Shown here in pieces: positions 1-64,000 of a stretch of DNA of 64,000 bases; positions within the stretch are counted from its first letter, which is position 1; the number at the start of each line of letters is the position of its first letter. The stretch covers positions 1 to 64,000 of the forward strand of contig WIXG01000066.1 in the NCBI GenBank assembly GCA_009869945.1. The letters run 5' to 3'. Below the pieces are notes generated by a model, which was given only the letters and a program-made list of their open reading frames with translations, ran no database searches and was not told the origin of the DNA. The position numbers were made by a program, and so were the translations under genes. The DNA comes from Mesaphorura yosii (taxonomy: Eukaryota; Arthropoda; Collembola; Poduromorpha; Tullbergiidae).

Positions 1-96
1 TTCTGGCGCAACTGAATGAAGCGATGCAGAGGCGACACGAATCAGTCACGCCTGCACAGAATCAGAATACGAGCACTTCAACATCAGCACACAAAG

Positions 97-2529
97 TCAA
101 CAACACGCACTTCGCGTTTGTGTTTGTCCTCCCCGTCCCGTCACCATCCTTCCAAGTTTACCTTTAATACAAGGATACTTTTGCTCCAGAACCCTTACAG
201 TAGACCTCTTGCACGTGAATATGAAGAAAATAAAGATTCCTTGACAAATATTAATGAGATCAAAGATGACCCAATACCACGGAATGGTTTTGGGGTGAGC
301 GGCCCACGAAATCACTTCGAATATCCACGACACGCCCATCAACACAAATAGTTTGAGAAATAAATGAAACCTGTCATAAAAATGGAGTCAATCAAATCCA
401 GCGTTCACAAGACACGTTCTTAGGTGAAAACTTACGACTGTCGCGGATGATTAGCGTAGCTGTTGCTCGTGCTCGTTGCAATGCTCGATGTCTTCTTCAG
501 TTTGTACATTGAAACGATGGTCAATATGAAAAGAAGCAAGTTCATGACGAGTAGGAATCCAATTGGACCGTAAAGGTAAACGAAGGTTGCTGCGTTGCTG
601 CTGAAGAAGCAGCCATCTTGGCCATAACCTGGTGCAATCAGCTGCGGTCCAGTGATTATTGTGCCTGAGTCGTACGCAGTTCCATTCCTGCGAACACACG
701 TACAAATTCTGTTCAGATTCGATTGAATCCTACGCCAGAGTGCATACCTACATTTGTAAGTAGTCCATTGTTAATGCAATTGCCAAGATGACTACCGGCG
801 CCCCGACTGCGAACACAGAGTACACCACAAATCTCTTGAATCTGTGTGATTTAGGCGAAATGAGAGTTCGAAATGTCCTGAATGTGACCCAGAGATCGAA
901 ATTTACGACGCTCAGCCAGGAAAACGTTGACAGAAAGAAGAAGTGAAGACTGACTCCGATCGCCCAGCAGAACGTGTTCTTTGGGTCCTTGTCCAAGTAT
1001 AGCCGAGTCGCGTGAAGAAAGGCCAGGAACACGTACAAGCAGAAAAGGGACACGAAGCAGCAAAGAAGTGTCCGTCCATGAATGTTTTGTCTATCGAGCG
1101 AAATGGCGTGGATGACGATGGTCAGGAGCAGAAATGTTGACGAAATGATGAGCACGACGTAGTACAGGACGGAGATCCGCTGATTCCTGTCGGATTCTTC
1201 CACCTGTACGAATTCTCCAGAGTATTCCGGCGGACAGTAGTAAATCACATTGTTATCTTCAGTTACACTGCTATTATGCACGGATTGGTTAAGTAGATTT
1301 TCGTCGTAGATGCCGTCAATGCAGTATGTTCCGTCCGGAAGATGTTCCCACGCTTGATTGGCTTCGTTGAAGTAACGAATTTCGCCGTTTTTCAAGATGT
1401 GGAATCTGAAATAGAAGAAGTGACAATTGGGCACCAATTGCCATTCCATTTTTGGAATCAAACGTACTCTACTTTTGGGTTCATCGGGAAATCTCGCTGG
1501 TACATGAAAAACCCATCCGTCTTGCACCAATTGTTTGGATGCGCGTGAATGAAATGCAGCTTTGACTTTGACTTTGGATTCGACTCGTGTTCCGATTCAT
1601 TCGTTTCGTGTGACTTCGACCCTTCATGGCTATGGAGTACAGGATTCCAACTAAAGTTTGTATGGACTGATACACATTTGAATTCGGAATCTTTCGAATC
1701 GAGGAGTTGATCCGGTTCACAGCATTTGGGGAGACAGGAAACGGGAGTCGCGGGTGGGGTCATACTGGAAGCAGCTTTGCTCGTTTTCCTTGCATTTGCG
1801 TTGGCGTTGCACACATGGTCGCAAATTACCAATTCAAGAACATGTTCGTCCTCGTTGATTCTACAAATATGCAATTTCATTTTCATGTAACCTGAGAATA
1901 ATGATCTCATATTGTCGTAGCGATTACGCGTACGAGTTTCTCTTTACCCATGAATGCAGTACTCCGTGGGCGGGTAGAAATGTTGACCAAATATTAAGTA
2001 ACCAGTTGGTCTGATGCTTCCTACGCCATTACTGTCAGTTGAATTAATGTTTGCACCATTACCACCATTTTCAGGCTTATGCGATACATCCTTTGCGGGG
2101 CCGATTAGTAAACGCCCGACATACGTACTCGAGCACATCGGTAAAAATATTCGGAATCTGTGGAATAAGCAGTGTGATAGTTCGGAGAGATGGAAAAGAC
2201 TAAGCAACAAGTAATTTGAGTAATTTGCAGTAGTCGTTGGCGTACCTTAATTGCAACGATTCCAGCTCAGTTGAATTATTCAGTCCATCTTGCGTAATAA
2301 TCGTCTTCAGCAACCCGGACACGTTTGCGTCAATTGGAACCACTTCTGAAGAGTTCGTGGAGGCAGCACGTGTCTGTGGCTTGCACTCACTATCGGCAAA
2401 AGTGGATGGCGTCGGGCAACAAACATTAAATTGCAGGGAAGAAGATACCTGAGAATTCACTGCCAGCCGCGACGCGATTAAGAAAAAGAGGCTTTGAACC
2501 GAGAACAAAAACTGTATTTTACTCATCAC
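97..2529 (-). CDS. Methuselah-like family B GPCR, copy 1 (3' end near window edge)
   Basis: Seven-TM receptor of the methuselah family: extracellular Cys-rich ectodomain plus a secretin-type 7TM bundle in the plasma membrane; ligand unknown. Exons by eye: 2246-2529, 1948-2157, 1468-1860, 752-1405, 436-687 and 162-370 (or on to a stop at 97). The start (MMSKIQFLF) opens a signal peptide. The ectodomain has the paired-Cys motif CLPKCCEP, an HPNNWC motif and YCIDGIY before TM1. The TM1-TM5 part lies in one large exon (752-1405) that is split into several exons in the copy at 3.5-6.6 kb, so introns were lost here or gained there. The last TM exon carries MGVSWIFEVISW, shared with the other copies. 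A donor at 161/162 would splice to sequence below about base 51, so the true C-terminus may lie outside the window; otherwise translation ends at 97 (about 688 residues). Confidence 0.85.
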
Positions 2530-3536
2530 TGTAGTTGCACAAAATTCTCATAATAATGTGTACAGAACTGTTACCAATACCGCCAAATCTTGTCACAAAA
2601 TGAAAAGACTTCCAGCTATCCGGCGGCCTCAAGAGCGCTTTAAGCATAATTATCAGACAGCAGCGATGTGGTTTCAGTTGTAAATTGACTCGTTGTTCTC
2701 GTTGACCTTAATAACCTTAACGAATCTCTGATCGAATTACGAGTAACGCAGTGTGGGAACCCACAATATATTCACTTCGTCCTTATCGGGCAGGCAAACG
2801 CAAAATGACACGCAAAAAGAAATCATTCGAGTCAGTGTGGGCATCTGGGCATTATCTTCGCCCCGCACCTCGCGTCTCGTTCTAAGTAAGTGGCTGTAAT
2901 TAGCTAGTAAGTAAGCATCTTAACAAGTGGGAAGTGCAGGACAGCGTGGCATAAAATCTGCACAAATGAGTACCGCGGACGCGCATTTGCGTATTTGGCA
3001 TTTGGATTTGGATTGGATAATGAGAATTAAAGACAAATGCTGGCCTCGGCTGACAAGTAGACAAACACGTTTTCGTTTCATGTACCCAGTAAGATTAAGT
3101 CTGCGAATCTGCAATAAACATCCACGACCTTTCTGACGTTGGAGCTATAGTCTTCTCACAGCAGGTAGAAAACTGGTTGAGTGGTACGGATGATTTTATT
3201 CATTCAAGGTCAGGGCACGCGAGTTCCAGGAAAACTGCATTGTCTTAGCATTAACATGCTTGGGCGTTCACTGTTAAATGCAGCATAAATCAAAACTTCA
3301 TTATAAGAATTCTGTGGAATCTTCCGTCATGTCGAGATTCTAGATGAACACAAATAATTTGGTGTTGTCATGTGGGTTTATTTTTATGAGTTAATTCAGC
3401 ATTTAAAACTTAGTAACAATACAATAATGACAATAAATTTATTACTGGCACGCTTAAGAAGACACTCCGCCGTTACACCAGTTCGGACACCCATAACGTA
3501 TGATCCAGACTGGAAAGTTCATGTTTCAACTGACAA
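2530..3536. other. Intergenic spacer between methuselah-like copies 1 and 2
   Basis: About 1 kb between the start of copy 1 and the stop of copy 2, both on minus. It should hold the promoter of copy 1 and the 3' UTR of copy 2; a TTTATT near 3375 reads as AATAAA on minus, about 160 bases past the stop. The short frames around 2920-3136 show no family features. No RNA gene or repeat was seen. Confidence 0.5.
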
Positions 3537-6500
3537 CTATCGCGTTCCTCCCGTCTTTGGAGTGGATGCTGCGGGCTTTTGCTGCTTGTGCTCCAGTCGC
3601 GGGGTCAGCGCAAAACTTTGTCTTCCATCCCAGCCTCGTGGTGCTTCGGAGTCAATGTTCGTCGACTCCGTTCGATTGGATGTAGTCTCTGGTGAAATCG
3701 TTCTCTTGACTGTCTTGTGAAGTGGAGATAGAACTCCTGAAACAAACGATGTAGCTTTATCTACCGGAAACGTTCGCAAATCAAAGAAATGAATAACGCA
3801 CCTCTTAACTTGGGATAACGAGTCGCAAGCCTTTCGATCGTTTCAGCTTCAATTGTAACTGATTTCGTGAGACCTGATCAATACAAATCAAGAGTAATAA
3901 AAAGGTGTCCTGACGCCAAATTAGTCGGTTCCTCTGTCGCCTTACGTTTAAAGCTTGGATATTTCTGCTCCAGTGAAGAAACAGTTTCTTTCTTACACAC
4001 AAATATTGCAAAAATAATGATGGCTTGGAAAATGTTAAAGAGGTCGAATATTGCCCAGTACCACGCGACGGAGAACCCGCTGACGTACCACGAGACAACT
4101 TCGAAAATCCACGATACGCCCATAATGATGAAAAGTTTTAGAAATAGCTTAACCCTGGAATAGCAGAAATCAACTCATAAAATGAATCTATTCGCTATTC
4201 GCTTGAAGTCAGGTAAGGTTCAACTTACGATTGGTTCTGCTTTGCATTACTCTTTGAGCTGCTCGACGACGCGAATTTGGTTGACTGTTGTATTCGATAC
4301 ATTGAATAAATTGTGAACAAGAAGAAGAGCAAATTGAGTGCAAGCAGCACGCCGATGGGGCCATACAGGTAAAATAGCATAGGCTTGCCAGGATTCATGT
4401 AGCAGCGAGTTTGTCCATACAATGGAATTATTACGTCACTCTCGATGTCATCTCTGCAAAGCAAAAAATGCTGTGATTGATTGTTAATAATTTTGAGGTA
4501 TTTCTGACTAAAATTGAAATCCTCATTAGTGTCATTAGCGTTCATTGTTTGTACTCACCGGTACGTAAAATCCAGGGACATTGCAGTCGAAACAATGGCT
4601 GCTGGCATCCCAAGTGCAAAGATTGCGTAACAAACGAAACGCTTGATTCCTTTGGATTTATGCTGAGTTGGCTTCAATACTCTGAAATTGGTAGGTAGAT
4701 TGGGGATTAATCATCAGTTGAATTGCTGTGTCATCACTTTTAGTGTGTCGTTCTTGCACTCACTTGAAAGTTAACCATAAATCAAAATTAATGACAGACA
4801 ACCAGCAGAACGTGGAGAGAAAGAAGAAGTGAATACAAACGGCTGCAAGACGCGAAAATGATTACAAATTAGCATGACACACGCGATTTTGCGAATCAGT
4901 TGCAGCGCATTTGCCAATTGCGAGTCTTACCAACTAATCTGCAAAATGTCCCGCTGCCTTTTCCATCAGCGCCTTGTGTAAAATTCAATTGCGTAGAGAA
5001 ATGCATAAAACACATGAAAATGTACGCGAGCAAAAGTGAGAGTGCGTAACACAAAATAGTCCAGCCATGCAACTTTTGTTTTTCCCAGAGCAAAAAGTAG
5101 ACGATTACGGTCAGAAGGAGGAACACGGCAGAAATCATCATCGAGACTCCGTACAGGCTTGAAATGCTGCTAATCTGTGAACAGCGAGGAGGAATGACTA
5201 ATTTACTCGAAATTGGGCTATGTAATTTATAAATTGAATACTTACTACCGAATCGTCGACGTATCCCGGAGTGCAGTCCAAGATTATTGTGTCTTGCGGG
5301 TCACCGGAGTAGAAACCGGGCGCGTCCAGGTCAAAGAACCCCGGAAAGTTTTGGGCACCGTCAATGCAGAAATATTCCCTTTGCATCTTGACCCAAGTCA
5401 GGGCCTGAGTTTTATGCATGAATGTGCCATCTTTCAAAATTCGCACTCTGAAAAATGTTCAAAGCCATAATTCTGTGCTTCCACTTTCACATTCCACATC
5501 TCAACCTTAAAAAATTACTCACACTTCCTTCCTGTTCATGTACTTGTCGTTGAGCGGGATAATGACGGCATTCACTGGATTGCACCATCCATCGCGTGGA
5601 TGACTGGACACAAAATGTGGCTGAATTGCTTCTCGTTCATCCGCAGTTAACGAAGAGTATGGACCTTTTCCGTACAAAACAGGGCTCCATTGATTGACAC
5701 CTGACGACTTGCATTCCAATCTTTGACGAGGGGTTTTCGCAAGCCCGGATAAGTCGTACACTTCGCCAAACTCACAGCAACGTCGAATGCAGGGGTGATT
5801 GACGACGTCCAAAGTCGTAGCCTTAGATAGCGATTTCGAATTGCTGAACAAGCCGGTGCAATTTTGATTGGATTTGCAAACGACAAGTGAGATCAAGTCC
5901 GAATTTAGCCTAAAATAGAAAGGATGTTCAGAAAGTTGATATTGCTACTGTTTATAATAACAGCAATTATTATAATTATTAAATTAATAGTGAAAAAAGT
6001 TGGGGGGGTATTTCGTACGGTTCTTACATGTTGACGCAAAATTCGGCCGGAGAAAAATAGTCCTTTCCATATTTCAAATACCCGTCTTTCGTAAAATTGA
6101 ATGCATCGTGACCTTGACCTTCAACCGTGTCAGTCGCTGCAGATAAGGATCCTGTGAGCACAAACTGAGAGGAGGAACATTGCTGAACTCTGGAAGCGTG
6201 CTGAATCCTGAGACAAAACAAACATGCGCGCCTGTTACTTGTATTGTTCAATTCTACCAGTCAGCAGCAAGGCGATGGACTAGCGCTTACCGCAGATTGT
6301 GCGAGCCTCTCAGATCTTCCGGATACGCCGACAGTGACAAATGCGCCGGTACCGAAAATATTTCTGGATACGAGGCCAAGGAGACATTGTTGTTGGCGTT
6401 GTCGCTGACAGAATTTGTGTTTGTACACCGGCCTTCTTCAACATTGTACTGCGACTGGAATTCACAACACGCTCGAAGCACTGCTGATTGTTGTCCCTGG

Positions 6501-6571
6501 CATGGAACTAGCGCGAGAAGTACTAGGAAAATGTTCGTGAGATCCATCTTTGGGAGCTTGTGCGTAGACAA
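3537..6571 (-). CDS. Methuselah-like family B GPCR, copy 2
   Basis: Plasma-membrane receptor of the methuselah family, ligand unknown. Exons by eye: 6291-6571, 6028-6207, 5523-5909, 5246-5447, 4931-5174, 4764-4842, 4559-4681, 4229-4453, 3946-4154, 3802-3873 and 3537-3736; phases sum to 733 residues. The N-terminus is a signal peptide ending near CQGQQS (MSTHKLPK at 6571, or the internal Met at 6547). The ectodomain has CIRRCCEFGEVYDL, HPRDGWC and YFCIDG. The 7TM part has LHGWTILCY (TM2 region), IHFFFLSTFCWL (TM3), YGPIGVLLALN (TM5) and MGVSWIFEVVSWY (TM6). The cytoplasmic tail is Ser/Thr/Pro-rich. It sits between two paralogues on the same strand, as expected of a tandem family. It is the most intron-rich copy and was the reference for the others. 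Confidence 0.9.
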
Positions 6572-8007
6572 GACAAGTCAAAACCGCGCCTGAAGCCTTC
6601 AGTAAGGGTCTCTGAAACTGAAATCTATGAGGCCATGCCGTTCCACTGAATCCCTGGTGACTCGACTCGAATCAATCGATAACTGAACAAAATGTACGCA
6701 AGAATTCGAGTATGCGAATTGTATGGCGTCTTCACGGACACACTGACGGGCACCAAAACATTTTGAATGAATTCGCAAGAGATTATGACGTAGATGCATA
6801 AATTACTCACAGAATCACAAATCACATGCAACAGTGAAATGAATGAGTTGTAATTACACGACACGACCAATGTTTGCGTTTACGATCTTACAAAAATACT
6901 GAAGGCAGGAGGATGGCCTGTTAGCGACAAGGCACAAAGTAGGAGAGGATTAGCATTTTCATTGCAAAAACAGCCATCCAAAGCTAATACTAAGTTGTAC
7001 TTCTGAATACCTGACTTGACTGCTATCATTGTAAAAAACGAGTAAATAAAGGCATTATTGGCATTCAGTATTCCGTATGCAAATTCTACGGTCGCAATTA
7101 TTGTATGCCTACAAAGTAGATTTTCCAGCATGCCAATTACTCTGACAGCGTTGTTCTCTTCGTTTCCCTCTCTTCACGCACCATCAATTTTTTAATTCTT
7201 CAGAGGCGACAGGGGACGTATCTTCAATCCAGCAACTATTGAGGCATCGATCAGACTTGGCAATTGGGTAATTTTTTGTAGTTAGCTCTCGTGTGACGAG
7301 ATGAGATCAGGCCACCATGCACCTTTTTGCTGATTCAGTTTCTGGTCTCGCTTCACGGTTGATGCTGCTGGAAGCTGGATATATATAATGGTAATGACAT
7401 CTTTGAACCTGAGCAGGAGTACTGCTCAAATATTTGACTAGCCGCAAGTTTCAGTTACCTCTCGGCATGTCGGGACTAGGCACCCTTGCGCTTCCAGCTT
7501 CATGCTGGCAAATTAATTTGAGGCAAGCCCTAAAACCCAGTTCATAATTTTTCTTAAATTATGTCATGCACAAAAATTTGATAGCTAATCATTTAAAGTG
7601 GCCAACGTTGGCTGCCTGTCTGCAGCGGCCGCCACACAACACACGCTTTTAAGATTATGATTGATATGATTATGAGATATAGCTATTTGAGCCAACGCTA
7701 CGTCTCATCTTTTCTCTATATCTCTTGGGTCGGAGTCTTCTCGATATCATACTATAAGCATCACACTCACGTGGTGCTCACGAGATCCAAACATTTATGT
7801 GTCAATTATGTATTAGCAGATTATACACTAGACTGGACTACTTTTGAAGGTTAAGAGATTACAACATAGATACAGTTCTTAACCATGATAGATAAATGGG
7901 TTTGACTTTTCGAAACGACCCTAAGCGATTCGTATTAGTTCGACTCATTCGGAGATCAGAGCAGAGTTGATTTATTGAAGTGCCTCTCGTAACTGGTATA
8001 TTCACAC
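6572..8007. other. Intergenic spacer, divergent promoters
   Basis: About 1.4 kb between the minus-strand GPCR copy 2 and the plus-strand O-methyltransferase, so it should contain promoters for both. Minus-strand open frames at 6599-7131 and a plus frame at 7657-7854 are short, have no recognisable motif and are not called. No transposon ends or RNA gene were seen. Confidence 0.45.
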
Positions 8008-9194
8008 ATGGAATTGGGATTAGGAAGTGAGTTAACCATGAAATTCTAGCTAGGAGGAGTTGACGCTGTTGAATTGTTAATCTTGTGCTTTTGACAGACG
8101 CCGGGAATTACCCGGTCACCGAATTGCTGGAGCAGGCGATTGCACTCAACAAGGATCCTGCCGTGGGAGAAATATTGCAAAAATGCAAGTACATGAACGA
8201 CGGTCTGGATGAATACTTGGGAAAAGTGTGTTCCAAACCAACACCGCTGCAAAAGAAGATATTTGAAGACACGTTGACTGAGCCATGGGACGAAGTTTAC
8301 CGGAAAGGACTCACACTCTTTCGACTGGATCCGGTTGGGATTTCTGGACAAATGGAAGGTGAGGATCGGAAATCGAATTTCATTTCAAAATCGCCACGAT
8401 TACATGGGCACAATTTTTGTCAGGCGCTTTCCTTAAAATAATCGCTGAGATCACCAAAGCTGAAAGGATTCTTGAGATTGGGATGTACACAGGCCACAGC
8501 GCTGTATCGTTCTGTGCATCGGAGTATTCGGTATGCAATGCATGTTGAGTTTACTACTACTTTCTTGTTGCGTAACTGTTGTCGTCGCGTCATTTGAAGA
8601 GAGAAGTGGTGTCACTCGAACTTGATCCCTACTACGAAAAGTTTGTACGAGAACGTATCAAGGACACACCAGCAGAAAGAAAGTCACGCATCATCGTAGG
8701 ACCAGCGATGAATGGCCTTGAAAAGTTGAAGGCTGAAGGGAAGACGTTCGACTTGATCTTCATCGATGCTGATAAGACCAATTATCCAAACTATTATAAG
8801 GCAAGCAGAGTGTGAAGTGCGAAAGTAATAAAATTGGCAAACCGTCGCGTCGTTGTCAGGTTGTGTTAACTTTGGAAAACATTTTCGTCGTGTAGTTCGT
8901 AATGGACAACGGGCTACTGGGTCCCCGTGGCATTATTCTCGTGGACAACGCACTGCTCTTTGGTCGAGTATACCCAACTCCGACGAGCGAAGGAGGGCAG
9001 GCAGTTGCAGAATTGAACGAGATTATTCGCAACGACGACCGAGTCGAAAAGGTAGACATGCTTTGATGTTACCACTGAAAACTATGCCATGCAATTTGGT
9101 TTGCAATTTGATTATGAATTGTGTGGTTTGATTCATACAGGTTCTTTTGCCGATTCGGGATGGAGTGTTTCTCGTACATTCAAAGCTAAAATGA
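8008..9194 (+). CDS. SAM-dependent O-methyltransferase (caffeoyl-CoA/catechol OMT family), copy 1
   Basis: Cation-dependent class I O-methyltransferase of about 265 residues, close to the family's usual 220-270. Exons: 8008-8026, 8098-8358, 8424-8530, 8600-8800, 8896-9051 and 9141-9194. The SAM-binding motif I reads ILEIGMYTGHSAVSF, the metal/catalytic region reads IFIDADKTNYPNYYK, and the second acidic motif is ILVDNALLFG. No signal peptide, so probably cytosolic; the substrate is unknown. The first coding exon is only 19 bases (MELGLG). The intron after 8800 begins GCAAGC, a GC-AG intron, where the tandem copy has GTAACT. AATAAA lies at about 9213. The copy at 9.8-10.9 kb is a tandem duplicate; copy 1 has an extra intron at 8359-8423 that copy 2 lacks. 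Confidence 0.9.
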
Positions 9195-9795
9195 ATTAAA
9201 ATACTACACGACTAATAAAAGACTTTGGCTGATCAATTCCCCTCAAATAAGAAAATGAACTCCAAAACTATTCATTGTTGTCATTTTATCACGGATTGTG
9301 TCGATGAACCAGTTTTATGTCACGTTAGATAGAGGCTCATGCCTTTATGAATCATTAGCCTGCTTACTGGCCTCCCCCAGTACGTGAGGACAGACATGTG
9401 TTTGCCTTACCACCAACCCTTCTTATCAAGTAGATTAGTTTACTAATAAGCTCCGGTTTGGGCATGCATTCCCTTGAACAGCTTCGGTTGCCGTTGCCGC
9501 ATTTGCGGTCCCACGATCCATTGACAACGTATTGTAAACATTTCATTAATGTACTGTTGTCAGATAAACATGTTGAGAATGCGTGGCATTGGCCATACAA
9601 AGTCCGAGGATTTGAATTAGACAGGCAGGCGAGTGAGGTTTACAAATACCGCCAGTGTATTTAACACTACCCACAGTGGTGTACTTCCATGGGTCTCATT
9701 CGTTGGGTGCAGCGCATCAAATACGGTTCGGTTGTATTAGATTGTTGAATTTGAAATTGTGACAAGAAATAGGAACCAGAGAAGCTCGTCCAATC
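9195..9795. other. Spacer between the two O-methyltransferase genes
   Basis: About 600 bases holding the copy 1 poly(A) signal (near 9213) and presumably the promoter of copy 2. Frames at 9364-9664 on both strands show no family features. Nothing else seen. Confidence 0.45.
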
Positions 9796-10909
9796 ATGGA
9801 GGTGGGAAGTACGTTAAATCCGCCGTTTTCTCATTTTGGCATTTTTCTTAATATGTCTTAAGGTACTCCAAGTTAGGGAACTGTCATGACCTGTCTTTAA
9901 TAGACGCAGGAAATTCTCCAGTCGCCAAATTGCTGACGGAAGCAATCGCTCTGAACAAGGATCCTGCGGTTGGTGAGATACTGTCGAAATGCAAGTACAT
10001 GAACGACGGATTGGATGCATACATAATGAAAATGAGCTCTGAGCCAACGCCCTTACAAAAGAAGATCTACGACGACACGTACTCTCAACCATGGGCTGAG
10101 CTTCATGAGAAGGGGGTCACTCAGTCGCGGATGGGCCCCGGTGGAATGTCAGGGAAGGCGGAAGGGCAGTTTCTTAAAACAATGGCCGAGCTGACAAAAG
10201 CTGAGCGAATTCTGGAGATCGGCATGTTCACAGGGCACAGCGCCGCGTCTTTCTGTGCGTCGGAGTATTCCGTAAGACAAGCTTATTCTTAATTTCGGTC
10301 TCTGCATTTAATTCTCACATTCGCATTTGTCGAAATCGCATTTTTTTTGTAGAAGGAAGTTGTGTCCCTTGAAATTGAGCCATACTTTGCCGAATTTATG
10401 CGAGGACATTTTAAGAGCACACCAGCAGCCGAGAAGAAATCGCGGATCATACTTGGGCCTGCAATGGAAGGCCTGGAGAAATTGAAGTCTGAAGGAAAAA
10501 CGTTTGACTTGGTTTTCATTGATGCTGATAAGCTGAACTATCCGAATTACTACAAGGTAACTGCTGTGCCAGAATTTCATTGAACCGTAAGGCATCGACA
10601 TGGCGCTTATTGCTCATATGTTTTTCATAGTACGTAATGGACAATGGATTACTGACACCTGGCGGAGTGATTCTTGTAGACAACGCGTTATACTTTGGAT
10701 CAGTTTATCCAACTCCCAGCACCGAAGACGGCGCAGCAATTGCGAAAATGAATGAAATGGTTCGAAACGACGACCGCGTAGAGCAAGTAAGCATTAATAC
10801 GCTATACATGACGTGAAAACACAGTCTGACTTACATACACGATAATCTCTTTAAGGTTCTCGTCCCACTTCGTGATGGAGTGCTGCTCGTACGCTCAAAG
10901 CAAAAATGA
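9796..10909 (+). CDS. SAM-dependent O-methyltransferase (caffeoyl-CoA/catechol OMT family), copy 2
   Basis: Tandem paralogue of the upstream methyltransferase, about 264 residues. Exons: 9796-9808, 9904-10271, 10353-10556, 10631-10786 and 10856-10909. The first coding exon is 13 bases (MEVG plus one base). Motifs are ILEIGMFTGHSAASF (SAM motif I), LVFIDADKLNYPNYYK (metal/catalytic aspartates) and ILVDNALYFGSVYPTP. The conserved GKAEGQFL before motif I matches the family; copy 1 has EGAFL at the same place. It has one intron fewer than copy 1. Poly(A) signals lie near 10990. It converges on the GPCR whose stop is at 11038, so the two 3' UTRs nearly touch. Role (hydroxylated aromatic or catechol methylation) is from the family only. 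Confidence 0.9.
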
Positions 10910-11037
10910 AGAAACTGTCAAGCTAACTTGTGCAGGAATGCAAAGTTCTAAGAAGCGGTTTGTCTTTACTGCATTTCGGAGTACGATTTAATAAAATAAA
11001 ATAGTTGTCTATTAGTCTATTTGAAAATAAAGAAGAT

Positions 11038-14000
11038 TCACTTGTGGTGGTGAGCTGGTGGTTTCATTTCGATGGTCTCTTTTACTTGTGCGTTGCTTGG
11101 AGTGGTTGTGGCTGCCACGATGATCGGGCCACAGTCTTCGATACCTCCGATTTCGATGGACGACAGTTTCGAATCATCCAAGTTGCTGGCTTTTCTTGTC
11201 ATTCCAGGATTAGTCATACTTTTTGGGAGGGCGATTTTTGAGAATACTCCTGTATTCATGATAGTAAGAGTTGAATACAGTTAAATCGTGTAGAACTGCG
11301 TCTTCATCGTGTTCACTTACGTTTTAACACGGGATATTTCAATTCGAGTTCGACCATCGTTTTCCGGGTGCACACGAATATCATGAATATGGCGATGGAT
11401 TGAAATATGTTGATCAAATCAAATATCAGCCAGTACCACTTGAATTCGTCTTCGTGTGCCGCGAATGAAATGACTTCAAATATCCAAGGGATTCCCATAA
11501 TCAAGTACAGTTTGGCAAATAGTCGGATCAGTTCACTGTGAAATACATAATTTTGAGCAATAAACTTTCAGGTCGGGGCCCCAAGCGGTATATTTAACTT
11601 ACGCTTGCTTTCTGGTTTGCTTCGAGTCGGACGAATTACTGAAGTTTGACTCCACTTTGGCTTTCTTTTGTATCTGATACATCTTGAACGCAGTTGTCGT
11701 GAAGAAGGCCAAGTTACTCAGGAGGAGAAAACCGACGGGGCCGTACATGTACGCCCAGAATGCATCACGAGAGCCGATGTTGCAAGTGAATCTGCCATAC
11801 TCAGGAATAATGACTTCGCTTTCAATGTCCGAACTAGTAGTAGTAGAATGCAAAATGATAATTAGAATCGAGACACAAAGTTGGTTCCAAGTTTTAAATT
11901 CGTGTTTCATAAGCTTACTCGTAAATTGCTTCAAGAATCAGACCAATGCATACGATAATGAGTGGGATGCCAAATCCGAATAGCGCGTAAGCGGCAAGTC
12001 TTCTGAAGCCGTTGAAGTATCCAATCGGTGAATTTATGGCCCTCACAGTCCACCAAATTTCGAAATTTAGCGTAGTTAGCCAGCAGAAGGTTGAGAGAAA
12101 GAAGAAGTGCATTCCAATACCTGCGAAGAATAAATTTAACGTACATTTATCATATATCCAAAGTGAATTAGAATTGCATTTCGACACGAAACACGACTGG
12201 TACGTGAATCTTCGCGTAAGACTTACCGATTGTTCGACAAAGCCCAGAATTCGTGAGCATATCCTCATCGAAATGATGTGAAAAATACGACAGTATGAAG
12301 AAGAAGTACATAAAAAGCAGCGTTGCAATGTAGCAAAATTCTGGAATGAAAAAGTCCATTGTAATAGACAAAGAGAATTGTAAAATTTGTGCATAATAAA
12401 TTCGCAAAGCGATGACTTACGTGTCCATCTTTGGATGTTGTGTTTGTATTTTTCCCACAGTAATCCAAATACGATGAGTGTCAGAATAAGGAATAATGAA
12501 GAGATTGTCATTGACACACCATAAACTTGTGAAATTGTGGTCTGCAAATGAAAAGCTGGATGAGAATGACATTCACGAACGCGAACTTTCGACTTTCGTC
12601 AAATGTTTGCAAAGAATTTGTGTTGAAACGTGCCTCAGAAGTTGCGACTTCCTTGTAGCAGAATAGTATGACTGAATCTTCTTCTTCTCCTCTGAACCCC
12701 GAATGATTCCCATGCAAATTCATTGAACCATCCAGACAATAATCGCCAATTGGCAGGAAGGTCCAGTGTCGCTTTCGTATCCTTGAAATCACCGTGCCGT
12801 CATGAAGGACTCGGAATCTGAACGACATCACATGGGATTTAAACTATTTCTTGTACTTCACTTAGCTTGTGAAAAAGCAAAATAAGCTTGCGGAATGGAC
12901 ATGTTCTTACACAATGCCATGACTGCCATCCTGGACACTCTTCAACGGGAACATGTACGGATGTCCGTAGTCGCACCAGCCATGAGCTGGATGATAGGCG
13001 ATGTAATGAGGTGTAACATTTTTCCTGACGTCCGCGCTCATTTTGGTGTAGCGATCAGCGTACAGGGTCGGCTCCCAGGATTTCTTGCCGGATGATCCGC
13101 ATTTCGGGACTGTGCTCGTGTCCGAGAAGTCCCAGACTTGGCCCATATCACAGCATTTGGTGATGCATGGTCGCGAGTCGTCACAAGTCGGGTGGCATAC
13201 GCCCAGTGACACTTTATTCTCAGTCAAGCTAAAGAAGAGATGACAGAAGGGGCTTTATTTTTGCTTCAATGCAACTGGATTGCAGATTTTGTGGATAGTT
13301 GCTACCTGTCAATGCAGTACTCATTCGGCGCGTAGTACTCAAGACCAACTTTCAAGTATCCATTTGGCGTGAACGCGACATAGTCCGAGTCAAGCGGATT
13401 TTGGCTGTGTGCACCTCTCCTGCCTCCTTCGTTGTTGTAGTTGATTGGGACCGAGACGCTAAAACTTCCCTTTGCACAATTTGGTAGCCCTGTCTTGAGT
13501 CTACACCAACAGACGAGAAGAATAGAATTAATGAACCATTCATTCAAATGCAATACGCAGTGGCAATTGGGCATTGGATTATGAAATGAGAAATATGAAA
13601 GTCCGCTTATTTGTTTTGATGATTATGAGTCGATTATGAGTTTGCAGATTTTTTGTGTGTACTGCCTAATGACGCGAACTGCAAATGCGATGTCCAATTC
13701 AGTAATCAATTCGTTAATGTCCATTTCACTTTTGTCATGTCTCAGGAATCATGTCATTGCCATCTTCGTAAATCGCGATTCGTGATGGCTTTGAGCCTAC
13801 CTGAATTTGACTTCTTCATCGTCTCCAAGACTCTCCTCGTACACGTAAGTCAGCAGTTCTCGTGGCAGCTTGAAGAAGGGTCCAAAAGGCTCTCCAGTGG
13901 CATTCCCTTCCGGTGTACTCTTGCAGGTCGTGGTGTTATCGTTGAACAATGACTGGAATGGACAGCACGTTCTGATTTGAGCTGCTTCATCGTGGCCCCG

Positions 14001-14177
14001 GCCATCCGATGGCCTTCCGGTTGTAATACTAATCGTAGACGCGAGATTACTGTTATTTCCTAATACTGGAATGAAGTTTGAGTTGAGAAGGACGAGTAAA
14101 ATGGTCCAGCGTGAGAACACAAGAAGAGTTGAAGATTTCATTGTTGCTTTGCGTTGCTGCGAAATGCGGAACTGCAC
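11038..14177 (-). CDS. Methuselah-like family B GPCR, copy 3
   Basis: Receptor of the methuselah family, about 741 residues. Exons by eye: 13801-14177, 13306-13500, 12911-13228, about 12577-12817, 12421-12541, 12227-12340, 11919-12120, 11603-11833, 11321-11535 and 11038-11249. The start is MQFRISQQ at 14177 or MKSSTLLV at 14141; a signal peptide follows. The ectodomain has CITKCCDMGQVWDF, HPAHGWCDYG and YCLDGSMN. The 7TM part has MHFFFLSTFCWL, YGPVGFLLLSN and MGIPWIFEVISF. The 3' limit of the exon ending near 12577 is uncertain: the GT donor there leaves a 35-base intron, and a GC donor near 12630 is an alternative. The tail ends KPPAHHHK. Intron positions follow copy 2, so the pair arose by duplication with introns retained. 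Confidence 0.88.
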
Positions 14178-17100
14178 GATGCACTGGGATCACGTCCAGG
14201 CGTTGCGTTACGAGTCTTGCAGGCCTTCGTTCACAAGGAGGGCAACTTCCAACAGTTTTGAGTTCTATCACGACATGGGCCACACTGACATTATTGTCCA
14301 CGTGTTATCACACCATTGCCACTATAATGAGTTTTCTTCCGAGCTGCAGGTCTAACACACTTAACAGTCTGTGCCACAACAACCTAGCACGCACAGTGGT
14401 AGAATTAAATCACACTTTGAATGTCTGGACTCTGGACCCACCGTTAAACGCGGAAGTGTTCCGTCTTACATTGCTGATAGTTCAATAGTCTTAGAACTCT
14501 GTGCCAAAAATTTCAGATTTAATTTACCAACTCGAAACGCGAACTCTTGTAACTTCACTTTGGCCTATATGTAGCACAGCGCACTGCACAAAGCACAATT
14601 AAAACATTTCTAAGAACTTGCCAAAGCCCCAACCCGATACATCAAATCATCTTCACATCGACAAATGTAGCAAAAACTAACAAGAGTTGGTTCTTCCACC
14701 TCACAGTCGTGGATTGTGGAGACTCGGGCACAAAGGTGCTAAGATGAATGAGGATGGCGCACTTGTACTTGATTCGATGATTCTATTGCGATGCAGATTA
14801 GGCGATGACGACGGAATATTTTCAATTAGCTCGGAATTTGTGCTGCGCTGCGCTGCGCCGCGTTAATAACCAGTCCAAAGACGGCCAGGCCAGTGCAGTG
14901 ACGACGAGCGACGACGACGTGCCTGTTTGTGCTCCCTATTATCACGAGTTGATTTCCACTCTATTTAAAACTCTCTCATCGTTAACTAGCCGAGTTCCCA
15001 GGCTCAGACTGCTGGTGGCTGCTGTGGTCGCTGTCGCTGGCGTGGCGAACTCGTCTCGTCGAGTCCGTCGTCGTCGAGAGAGTGAACAGTAAAGTAAGTA
15101 ACAGGGGATTGTCTCGTTGTTGTTCAGTTTGTTGTCTCATCAGTCAGTCAAGAGAGTTTTCTTTCACTGGTTCAATCAGCAATGCACACAATACAAAACA
15201 AACGCAAATGCCTCGCTGGCCTGAGAATGAGAATTGAAATCTGCTGGGCTGAGGCTGAACGTTGCGTCGTCTTCGTTCTCTCTCACTAGAAATTCTTATT
15301 GCACTGTACGACTATCATTATTACTGTCTTCAGCGTCAGGATCAGGACGAGTAACGAGTAACATAACATCATCAGCCATCAATGTTGATTAAGATTAATA
15401 AAAACTACGTTGTACAATGGGCATGGGTACGAATGCACGATGCACTCGGGAGTTGGTCAGTCGTAATCAGCAGTAATTCCCCATTACTAAGCATCCATTG
15501 CCTATTATAGTGCATCGAAGTGCATTGAATTTGAATCGCTTCATTAACTTGGATTTGGATTTATTGCATTGCATGCATGTAGCGTACGGCACGCAGCTAC
15601 TTGTTGAGCACGTTGTTGTATGGAGGAAACGAGTGCAGTGCTGGCAGTGCAGCAGCAATATAATTCGCAATTGGCAATTTGCAGTCAAATGTCAGATTAA
15701 TGCAAAAGGCAAAATGCAAAACGAGCTTGAGCCTCATTCTGGCACTGGCATTTTTGTTTTGCTTTCGCGTTGTTTCGCATGTTGTTCAATATTTAGAATA
15801 ATGAGTTCTCTTCTGTTCTTTTCTCCTTTCTTGTATGATAATGGCAGTGATAATTTGATTCATGAGGCTGGCACTGCACTGGCAAATGCAAAATGTGTTT
15901 TCCTATGGCTCTGACTTGCAACTCGTAATGGAGAGTCCCGTTAAGCGTCAACTTCCTTGCAGAGCGAACTCCGCTGTAGAAAACAATAAAGAAAATCTAG
16001 TTTACTCTTCTATAGCTGTGGGTTTTTCTCATTATCGTCAATTGCAGTGCATTTTCTGCATGAATTGGCACTGTGCGTAAATGCAGCGCCAGAAAACGTG
16101 TATTCGTGTACTTATTATCATAAACTTTAAGTGTTATTTCCTTTTACGCTGCATTGCATTGTGACTGCGCTGAGTGCATGTTTTACTTGTTTTACGCCCC
16201 ACGCGGGGCACGCATACGCAAATTACGCACGGCAATGCCAAAAATGGAAATCCGTGCTAATGTGCCAAGTTACCAAGTTCTTAATACTTGTTTCAAGTCA
16301 CGATTGCTGCGTGCGATTGGGATTTATGAACTCATAACTTCTAATTGCGACCAAATTCAAAATTGTGGTTGTCGTACTTTCGAAGTACACGAATATTTAC
16401 GAGTATTTAGCGGCTTTGGCTTGTGACCTTTGTGCTATTCCCATTCTGTGGTGACAAAAGCGTGTCAGAGCGAAACAAAGCAAAACAATGGGCTGAGACA
16501 ATGAACTGTGGCGTGGCGTGGCTTTGACGCACCATTTAACACGTTGCTAGCAAAGCGTCAGCGACAGCGCAAGCAGAAATGTGAAACAGGGTCAAAGCTG
16601 TATTTTTAAACACTCGAGTCGAAGTGCGTTTTCTTAATGCGTGCGCGTACTTTGAAAACGAGCGAGACTTCCTGACTCTTTCTTACGCTGTGGCTGTGTA
16701 CAGCTTTGGTGAGCCTGATTCGATTTTGATCTCCAAGGACAAAGAGACGAGACAAAGACCATCGAAAGTAGAAAGCAACGCAAGGCGTCAAATCAATAGT
16801 CAATATTTATCGGCGTTGTTCATCTTTCAGCACTGAAAACAAGCGGTGACTTGACGTTGAAGCACGCGTGAATAATCCAACCTTTGTTTGCACCTGCGCA
16901 TGCTGAGATGGGAAAAGTTTAAAAGTCGAATCCTCCAAATCACGCTGAAGCTGAAGTTGCCAATGCAGAATTATGAATATGAAAGTTATCTCACACACGA
17001 ACACGCAATTATTATCTCATTACATGATACATGACTCTATTAATGTAACAGCTAATGGCAATTACAGCTTGCACTCTCTCTGCATAATTTCACTTTGATA

Positions 17101-18884
17101 TCTTGATTGGCTGTGGCTGCGATGGTCAACATTTTCATTATTGTTATTAAAGTAATAGCCCAAGTTGCAGCCAGTCTGTAGTTGCGTAGCTGTGGTCATG
17201 TTACAAGAAAACTCACAAAAAGTGGAAAATCAAATTTTACAACTTGCTTGCTGCTTGACTTTGACTAATTGTGAAGCACGTTTTGTTGACTTCGCTGGTG
17301 CTCTGGGCATGGGCAGACCCGCGATGACTGCTCACATCTGAAATCTGGGGGCAATGCAGACGCGAACGTGGACAACAATGAAATGAAATGAGAAACTGCA
17401 TCTCACTCGTGTTCGTGCTGCAGTCATTTCACTCATCTCAGCGGTCATGGCATGACAAATTGATATCGCATTCACAATTCAGAGTTTCATTATTTCCTCG
17501 GGATCGATGCAGATTCAAATGCTAAAAAGATGTGAATTTTGAATTCCGAATGGCAAAGGTAAAAGGCAAAAGGCAAGTGATCTGCTGCAATGGCAGCGAT
17601 ACCGACCAGCAGCAGCGGCGAGGCAGGAATTTGGAAAGAAACTCGCATCTCGCTTGTATGCAAATAGCAAAAAAGCAAATAGCAATACAAAAGAAAAAGT
17701 GAAAGTTAAGTTCATTGAGGCAGCGTCAGCGTGTCAGCGCAGCAACAGAGGAGATTCGTTTCTATTCGTGTACATCAAGGCTCGATCATGTAATTCTGTA
17801 CATGTACAAATATAAATCAAGCACAGGCGAGCAAGCAGAGAATGCTGCGTTATTCATAATTTATGACAACATAAAAAGACTTGTACGCTGTATGCTCGCT
17901 GTCTGTGCATAATCATCATAAATAATAGACTGTGATTGTCCGAGGTTTATTGGAATTGGCTCTTGTCTCATGTTGTATAACTTACTAAAAACAAATTATG
18001 CATTGCTAATTAATTTATGCTGAAGGTACAATGACTGCCAGTGGCATCAAGAACCCAACAGTTTTGGCTAATCTGTCTCCTTGCCCCTATTATTAATATC
18101 CCAAATAATCGAAACGAATAAGTAATAGTTAATGCAGTGCTTTGTTATTTTTGTAGAGCAAGTCACAGGCCGAAGTCGATAAGTATTTGAAGATTTCAGC
18201 TTGATACGACTAGGACCTAAATAGTTGGCTTCACATTGTTCTGGAGTGTGTGTGATTCGGAATGCTAAAGTCAATCACAGCCATTTATTGCTACAATAAA
18301 CTCGGGAGTTAAAACTAAATCATTTAGCATTATCGTCATCGGCAAGTAAATACTTCTATACGCAATACACGCCCAAAGTCCAATTTCACTGTCAATTTAA
18401 GCACTAAATTATTATTATAATCACGTACAGGTGTTTAGAGGTCATAGGTACCTTATTGGCGAATTTTATTCATGTTTACATGATTTATATTTTCAGGTAA
18501 TTGTAACCATAAATAGCACCTAATATTACAGCCGCGTAGACAGCAAGGGCATGCCCATGCGTCAAATGTCAAGTCCAAAGCACTACGGCAGAGATACAAA
18601 TACAATCCAGGAGTCAGTCAACCTCGTCCGAACACGTACCCCCATTCGCAGAGCGTAATTGGAGTTATTCAAACTCAGGCAGCATGCATTCTGATTCTGA
18701 CTCACAGGGGTGGCATGCAGTCGTAAGTCTGTCAAAGTTCACATAAAATATTTACATTGATCTTGATCACTTGATATGCTGTTGTCCGTATCTAAAAATT
18801 AAAACCCATAAAAATGGTGGTCGTATCTAAAATCATACACGCTTGCTATTTCTAATGCTACCCTGCCCGCGTTGAAGACATCGC
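14178..18884. other. 4.7-kb noncoding spacer
   Basis: Between the start of GPCR copy 3 (minus) and the 3' end of the first SLC6 gene (minus). It is AT-rich, with many TGCAATTGCAATT-like runs, a (GCTGC)n patch at 14841-14860 and a GCCCC/GGGGC inverted repeat near 16197. The open frames here (for example 15498-15914) lack family motifs and splice continuity. It is a candidate upstream regulatory region for GPCR copy 3; no RNA gene or mobile element was identified. Confidence 0.5.
14841..14860. repeat. Short (GCTGC)n simple repeat
   Basis: Imperfect pentamer repeat of GCTGC/GCGCT units over about 20 bases inside the noncoding spacer. No coding role seen. Confidence 0.7.
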
Positions 18885-21800
18885 TTAATTTCGTATTCTA
18901 TCAATAAAGTGGTTTATCCTGTAGCAGAAACTCCTCCAGTACGACCCACTTCTCGGGTACTGAGACCACTCTTTCTTCAATTGCGGATGCGCCGGGCCCC
19001 AGTCCTTTGTCGGTTGGAAAGATTCGACAATTTTCTGGAAACGAAATGTAGAAATTAGAATGCAAGACAGTAGCAGTAATCAGGATTTTTGTTAAGCTGA
19101 TAAACTTACCTCTTTGAACGTGGACGACTTTCTCGTGAAGATTGTGTGCACCGCACACAATGGTATCAAGAACAGAATAATGCCTGCGAGAACGCCACCA
19201 GAAACGATTGCAATGTTTGGGAATCCCTTTGGCGGCACAAATGTGTACAGGTAGTAGCCCAAAATGCAAGACAGTCCAACAGGCATCGCGAAACCCCAAG
19301 TGAACTTCCAATAAATTCCAACTTTGTGATTCGACATGAATTCAATATCACGGCAAATGTTGCTCAAGCCATAAAACCAGGAAATTGCAATGATCTCGAT
19401 GGTTGCGGTCACATAAATCACCATTGTTCCTCCAAACTCGTCGACCAGTTCAAGCATGGCCAGCCCGCCCTTTAATATAAACATAGAGTATTAGTTAAGG
19501 ATTGCTTTTCCAATAATTCTTGCATTGCAATGTCAGCGATACTCACGTCAGTCACGTAAAGAAGTCCGCTGAAAAATCCGCCAATGCATACTGCGGCTGT
19601 GATCCAAAACTTTGGAATCTTTGGAAATTGATCGTGAATGATAGTTATGATGCCGCCAGTGAGGGATGTTGCGCTGCCCAGCCCGAGTGTGAACAGCATA
19701 AGGAAAAAGAGCACCGCGAACAATTGCGCCAGGAATGTTTGGTCGAATTTGGAAATCGCATCGGGATATGAAATGAAGGCGAGCCCGGGGCCGGAGTTGA
19801 CTACATCCTTAACTTCTTTTCCAAGTTCCTTCGCCAAGGAACCAAGAATGGAGAAGATTGTAAAGCCTGCCAGCAGACTCGTGAATGTGTCCATGAATGA
19901 AATAATCATCGCGTCCCTATACAAGTTAAGACGAGCCAACTGAGCCTCAACTTCCAAAGACCAGGGTTAGAGTTAGATTTGACAGAAGTTGTTCATACCT
20001 GTTGGCGTTGTGTCTGAATGGATTGTACGAAGCGAACATGATGATCTGTAAGTGAAGGTGAACTTAATGAGTAATCTGATTAAGTGGTTAGAAACCGATG
20101 CTGTTATTTTGAGAAAGAAACTTGAGAAAATGTGTTCCGTACCGGACCAAATCCAGTCGATAAGGAGAAGAAGCACTGCCCAACAGCTTTGAACCAAACC
20201 TGCATGATTCAACAATGAATCAATTAAATCCTGATTAAAGAAAACCTCCAGTGCTGGATGCATACTTACAGTTGGAGTCAAAAGTTTTGGCCAGTCAGGC
20301 GTCACGAAGAACAATACTCCTTCGTAGGCTCCATCCAAAGTCGCACCCCGGACCAGCAGAGTAAATAGGACCACGTACGGGAAAATGGCCGTAAAGTATG
20401 CCACTTTGCCTGAACTCGCAACGCCTTTGACCAAGGTTAGGAAAATGAAGATCCACGCCCCAAGAAGGCACAAACTGAGCTTCAGTTGAGGCAGTCCGAG
20501 GCCATTATTAATATCCTTTTGTGGAAATACTGTCTTCCTGCAATTTAAGATATGAACGATGTTGGGGTCTTTGGATGTCGTGATCTGATTGCCGCATAAA
20601 AATCGTTCCCTTACGTAAAGTACAATTCTGGTAAGCTCAGATTCGAATCATATGTTCCAGTGAGATTCTCGAAACAGGTAACATTTTCCCAGTTCTCATC
20701 ACAAATGCTCCAGGGCAGCCGGCTGTTGAAGGACGCAATGAAGTAGTAGATTGTCAGACCCATTAGACTCGTGTAGTACGAAACTACGCAAATTGTACCG
20801 CCGGCCGACGCGTATCCAATTCCTGTGAATTGAGATATTTTGAATAGTGCCAATTAGTGATCAATCAACAATAGAATTCGCATGACGCACAACTGTGAAA
20901 GAGGAGATTTGCATTTAGAAGATTGCAGTCAATTAAAAATCGCCTGACTGATCGACCGTAGAATGGCGAATGGATTACAGCATAAATTCAACAGAGGCTG
21001 CGCCGTGCAAGAATTGCAGATTCTGTACCTTTAAAGAATGGCGACATTCTCCAGACTTTGACTTGTCCGACCGACGCAAATTGTCCAAGTGACATTTCAA
21101 GGTAATACATCGGCCGTCCAATCAGAAGCAGGACAATGATATACGGGATCAAGAAGGCGCCTCCGCCATTCTCGTACGCTGTAAATGGAAATCTGGAACA
21201 AAATAAAGTTCATGTATTCATGGTCCCAGATTTAAAGATTCATCTTTAAAAACTACCTCCACACATTTCCCAGCCCCACTGACATCGCAATGCATGACAG
21301 GAGAAATTCGATCGGCTTGTCCCATTGCTCGCGTTCAAGTCCTTCAACAACCTATTTTTAGAAAATAGTAGAGCATGTTAGATGGCTTGAATTCAAATTC
21401 GTGACAAAGGCATAATTGTAATGAAAGTTTTTCATGCAATTGCGGTTGAATTTCCCCAGGGGAGCCATCAGAGCAATGACAAGTTGATAATTTAATGATT
21501 CCTTGGGTTTGATGCGTGCTCGCACTTCCCTCACAACACAATCAAGAGCCTTCCTGAATCGCCAGTGTCGTGGCATGTGACCACTGGCTGGCTTTCCAAG
21601 GTAATTCCCAGTAGTGGTCACTCGTTTTTCCCACGGTACTTAAGCATGCAATGACCTTGAGGACGACCGCATTGTGAAAATTATGCAAACTTACATTAGA
21701 AGCGAGTGGTTTTCCGTTTGAACCGTGTCCGTTTTGGTATGTATCGTTCGTAGTTCCATATCCATTCTGTTCGTGCATGAATCCTGGATTTGCTTGTCCA

Positions 21801-24438
21801 TTGCGACCGGATTCCTAGAATAGAAGCATAAAATTCTAAAATCCTCACTCCCGCTCTGGGGAATCAGAATCGGAATCAAAATATAAATATTTCATATTAG
21901 TTTTGGTTCTAGTTCTAACTTTATTCACAACAGGCTGTCACCGTTTATTTATGAGCATAATTTATCAAACATCACATTATTCAGAGTTTAGTATTTTACG
22001 GTGGCCTCAGTTTGGACCTGTCGTTTGGCATTTCCAGTCACAATTTTGGATTTATAATACACAATAATTGCCTCTATTGGAATTACTTACAATTTATAAT
22101 AAATTAGAATGGATTGCAGGGGAAATCTCTCCCCAATATTATCGGCATGGTATGACAGGCACCGGATATGAGCTACCGGCTGCTGCATTGAGCATTGCAA
22201 TGGTCACTGCACGGGTTTGGTGTCTAGTCTCATTTTGCTTTGTATTTGCTAAACTCTGTTCCATTGTAGTTAGTTTAAGTAATGCACAAACCACCAAAAG
22301 CGGTGTGGGTTCCTGTCTTCTCAAAATACGCTCGTGCGCGTGGGTTTTGTGAATGAAGCTGCCACGCGGATGTGGAGCTAGGCTGGAAGTGCATATGTGT
22401 CAACAGATTTTCGGATTATGATTTTACACTTACAAGTACTTTAATTCACTTATGCATTGCTAAGAAATTGCACGGATTCATCATTTGCTGCATGAGCAAC
22501 TCTAAATAATACGCCCAAGAGTCTAATTCTCAGATTCGCGCATTGCGCAAGCAATCAATGTCATTATCACTCATATTCAAGGCAGAACGTATTAAGGGGA
22601 GGATCATGCGGTCATGTGCGCATATTGTCTTAATTCCTGATCTTATTCTCACGTTAAATTTAACGTTATTCCTTTTTAGATTCGCAACAAATTACATCTC
22701 TTGCGTCTCTCCAGTGAGATATGAGAGCGTTTGATTTGTTTTTCAAAATTCATTGTCCACATAAAACATTAAACAACTCAAAAATGCAATTGTTCGCGTT
22801 ACAGATAGTATTTGGGGTGTGATTTCTGTGCTTTGAGTTTACACACTTCATTTAGTAAACAAGAAGCCATAAACTTATGTTTACGTTCCTAAACTATGAC
22901 TAAATCGTTTCATGAGAAGAAATCATGCAATCGAATATGATTAATTTAGCAAGAAGAAAATAATTGTCTCATAAAATTGAATTTCTCGTTATCAGTACAG
23001 TCAGCGTTGAGTCAGCGAGCGAAACAGGTGATCGGTGACTGAAGACGAGGTCTAGTCTAGTGCAGCTTAAATTAGTCATCACTTGCGAATTCTCTTGAAT
23101 ACAAGCGATCTCGTCTTCATTCTTCGTCGTCATCGCGTTAATCTCGAATCTCATCTTGCCTCCTTGACATGCAACGCAGAAAATGAAGTATGAAATGAGA
23201 TACGCTGTGGTTTCTCGTAAGTCATCTCGTCGCTTCGAACCCAGAATAGAAACTGTCTCATTTCCATGCAATCTACACTGAAGATTTCTCTTGCTGCAAG
23301 CGAGTACGAAAATAAGTGTGAATCTGTCACTAATCTGTCAATTATCGTTATCCTAATTCATTATTGCTATTTTCGTTGAAATTGCAATCGCAATTGCAAT
23401 CCCTAGAAAGTGGAGCCTGGTAGACCGCAGGCATTGCAGCGCAGTGAGCTTCTTCATTACGCGTACGCAAACGCCAAAGACGCCAATGCTCAGCCCAATC
23501 ATGAATGAAATGAGACTAATTACCTCAATTGTAGCGTTATTAGTATGTTTATGTTATTTATGTATACTCATGCCATTCATCGCATGCAGGTTGAGTCAGT
23601 CAACCGCAAACGCAAAAAATGAATAGCGTTGCGTGCGTGAAATAGACTCACGATTCGCACTAAATTGCCAATTGCAACGAGATTCGCAAAATTCCACTGA
23701 AGTGCACGAGTGACAGCATGAATAACCTTGTTTTCATTTCGCCTCTTTGTCTGTTTCACTTTTGCAGAGGAAACAAGGTGTCTAAAAAGCCTAAATCAAT
23801 TTTTTGCGACAATCAACCCTCAGGCGAATAAATTTCTGTGTTATGAAATCCTTTTACTTTTTTGGATTCCTGTTTCGTCTTGCACATGCGGCCACCGTCA
23901 CTGCCTGTCTAAACAGCAAACAGGTTGCAGGATGGGATCTGTGACGAGTAAAAAAGGTCTGTAGATGCAAATTACTATGCGAATATGTACTGGCATCGGA
24001 ATGCAATTGTTCTCTTTAAAATTCTGCTGAAATGTTGACTAACTGGAGTGGGATCAATATTGGCATTGGCATGTTGGCAAAACTGTGGGAGGCCTGCCAC
24101 TGCCACAACACAATTTACATTAATTAGCACAGTCACTGTAATTTTGTGGCTGCGTAATTATATCTGGTTCAGAAATATTCCAAGCCTGCTGTGTTCCGTG
24201 GAAAGAAATTGAAATTCAATGAGTGAATATTTCAAAAGAATGATTCGTTGATTCACTGATTCAAATGACCTAACCTAATCTATTAATAGCTCACAACGCA
24301 TGTCGGTACGATATTAATAGCCAATAGCTAAATGACCCACGCCCCAACGACGCGTATATGAAATTGATAAGGCAGAGATGGTTAGATTTAGAATTGACTT
24401 ACCAATTGCTCCAGCTTGAAATTCTGAGACTTTCCCAT
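18885..24438 (-). CDS. SLC6 sodium-dependent nutrient amino-acid transporter, copy 1
   Basis: Na+-coupled neurotransmitter-symporter fold (12 TM), closest by motif to the insect NAT subgroup that imports amino acids at plasma membranes. Exons: 24403-24438, 21695-21814, 21257-21351, 21029-21192, 20615-20822, 20270-20537, 20143-20199, 19999-20045, 19547-19916, 19110-19469 and 18885-19034; phases sum to 624 residues. TM1 carries the signature [19 protein letters not shown]; other marks are [13 protein letters not shown] (TM6), YRDAMIISF-type MDTFTS (TM7) and the C-terminal DWGP. Extracellular loop 2 has several N-glycosylation sites (NVT, NLT, NLS). The first exon encodes only [12 protein letters not shown], with a good donor at 24402, and is separated by a 2.6-kb intron. 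Substrate range cannot be read from the sequence. Confidence 0.9.
21815..24402 (-). other. Long first intron of SLC6 copy 1
   Basis: A 2.6-kb intron in a window where introns are mostly 50-100 bases. It is AT-rich; the frames inside (for example 22068-22352 and 22969-23271) have no recognisable motif and do not join the transporter in phase. First introns of this kind often hold enhancers or an alternative first exon, but no site can be named here. Confidence 0.55.
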
Positions 24439-26520
24439 GTTGAATGTCTGCCTTTTAGCCGATGAGACGCCAGTCAGTGTCGATGTTATCAGAGATCAAT
24501 TAGTTGTGTATACAATTTTCACACACAAACTCACAAATCACAAGTTAGAAGAAGTTATTGTCCGATTAATGGAATTTGCGCTCGACGCACTACTTGTAGC
24601 ACGTGCCTACTGTCAAAGTTTAGTTCAAACACAATGTTTGGTCAATAATCCCTTCTTATCTCAGGTGCGGTACAGCGTCCTTTCTTCTGTTGCTTCTACT
24701 GCGAGTCTGCTAACTGCTCTTCCAAGATCTTACGTCTACGTCTCACCACTCAATCTCAGCTGAATATCAATATATACGAACTCAATTAACAGTTCGACGG
24801 AGCGCTTCTATTGTGTAGTGTGATTTTTCTTCTACTCGAGTCTGAGCCTGGCAAATCCTAAAAACAGAAAGAGAATGTAACCAAACACAAATACTCAATC
24901 AATGACACTGCGATTCGATTGTGACAAAGGTTGGTTTTCCTTAATAAGAACTCCGAGCACTGCACACCAGAACAGGCAGAGGCACGTGTATGTACATACG
25001 TTAACGTTATCCTGAACCACAATCACGAAGACGAATGCGAATGCACTGGGCACTGACACTGAAAAGTTAAGTTGGTCAAGATTTTACCTTTTTCCTTTTG
25101 TCCTTACAACACCTGACGCAAATGGTTATTATAAATTTCGGCTCGGCGAACGGCGACGATGAACTTTACGCGGTACAAACACAAGTCGTGACAGTCGCAG
25201 CCTCAGTTGTTAGAATGTGAATGAAGAAGCTTCGAAGCTGCCACTGCTTGATTAAAGGTAGTGAGTGAGTCTTTGGACTGAATGATGAGACTATTCTTGT
25301 TATTACCTGTGTGCCGTGCTTTGTGCCGAGGCTGAACTCTAAACAGGGTGCTGTGTCTCGTAATAAATTCGCAACTCGTACGAGTACACGACGCGATGAA
25401 CAATTCGCACACCTGTATTTGAACTGTCTTGTTCCTGTGGAATGCAAACTGCAAACTAGTGAATTGCAGAATGTATTTTGGTAGTCAACAGCCACAGACT
25501 TAAATTCAGATGCGACTGCGATTAAAGAGGATACATGCGTTGTTGCGTGTGTTGATTCGTTGATTATGGTAATGAGGGAGACGCAAAAGCAGAAAGGTCT
25601 TGATTTAGCGCGCTCGGGATTAATTCACCTGTTTATATACAAAGAGGACAACACCAAGCAAACGACGCATCGCTGAACTGATGATAATTGACGCGAATTA
25701 AGTGGGTCCTAAATGCCAATTATGCATAATCCAATCCAAGTTCAAATACAAATATTTGCACTTGTGATTATGCATGAGTTTGCCCCTTCCCAGTTTGTAT
25801 TGCAAGGCAAACTGCGCTGTTGTGTCATGCGCTATATGCACGACATAATTATTATGAAAACAATTAGTCAGGATTGGCTACAATGACGGCGATGTGATGA
25901 AGATGCGATGCCTGCCGCAGATTATTCATCTCTTAAGTGCACTGGAATCGTTTAAAATGCATAACCTCTTCTCACTAACTGTATACCTTTAAGAATAAGC
26001 TTAAAGCAGCCGGACAGGAGTCATCGCTTCGACTAGAATTGATTCTGAATAAGGATGCGACGTGGGATCTGGAGCCATTACTCAAATATAGGGAATACTT
26101 ACTATGAATGCGCGACAACATTTAATCTCAGAATTTCTGCTAAAATTTCAAAACACGCGTCAAGCAGAATCCAGCGAGAAGCTTCCGTGCTAGAATTATG
26201 AATTGCACTATTCATTTATTCCTAGTCAAACGCGGTCCGTGTTTTTGTTTTCGTTCACGGATCGAAGGGCAAAATTCTTGATAAGCTAAAACCTAGAGTC
26301 GCCGTTACAAAATCAGCGTTATAAACCAGACACACATGGACACAACTGTAGTTCAGTATTTATAGAAGAAAGGTAAATTTTGCATCAGACTTTTTATTTG
26401 ACGGAATTGCTCGATTTTTTAAAATGAATTCCAGTGAACCCACATTTTACCTTCAATTTCTCCAACTTCTGGCAAAACCATTCACTTATTCATATAAATA
26501 GAAACAGGATTACTTATTCA
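24439..26520. other. Spacer upstream of SLC6 copy 1 and downstream of M64 copy 1
   Basis: About 2.1 kb. A TATATA run near 24768-24775 lies, on minus, about 330 bases upstream of the transporter start and is a weak TATA candidate. A TTTATT near 26393 reads as AATAAA on minus, about 125 bases past the M64 stop. Other TATATA runs (near 25635) are unassigned. The minus frames at 25166-25495 show no family signature. Confidence 0.45.
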
Positions 26521-28462
26521 CTATGGAACTGTGAAAGCCTCCGTATCAATGAGCAGCCCAGTTGGATCCGACCGAACTTCAGGAGTGACCAGCCGTACAG
26601 TTACTGTCCAGTTCCCAGGATGAATGTTTGTCACCAACACCTCGTCGTCGTACTGCCCTTGATCGACCGAGTTGTGAACCCAGCGTATCTCCAGTCGCTC
26701 GCTCTCAACCTCATTGCCAGGAGCGCGGAATTGTCCCAGCTTCAATGTGTTCACGGTTGCATTGCGGCTACCGTTGACAGGCGTGTGCACGGTGACTCCA
26801 TCGATGAGGGAGACTCGCCCCAGGAATTGGTACCACATTCCTTCCTTGCACACGTGACAGAATCTGGCATGGGTAATATTTCTCATAAGACAGCCTTCGT
26901 TAGTGGGTCGCAGAGTTTTTCGACGTGCGGGAGCTTCGCCCCAAGTTGGATAAGCGGATATGTGGTCGTTATCCGTGACAAACTCGGATTCTGAACCATA
27001 CTCGTGAATGTTGATGGAGGCAATCATTCGCGGAATCATCGGATGTGTCGACGGGGTCTTTGATCGAACAGAGAAGGTATGGCTGCCAGCGCTGAAGCCT
27101 TGGGTCCCCTTCCAACTGTAAAATTCTCGATCATCAAAGCCAGTCGTGTTCCAGGGCAGGATTTCTCCGTCCATTCTGAACTCCAGCGAGTCGTATTCAC
27201 CTGCAGCACTGACAGATACCAAGCAATACCACCTGCCGTACGTACCGTCTGATGTAAACGTGAAGTTTTGTTGCCCTGCGGAAAGGTCCGCCCACGGATA
27301 CGCGAGAAGTCGGTACATTGCGCGCTCTTCTCGTTGAGGTCCAGTCAACCATGACGTCCAACCTAAAGTATTGACGCTGGTCGCACTATTTACGCCGTAG
27401 TATGTCGGACTATTGTCGTACTCATCGCCAACTTGTGCAAAATTATGCCCCATCTCGTGCCTGAGCACAATTGTGCCGGTCCGGTTCGATTTTGTGGAGA
27501 TCACAAATTCGCCGCCAAGTCCACCGTAAAAATCGTCGTTTCCAATCAAGCTCGGATAGTCGCAGCCACTCGGTCCCGTCAATAAGCAGACCTGCCGAGC
27601 GTAAGTTGGATTCCCTGGCCAAATCACGCGGAGTTGGCCAGATTCACGATATAGACGGAAGGGCGTGTTTTGAGGCCCGTTGTAGCCGATCCCGGAATCC
27701 ACACTTTCGTCGTAAATTGCCCAAATATTGAAGAGAGGGAGATAAGAACGAAATGTTTCACCCTCAAACATTTCTGTGGTCAGGCGCTGAATGTCGTCGA
27801 TGAATTGCTGTCGTTGCGAGGCAGTATATCCGTCGCCCATGAAGACAACATCAATCCGATTTGAACTGTTGCCGCTGTCCACGATTTTTATCACTTCCGG
27901 CGCACGCGGGACGGCGTCGTATTCGTCGGAAGCTCCTTTTCTCGACGTCACAGTTTGCAGAGGCTCGATTGGCTTGGTGAATTTGCAGATTGTGTCAATG
28001 TGACCTTGAATAATTTCTCGGCTATGACCAAATATTTCAATTATCGTCGAAGCGCCTTCATCGAAGAGCGAACTTTTCTCATTGTCAACCGGTGCCTGAA
28101 TCGCAGGTCGCTCCACGACGTGCACTTCGCCTTCATGCTTCAAACCGCGATACTTCTTGATCACTGCATCGGAGAGAATGGTACAGACTTCCTCGTCTCG
28201 TATTGTTGACTTGTGAATTCGCAAATGGTACGATTTTGCAGATCTAGTGAAAAAACCATAGTTCTAAGGCCAGACGCTAACACATCTAATGTTATTTGAC
28301 GAGATATACAAATCAGACTTTTTGGTTGAATATTTAGTCGTCGTAATGAAATTGTTATTGGCGTAAGGAGGGGCCGAAGCCAAAGCTGTTCACTTAACTT
28401 AATCTGACTTACGACTGTGCGACCAAAATTTGCAAAATTCCGAGTACTACTACAAGTTTCAT
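26521..28462 (-). CDS. Secreted M64-family zinc metallopeptidase, copy 1
   Basis: Peptidase of the M64 family, named for bacterial IgA peptidases. Exons 28413-28462 and 26521-28243 give 590 residues. The 50-base first exon encodes a signal peptide (MKLVVVLGILQILVAQS), so the product is secreted. An N-terminal domain of about 115 residues is followed by the catalytic domain: IDVVFMGDGYTASQRQQF, then GGLGGEFVISTKS, then the zinc motif VLRHEMGHNFAQVGDEYD. Met-turn-like GCLMRNITHARFC lies farther on, and a C-terminal sheet-rich region ends EVRSDPTGLLIDTEAF. It has all conserved residues seen in the two copies at 35-40 kb but a longer linker after the N-terminal domain. The native substrate is unknown; an extracellular digestive role is inference. 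It lies directly downstream of SLC6 copy 2 on the same strand. Confidence 0.88.
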
Positions 28463-29021
28463 GGTTCCAGAGTCCAGAAAGAACTGCTGCACGTTGGTGG
28501 AGCTGACCTTAGTAAATTGACTTCAACTTCTAGATTGGTTCTGGCCCAACAAGCTAAACCGACCCGACCAACTGTCAGTCAGCTTTGAAATTGAACTGCT
28601 GTCGGCTTGTTGTGGCTTTTTGTTGAGCTGTGTTCTGAGTTCTCATGCTGCAAAGCTTAACAATATTTTGCAATGAACTTGAAATAATTGTACTTGTAGG
28701 TGTGGGCGTCGATGTCAAAGTCAATGGTGTCAATGAGCTGACATCATTGAGTTTTCGAGTTGAGCTCAAGTTGTTTTTGAGCTTGAGCGTCCACCGGAAT
28801 GAGATAATAATGTGAACAACGTTGACACTGATGCGTTATATAACCATACGGCTTCTTCAATGCGATTTCTGGTAATATGTGTGTTAATATTGGAAGTATC
28901 CGCACCACAGTTTAAGCTCAGAATTCCTCAACTTTTTATTCCCAACTCAAGAACAATGGATCTTCTTGGCATTATAACACAAACTTAATTTAAAAAAAAA
29001 CAGGCTAGTCAAAGATTATAG
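28463..29021. other. Spacer between M64 copy 1 and SLC6 copy 2
   Basis: 560 bases containing the promoter side of M64 copy 1 and the 3' UTR of SLC6 copy 2 (a TTTATT near 28936 reads as AATAAA on minus, about 85 bases past that stop). A TATATAA at about 28837 lies 375 bases upstream of the peptidase start on minus and is a weak promoter candidate. Confidence 0.45.
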
Positions 29022-31974
29022 TTATAAGTTTTGGTTTTTGTATTCCATCCATTTCTTCCTTATTGCAGGAGCTTTCGGGCCCCAGTTATCAGTTGGACGG
29101 AAGGAATCTTTTAATTTCTGCAAGATACAAAGATTCTCGTATAAAAACATATTCAGAGTAAGAAGAAAGTGTAATGAATGGTCAACTTACGCCCCAAATA
29201 GTAGTCGCCTTCCGCGAATATATCCCGTGCATCGCAAACAAAGGAACAAAGAGTAGAGCAGTCGCAGCCAATGTCCAACCAGCAGCAATGGCCAAATCCG
29301 GGTACGGATGCGTGTCATGAGTGAGGCGATCTTGGGTCACAAGAGTGTAGACTAAAATAACCACGAGTCCAACTGGTATAAAAAATCCCCAACAGAATTT
29401 CCAGTACAGTCCAATTTTGATGTCCAGCATGAATTCAATATCGCGACAGAAATTGTTCAGTCCGTAGACCCAGCAGACGCCAATCACTTCCAGGGTGGCC
29501 ATCACCTATTGTGCACAAGATAGCAGTGATGAGCTAAATTGCACTGGTCAACGACGTATGTCCAAAAATCGAAATTGAAGAAATCTTACGTAAATAACAA
29601 AGTTGGCTCCGAAATAATCTACCAAAGTCAACATGAACTGGCCGCCCTTTAGCAAAAGAAGATTCGGTTGTCATATGAAGCTCAACTAAAAATGTACCTT
29701 GTATGAAAATGTAACAGCGTAGGTGCTGAGTAATTACCGGTGTGACATAAATGAGTCCGATGAAAAATCCAATGAGACAAATAATAAGCGTGATTGACCA
29801 TCTTTTATAGTGAGGAAACTGGTCGCAAAATATTGTGATGATTCCTCCAGTCAGTGCCGTGGCGCTTCCCACGCCGAGCGTGAAAAGCATCAGGAAGAAG
29901 AGGACGGAGAAGAGTTGTGGGACAAAGTCGAATTTGGCAATTGCATCAGGGTACGAGATGAAGGCAAGTCCGGGTCCACTTTTCACGACTTCTTGCACCG
30001 GCACGTTTAATTCTGCAGCCAGACTTCCAAGAATCGAGAATATTGTGAATCCAGCCACTGCAATGCAGATTAAAAGAGTGCAATACGGCGTAACATGACC
30101 CAGAACTTGTTTCGGCTTTCGAGACGAATCAAGGCCAACGACTTACGTAAACTGGTGAATGTGTCCATTATGCTTATAATGAATGCATCCCTGCGTGATG
30201 GAAAATTTCCAAAATACGCATCAGCCATGAGAACCGGTACAAGTACAGGTACAGGTTATTGGGAATCTTACCTGTAAACGTTGTGCTTGAACGGGTTGTA
30301 TGAGGCGAACATGATAATCTGTAAGCGGAAATGATAATGAGTGAGATTAAGCTGCTAAATAAGTTGTTGGACACTGAACCCAATTTTTGCAAGGAAAATT
30401 TTTTGCGAAAAAACAATGAGCGGAAAATATTTCATAGCGGACGAAAAATTGAGATGAGAAACTTGAGAGAAAATCTGAGAAAGTGTTGCGTACCGGGCCA
30501 AAGCCTGTGGATAAGGAGAAGAAACACTGTCCAACTGCGGCGTACCACACTTTCAGGTCCAGTACTTTTCCCCAGTCTGGTGAAATGAAGAATTTGATCC
30601 CTTCCCAGGCACCTTTCAAGGTCGCTCCACGAATCAGAAGGATAACGAGGACGCAGTATGGGAAAATGGCTGTGAAACTGAAATGGAAACAGGCGGCCAT
30701 CAAAATTTCGATCAGTGCATACAGCTGGTTTACTGATCGACACTTACTATGCGACTTTTCCAGAGCTTTTTACGCCTTTGACCAAGGACAAGAAGATTAA
30801 AATCCAAGACGCCAGCAGGCAGAGCGAGAGTTGCCAGTGCGGAGCGCCAATTCCATCCTCGATGCTGGTCCATTGTGGAAATGCTTTGTTTCTGAGATAA
30901 AAATACGCTAGCTGTCTTCCTGGCTCTTACCACTAGGCGACCGAATGCAGACCACTTACTTGTAGTAAAGTTCTGGGAGACTAGAATTCGTTTGATTGTA
31001 CTGAAACTCTCCTTCAATGCACAGTTCCTCGGACGTCCACTCTGGGCTGCATTGACTCCAGGGTAGTACAGCCCGGAAGGAGTCGAAGAAATAGTAGATT
31101 GTGAGTGCCATGAGTGAAACGTAGTACGTCACCACACAAGCTGTGCCCAACATGGCGCCATATCCGACTCCTGCATGCAGACGTAGACAAATCAAGTTTT
31201 ACCATCCGCGCTTGTGTGAATCGTCAGCAAAAGCAGGCTCGGCACTTACCTTTAAAGAAGGGCGCCATGCTCCAAACTTTGACTTGCCCAAATGAAGAAA
31301 ACTGTCCCATTGACATCTCGAGGAAGTACAACGGTTTTCCAATGAAGAGGAGGACGATAATGTACGGGATCAAGAAGGCACCTCCGCCATTCTCATACGC
31401 TGTGAACGGAAACCTGCGAACGCAAGAAAAGGTCTTGTTTCATTGCTAGACTTAGAGCTCGAGTTTCGGGGCAGTAGAAACTTAAAATTAAAGGAAGTAT
31501 TCAGGCATACCTCCATACGTTACCCAGACCAACTGACATTGAAATGCAAGAGAATAGAAACTCGATCGGGTTGTCCCACGTATCACGCCCGGGGTCGTCA
31601 CCGGCACCGCCCGCTTCGTCAGAAATCTGAACACGTACAGATTGACACAAACCGTGCACAAATTGACAAAGCATTCAAAGCAAAAAATATGCACTTCGAT
31701 GTGAAGAAAAGTCAGGCGTTTTACCTTTGCTGAAAGATCGCCATTGGCTTGCGTCGGAGTGGGAGGACTTATCTCAAGTCCATACAAGTCCAGTTTACTA
31801 ATTGTGATTTTGTATTCATCGTTCACGAATCCTTTGTTATCGTGCCCAGCAGCCTTCACACAACCCAACAGTATGAGAATCACCTAACTCTTCTAGTAAA
31901 TTCCTTGCATGATTGCATTTTTATTTACTTACCGGCGTATGTTCGATTGTATAAACTTGACTGTTTTTCTTCAT
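29022..31974 (-). CDS. SLC6 sodium-dependent nutrient amino-acid transporter, copy 2
   Basis: Paralogue of the transporter at 18.9-24.4 kb, about 622 residues. Exons: 31933-31974, 31725-31853 (an acceptor at 31883 is an alternative), 31511-31626, 31250-31413, 30960-31170, 30748-30891, 30494-30677, 30272-30318, 30147-30190, 29738-30057, 29590-29646, 29191-29505 and 29022-29117. TM1 has [19 protein letters not shown], then [25 protein letters not shown] and [19 protein letters not shown]; the C-terminus has [14 protein letters not shown]. Compared with copy 1 it has extra introns inside the TM7 and TM10 regions and within the TM4-5 segment, and lacks the one before VWF near TM6, so the duplication is not recent. 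The start is [14 protein letters not shown]. Confidence 0.9.
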
Positions 31975-34900
31975 CTTCGTGAATTTTCCTTGAGTGATTT
32001 CGCCAAACTGGCCAAACTGCCGTTTTGGTGTTGGTAAACACTAAACACTGTGATCACAAACGAAAAATTATGCTCTCCGTTGTATTCACGATTGTGTACC
32101 TTTTTCACAAACGAATATGTTTCACTTTTATCAGGAATGTACAGGATTGATACAAAATAAGTTAGTTAGCAGGTGACTTCTGTAGCCAGTCTGATGTGTA
32201 TCCAAACGTTGAGCTACGACTGAGAGGACAAAGACGACCTGAATGACTGGCGGCGTCTGATTCTGATTAAATCTGCATTGGGAGAAGTCGTGCGTCAGTC
32301 AAGTTCAAGATTACAGCGTAAACGGCAGGCACGAGCCTAAAGGTGATAACCAGTTTGATGACATGACTCAATCACTTGCGTCTTGCATGTTCACGTTGCT
32401 CGTTTCTTAATTAGCGAGTTATTCACACATTTCCCAGTAAATGCAAAATGCAGTTAAAGTGGGTTGATCAGCTCCCAAGGCTGGCTGACGGCGACCGCGT
32501 CAACTTTGCGCTGTCGTTCAGAATTTACGATCTCGTATATGCAAAAGGTAAAACTCCGCATGAATTTGGCTCTGATCAATATTTCAGTATTAACGGTCCA
32601 TCAAAATTCGTAATGAACTTGACTTTACGGCTGCACGTTGAGGATTACGTTTGCTGTTCATTTGCAGCACTGCTGCCTACGGCTGCGTGTGCGTGGCTTG
32701 CATTTAAAATTTATGTAATATGAAGGAATTCGACGTGCACAGGAATGCCATTCGTCGCATGAAAACATAAGTGCTTCTTGATGCTTCTTAATTCATTAGG
32801 AGATCAGATAAATTCTTAAGTTTATGACTAATTAATGACTTTAGCGTCAGAGTGCCTAATCAGGGCGAGACTGGCAATTGTGCAATAGCCGTGTAGCAAC
32901 TGTGTCGACCGCCGAACTAATGTTGAATTTGTCTAACGCTCTGGCTTATAAATAATTAAAATACTCTTTGCAGGAAATCCAGCGTTTCAATTAATTCTAA
33001 GTCTCAATATAGTTAATATGAACATTTTCGGTGAGTACGGTGGTTTATGTTGTGAAATAATGTCAAGGCACGCGCACTCGTACACGCTTGCAATTTAACA
33101 AAACGTTTGGCTCGACTATTCTCTTTCATCTGCTAAATAAAAGGCTCACCTTTGGAATTCTCAAATAAGAATTCTACACAAAGAGGAAAATGCCGACACC
33201 GACTTTGACTGACATGTAAGACGTGAAACGCAGTTAGCAAAGCGATCTCGTAACAATTGCTGAAAATTTGGCAAAATTACGTCCTAAAGTTGAAACGCCC
33301 CGCACTATTTGCTTGTTTATCGACGGGAACCCCATGTAACTTATATTCTTTATCCGATGGGTTGACACAGTTTATATGTATTTACCGGCGTTTTTGTGTG
33401 TGTACTTACAGCGACGGATTCAGGTCAAGCGGAACGAGTTGTCAGTGTCCACTGGCCTCATAAATGCAGCAACAGCAACTCCATCACTGATTTTGAACAC
33501 GTCCTTTATAGTAGCTTTAGCTTCTGAACGCCTGTAAACTAGAACACGAGCACAGAACAGCGACACCGCCAAAGGGACGCTTCAGAAATCAGAAGAGGCT
33601 TGTTCAAGATGAGACCACGTCAATGAGTGTGTGCACTGCTCGGCCTCGCGTTCAGAAAAGAAAGAACAACGCTTAACGCGAGCGCCGAACGATGCTTCGA
33701 ATATCAAAATGGGCACGTCAACAATAGTAATTATTCTGGAAGGTTTATGGTTGGACGACGGCGAGAATCAAACGCGTTAATTTTACCTTCATATATATTT
33801 AAGAAAAAACGCCTTCTCGCGCACGTGCTCGGCTCGATTGGACCAAAAATCGAGCAATTATTTCGCTTCAGTCCAATGCGGCACAATTAATTCCAATGAT
33901 GGTGCGGCTTCCAATTTATTCACAAACAGAACAAAATGTCAAATCAATGTTGCATAACTTTTGCAGAGCAGTAGAAAAATGATTCGGGATTTTGCATTGA
34001 ACTTCGAATGTGCGCATGCGCAACACGAATACGTAAATCGCAAATTGTACGAAATTATTTGACAAATTATCATACAATTGAGATGATGTTGTATTCAATT
34101 TTATTGTGCAAAGTCGTGCGAGAATGCCGAATTCTATGAACCATGAACGGATGCCAACCAATACGCAAATAGAATCATTGTACTGAAACTGTGTCATAGT
34201 CAAAGTCATGACCTTCCTGAATGGCATAATGACTGGCATGCTTGACGTAGTACGAGAGAAAGAAAGAGCAGTGTCAAACGCTAAAAATGGGATTTATTCT
34301 AATTTTAGGCCATTTTGATGAATAGCCTGCCTGAAAATGCAATCAGATTCACATTTAGGCTTATATATCAGGACATTTACATTGTAACGGGCAGTGCGAG
34401 TCACGAAATAAACTAAGGTCAACGAGTGCTATGAGTAGTGGTTGAAAATTAAGTGATTGTGTGTAGAAATTACACCTGGACTTGAGAGGAGCGTTCATGT
34501 ATTAGTGTTCAGTATTTTTAGTTCTTCATTAAAGAAAACGAAAGGAAAGTCTCTATTTCAGGACAGGAAATTCCATGTGACTTAATTAACAAGCCAAATT
34601 CAACCAAAATTTGACAGGGCAGGAAGTCTTGATCGCATTCACCCGAAACGTTAAATTGACAGTTGCAGATCATGGATTCTCAGTCTTCCCATCACTAGAG
34701 ACCAGAAATTCCAAATCAAATGAAGAAATGCTCAGTAATTCATCCGTCACACTTGACACCTGCCTCAACATCTATTACGGCTCACCAGTGCAATTTATTC
34801 ATTCGTCACACCTGACACCTGCCTCAACATTCACTACGGCTCACCTGTGCAACTTGCTTAGCAATCTCGTAAAACTCTTATTCGAAACGAGAATAAACGG

Positions 34901-34981
34901 CACGGCATGAACGTCACATTTCCGATAATTTATTTAGTCTGTATGTCCGATAATTGTATAATCCCTGCTCTTTGGATAATT
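31975..34981. other. 3-kb noncoding spacer
   Basis: Between the start of SLC6 copy 2 and the 3' end of M64 copy 2. It holds a two-copy 59-base tandem repeat (34738-34857) and an AATAAA on minus near 34929-34934 that serves the M64 gene. The plus frame at 32448-32723 and the minus frame at 33916-34239 are open but have no family motif. No mobile element recognised. Confidence 0.5.
34738..34857. repeat. Tandem duplication, unit about 59 bases, two copies
   Basis: The segment beginning CGTCACAC at 34745 recurs at 34804, with shared blocks GACACCTGCCTCAACAT and ACGGCTCACC and a few substitutions. It lies in noncoding DNA 125 bases past the M64 copy 2 stop. It looks like a local duplication rather than a transposon. 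Confidence 0.85.
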
Positions 34982-36794
34982 TTATTCCTGAACTGTAAAA
35001 GTCTCCGAATCAGTCAAGAGCCCATTCGGGTCTGACCTGACTTCTGGCGTCTCGAGCGTCACGGTCACTCTCCAGTTCCCGTGCGCAATGTCGACGATCG
35101 TGAGCTGATCATTGAACTGCTCTTGATCGATTGAGTCACGACTCCAGCGAATGTGCAGCGTCTCGCCTTGAACTTCATTGCCGGGCGGTCGCCATTGACC
35201 CAATTTGAGCGTGTTCACGGTTGCGAAGCGAGGACCATCGACTGGAGTCTGCACGTCGACGTCGTCAATGAGCGAAATGCGATTCAGAAACTGCCACCAC
35301 ATGCCCTCTTTGCACACGTCGCAGAAGTGAATGTAAGTCATGTTCCGCATCAGACACCCTGAATTCGTTGGTCGATAAGTTTTACGACGGGACACGTCCC
35401 ATGTTGGGTAGAACGAGACGTGGTCATTGTTCGATACGAATTCGTCTTCGGATCCGAACTCGTAAATGCGCACAGACGCAATCATGCGGGGGATTTCCGG
35501 ATGCGTTGGATTCGTCTTGCTACGCACAGAGAATGAGTGGAGTCCGGAGCTGAATCCCTCATCCGCGCTCCATTCGTAGAATTCACGGTCGTCGAATCCG
35601 GTTGTGGTCCAAGGAAGGATTTGGCCGTCCAACGAAAATTCAAGGCAGTCGTCCTCGCCAGCAGCGCTCACGGACACGCTGATCGACCAGCGGCTGTACT
35701 GTCCGTCGGAGCTGAAAGGAACACTCCAAGCTCCAGTAGACAAGTCCTGCCACGGATACTCCAGCACTCTGAATATCGCCCGCTCTTCTCGCCGCGTCGT
35801 CCCATTCAGCCAGTTCGCCCATGCGATTTGCTCAATACTTGTTGCTGAATTAACTCCACGATACGCAGAACCATTGTCGTATTCCTCGCCCACGTTCACA
35901 AAGTTGTGGCCCATCTCGTGTCGGAGCACGACAGTCCCGGTTCGAGTTGACTTTGTGGAGATCACAAATTCGCCGCCAAGTCCCCCGTAAAAGTCGTCAT
36001 TGGCAATCAAGCTTGGGTAGTCGCAGCCATTTGGCCCGGTGAGAGTGCAAACTTGCCTTGCATAGCCCGCATTGCCTGTGTAAATCGCCCGCAGTTGACC
36101 TGCCTGGCGGTACAGGCGGAACGGTGTGTTCTTGGCTCCATTATATCCGATTCCAGAGTCGACACTTTCGTCGTAAATGGCCCAGATGTTAAGGAGCGGC
36201 AAGTAAGACTTGAAAGTGTCGCCTTCGAACATTTCCGTTGTAAGACGTCGAATGTCGTCGAAGAATTGATCTCTCTGGGATGCGTTGTACCCGTCACCCA
36301 TGAACACGACGTCAATGCGATTGAGGTTGTCACCGCCGTCGACGATTTTGAGTACTTCGGGTGCACGCTGACCCTTCTCGATGGTCAACGGTTGCAGTGT
36401 CTGCAGTGTCTCGCATTCAACATTGAGCTCAGCCTGCATCAAATTGCGGTTCTTCCCAAACAGCTCGATGATAATAGCCCCATCTTCTTTATGCATGTCA
36501 GGGTCAGCGGCGGCTGATGATACGTTTATGACAACTTCTTGGTCATTCTTCAGCATGCCATATTTTTTTACATGCCCGTCCGAAAGAATCGTGCATTCTC
36601 CTGCCTTGCCCTTGTGGACTTTGAGATGGTGTACGAGGCCAAATCTGCAAAAGAAAAGAAGAGAGTGTATCAACATTTTTCGAGATAAGAATTGAAATGA
36701 GAGTTCAGTTTACGAGAATTCTGGCTGAATTCTGTCTTGCTTACGCCAGACTAAACGTGTGAACGACCAAAATTAACTTCACGATTTGCCTCAT
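34982..36794 (-). CDS. Secreted M64-family zinc metallopeptidase, copy 2
   Basis: Exons 36745-36794 and 34982-36644 give 570 residues. As in the other copies, the first exon is exactly 50 bases, encodes a signal peptide (MRQIVKLILVVHTFSLA) and ends in phase 2. Catalytic marks: IDVVFMGDGYNASQRDQF, GGLGGEFVISTKS, zinc motif VLRHEMGHNFVNVGEEYD and Met-turn-like GCLMRNMTYIHFC. The C-terminal region ends EVRSDPNGLLTDSETF. AATAAA on minus lies about 50 bases after the stop. It is divergent from copy 3, sharing a 1-kb promoter region, and lies upstream of SLC6 copy 2 on the same strand. Confidence 0.88.
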
Positions 36795-37838
36795 CTTTGT
36801 AATTTGTGTGCGAGGTGCCAGCCAGAATCTTTACAGGAAACTTTTCTAGAAACTGTTTAGAGTCGCTGTCAACTGAGTAAATCTTTTTCAAGTTCCTCGT
36901 TTCCACTCTCCACCAATATCCGAGAGGCAGATAAAGGTAAGTGAATTTTTCACGGAATTATTCTCGATTTTGTATCCGTTGTTTTAGTTGACGAATACTG
37001 ATAAGGTATGTTCAAAGTTCAAAGCATTCATACATCTACATCGAGCCGACACCGCAAACTCAACTTATGTACGACGGGTGTACTATAATTTATTTTGCGA
37101 AACTATTCTTCCCCGTGTAATAAGTTACTGCTACTAAACTAAATCTAATACGCATATGGCTCAAGCGCCCATCTCTCTCAAGGTTGAAGGTTCAATGCAG
37201 GAAGAAATTGAATTAGTTTCAATCATTTTAATCCATTTGAAACAATGAAGTGGACAGGATCATTTGACTGGAAATCCCAGTTGATGTTACTGCTAAGTGT
37301 AGTGTAGTGTAGTGTTTTTGATGGGACATAAATACTACGCTCAAAAGTAATTACCCGCGTCCTCGTCCTCGTGGTTTAAGTTTCACTCATTGTCAGTGCC
37401 AAAAGTACCATCATCTTTCAACATGCGTTGTTATCAATGTCATTGTCTATTTTGTCATTGATTACTCAGGGATCAGGCGATGGACATGGACACGGACAGG
37501 GTTTTATGGCTTAACTGTCAGTATGTTCTTCTGATTCCTGAAGTGCCTTCAGCAACCTTCTCGTGTGAACAATTGCAGTTGCACACGACCCGCCTGCTCC
37601 GAAGGTTCGAATTAAGCTTGTGCTGAGTTCAACAAGGCCGCCTTGTCAAAAATGTCACTGTTGCAGATAATAGGAATTCCAGGTAAAATTTTCGTGCCAC
37701 TGCATTGCAGAAGTGAGGTTACGACTGAAGCTCGCTAATAATAATAGTTCATTTGTAGTTGAGGTGGGCACTGACACTGTCAAAGTCAAATCCGGTGGCG
37801 ACTCTCCGAATCTGACCTAGACTAGAAACACCTCCGAT
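36795..37838. promoter_or_regulatory. Divergent promoter region between M64 copies 2 and 3
   Basis: 1,044 bases separate two head-to-head M64 genes, so both promoters lie here. An (AGTGT)4 repeat is at 37296-37315. No clear TATA box was found at a convincing distance from either start. Shared control is possible but not shown by the sequence. Confidence 0.45.
37296..37315. repeat. (AGTGT)4 microsatellite
   Basis: Four perfect AGTGT units in the spacer between the divergent M64 genes. Confidence 0.9.
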
Positions 37839-39650
37839 ATGAAGCTGCTGATCTTCGCGAGTGTCCTGGCTTCGATAGCCGTGACCACGTAAGTAACTAA
37901 TCACCTACAACAATGGTCGATTCATCAAATCTTTCTTACTACGAACTTTAAATGCATTTTATTCTCAATAATTTTACGATGTTTTAGCTCTGGTCAGGCT
38001 TTCCATGTGAAAATCCATAAAAACGGGGCCGATGGCGTTTGTACCCTTCTGGCTAATCACCAGCTGACGAAGTTTCACAACCTGAAGCACGAAAACGAAA
38101 TCACGGTCAACATGCGACCAGCCGTCCATGGACCAGCAGACGCCATGTTGGAGATGAAGGACAAGTCGGCCATCATTGAAATCTTTGGGAAGAATGACGA
38201 GATCATTCAAGGTCACATCGACACCCTGTGCAAGGTCATTAAGCCAATAGAGCCGTACGTGACTCCTAAAGGTCAGCGTGCACCTGAAGTAGTCAAACTT
38301 GTCGACGGTGGCGAAAATCGAAATCGTATCGATGTTGTCTTCATGGGCGACGGGTACAATGCATCCCAAAGAGACCAGTTCTTCGACGATATTCAGCGCT
38401 TAACCACCGAAATGTTTGAAGGTGAAACATTCAAGTCGTATTTGCCAGTTTTTAACATCTGGGCCATTTACGTCGAGAGTGTTGACACTGGGATCGGATA
38501 TAATGGAGCCAAGAACACACCGTTCCGCCTGTACCGAGAAGCTGGTCAACTGCGAGGCATTTACACCGGCAACGCGACAAATGCAAGACAAATCTGTACG
38601 CTGACTGGTACCAGCGGCTGTGACTACCCCAGCTTGATCGGCAACGACGACTTCTACGGCGGTCTTGGTGGCGAATTTGTAATTTCAACCAAATCAGCGC
38701 GCACTGGCACAGTTGTCCTTCGCCACGAGATGGGCCATAACTTCGTCAACGTTGGAGAAGAGTACGACAACGGTCAAGTGTATCGAGGTGTGAACTCCGC
38801 AACCACCGTCAACAACTTGGGCTGGGGTCATTGGCTCACCGGCACTCGACGAGAAGAGCGCGCGATGTACAGGCTGTTGGAGTACCCGTGGGCAGATCTT
38901 GGAAATGGTCAAACCCGAAGCTTCTCCTTCACATCCGACGGCTCGTACAGCAGATGGTACTGCTTGGTTTCGGTCAGCGCTGCTGGGGAGGCTGACTCGC
39001 TCGAATTTACGCTGGACGGACAAATTCTGCCTTGGACTTCAACTGGATTCGATGACCGGGAGTTCTACGAGTGGAAGGGTGACACGGGATTCACTTCTGG
39101 CAGCCATACATTCACCGTTCGATCCAAGACTGCCTCAACCAATCCGAACATCCCACGAATGATTGCGTCCATCAACATCCACGAGTTTGGCTCTGAGTCC
39201 GAATTTGTCATGGACAACAATCATGTTTCCGCCTATCCAACTTGGGACGTCCTCCGCCGTAAAGTCTTCCGTCCAACAAACGCCGGCTGCCTGATGCGCA
39301 ACATGACACACGCTTCTTTCTGTGACATCTGCAAAGAAGGAATGTGGTACCAGTTTCTGAGCAGAATTTCGCTCATCGACGGAGTTAATGTCACCGGTCG
39401 CTCTGTTCGAGTCAACACATTGCAGCTTGGCCAACTCCGACCCATAGACAGCCAAATAGATGGCGAACGGCTGGAAGTACGCTGGGCACTGGGTGGAGCA
39501 GATCAGATCGCGTATAACGACATGTTCAGTCTGGAGAACATTCTTCCTGGAAACTGGAGAGTCACCGTGACTTTGGTCACGCCCGAAGTTCGCTCCGATC
39601 CCAGCGGATTGCTGACCGATTCACAGACCTTTACTGTAGCCAGTAACTAA
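37839..39650 (+). CDS. Secreted M64-family zinc metallopeptidase, copy 3
   Basis: Exons 37839-37888 and 37988-39650 give 570 residues. The 50-base first exon encodes a signal peptide (MKLLIFASVLASIAVTT). N-terminal domain about residues 20-105, then IDVVFMGDGYNASQRDQF, NTPFRLYREAGQLRG, GGLGGEFVISTKS, zinc motif VLRHEMGHNFVNVGEEYD, GCLMRNMTHASFCDICKEG and a C-terminal region ending EVRSDPSGLLTDSQTF. The two His and the Glu of HEXXH are present; the acidic pair in EEYD may supply the third ligand, by analogy with the family. AATAAA lies near 39717. It is the only copy on plus. Closest to copy 2 in length and wording (both read GDGYNASQRDQF and EEYDNG). Confidence 0.9.
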
Positions 39651-40415
39651 ATCCGTCATTTGCACTTGTGCTTGCATTTGTCTGCTCTAAATTCTTGTTG
39701 TCAAATTAAATACTTAATAAATTGGTTCTGCTTCTGCTAATGCATGACACGGCCAAGCAACACTCGTAAACTTCATTTATGCTGTGATCATGATCGCATT
39801 GTTGCGTTCACGTTGACCTAATTTAGATATTCGAGATTGTATAAGAACAACGATGTAATAACTTGTAATTGTGTTATACTCGCTTTATGTGCGCACGTAA
39901 TAGCGAGTATAAATAAACAGTGAACTAGCTAACTTGTAATTGTGCTGTCGCTCGTCACATGCTGTTATCTCACATGTTCATATTCATGAATCAAGATTGC
40001 CTGCAAGGCAAGGCAGTTCACCTGTTCACCTGCAATACGACGCAAGAAAAGAAGCAAGACAATGCAAACCAAAACCAAACAGATAAAGTTGTTTCAATCT
40101 TGATTGGATTTGGATTTGATAGATCGTACACATTAATTAAGTTCATTGTGTAAGCGTACGCATGATGCATGTATTTACATTTGCGATTTGCATTTACTGT
40201 TCGAAATTAATTGTGGAATTGTGGTCGTGGTTTGGTCTCCGACCTAATGAATGCTTAATGCAGTAGTGTTTCAACAATATGCTTGATTATGTTGGCGAGG
40301 GCGAGGAAAAGAAAAGCAAAAGTTGTTTGCACTTCTCGATTCAGTCTCTCATTCAATCCCACTCAAGACTGATCATTGTTGCGTTACTTCGTCGAAACTC
40401 GAAATTCATTCCAAA
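39651..40415. other. Spacer between M64 copy 3 and the cuticle protein
   Basis: Holds the M64 copy 3 poly(A) signal (39717) and the upstream region of the cuticle gene. AT-rich; no other feature supported. The frame at 39959-40153 is not called. Confidence 0.5.
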
Positions 40416-41119
40416 ATGTTTGCAAAGGTAAGAAATATGAAACTAGGTGGGTTTCTACGTAGGCACACGTTGTCCCGTGGTTAATCTGGGATTCTTGCAC
40501 AGATTTCAGTGGTTGCAGCCATTTTTACCGTGGTCAGCGCCCAGCAGTACTTCCAAGGTCGTCCACGCGCAATTGCTCCAGCGTACGCTCCTCAAGGTAA
40601 GATCCTGAATTTACTGAGTTGTTATCCCGCATGGCGCTCTCGCTAGGCTGATTACAAATGCGTGGTTCTCTGAGCGTCGAGCGTTGTAATTTATGACATA
40701 ATGTACAGGAGAGATTAAACTAGGAAGAGAAAGTGTCACAAACCATGAATGACCACGACAAATATTGACAACCAATATTGAATTAATTGAATAATAATTC
40801 CGTAGCTTTGGTACAAGACTATCCCGCACACCACGCTCAGTACTCCTTCGGGTACGCTGTTCAGGACGCCTACACAGGTGACACGCACTCGCACCAGGAG
40901 AGCCGCGACGGGGACGTCGTAAAAGGGCAGTACCAACTTGTTGAGGATGATGGCTCACTGAGGACGGTGACCTACACGGCCGACTCAGTGAACGGGTTCA
41001 ATGCAATTGTTGATAAGGGACCGCTGCCAGTGCGTGATCTCCAGAAACTCGCGCCAGTTGTGCATCATGCGCCAGCACCAGCCGTCTATCATCAAGCTGC
41101 TCCGGCATATTTCGGATGA
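40416..41119 (+). CDS. RR-2 chitin-binding cuticle protein
   Basis: Structural exoskeleton protein, 139 residues, secreted into the cuticle. Exons 40416-40427, 40503-40596 and 40806-41119. The first exon encodes only MFAK, and the signal peptide continues in exon 2 ([14 protein letters not shown]). Exon 3 holds the extended Rebers-Riddiford domain of RR-2 type: [20 protein letters not shown], then [18 protein letters not shown] and [17 protein letters not shown]. The C-terminal tail is Ala/Pro/His-rich ([18 protein letters not shown]), usual for this family. Splitting the signal peptide by an intron after four residues is typical of arthropod cuticle genes. AATAAA is at 41202. Confidence 0.95.
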
Positions 41120-41790
41120 ACAAGTAATCCTGACGAAAATGTTGAGATTGCCAATTGAAATACTGTGTATAATCTAACCTTTTATGATGAAACTGGTAGC
41201 AAATAAATTAGTAAAAATGCTGGTACGTCCATTGCATACAGAGAGCATTCGCATCAGCGTAATCTTTCGTTTCATTTCATTTGCATTGGAAACACAAAGA
41301 AATGAGGTGAGCCGGTGAGTGAGTGGAGTCCTTGCTTCTGACGAAATCTGAAAGATTTGACAAAAGAAGAGGCAAAAATTCGTATAGTTAGTTGGTGCAA
41401 TAGTTGGAATAGGAAAGTATATACTGCAAATATCTGGTTTAAAAAGGACACATTTTGAGAGATTCTTGAAACTGATCTGTTTTGGGGTGGTGACAGTGAC
41501 GGCTCCTTCATAGAAACATTTGGCTGGGAACATCGCTCGGAACAATTCCCCAGAATCTATTGTCTGAAGACAGTTTATTATTCCTGTACGGTCGGTCCTG
41601 AAATTGATTAAGAACAGGGAATTCGGACTTTTGGAGACGATCGCCGACAGAATCTGAAACTTCCAAGAGGTAACGTTTCTCTTTGCTATCGTCATCTCTC
41701 ATTCCATTCAGCAACGCAAATGGAATTCCATTAAACGTATGGCTTTCTTTTCTTTTCAACGCTGCAGCCAGTTAAAGCAATCAGGTTGTG
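41120..41790. other. Spacer with an unassigned minus-strand open frame
   Basis: Contains the cuticle gene 3' UTR. On minus, a frame of 173 codons (41174-41695) and an overlapping one (41508-41759) are open, but neither shows a domain, a clear signal peptide or a supported splice partner. I treat both as unproven and call no gene. Confidence 0.4.
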
Positions 41791-41946
41791 ATGACCTTCT
41801 ATGATGACTGGAACTGGGATTGGGGCGCTGACGTTGAGATTCCAGACTTCATTCTGTACTTTATCTTATTAACTTCATCGATTCCTGTGTTCCTGTTTTT
41901 CTCATTATGGGCGTGGATGGGATGGAGATTATTTGTCAACAATTAA
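41791..41946 (+). CDS. Possible 51-residue single-pass membrane protein
   Basis: A short frame starting MTFYDDWNWDWGADVEIP, followed by one hydrophobic stretch of about 25 residues and a Trp-rich end (LWAWMGWRLFVNN). The layout is an acidic, Trp-rich N-terminus and a single TM helix with a basic residue after it. An AATAAA at about 42022, 75 bases past the stop, supports a transcript, and it ends just before the poly(A) signal of the converging ClC-7 gene. No family recognised. It could be the last coding exon of a longer spliced gene or a chance frame. Confidence 0.45.
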   Translation: MTFYDDWNWDWGADVEIPDFILYFILLTSSIPVFLFFSLWAWMGWRLFVNN

Positions 41947-42325
41947 GTACACGACTCATGTTCCTGATTATTATTATTCAAGATGTGATCTCTCAAAGTG
42001 TTAGTCCCTTCTAGTCGGAACAGAATAAATCTTGCTACCTACTTTTGATAAATGCTACAAGACGCATTTTGGTTTATTCCAAGATCCAAATCACTTCCTT
42101 CTTTACTAAAAAATTGTCAACCTAGATTAGATTATTGGTTAAAAAGTTAAATTGTCCTTCTAAACAGGAAATTCGGCCTCAGGAGAACTTAAACTCTGAA
42201 ATGGTATCTAAAAGTACAGTTATAGAGAAGGTACATGCAATAATTAATGCCAGCTCAAGCTTCCTGATTGCGGATGCAAACTGCGTTCTTGAATAGGAGC
42301 CCTCGGTACTCCAGTCGACATTGCT
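41947..42325. other. 3' region shared by converging genes
   Basis: About 380 bases. Contains AATAAA on plus (near 42022) and TTTATT near 42067 (AATAAA on minus) for the ClC-7 gene. Nothing else seen. Confidence 0.5.
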
Positions 42326-45300
42326 TCAACCGAATATTGTGAGCTCCTCAAGCCTCATTTTACCCATCTGACTCTCTAAACGATATCTGGCCAAATCCTT
42401 TCTCGTGACGATTCCAACAACTTCGTTTACATCATTTATCTGCAAAACATGACGTGAAGGAGATTCCAAATTTGACCTATAAAGGATAATAAAACATAAA
42501 AGCTTACAATGCAAAGGTGTCGAAGTCCCAAACCACGAAACAGTCGAAAGAGCCTTGGCATTGATGCGTTGTGAAGGCATGTGTAAGCCGCTGGGTTCAT
42601 AATCGGCCTCAGATCCACTTTGAAATTCCTCTCCTCCTCCGAAATATGGACTTGTTGAATGTTTGGGTATCTTGGGTACGCGTTTCGGAAGTACTCAAGA
42701 ATATCGCCGCGATGACTCCAATTCTCAGCAGTTTCAATGAACAGCTTGTGCTGGAGCATGACAATAAGTTGAGATCGCAGAATTAACCCACGGAACGTCC
42801 CATAATTTCTTCTCGTTGATGAGACGGGCTTGTCTACGACAGGAAATCCGTTGTGGGTTTCAGACGTCAATGTGTCTATGATGGTTCCGACTCTTTCAAC
42901 GGAATTAAAAGCGACGACGGGACAACTCATCACTTCAGTAGCATAAATGTTGTGAGACAGCGGTGGCGGCTGCCAGGGCAGGATAGGAACTCCCATGAGC
43001 CTGATGTGAGTATCGTAAATTCCTGGAAAACGCGAAAAGTTTCATTTGACTCCTTAAGCGCTTCTTAGTGTGGGTCATACCTTCGTTAAAATAGTCCCCG
43101 ACCCATTTGGCAACAACGAGAGTAATCATGAGCGGCAAACCAAGTGTCAAATTTCCGGTTGCTTCTATTAAAATTACGGTGAGACTCAATGTCATTCTGA
43201 CGACTCCGCCAAGCTGGGCCGCAGCACCAAAGAAAGCATATTTGCCGGGGTCAACCCAGCTCTTTTCTGGGAAGAAGTACAGAATTCCAGTTCCAACAAC
43301 TCGACCCCACGCGGCTCCCGTTAAGAGCGCTGGTATGAACAACCCACTTGAGACTGACAAACCGTAAGTCCAGCATGATAGGAAAAAATAGAATGTAAAA
43401 AATATGAGGACAGATGACAGTTTGTGAGAATCTGCAAAAATGGAATGGAACAATTAGAACGGGTTATGGGTTCAAACATAAGATGAATATATTGTAACGA
43501 AATCTCACTTGGAGGGTCATGAAAAAAGGAACGGACGCTAGATTCTGGCGTTTGAAACCAAATAGCACCAATTGCGGAGTATTCACCATCTCCGCAATAC
43601 ATTTGAATCGGATACTTTGTTGGGTCTTCGCCGAGTGGCTTGCAATCAGTCAAGAAATAGATCATGGTGAATCCCAAGGTGGCGGTGCAACCAGCAACCA
43701 TCACTACTTCCAGCACTTTTGCCCAACTTCGATAAATATGCCTAGAAGTCAACACTAGTTAGCACTAGCGCTCAAGCAACTTGACAAAATAACACAATGA
43801 GTTTATTTTTAACAAATACCTCATCCGATAGACGGTAAGTTTGTAGTTTGTGTAGTTAAAGAGAGCTCCTAACAACCCGCCAATCGTTCCCATCAATATG
43901 AATATAGGAAATTCAACGAAATCATAGTTTGTATTCTCGAACTTTCCGAAGTTGAGAAGACCAGCATAGGTGAGTTCTCCTGTGAATGGAGTTATCTTTA
44001 ATTAGAACGGACTTATTGCATGAGATTTGCTTAAACAAATACCTGGCCGTCCATGATAGGCACTAAGAACCGTGTTCAATGTGAATGTTGACACCATGGA
44101 ACAAAAGAATATTCTCCATGTTAAACTCTGATTCCAAAAGCTAGCACCTTCTTCCAAACTGAACAGGACACCACCTAAAATAGCCGGTAAGATTGTATGA
44201 GTTATACTAAAGTGATAATACTGTCCTGAATTAGTTTACTAACCGATGGGTGCTCCAAATGCTGCCGCGACTCCTGCAGCAGCACCGCCACTTACAAAAT
44301 CTCGCTTCTCATGATCCTCTCGAAAGTTTTTGAACACTTTGAAATCTGTTCTGAAAGAAGTAGTTTTGCCTTGAGAGACTCCAGCAGCAACTGCAGCACC
44401 AGAATGGATCATCGGGCCTTCCTAAAATATGCAAGTGCATCATGCAAACGCCAGTTCGGAGCTGTCGGAGAAGCTATCTAATGACTGTATCACTGTACGT
44501 CAAGAAGACTTACCTTTCCAACAGCAAGGCCACCAACCACGGAGCACACCACGCCAAACGCTTTGACTAATAACGTCTTAAATCTTACTACGCGAGGAAT
44601 TTTTACACCGTTTAGGTAGCATTTCACTTGAGGGATGCCGGATCCTGAAGATTAAAAGGAATTACTAATATCATATTTACCTTTACCCACCAACTTTTAT
44701 TATTGTCCTTACCCTGTGCGACCGGTTCTACGTACGCGACCAATAAAGCACCAATCGTACTCGGAATAATATTCCAGAAGATCCAGACTACGAACGGAAT
44801 GGTCACACAATTCTCGTTGACACATTTATCAGTGAGGTTCTTCAGCATCGAGTATTTCCAACTGGAAATTTCTTCAATAGAAATGTCAATGGCAGACGCT
44901 ATTAAGGCGGTTATCACTCCAATAAGCAGCATGACTATCCACCGCGTTATGTCCTTCTTCTTTATAAAGTAAAATCCTTTGGTGCGCTCTTCGTCAACCA
45001 ACAACTGGTTTTCACATATATCATAGTCTAAGCTCTGTAGTAAAAGGATAGGACTTGGTTAAAAGGGTCAGGTAAGACATACAAGAATGCAAGCATACTT
45101 CAAACTTCGATGATAACAGACGCATGTTGCCGGTTAGGACTTTGGTAACTTGGGCTCTATCTTCGGCCTCTGCCTCAGCAGACGCAGACGGCGATTCTGG
45201 CACACTTTCATAGGACGCAGCTGTAATGGCATTGTAATCCGCCTCGATACCATTATGATTCTGACTCTACATAACGACAGATTCCAGATTATACATGGCA

Positions 45301-45424
45301 AAAGTTACAGCAAGAATTTCTTAGTTATGAGTTCCGTACGGTGCTTGGGATGTTTCTCCTCGTTGGACGGCGGTGGGCAGGAAGTAAAGGCGAGTCTTCG
45401 TCGACCATGTTGTGTCGATCCATG
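42326..45424 (-). CDS. CLCN7: ClC-7 type lysosomal 2Cl-/H+ exchanger
   Basis: CLC-family antiporter, 795 residues, close to human ClC-7; it exchanges chloride for protons in late endosomes and lysosomes, with OSTM1 as known beta subunit. Exons: 45341-45424, 45099-45266, 44713-45034, 44514-44644, 44244-44421, 44043-44174, 43820-43979, 43509-43741, 43081-43431, 42508-43022 and 42326-42439. Selectivity and gating motifs are all present: [28 protein letters not shown] with the gating Glu, [10 protein letters not shown] with the proton Glu, and [14 protein letters not shown]. Two CBS domains follow; the last exon encodes [11 protein letters not shown], as in ClC-7. The N-terminus carries an acidic dileucine lysosomal sorting signal (DEDSPLLP). 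ClC-7 rather than ClC-6 is chosen for LEEGASFWN, the [13 protein letters not shown] loop and the C-terminus. Confidence 0.93.
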
Positions 45425-46547
45425 CACACGATAATCTTAAGTGGCTGGATACTCTGATTGACTAGTCAATTGCTTCTGTAATCAATGCGGAGTCAGGTTT
45501 GGTACTCGTGACACCGACACGCCATTGAAATAGTCACAATCACCCTAAAACATCAAAAACACAACTATCAGGTATAATGACTTCAACTTAACGGTGAACG
45601 TTAAATTATAACGCACCTGGTTCGAGTCAGTCAAATCCAACAAGAATGAAACTTAGTACTTTTGTTTGTTGCACTTCCAATGTTACAGTGATGACTGCAA
45701 GATGCCAAATTAACTGGTTGTCCGCATTATCATTATCAATGGAAGGAGGATTTCATTGAAGAGGAAATGAAACCCTGTAATGTTTTCAACCCACAAATAA
45801 ATGCTTAAATATAGCTCTACTTAAAATGATGGCTTTGGCAATGTTGCGCAGTTATGTACTGATTTCGAAACTGACACTGATCTTTGACCAATACAGAAAT
45901 TCTACAAAACTTAACTGCGAACATGAAGGAAGCACAAGCAGATAGCTAATTTTATTCCGATGTATTTAACTTATCGAAATTGTGCGTGTAGAATGTGGGT
46001 GTTATTGGAATATTTTGAGTTATGACGAAGCAGACGAGACAATTCACGTGAAGGATGCGAGCGTGAACTATGAACAGATGACTCGAGAGATAATCATCTG
46101 TTTGTAAACTCGTACGTGCAAGTACTTGGCTCCAAGAATTTATGGGGCACGCGCATGCATGGTGCATGCTGTTGTCTGTCAAGTCGAGTCTCGAGTTCTG
46201 TGGATTCTCTGGCCATCGTGGATGAATTTTGAACATGACATTGCATACGGGAATTCTACTCAACACACGAGCCCGATGCTCGGTGAAGATTTTATGAATT
46301 GTGATCAATCAACCCTAGAAACCATAATCTGACAGTGCACAGCCGTCTATGAAAAACGGCCAAACCAATTTGTTATTGCTCATTAACTTTGGACTGCAAA
46401 ACTGAACTGGCTGGGAAAGTTTCATCAATGCATTGACTTCGCCTTGCGAGCTTCTCAAAACTGATTCGTTAATGATTTTGTAATCAAATCCACGAACCCA
46501 CGAAATGCTGAATTCAGCTACTTTGGAAGAATAGCTCCATCAGTCAA
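45425..46547. other. Divergent spacer between ClC-7 and CATSPERB
   Basis: About 1.1 kb between two genes that point away from each other, so it should contain both promoters. The frames here (for example 45952-46308 on minus) lack family motifs. No repeat or RNA gene seen. Confidence 0.5.
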
Positions 46548-49500
46548 ATGAAGCCTGTGCCTCTAATTAGCAATGGCACGCCGACGCGTATTTTAATCGC
46601 TTTGCTGGCTGCTGTGTGTGCATTTCACATCCCAGCGAAGGCGAACCACGCCCGAGCTGATTCGGTGTTTCATTTCGCCACACCGCCAGGTATGAGAAAA
46701 TTAGAGTCAATGTCGAAGGCGAAATGTCCTGAATTTGGCCAAGATACCTTTGATTTTCGCCAGGAATTTTCATTTGGAGCAGCGATTTCGAGGAATTCAA
46801 TCCGTACGATCTGCTGGCAGCGGACATGGTTGGTGAATACGTGCTTGGGGCAATACGGCCTGACAAAAGTGTTAGTTTGAGATTGACTCTCATGAGCTTT
46901 TGTAATGTCTTCCTATTTCTGGAATTCATGGTTCTGTTTACCGCCGGCTTCCTTTCGCTTACGCAGACCGAATTTCAGATTATGTTTTTCGACCCGACTG
47001 ATGTCCCTCCCAATGCTAGATCAGACTCCCATAATCAAACGACCAAGACGCAATTACTCCAAGTACAAAACAGCGGCAAGGAATACTACTGGGCGTTCTT
47101 CAAGTAAATCCAATTCAAATTAATTAATATTGTTCACTGTTTAACTTTTCGTCTGAATCCTGCATTCCTGCAATACTTGCTGTAATTTAGTTATACAGGC
47201 GTTCTGCCATCAGTCGTCTGGATGAATACGACAGTTCACACCGTCAAAGAATTTGGAACAGCGGAAGGCAATGTGATTTCCTTCAACTTCCATCTGGATG
47301 AGAAAACGTAAATAAATTCTGATCGCATGTTTCATGATTCAGTCATTCAGTTCTTAGCTTATGAATTTGGTTCACATTAGGTTTCACAGCTCGCGATTGC
47401 CATTGCCACGTAAGATATCAGATCAACTTACAATTGCACGATTCTCTAACCTCTGCTTTATTTAAACCTCCAGCGTTTGATATAAAAATTGAAATCCCAG
47501 CTAACAGCCAGGCCTGGCTAACCACACGAACATTCTTGGAATTGCCATCTTGTACGTGATTTCGATTCCAGACAGAAAGCCGGCAGTTCAACATTTAAAA
47601 CGAATCTAGAGCATATAGCGATATAGGATGTTCATTTCTTCGCACACAAACAGGGGGACTTCTGCGTTGGAGACTCAGTGGCGCTCGCCATGTAACTTGG
47701 GCACAGATAAAGAATGAAACCGCACTTGCAAACAATTCAGAGGGAACACTCACTCCAATGCCAGAATTCTTCCGTAGACTTCACAATCCATGTGCGCTGG
47801 ATTTGTGTAAGCAGCCTGCCTCATCACGCCCATTAAATGATGGACGCACTCTAGCCTAATGCCTGACTTTTTGGCTTCCAGTTGCGTTTTACACGATGAC
47901 GTCACGAAGCGAGTCCACGAAGCTATACATCCACATTCCAATTCTACTGGATGACCGATGGATCGATCTGAGTCCAGCATTTTGCAGTCAGTCCACGACT
48001 CCAGTCTCAGGTAGAATCCTGCCTGTGCTCCACTGTTGTTGCTTCTGTCTTGAACCGTACAAAATCCATAGACTGTGGAACTCTCCACCCTGAAACTCCG
48101 ATCGTTCTCACTAACGACCACATCCTGGCACTGACATCAACGGGCGTATTTGTCTCGGACCCGTTGAGTGAATCAGAAGTAAAATACGAAGACCCTTACC
48201 TACTGAAACCGCTCCTGAAATACAAATTGGTCGATCCCTGTATTAATTTCTCTGACATACTCAATTGCTTTGGGGTTAGTTCGGCTCGGTTCACTGCCGG
48301 CCCGCCCGTCGGGATACCAAAGAATTTCTTTTAGAACATTCTCCTTTATTGTCTTTTTTTTGCATCTACCTTTAGAAAGACAACACAACTATGGACATGA
48401 AGATGCACTACAACCCCGTTTGTCATCTCTATCAGCATCCAAATTATAGTGAGTTGTAAAAGTCGCACAACACATACACTGTCCAGCCCAAGGCTTGTAC
48501 ACGACCTTGGTCCAGGCACTGTCAAGCTGTTGGGAACTGAGACGTGATGATTTGCACAGGAGACACGGTAATACTTGTCCTGAAGCATACGTACGTTGGT
48601 CAAAATGGGTCAATGGCCAGTACAAATACTAGTATCAACTTGGGAATTGGTCAGAATGCCTCAGTGTCTAATACAAGTGTTAACTTGGGACTGTCTCCAA
48701 TGTTCACAGCGAGTGCTTCTTTCTTTATCTGTGTCGGCGTAGTATAGTCGAGAGACTCTAATCGAAAAGATTCGGTTCTCTATTTCAGATCATCTTTGCT
48801 GATGCTCCGTATAACAAATGGGAAATTCTGCTGAAATCAGGTGAGCTGCACTGCGCACACTAGGCAGTATTTCCAGTCTTTGATTTCACCGTCGAGTAAT
48901 CAGTATCTTTACTGATCTCTTAGTGCACGAATACGAAAATTATACCATTGTTGACATTCCCGGCATATTCTTCAACCACCAGCAGAATCATTTCGACTTG
49001 GCCCTCACGATCAGATCTCCCAGCGAGCTGAACTCGAATAAATCAGTACGGATGGTTCTGCCGCGACCTTTGACAAAGACGGCCTATTACACTGAATTAA
49101 CTGGAGTTCCAGAACGTGGGTTCCAGAGTTTTATGTTTGATCCGGATTTCAAACTGAAACGAATGCAGGTGCTTCCTGGATCGATGTAAGCGGGAAATTG
49201 CACACGCGCATACAAATCGTCTGCTGAAATTCTTCCTGGTTGATTGGCATATTTACCTGTTTTACTCGTAGGGATGTCTTCTATTATGGAAATCACTTGT
49301 GGATTTCGGAGTCTGGAGGGTATTTTAGCGTTTCAATTCGTTTTTGTGAGAATGTATGACACGAATTATATTGATGCTTTAATTGCAGCTTTCTCATTTA
49401 TCAGTCGCTTGGCGAAATTGAAGGCGGTTCTGAAATTAAAGATTGCAGCTTTGGACATGTAAGCAGAAATTAGATGCTTAAACTGCAAGCATCTTTTCTT

Positions 49501-52500
49501 GACCTTATTATTTTTCTTTAGCCTGACAGGTATTATGTATGCACAAATAAGGAAAACAGCATTCTTCTCGTCGGTCGAGTTGGGTCCTTTTAGTAAGCAG
49601 CTTTAGTTTGACAAGAATTCTGAGATTGTTGATGGAATTGATTGTTAGTGGTGTATTGTTGCTTTCATTTGACGTCAGTTCTCCAGTGGTAATGTGAGCG
49701 ACTTCGTTTAACCTTTCTTCGTGTTTCGAACATCGTAAGTACGGGAAATGGTTCATTCATTTCAGGTATCCCAACGAGGCCCGCGAAATACGCGAATTTG
49801 CGGAAAAGAAGAAGTGGATTCAGCCGATAGATAAGAACTGGGATCCAACGAAGAAGAGCGTGTACACGGAATTGAATAATGTGAGATTGCTTTCAGTATT
49901 TCGAAATGCTCATTTCACAGTGACATACGGTATGAGGTTGTATAGAATATTGCATGTAGCATTTTCTATTATCGGCGAAAATTCTCTATTCTCTTGCGCG
50001 CAGGCGGGCGCCTTTTGATGTGGTACATGCGCGACTCCGAAGTCTCAGGCCAGGCGCAGCCGGGAACAGCCACGTTGTGGAACCAGAGACCGGCCATAAA
50101 TTCACGTTCGTACGATCAAAGCATTGATGCCAGCGCCAGGGTGGAGTATCAACAAGGCGTGAACTCGGGAAATGCTGCAGCTGCAACGCCAAATGCAAGA
50201 GGAAGCGGAATCACTCGAATTGAAATCGAGTTGGCGCAGAATTCCTTCCTGAGTGGAGCCAAGTAATCACCGTCAATGCCACTGCCAGTAAGCCTTGCAA
50301 GTCTTTAATGCCAATTTCTGCAGAGACGGCCCTCTCGTGGTGATGCCCATCGATTCCGCCAGCTGCGTCCTATTCGAAGCGAAAGTACCGGACACAAAGG
50401 CACTGAAGCCGACATACCTGGATAATGTTCATGTCGGGCTTGACATTCGCTGCTCCACTGAATCGTAATAAAAACTAATGCAGCATTAAGAAGTGTAGAA
50501 GTCCTGACTCTCGACGCTGATTTGTATTTTAGACATGACGATGCGGATCCGGAGAATTGTGAGCTGTATATTCGCCATATCAAAGACATGCGTGGATACT
50601 TGGACGGATTCAAATCGAGTGTTCTCGCATACGTCGTCAATCCGATTCCAATGCGACCGTATCACTGCGCCGTAAGTCTTCACATCAACGTCAACAATTC
50701 TGTGCAACTCGAGCTGTTTAACAATACTGTACCAGCTGCTGGAGAGTGTTGGGATGGTTAGTGACGTGACGATAACGAAAGCTGTTAAGTTAAAGAATGC
50801 TGTCTAAGGTCGGACGTGGGCGGGCTTTCTTAGATGCGTACGTCGGCTGGACGCTTTTTATCCCTGGAGAGTGCAGCGTCTTGCTGGAAGGAGTTAGCGT
50901 TAATGCAACAAACTGTAACTGCACTTCGTGCACATGCGTCCAAGGATTAGCCACCAAACAAATCCTTCAGCCTGTCATTAAGACGTACGAACCATACACG
51001 AGTGTACTCATCGACATGAGCACGCCGATGTACAAGAAGGCGCAGCAGCTGCTAAGGAATAGGGTGCCAACCCACGCGGACGAAAAAGTCTCCTGGGAAC
51101 TTGAACTTGGTGAATGTACGTTTGTACTCCTGCTCCTCCCAAACTTCGTGATTAAAGAAAGCGGAGGTCGCGTCATTATGGACTTGCATGACACGGTTAC
51201 ATTCAAAATCAGGCTGGTGGCAGCAAATGAGAGTAAGTTTTCGAGCAAATCAATACTTCTTATTTAACTATTAATTGCTCTTTCCGATTTTAGAAGCTCA
51301 GGTGATGATGTAAGTCAAACTTGTACGAGGACAGGATTTCCTTGCTCTTTGCCTTAAAGTTTAACTTACGTCGTGGTCCTTCGGGGAAATAGGCAAAGAC
51401 CCCTGCTTAGGATCTCGAACAGTAATCCAGTCATCTTGCAAGTGGATCGTGATTACGCCAAGACGAGGAACCACCAAGAAGTAATTAAAAATAGCTAGAA
51501 CTGGGTTTACAGCTGCTAATTGGTACAAATTATTAAACTTTGCAACATTCTAGCTCACTGTAGTAGCACGACCCACCGGATTTGGTACGCTAAGTCGAAC
51601 TGTTAGAGATCTGTTTGTTCGTGTCTTAAATATGACTCGAAAAACTTGTGTTTTCCAACGGCTTTCTTGTAGGAATTGGAATCTCAACTCTTGTCATTCG
51701 GACAGTCGGCTGCTCAATGAAGTGCCAGACTCCCTGTTCCTTCACCATCATTTTCCAGCTAATGAGACAAGATGGCCGAGATTTGACTATAGATTTTCCG
51801 TAAGTTTATCTTGCTCTTACTCCCAGCTGCTGGTAATAGAAATCCAGACACTGAAGTTATCGATGTTGACTTGCTTCTTCTGTCTCAAGTGTCCATGTTT
51901 CACCAAAACACATCCTGAACCCCGACCGTTTTGGAAACGTTCACGACCATCTCGGGAATGTAATTTACAAGCGGCTTCCTGTAAGTCTTTCCTGCATGGC
52001 ATGGCTTTATGGGTTGACGGCAACTGACACGATAATAATTAGTGGACCCGCACCCAATTTCAGGTGAACTATCGCCCTCCGTCCCACAGAGGACCAGACA
52101 TTCCGCTCTCGGAGCATATTTACAACGGAGACCCTTCCAAGCCAAGGTTTCACGACTGGTATCGCGTCTCGAAACGAACTGGAATATACAAACAGTGCAA
52201 AAACGCCGTCAGCGCTTCGGACTGCAATTGTACAGACACGGATAGGCTCAGTGATCATCCTGACTTCACGGATTGCAAACAAATGGTAAATTACGCTGCC
52301 AGACGACCTAAATTGCATCCAGCAATTAAGAGTCTGATTTTCCCATAATCGCAAGGTTTACGTTGTCCGACGTGGCGAACCAATTCAAATTAGGGTCCGC
52401 TACAAGCCGCTGATGAATGATTCCTTGCAAGATCCAATATTCTTTCTGAAGAAAGCGCACCTTTCCGTCACACTCCAGGAAATTAATGATAGAGCAGAGT

Positions 52501-53111
52501 ATTCAGTTACTTGTAAGTTTACTGCTCGGAGATTTCGACGTGTCGGTGTCGGTGTAGTCTAAACTCAGCTTGTGTTTACAATTCCCAGCAAAATCGGACG
52601 AGTACCTACGACAAATTAACGCGGACAGAGATCTGAACCTTGGACGACGGTATTACGACGCGAACTCGCTGAAGATCACTTGCTATGGGACTGGCGTGTT
52701 TCATTTTAGAGCAGTGCTCGGGAGATTTGACAGCTTTGACCATGTATCAGCATATTTTATTGTGAGTGGCTACAGCTCCCTCCTTATTGGCCCACGGCTC
52801 CTGTCCATTACACATTTAATTAATGGCACTTATTCCTTGACCAGTTATACTCGGAGGAAAATGGAATGAGTTCACGTAAGTGCCCAAGATTTTTGAAACG
52901 TTAAGCCAATTGAGGCGATTGAGTTTGAGACATTCTTGTTTGTACTTCAGTCATGTACTTGGTGGTCTTCCTACTGACGCTGACTGCTTGCTTCGTTGCA
53001 CTTTTCTTCGCCTTCCTTCATATTCGTGGAAGATTATTGGCCAATTTGCTTCTCATGCGAGAGGAGACTCCAATGTCCATCGAGGATCGAGTGGAGCGTC
53101 AAAAAAGTTAG
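46548..53111 (+). CDS. CATSPERB: CatSper channel auxiliary subunit beta
   Basis: Single-pass extracellular subunit of the sperm flagellar Ca2+ channel. About 30 exons join in phase to about 1,357 residues: 46548-46689, 46764-47103, 47191-47307, 47381-47409, 47474-47551, 47654-47806, 47882-48010, 48072-48274, 48376-48448, 48560-48594, 48789-48840, 48924-49185, 49272-49319, 49389-49458, 49522-49583, 49766-49929, 50004-50262, 50324-50464, 50533-50728, 50809-51232, 51294-51309, 51393-51480, 51554-51584, 51673-51799, 51890-51980, 52064-52285, 52356-52512, 52589-52761, 52845-52875 and 52951-53111. An N-terminal hydrophobic segment (ILIALLAAVCAFHIPA) is followed by a long glycosylated ectodomain. 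The C-terminal part matches my recollection of vertebrate CATSPERB: NYRPPSHRGPDIPLSEH, YNGDPSKP, YKQCKNAVSASDCNCT, FTDCK and VFHFRAVL, then one TM (YLVVFLLTLTACFVALFFAF) and a short basic tail. Junctions near 46842, 48594, 49583 and 50728 are uncertain. Confidence 0.88.
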
Positions 53112-53259
53112 CAGCACCACAAAATCCATAAGGAATATTTTCATTTTAAGTTGTTTCATTTCATGCTCATTTCTCACGTCATAGGTAAAACCAACTAGGA
53201 TATCAATTAAGCGGTAATTCAGAATCAAGATTAAAGGCTTCTGTGGAGGTTCTTACGTT

Positions 53260-54901
53260 TTATTTATGAAACCTAATTAAATCTTTAACTTTCCATTTTA
53301 AGTTACAATCTTCGCATATTTTCTCTTCATTCTTGTTGTATGAAATTAGGCATGGCCTACATACAAGAATATGTTGACAGGAACTGATATAAAACAGCTT
53401 ACTCGTAGATTCTTGACGTTCCTGAGTCGAATCTGACAATTTCGTCACATCACATTTAATGCATCTTGGCACTCGTTCGCTTGTGTTCCTGTTCGCATTA
53501 GCCTCTGCTTGCGATGCCGATGCTGGCACAAATTCCCTCGTAATTCCTCCAATTAATTTCTCAAGTTCTTGATTCAGCAAACTTGAAGCAGGTCCAGTTC
53601 GTCCAATTTCTGATGAAGCGACAGAATTGGTGGCGTAATTTTTCTGCACAGTGGTTTCGTCTCGAGGAAGAGTTCCAAGGGTTCTGGGCAAGTTATAAAA
53701 TCTTGGGTCACTCAGATTCTGGCTTAGGAATGCATCAAACCGCAACCTGAGCCCTGCGTCTGGCATGGGCTGGTTACTGGCGGCAAATGGAAGTGCTGTA
53801 AAAGGGTCGTTTGGATGGCGACCCCACTTTGCTTCCTCTAGATTGTACTTTTCTAATGTGGTTGAGTCAATTGTGATGCCACAAGGAAGACGGAGCGGTT
53901 GAGACATAATCTCGAATGTAATTGGATCTATGAACTCATCAGGAATTTCAGGGACACTGCATTTGGAGTTGGAGCTGTCTTCTTCCATAACCTTTGATCT
54001 TTTGGTATCTGAGGCGTCGTGTTGCTCATGCTGGAGATCAAGCTTTCTCTTACACAGACTAATCTTCTTTTGAGCTGAAACAATCTCCAGCCACGACTTG
54101 ATCAAAGCGTCGCGTTCAGCTATAGAACAATGAACGGAAGGCTGTCCCCAAACTTGAAGTGAGCCGATGCTTGGAATCGATGATCCGGAAACTCTTAATA
54201 TTGATATTTCGAGGGACTTGACTTTTTCACAAGCCTGAAACCAAAAAGGATGACAACATGAGCAATTTCATTTATACCAACCTACACATATGAATAAGCA
54301 AGATCTTACGAAAAATGCAGTGTGCTTCAAGCCAAATGCGTTAGGATAATTCCGATACAATTCAAATTGCCTTAATGGCAGCGAGTGATACTGCGGTTTT
54401 AGCTTAAATCTTGGATTCTTGAATACTAGAACATTGGGCACCACCAGCGAGTTCAGGAATTCCTTCGCAATGGTGTGAGTTGACAGTGAATACTTCTCAT
54501 TGGGGCCTTTAGCCTAACGCAAGAGAAATGTTTGCATTAACGACACAATCACGGACATTGGTTCATTCAGTATTTTTTAAACTTACTTTTCCAGTTATAA
54601 CTGCATCAATTTGAAATCCTGAAGACGTCTGTTTACTCACGGTCGGGCAGATGATGATGTGACAGATTTCGATGGGTACCTGGAACTCCAGCTTAATCCT
54701 GACGGGTGGTCTCACGAATCTGGCAGTCATGAACCCATTGCCACTGACGCTTCCACTGCTTGCGATCGAAGACGACAGGAAAAGCGAACTCGATAGCTGA
54801 TTCGAGTGCTCAATGAGATTGCTCACGGGAAACCCGTCCTCTTCTGCTTGATCAGTGGATACGGTTGTACCCAGTGATTGGGTACAAAAATTCATTTCCA
54901 A
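53260..54901 (-). CDS. UBOX5: RING finger protein 37 (U-box domain protein 5), E3 ubiquitin ligase
   Basis: Nuclear U-box E3 ligase orthologue, 497 residues. Exons 54587-54901, 54310-54513 and 53260-54234. The N-terminal RNF37 domain is recognisable (MNFCTQSLGTT, VRPPVRIKLEFQVPIEICHI). The U-box begins IPDEFIDPITFEIMSQPLRL and continues CGITIDSTTLEKYNLEEAKWGR then PNDPFTALPF, the same order as in vertebrate RNF37. The C-terminus has a Cys/His-rich RING-like patch (CIKCDVTKL, SCQHILVCRPCL, CEDCNLKWK). The start is the Met at 54901 or the Met two codons on at 54895, which aligns best with the family. An AATAAA on minus overlaps the region just past the stop, giving a very short 3' UTR. It converges on CATSPERB, with 148 bases between stops. 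Confidence 0.92.
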
Positions 54902-55333
54902 AAGCTGATCGGAAAAGTTGTGCTTCTGAGTTCCACGAGATCTCCTATTAATGTAAGCATATGAACTTTGAAATGCTTGAAATCAAGTGACTTCCCGCGT
55001 CGTCATGCTGTCCAACACTTTGTTCAATGAGCATCGTACATTGGGTCTTTGTCAATGAAGTCAATTGTTTCACAGCTGATTAAAGCCTACTAAAGCGGTT
55101 TGTACACTTTTCTACAGTGAATAATTGAACAGTTGATTAAACAGGCAGTGCGTAAATTATTATACAACAATCAACAGGTTTAACATTAGCAAAAATACGA
55201 AATCACTTCTCATAGCCTAAAAACAACGATAACGGTATTGATAACGACTGTATCCTGACAAGATTCAAATTTTAGCTTAGATTAGTACAACTTAATATGT
55301 GACTAGTACGATTTGGAGTAATTAAACTCTCAA
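54902..55333. other. Spacer upstream of RNF37
   Basis: About 430 AT-rich bases between the RNF37 start and the 3' end of the next minus-strand gene. It should hold the RNF37 promoter. No feature can be named. Confidence 0.5.
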
Positions 55334-56633
55334 CTATCCCCGGCTGCGTTTAATTGGCTTGACTTTGCTCTTCTTCATAGCTTTCTTCATGCGAGCAAGT
55401 GCTTTACGAAGTTTACGACCTGCATTCATCTTCGCCTTCAGTTTTTTCGGCGGACGTGGGCAACGGCGTTTCTTTTCACCAGGGCAGTTCTTCAGGGCTG
55501 AAGCAGACGAAAGTATCTCATTTCCAAGCAGATACAAATGAAGACCACACATATGGCCTGGCACGTTTCACGAAAATAGAATAAACTAATGCGTTGGCAT
55601 CATACCTCCGTTGCAAATAGAGATTTGGTCTTCTGTGCTTTCCTCCATCATCTCGATCTCCTTCGTTCGCTGCTGCTGCTTTCGCCAACGTCAAACATGG
55701 CTTCTTTGAGCATCTGTCGACCTTCTTGCCTTTGGATACCTGCTTGCGCCGTCTCCTTTCGATTTCTGCGCCCACGTCACCCGAAGCCATCTTCCGATAG
55801 TCATGCCCGAGCTTCAGTCCGATCTTTCGTTCGAATGCTAGGGCTTCATACATGGGAACATCAAATCCTGGCGGGTAGGGACTGAAATCTTCTGTTACAT
55901 GCTGGTTCTCCGAATCTTTATCAATTCCACTTTGGTCAGGGACTGACGTGCTGGTTTCAACTGAGTCTCTGTGCCGACTTCGCATAGATCATCAATGGAA
56001 ACGGTGAACTCGCACGGCAAGGACGCAAACGCCTCTATTTCATACGTACCGAACAATGTGGCTTCGCTTTCTAACGATGGTTTCTTCTGCTTCTTGTTCT
56101 TTGCTTTAATTTGTCCCTTGGGTTTGACGGACTTCGATGCTGCTGCTGGTACTGATTTTGGCTTGACTGGATGTGGCTTCGGGCGCGCGATTCAGCGTTG
56201 TTTGTCGTAGCGTTGGTGGTGACATTGTCTGGAGCTTTTGGTGGCTTCGATGCGATAAAATTTCTGAATCGTCCACATGACTCCCTGCACAGATTCCAGA
56301 CGAGAAATGCATGCACTATGTTGGCTGGTGTTGATTTGTCAAGGTGATGAAGTTCATGGTTAGGATTATTCGGCTGCTTTAGCTGCGTTCCTGCAAAATA
56401 GTGAGTCGTAGCATCATCGGTTACACGTTCAGATGCGAGATCCGCAACATGGGTGATGGGTCACACATACCTGTCACTTTGGTCTTATTTGAATCTTCAG
56501 TCCAATTGAGTCGCATGCAAAAATCTATACCCACGATGCACCTTATCTTTTCACTTTCAGTTGCTGCTGCTGCATAACGAAATGGAGACACAAAAAGAGA
56601 GAAGTTGGAAATGAGTGAAGGCCTCAAGTCCAC
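55334..56633 (-). CDS. Unidentified Lys/Arg-rich protein (structure partly resolved)
   Basis: Not recognised. Coding-like frames lie in order on minus: 56471-56633 (RCIVGIDFCMRLNWTEDSN, ending at a strong donor after KVTG), about 56200-56395 (HELHHLDKSTPANIVHAFLV), about 56060-56170 (KSVKPKGQIKAKNKKQKKPS), 55600-55975 (FSPYPPGFDVPMYEALAFER and KIGLKLGHDYRKM) and 55334-55497 (Lys/Arg-rich tail, CPRPPKKLKAKMNAGRK to KVKPIKRSRG). Probable introns: a GTACGT donor near 56055 to an AG near 55965, and one of about 67 bases before 55497. A strong GTATGATG donor at 55605 would instead give a short end (SPEELPW). The junction near 56170 is unresolved and may hide an intron or an indel. The basic composition suggests a nucleic-acid-binding nuclear protein, but this is inference. 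Confidence 0.5.
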
Positions 56634-59600
56634 TTCCGAATTTCAGTATCTGGCAACATTTTGGATTGCTTTCCATTGCTTCTAGCGAAGATCTTACATG
56701 GAAACAACGTGCTCGCGTTCATAATCAGATTTTAGTAGGTTTGCCAGATGGAACACTCGGCTGTCCATATCGGAAAACCTGCAATCCATAAATTGACAGT
56801 GCGCGAATTTGTCCCATGTGGAACGTTTCTGTATGGCGTTCACTATCTGTACCTGTTCGTGTTCATGCGTCGTTCCCTGCTAATGAGACTTTCCTGGAAT
56901 CAGCAAATCAGAATTTACCGATGCCAAAGTTCACGCTACATGTCAACTGTCACTCCACAAGTCACGCAGTGTCAAAAGCTCGGATTTTCCCATGTTTCGT
57001 GTCCAAAGCTTTTATTAGAGCTATTCACTCTATAGATTATAGATGAATATAAGAAATCGTAGCGATGATGGATAGTAATAGAGTTCATGCTTGCGAATTA
57101 CGAATCTTAAATCACGAGAAGCAGATGTGGATAATATCTGTCAATGAGCTCTCATCATAATATTTTTATCTTGTCGATGTTAAGCGTAAACCATGTTAAT
57201 GTTTAGCCACATCTCAATCGGTTCACTGCCAATGCCAGTGGTAGTAGGCAGTTCACTGTCACAGTGGCAGTCATTCATCTGTTAATCCTTATCATTGTGT
57301 TATGTGTTTTAGTAGGTTCTAGGAAGAAAAACACACTTCAGTGTAAGCCGGACTTTACATTTATACACTGAGAACACAGAATTAAGTGAGTCCGCCGGAA
57401 AGCCGTTTCCAGCAATTTGTTTGTGTGAACTTTGCTTCTAGCTTCCTAGAAAGCAGCAAATTAATCATCGTGTCAAGCGGCGAGTAAATCACCATTATCA
57501 ATTACCGCATGCGGTGAGTGCGGCCGGCAACATTAGCCGTGGCTGTAGCCAGTATTAGGCTAGCGCTGGCGCTGAGCTGAACTGTCTAGCGTGAGCTGTG
57601 AACTCCCAAGAGATCCGGAACTCCCAATGAGATAATATGTCAGACCACCTACGCTCTAGCTCCAACTCATCGCATTGTCGGTGCAAGTACGATGTGCAGA
57701 AAAGGGCCCGTGAATCTTATCCCACGCATGCATCTGCCTGCAACCGCTTCTTATATGTAACCGATACTTGGTGCGATCCATTACTAATTAGGTCCTTAAG
57801 AGGTTCCTTCCATCAAGAAAGGCGAAGAGTCAAAGATAAAAACAGAAGATGCAAAAATTGATAGGAAAACAAGAAAACTGTGCAGGCCAGGCCGTTGGCT
57901 AAGGATGAAATCTCGTTCTTGCTCTCGCGTTTCCAGCTCGGTCGGGGCTTGAATGGAGTAGTGAATACTTTCACCGAATTAACCGTTGTTTGTTGCTCAC
58001 AGTTCGTAATGGATTGCTTAATTTATGAAGGAACCGTAACGAGCTTAGAAAATGCTTCAGTATTCAAGACAATAAAACTCCAGTTTCATTAAATCTTATG
58101 GTTGGCTACAACTTACAATCATTCCAGCATAGAAGAGCTCATTAGGCATTTGGCCTATTCTCTTTGAGGTGCATCTTGCTCAGCTTCGTCTCAATCTACA
58201 CTACTGAACACTGTGATCATTAGCGGTTTGTAATAGATCAATTAATCCAAAGCCAAAACCATAACGTACGCCATACCAACGCGAACATCATTTCGAGTCA
58301 AGAACAACGACGTTATTCATTATCATTACTGTAGTGCAAATAAGCGAATGAACGCAATGGTCCGATGCGATCAGAAGTCAGAACCTTCTTGCTTGTGTCT
58401 TTTTCGACTTCTGTTTACAAACGTGTACTTTTCTGTACTGTAAACGTTATCGTTACATTCGAGTCGTGAGGATTTCAACTTCAAGATCCTGAAGAAACAA
58501 GATTTACATTTGTAAATTCTGGTATTTTACGTCAGATGATGAATGTTGCAATATTTATGTTGATCTTTTCATGCGCCTGGGGTGCGAGAACGCTGAATGC
58601 GAGGATATGTACTCTTAATTAAATTCACCAAAACAAGATTCGCGATTTGCCACTCTCAATTCGCAAATTCTGATATTGTATATTGGGCTCCTGAATATGT
58701 ACGAGTGCGAATCTGGTTGACATTTGGCTTTGCGCTCTGGGCAAAGTGAGTCATTCATTCGACTTGCTTCATAGTTTTGATCCAGTCGTAGACTCTGAAA
58801 GATGTGTTTCTTTTTCTTCTGCCCTGCTGTTCGCTATTTAGCATTTTTGGTGCACGGTAAAAAATAGCAGCCATCACAATGGTAGACCTGTTAACTCTGG
58901 ATGTAAGTTGTGATCGTGAAAGAGAAAAGAGAAATAAGAAATATTAACTTTGTAAATTGATACGGAGCTAGTGGTCTGTGAGAGACGGCCTGGGCTGAAG
59001 GTCGGCTTTGGCTCTCGGTCTCGGTTTAACCGTTCAACCTATGTGTTGTATCTCGTGAATTCGGTCTCAGTTTTAAGGAAAGCTCGGACGCAAGATCACC
59101 ACGCGAATCTCTCCGCGACAGCCAGAAGAAGACATAGCTCATAAACAACTTTAATGACTGTCGAAGTCGGTCGCCGTGTTTCGTGCAGAGTTTAAATGAC
59201 AAAGTTATATATGACAAGTCAAGTCAAGATCATCTCCATTCAGTTCCAGCATTCAAGCTTCAGCCATGTGCCGTGCTGTGCCGTGCCGTGCCTGCCATGT
59301 GCGTTTAAGAATTGAGTTCACGTCCACCAGACGCGATATTAAAACGGAAACGTGAAAAATTCCATCCAGCCTGCGTAAGCATCATTATTTCAAGGCGGTT
59401 CCAGACGCCTCAACAATTTGCTTCGCTTTGCCCTGGAAAAACACACAATAAAGGAATCCGTCATTATTCACTGTAATTTATTCTGCATCATGTGCGAACT
59501 GGGACTGAAGGTTGTTATTTATTGCTTCTTCGGCATCTTCGGCGCAACTGTCTTGTTTGGAGACTGGACGTCTTGAGCTTCATTCATTCAGCTTATTGAG

Positions 59601-60436
59601 CTTACTTAGAAACGAACGGTTCAATGAGGCATACCAGAATTACATGACAGGTCATAAAATATCACGATTACATTAGTGCTACTGCTTCTGGAAACTTGAG
59701 GCACGATGGGCTGAAAATTGAGGATTAAGTGATACTCTCCTTCGATACTGAGCAAATTGAACACTGAGGCATTGAACTTAAGGTGGTTTGGTTTTTTAAT
59801 ATTAGAAATTGGAAACTGGAGCAAGATTGGAGGCGTTTGAAGTGCTTTACAAAGACAAACCCCATTTTTTCGCAGACGTGCGTAGGAGCAGAGGGAATCT
59901 CTTCTGCTTGACCCTGATCTTTGAAACGTGCAGTGGGTGCAGTACATGATTGAAACCTAACACCAATGACTTTTTGAGTTCTCACGCTAATATTGTGCTT
60001 TGTGCAAAACAATAAGGAGTAGAAATATGTATCATCTTGAGAGTTGAAAAGTTGAAATGTGACGAGAGTTGGCATTTCATGGTGTCCTCACGTTGTAATT
60101 GACTTCTGGCGTTTATACTAACTCTGTGTTCACCATTGAATCTAATGTATGAACAAATTGGAAACTGAAGACAGCAGGCAATAATACGAAACTTGGTGTT
60201 CCAAATTGAGAAAACATGTGTTGGGTGCAAATACTTTGGCGTTTCGTGTACGGCACGTAGAAAAGTCATAAAAAACAAGTGGCATTTGGAGAACGGTGCG
60301 ATAGTGCTCACTAGAAAGTCTCGCAGCAGCCGTCATCGGTTTGGTACTTCTCAAGACAAGCCCATCATCTGATCGCAGCTAATATTCCCCTGATATTGAA
60401 AGTTAGACACGGTCACGGCTATCAGCTAAACCAGCC
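56634..60436. other. 3.8-kb noncoding spacer
   Basis: Between the unidentified minus-strand gene and the plus-strand GPCR copy 4. It holds a CCGTG-rich simple repeat near 59268-59296 and a short inverted repeat at 57338-57371. Frames at 57637-57861, 59026-59217 and 59621-60354 show no family motif. A 28-codon hydrophobic frame starts at 59490 but is too short to support. No RNA gene or mobile element recognised. Confidence 0.5.
59268..59296. repeat. Imperfect (CCGTG)n simple repeat
   Basis: Repeated GTGCCGTGC/TGTGCCGTGC units over about 30 bases in noncoding DNA. Confidence 0.7.
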
Positions 60437-63400
60437 ATGTCCAGTAGTTGTGGCGTCTGCGGTTGCGGTAGTTTACACCAGCTTCTACTGGTCATTACAA
60501 TTGTTGTAGTCGTAACAGGTTCAAGCAACTCGCAAATGGCCGATACAATCGAAAATGGACATACTCGAGTTATTAACTTGTGTGGGCCTGCTGGTGAGAC
60601 AGTGGATGGAGCCATGCCAGAATACTTCGAAGTACCATCGAGATTTCGGCGCGTTGGGAACAAGCACTTGACCTTCCGGTAATGACAGCTCAATCATTAA
60701 ATAACACAAAGCGCATCTTTGAAATATGGGTTACTTTCTTTTGAAGAATTACAATTTAATTAACGGAGTCGAGTTAATCCCCCCGACTTGTTGCTTTTGC
60801 TCGTCAATTGTAAAGACTCTCCCGAAATGACCTTGTTTTCTTGCCCCGCATCGCTTTCAGATTGGCCAGTACTGGCTTCCAGTGCGGAGGAATAACAGAG
60901 ACACTAAATTTTGAAACGGGTGACGGTGAACGCAGGCGTGGCAGGGGCAGCAGCAGAATTGTCCATTCCCCAAAGCCCAACCTGTCAAGATTTGACAACT
61001 ATCCGGTATATGAAAACGGCAACGGCAATCTGCCAAGCGGAAGTACCGTCATTCCGGTGCCCCATTCATACGACTCATTAAACTCGCATCAAACTGAAAG
61101 CGCACATCTCACAGGAGGACGAATTTCACTTCCACCGCCTTCGTCTCCATTTTTCTTCACGGAAGACGGGTTCATTGTGTATGGAAATGACGTCTATCAC
61201 CCGAACGAGTATTGCCTCACAAGGTCAGCGTTGCATTTTGAGTATTCCGGCAATAAAAGTTGACAAAATCACACATGAATATTTTCTATATTTAGAAATT
61301 CACTTCACCGGGCTAACCATCAGTTTTCGGTAATTCTTTGTCTCCCAGACTGTGAAAGTTCCAGCCACGGCAAAGACAATGACGACAACTCGCGTGCCCC
61401 GATTTGCCTGAATAAATGTTGCCCGGTTGGCCAATCAATCGATTACATGACAAAGAGCTGTGCAAATTCTGGAGAGCACGTCTGGAGTCTTCAGAATGTG
61501 TACCAGGCAGTTACTGCCGTCCCACATCAAACTGCTTTCGATACAGACGACCTATCCAAAATCCCAATCGAGCAAGTGACGTTCCACATGAATGTCGCGT
61601 GGTTCCCGTCCAACTGTCCCGAAGGCTGGATCGGGGTCACAAGTTATAACCGTGAAATATACGATGAATTCGGTCTGATGCCAAATACGCAATTTCGGGT
61701 GCTGGGAGCTGGTGATGGGCGTGTGCTTGCATACAATGAAATGAGGAGAAGATGGGTACCTGTTTCGAACGGAGGAGAGAAGGACAATCCGAATCTGAAT
61801 CAGTACGTGTGTGTGGATGGTCTACAAAATTTTGACGAAGGACAGTTTTACAGCGGGCAACCAGAAGATGAGATTCTAATCCACTGTATAGAATGGAAGC
61901 GTCCGAATGCGGTGAGTTAATCAAATCATTAGAAATTAGTTCAATGAATGAGCGTCTTAAACTTGTGTATGCGTATTCTTCTGATTCATTCCTTCCAGGA
62001 GCCGGGCCGCGAACTTTACTATGGCCCCGTGCATATTCTGATTCTGTTCCTCTCCTCGACATTTCTACTCATCACCGCTTTCATTTACTACCTCAGCATG
62101 AAGAAGGAAAAGGCTTCGGTGCATGGCTGGACTGTTTTTTGCCAAATTGTGTCCATGTTCTTCACGTACATATTTCTGGGGACTTCGCATATATTCAGTC
62201 TCTTCTCAGACCAGCATACAAATACACCACTATGCGTCCTAAACGGTAAATGCATTCTTCGCAAAGCGCAAGAAATTTAAGCCGTCTTAATCTCCAATGA
62301 ACGATGCCTCGCCACTTTCTCGCAGGAATCCTCTCCCATTTCTTTACACTGTCTAGTTTCTTCTGGATGACAGCCCTTGACTTTGACATTTGGAAAACTT
62401 TCCGGTACATTTACACTTAAGACCCGCACGCGGCATGCTGTATTTATGGTCCTGCAAATTGTTGAGACATTGCCTTGCTTTTCTTGAATTAGATCAATAA
62501 ACTCCTGCCGGCAGACGAAAGGAAAGAAGAGTCTCGTGTATTACGTGCTGTTTGCACTTGGGCTGCCTGCAGTTATCATCGCAATTAGCTTGTGGCTGGA
62601 ATACACTTACCGGTAAGTCGGCCAGTTATTAATAAACTTCCTGAGTCTCCAACGGACTTTGTTATTGTTTACTTCTGGAACAGAGACACTGGCTCGGATT
62701 TCATCACTCCACAATATGGCCGACAAACCTGCTACATGTCCAATGCGGCTCTTGGCTATTACGTGTACTACATTATCGGGTTTCTTCTCTCCTGCAATGT
62801 GATCCTAATGGGCCTAACATTTAAGAACATTTATCAAGCAAGAGTGAGCACTCAGACAGTGCTTCATAAGAGTCGGACGATGGAGAGGCAACAATCATCG
62901 TAAGTTTCGTAAGCAATTCCAGCTGTAGCGTCTAAGCTGCCCACTCCTGAACCAATGCCGTCATTTTGCTAATTTCGCTACTCTGCCACTGCGACGCTGC
63001 TATCGCTAGAAGGATGCTTCCAGCTTCAATAACAATATTCTTGGAAGTGAATATCGGCTTTGGGTACCAGAAAGAGCCATTGTAATTTGTATGCTTTGCT
63101 CTTGCTTGCTCTAATTTAACTACAACTCAATTTTTTACTGCGTGTGTGACAAATAACGGTTGTCTGTGGCTCAGGTACAAATTATTCGCCAAATTACTCA
63201 TCGTGATGGGTGTCACTTGGATTCTGGAAGTGATGTCGTGGATATTCTACGAGCAGATTGAGAAATGCAGCGGAAGATACTGGATTCGGTTATTCTTTGA
63301 TGCCATCAATTACCTGCAGCCCGTGGCGATTTTTGTGATATTTGTCTGCAAACGAAAGACGCTTTACATTCTTGCGACGCGTTTCTTGTTTGTGAGACGT

Positions 63401-63711
63401 AAGTTCAGTCCAGTTTTGAATTTGATAAGCCTCAATTTCACTGCGAAAAATTTTCCGTGCAATTTTCGGTAGGAATAAATCCAAGCTGGGCGACTTCATC
63501 AAAAAAATCCAATTTTTCCACAAGATCTTCGACCAGACAAACATCAAAAAAGGTTACAAACGCCACTGGAACTACGACGTGCAGTATTCGATCTCCAAAT
63601 AACAATCACAAGAGAAATGAGCAGCTGATCGCACTGAAATCGTCTAACGGGGCCACGAAAGAGAAAGAAGTGATGCTATCGCCAACCGCGAGAATGGACG
63701 ATTCAGTCTAA
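60437..63711 (+). CDS. Methuselah-like family B GPCR, copy 4
   Basis: Receptor of the methuselah family, 781 residues. Exons: 60437-60678, 60861-61223, 61296-61911, 61999-62245, 62326-62404, 62493-62612, 62684-62899, 63175-63398 and 63473-63711. The signal peptide (LHQLLLVITIVVVVTGSS) follows a Cys-rich start (MSSSCGVCGCG). The ectodomain has CLNKCCPVGQSIDYMTKSC and YVCVDGLQNFDEGQFYSG. The 7TM part has VHGWTVFCQIVSMFFTYIF, LSHFFTLSSFFWMTALDF, YVLFALGLPAVIIAI and MGVTWILEVMSW. The Ser/Thr/Lys-rich tail ends ARMDDSV. Relative to copies 1-3, the ectodomain carries an extra low-complexity insert (about residues 85-190, with GERRRGRGSS and a Pro-rich stretch), and its central part is one 616-base exon. 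It lies 46 kb from the cluster and on the other strand. AATAAA is near 63895. Confidence 0.9.
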
Positions 63712-64000
63712 CCTGAAATTCAGGTCCTGAATTGATGCCAAATTCTTCATGTCAACTATGTCAAATGATCTCGCTAACCATTCTAGTCTTGACGTGAACT
63801 GTAAACTACTCTCAATTAAATTAAGTATTCCTATTCCAATCATGTTCTTAACCTCCTTTTTGATGTATTTTGCTTTATTGCAACAATAGACAATAATAAA
63901 ATCTTCATGGTCTTAATTTGTAAGTTTGAATAATTTAGTAGTGTACAATCACAGGTTCACACAACGCATCCACGCTAATTGCGACTAAAATAAAGTTGGG

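What the first reader, a model, noticed from the sequence alone, without database searches (positions are those of the whole stretch)
46548..53111. A CatSper beta subunit gene in an arthropod genome
About 30 exons join in phase into a protein whose last 350 residues match vertebrate CATSPERB in order: NYRPPS..G..IPL, DPSKP, KQC.N....CNCT, DC, FHFR, one TM, short tail. CatSper is the sperm Ca2+ channel and is known to be missing from Drosophila and other well-studied insects; its subunits are usually kept or lost together. An intact beta subunit next to an RR-2 cuticle gene and methuselah receptors therefore implies a retained CatSper complex in a non-insect arthropod lineage. I cannot say whether such a case has been reported before.
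Basis: partly seen in the sequence, partly recalled or inferred. Interest (0 to 1): 0.92.

Follow-up and report, generated by a model that had tools for sequence, protein, structure and literature searches.

The report
Arthropod CatSper beta subunit gene
An intact-looking gene for one part of the calcium channel that steers animal sperm tails sits in what looks like an arthropod genome, a group in which flies lack this channel while a few other lineages have been reported to keep parts of it.

Summary
On the + strand, 46548-53111, 32 exons join in phase into a 1,325-residue protein; all 31 introns are GT-AG, 61-221 nt. Residues 1050-1289 match Pfam CATSPERB_C at E=2.1e-43 and mouse CATSPERB, PDB 7eeb_E, at E=3e-29. 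The Ig-like and second CATSPERB domains match weakly, below cut-off, in the right order. A signal-like start, one transmembrane segment and a short tail fit. Codon scores, reverse strand, shuffles and other stretches support a real gene.

Most likely it is the beta auxiliary subunit of a sperm CatSper channel. The other subunits are inferred; no genome is held.

A springtail CatSper4 EST was printed in 2008 (PMC2572835); a 2019 survey calls arthropods heterogeneous and reports a butterfly with two pore subunits (PMC6660944). I saw no arthropod beta subunit in the listings and passages examined, which are limited. 'Non-insect' is plausible, not shown. Verdict: a new member of a known kind.

The parts
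46548..46689 (+). CATSPERB exon 1 (start codon, signal-like hydrophobic segment, residues 1-47)
46764..46870 (+). exon 2
46967..47103 (+). exon 3
47191..47307 (+). exon 4
47381..47409 (+). exon 5 (hand-set acceptor)
47474..47551 (+). exon 6 (hand-set)
47654..47806 (+). exon 7 (hand-set donor)
47882..48010 (+). exon 8
48072..48274 (+). exon 9 (residues 306-331 weakly match CATSPERB_2nd, below cut-off)
48376..48448 (+). exon 10
48560..48567 (+). exon 11, 8-nt micro-exon; uncertain, may extend to a donor within 48663-48741
48789..48840 (+). exon 12
48924..49185 (+). exon 13 (residues 410-496; from 474 weakly match CATSPERB_2nd, below cut-off)
49272..49319 (+). exon 14 (end of that weak match, residue 514, lies in exon 15)
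49389..49458 (+). exon 15
49522..49592 (+). exon 16
49679..49693 (+). exon 17 (15 nt, hand-set)
49766..49929 (+). exon 18
50004..50262 (+). exon 19
50324..50464 (+). exon 20
50533..50756 (+). exon 21
50834..51232 (+). exon 22 (weak CATSPERB_Ig-like match begins, residue 943)
51294..51309 (+). exon 23 (within Ig-like match)
51393..51480 (+). exon 24 (hand-set acceptor; within Ig-like match)
51554..51584 (+). exon 25 (within Ig-like match)
51673..51799 (+). exon 26 (Ig-like match ends, residue 1026)
51890..51980 (+). exon 27 (CATSPERB_C match begins, residue 1050)
52064..52285 (+). exon 28 (NYRPPSH...DCKQM core of CATSPERB_C)
52356..52512 (+). exon 29 (CATSPERB_C)
52589..52761 (+). exon 30 (CATSPERB_C, FHFR)
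52845..52875 (+). exon 31
52951..53111 (+). exon 32 (transmembrane segment about residues 1273-1296, short tail, stop codon)

Best explanation
The locus is an intact CATSPERB gene, the beta auxiliary subunit of the CatSper Ca2+ channel, in an arthropod-type genome. Shown: an open 32-exon gene model whose C-terminal domain is CATSPERB and whose layout is a hydrophobic start, a large extracellular part, one transmembrane segment and a short tail. Inferred: the protein is made in testis, enters the secretory pathway, spans the sperm-tail membrane once and sits beside the CATSPER1-4 pore, where its extracellular part helps build the canopy over the channel and stabilises it (picture of the mouse complex recalled, not read here), so that alkalinisation and depolarisation let Ca2+ in and change the flagellar beat. 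By inference the lineage keeps flagellate sperm and the other CatSper subunits.
For: Pfam CATSPERB_C E=2.1e-43, 149 bits against a cut-off of 27, profile positions 9-241 of 258. Mouse CATSPERB 7eeb_E E=3e-29 and 9ubw_E E=3.3e-29, the only 2 PDB sequences matched up to E=1. In the alignment to 7eeb_E 74 of 241 residues are identical, 35 of 71 in the NYRPPS-DCK core, and the 4 cysteines of the mouse core are kept (a fifth mouse cysteine, outside the core, is not). The only other Pfam matches of the whole protein up to E=1 are CATSPERB_Ig-like and CATSPERB_2nd, in the right order (fragments); no CATSPERG, D or E family was listed. Gene reality. Two hydrophobic segments only, at a Kyte-Doolittle threshold of 1.5, and 15 N-glycosylation motifs. 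Embedded in the same genome: the gene finder's model of the neighbouring CLC gene has 10 introns of 58-92 nt, this gene's median is 76 nt. All-or-none pattern of CatSper subunits: PMC2572835 section 10. Link to flagellate sperm: the mud crab Scylla paramamosain, with aflagellate sperm, has no CatSper that its authors could find (PMC8952799 passages).
Against: No transcript, genome or pore subunit could be examined. The Ig-like and second-domain matches are below Pfam's cut-offs. The first 365 residues as a fragment list no Pfam family at E up to 10 (HMMER's filters drop most above 0.1), not even the weak second-domain stretch at 306-331. The first 580 residues alone find no CATSPERB chain in the PDB; the only hits are unrelated, E=1.3 and 1.4. 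The two N-terminal stretches aligned to mouse within one search have i-Evalues of 160 and 7,800 and prove nothing by themselves. The model is 216 residues longer than the 1,109-residue mouse chain. Exon 11 is unsettled. PMC6660944 reports a butterfly and an ostrich with incomplete pore sets, so one subunit does not guarantee a whole channel.
Confidence: 0.8

Rival explanations
1. The beta subunit is kept without the full channel: the lineage has a reduced CatSper with fewer pore subunits, or beta has been given another partner.
For: Incomplete pore sets exist: Heliconius melpomene keeps two and an ostrich three (PMC6660944 section 16). The extracellular part is longer than in mouse and its N-terminal half is diverged beyond confident matching.
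Against: In the genomes surveyed in 2008 CatSper-beta was present where CatSpers were identified and missing where they were not (PMC2572835 section 10). The C-terminal core is well kept.
Confidence: 0.12
2. A recent pseudogene or a gene on its way out.
For: Exon 11 is unclear and several splice sites score low in a generic matrix. CatSper genes degenerate in birds (PMC2572835).
Against: The model has no internal stop or frameshift over 1,325 codons, though it was fitted to be open; mean codon scores are positive in all three parts of the protein.
Confidence: 0.05
3. Contaminant or misassembled DNA from another animal in an arthropod assembly.
For: CatSper is absent from Drosophila (PMC6660944 section 14). 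The species of the window is not known.
Against: Similar composition along the window, GC 0.40-0.49 in 2-kb steps; short introns in this gene and in the CLC gene next to it (the four other automatic models mix short introns with some up to 362 nt); a cuticle gene upstream and a methuselah-like receptor downstream (my reading).
Confidence: 0.03

Closest known systems
CATSPERB (CatSper beta), mouse, PDB 7eeb chain E
   Same: C-terminal domain at E=3e-29, 74 of 241 identical, 4 of 4 core cysteines, one C-terminal transmembrane segment in the same place; weak collinear matches to the second and Ig-like Pfam domains
   Different: 216 residues longer; N-terminal half too diverged to match with confidence
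CatSper4 EST of the springtail Onychiurus arcticus (EW749693.1; PMC2572835 section 10)
   Same: A subunit of the same channel in an arthropod
   Different: A pore subunit, partial EST; here a whole beta gene
Two CatSper pore subunits of the butterfly Heliconius melpomene (PMC6660944 section 16)
   Same: CatSper genes in an arthropod
   Different: Pore subunits, and an incomplete set; no beta mentioned in the parts of the text I read

Membership tests
CATSPERB | CATSPERB C-terminal domain (PF15149) | tested here: met
   E=2.1e-43, 149 bits, cut-off 27; mouse chain E=3e-29
CATSPERB | CATSPERB Ig-like domain (PF22831) just before it | tested here: inconclusive
   E=0.0016 whole protein, 4.2e-4 on a fragment, 19.1 and 20.9 bits against cut-off 27, right position
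CATSPERB | Second domain (PF21548) | tested here: inconclusive
   E=0.024 whole protein, 0.0036 on one fragment, 14.2 and 17 bits against 27; the best stretches of the two calls (306-331 and 474-514) lie in profile order; a second fragment that holds 306-331 showed no match
CATSPERB | Recognisable N-terminal region before the second domain | tested here: not met
   Residues 1-365 list no Pfam family at E up to 10, within HMMER's filters. Not treated as excluding membership: I count it as a sign of fast divergence, because the specific C-terminal domain is met
CATSPERB | Signal-like start, one transmembrane segment, short cytoplasmic tail | tested here: met
   Hydropathy maxima only at about residues 6-33 and 1268-1308; no dedicated signal-peptide predictor was run
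CATSPERB | Conserved cysteines of the C-terminal core | tested here: met
   4 of 4 in the alignment to mouse
CatSper complex | Four pore subunits CATSPER1-4 in the same genome | not testable with these tools
   No genome held; none among the 20 window frames searched
CatSper complex | Sperm-specific expression and flagellar location | not testable with these tools
   No transcript or protein data

The most novel reading that the evidence does not exclude
An arthropod keeps a CatSper beta subunit with an enlarged, strongly diverged extracellular part, serving a reduced or rebuilt CatSper channel (fewer than four kinds of pore subunit, or a new partner). This would break the rule that the subunits are kept or lost together.
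Probability: 0.12. Interest if true: 0.7.

Novelty: new member of a known kind. Interest (0 to 1): 0.36.

Why it matters
CatSper helps control how sperm of mammals and sea urchins swim. If this beta subunit was inherited and not acquired, the channel was still present in the arthropod ancestor and was lost piecemeal afterwards, and there is an arthropod lineage in which CatSper function could be tested. It adds an auxiliary subunit to the pore subunits already reported for arthropods.

Tried and rejected
Whole-genome search for CATSPERB: no genome is held for this window. Relatives of exon 28 in viral and prokaryote contigs: patterns hit 2 and 14 stretches, none confirmed; expected for an animal gene. 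Rfam and tRNA scans of the window to place the organism: nothing. Automatic gene models: the finder made 56 exons at a splice penalty of 1 and 36, 26, 23 and 21 at penalties of 6, 8, 9 and 10; I kept their well-supported boundaries and set the rest by hand. Literature: the listings (20 of 21 papers shown), 24, 25, 26, 29 and 30 were looked through; two searches were badly posed (25 of 1,726 and 30 of 666 papers listed, none of these with CatSper in it) and say nothing; two searches found no paper. Cai et al. 2014 is not held. Passages of PMC8147001, PMC5406480, PMC10120453 and PMC6259924 gave nothing on arthropod CatSper; passages of PMC8952799 say that CatSper was not found in the mud crab genome. 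The figure of PMC6660944 that lists arthropod species cannot be seen, so I do not know which arthropods it scores as having CatSper.

Species guess considered: a springtail would fit the printed CatSper4 EST, but the Folsomia candida genome has 37.5% GC (PMC5490193 passages) against 0.40-0.49 in this window, and nothing tested here proves the group.

Full report
What is there. The window is intron-rich animal DNA with GC 0.40-0.49 in 2-kb steps. Joining open frames at GT-AG sites between 46548 and 53111 on the + strand gives 32 exons, 3,978 nt with the stop, and a 1,325-residue protein. A first joined version was out of frame from exon 7 on, until the exon-6 donor was moved by 4 bases. The 31 introns are 61-221 nt long, median 76. 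Exon 11 is the weak point: as an 8-nt micro-exon it keeps the frame, but an open frame runs on for about 57 codons to candidate donors up to 48741.

Is it a real gene. A small gene finder, trained on other long frames of the window, scores 97.2 here (its own 26-exon model), 24.6 on the reverse strand, 3.7 to 20.0 on 10 Markov resamplings, and 0.9 to 8.7 on four other, shorter stretches on both strands that I picked as looking non-coding. In the hand-finished model the chosen frame has the best codon score in 25 of 26 exons of at least 45 nt; the miss is the last exon, whose stop codon is penalised, and exons 24 and 26 win narrowly. The summed codon score is +92.4, against -254.6 and -265.2 for the two other frames; part of that gap comes from stops in the other frames. 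The open frame is not independent evidence, since boundaries were chosen to keep it.

What it is. Pfam gives CATSPERB_C over residues 1050-1289 at E=2.1e-43 and, below cut-off, CATSPERB_Ig-like over 943-1026 and CATSPERB_2nd at 306-331; nothing else up to E=1. On fragments the Ig-like match is E=4.2e-4 and the second-domain match E=0.0036 with two stretches, the best at residues 474-514; the fragment of the first 365 residues lists nothing (a CFAP65 Ig match at E=0.14 is taken as chance). In the PDB only two sequences match up to E=1, both CATSPERB (7eeb_E and 9ubw_E). The stretch aligned to 7eeb_E has 74 of 241 identical residues, its core 35 of 71; the four cysteines of the mouse core are kept, a fifth mouse cysteine further on is not. 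The 580 N-terminal residues alone do not find CATSPERB in the PDB. Hydropathy shows one signal-like segment at the start and one transmembrane segment at the end with a short tail.

Surroundings. Upstream lie a cuticle gene (Chitin_bind_4, frame 40787-41116) and a CLC chloride-channel gene on the - strand (about 42327-45423); downstream a U-box gene on the - strand (about 53.3-55 kb). Further out are three M64 peptidase genes, two SNF transporters, two O-methyltransferases and methuselah-like receptors at both ends ('methuselah-like' rests on a 7tm_2 match for one copy and on my reading of the others). The CLC model's ten introns are 58-92 nt, like those of the CatSper gene; the four other automatic models mix such introns with some up to 362 nt, part of which may be finder errors. 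This speaks against contamination but does not exclude it. No tool named the organism; that RR cuticle proteins mark arthropods is recalled knowledge.

How it most likely works. By membership in CATSPERB it is a single-pass auxiliary subunit whose extracellular part stands over the CATSPER1-4 pore in the sperm tail (the mouse complex is the PDB entry 7eeb; its details are recalled, not read here). Its role here is inferred: stabilising a channel that lets Ca2+ in on alkalinisation. The presence of the other subunits is inferred from the 2008 observation that beta was found where CatSpers were found and missing where they were missing (PMC2572835 section 10). A mud crab with aflagellate sperm lacks a detectable CatSper according to its authors (PMC8952799 passages), which fits a role tied to the flagellum.

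What is already known. Cai and Clapham 2008 (section 9 and part 1 of section 10 read; passages) found no CatSper complex in the protostome genomes then sampled but report a CatSper4 EST from the springtail Onychiurus arcticus. Romero and Nishigaki 2019 (part 1 of 6 of the text and sections 11, 14 and 16 read; passages) call the arthropod distribution heterogeneous, find none of the three proteins they studied in Drosophila, and two pore subunits in Heliconius; their criterion for CatSper was four pore subunits, and their species figure was not visible to me. Chung et al. 2017 (PMC5362262, passages) describe the same loss pattern for CatSper epsilon as for beta and gamma. In the listings, and the passages I opened, I saw no arthropod beta subunit; the library lacks most subscription papers and no protein database of animals was searched, so absence from print or from databases is not claimed.

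Verdict.

Noticed in passing
26524-28263 (-), 34985-36709 (-), 37893-39647 (+): Three M64 (IgA peptidase-like) genes, each mostly one uninterrupted frame of 575-585 codons, in a window whose modelled neighbours have many short introns; possibly of foreign origin. A scan of prokaryote contigs with the third copy found no confirmed relative.
   Followed up: partly
0.4-1.9 kb, 3.9-5.9 kb, 11.6-14.2 kb (-) and 60.6-63.6 kb (+): Several methuselah-like 7TM receptor genes. One frame (751-1596) matches 7tm_2; three ectodomain pieces tested (12910-13254, 60814-61260, 61279-61917) match no Pfam family.
   Followed up: partly
8073-9063 and 9852-10813 (+): Two neighbouring O-methyltransferase genes (Methyltransf_3), probably tandem copies.
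   Followed up: no
48541-48744 (+): Open frame rich in Asn, Ser and Thr with an imperfect internal repeat (NTSINLGIGQNASVSNTSVNLGL) between exons 10 and 12 of CATSPERB; may be an alternative longer exon 11.
   Followed up: partly
50834-51232 (+), exon 22: Cysteine-rich stretch NATNCNCTSCTCVQG before the Ig-like match, outside the Pfam matches listed.
   Followed up: no
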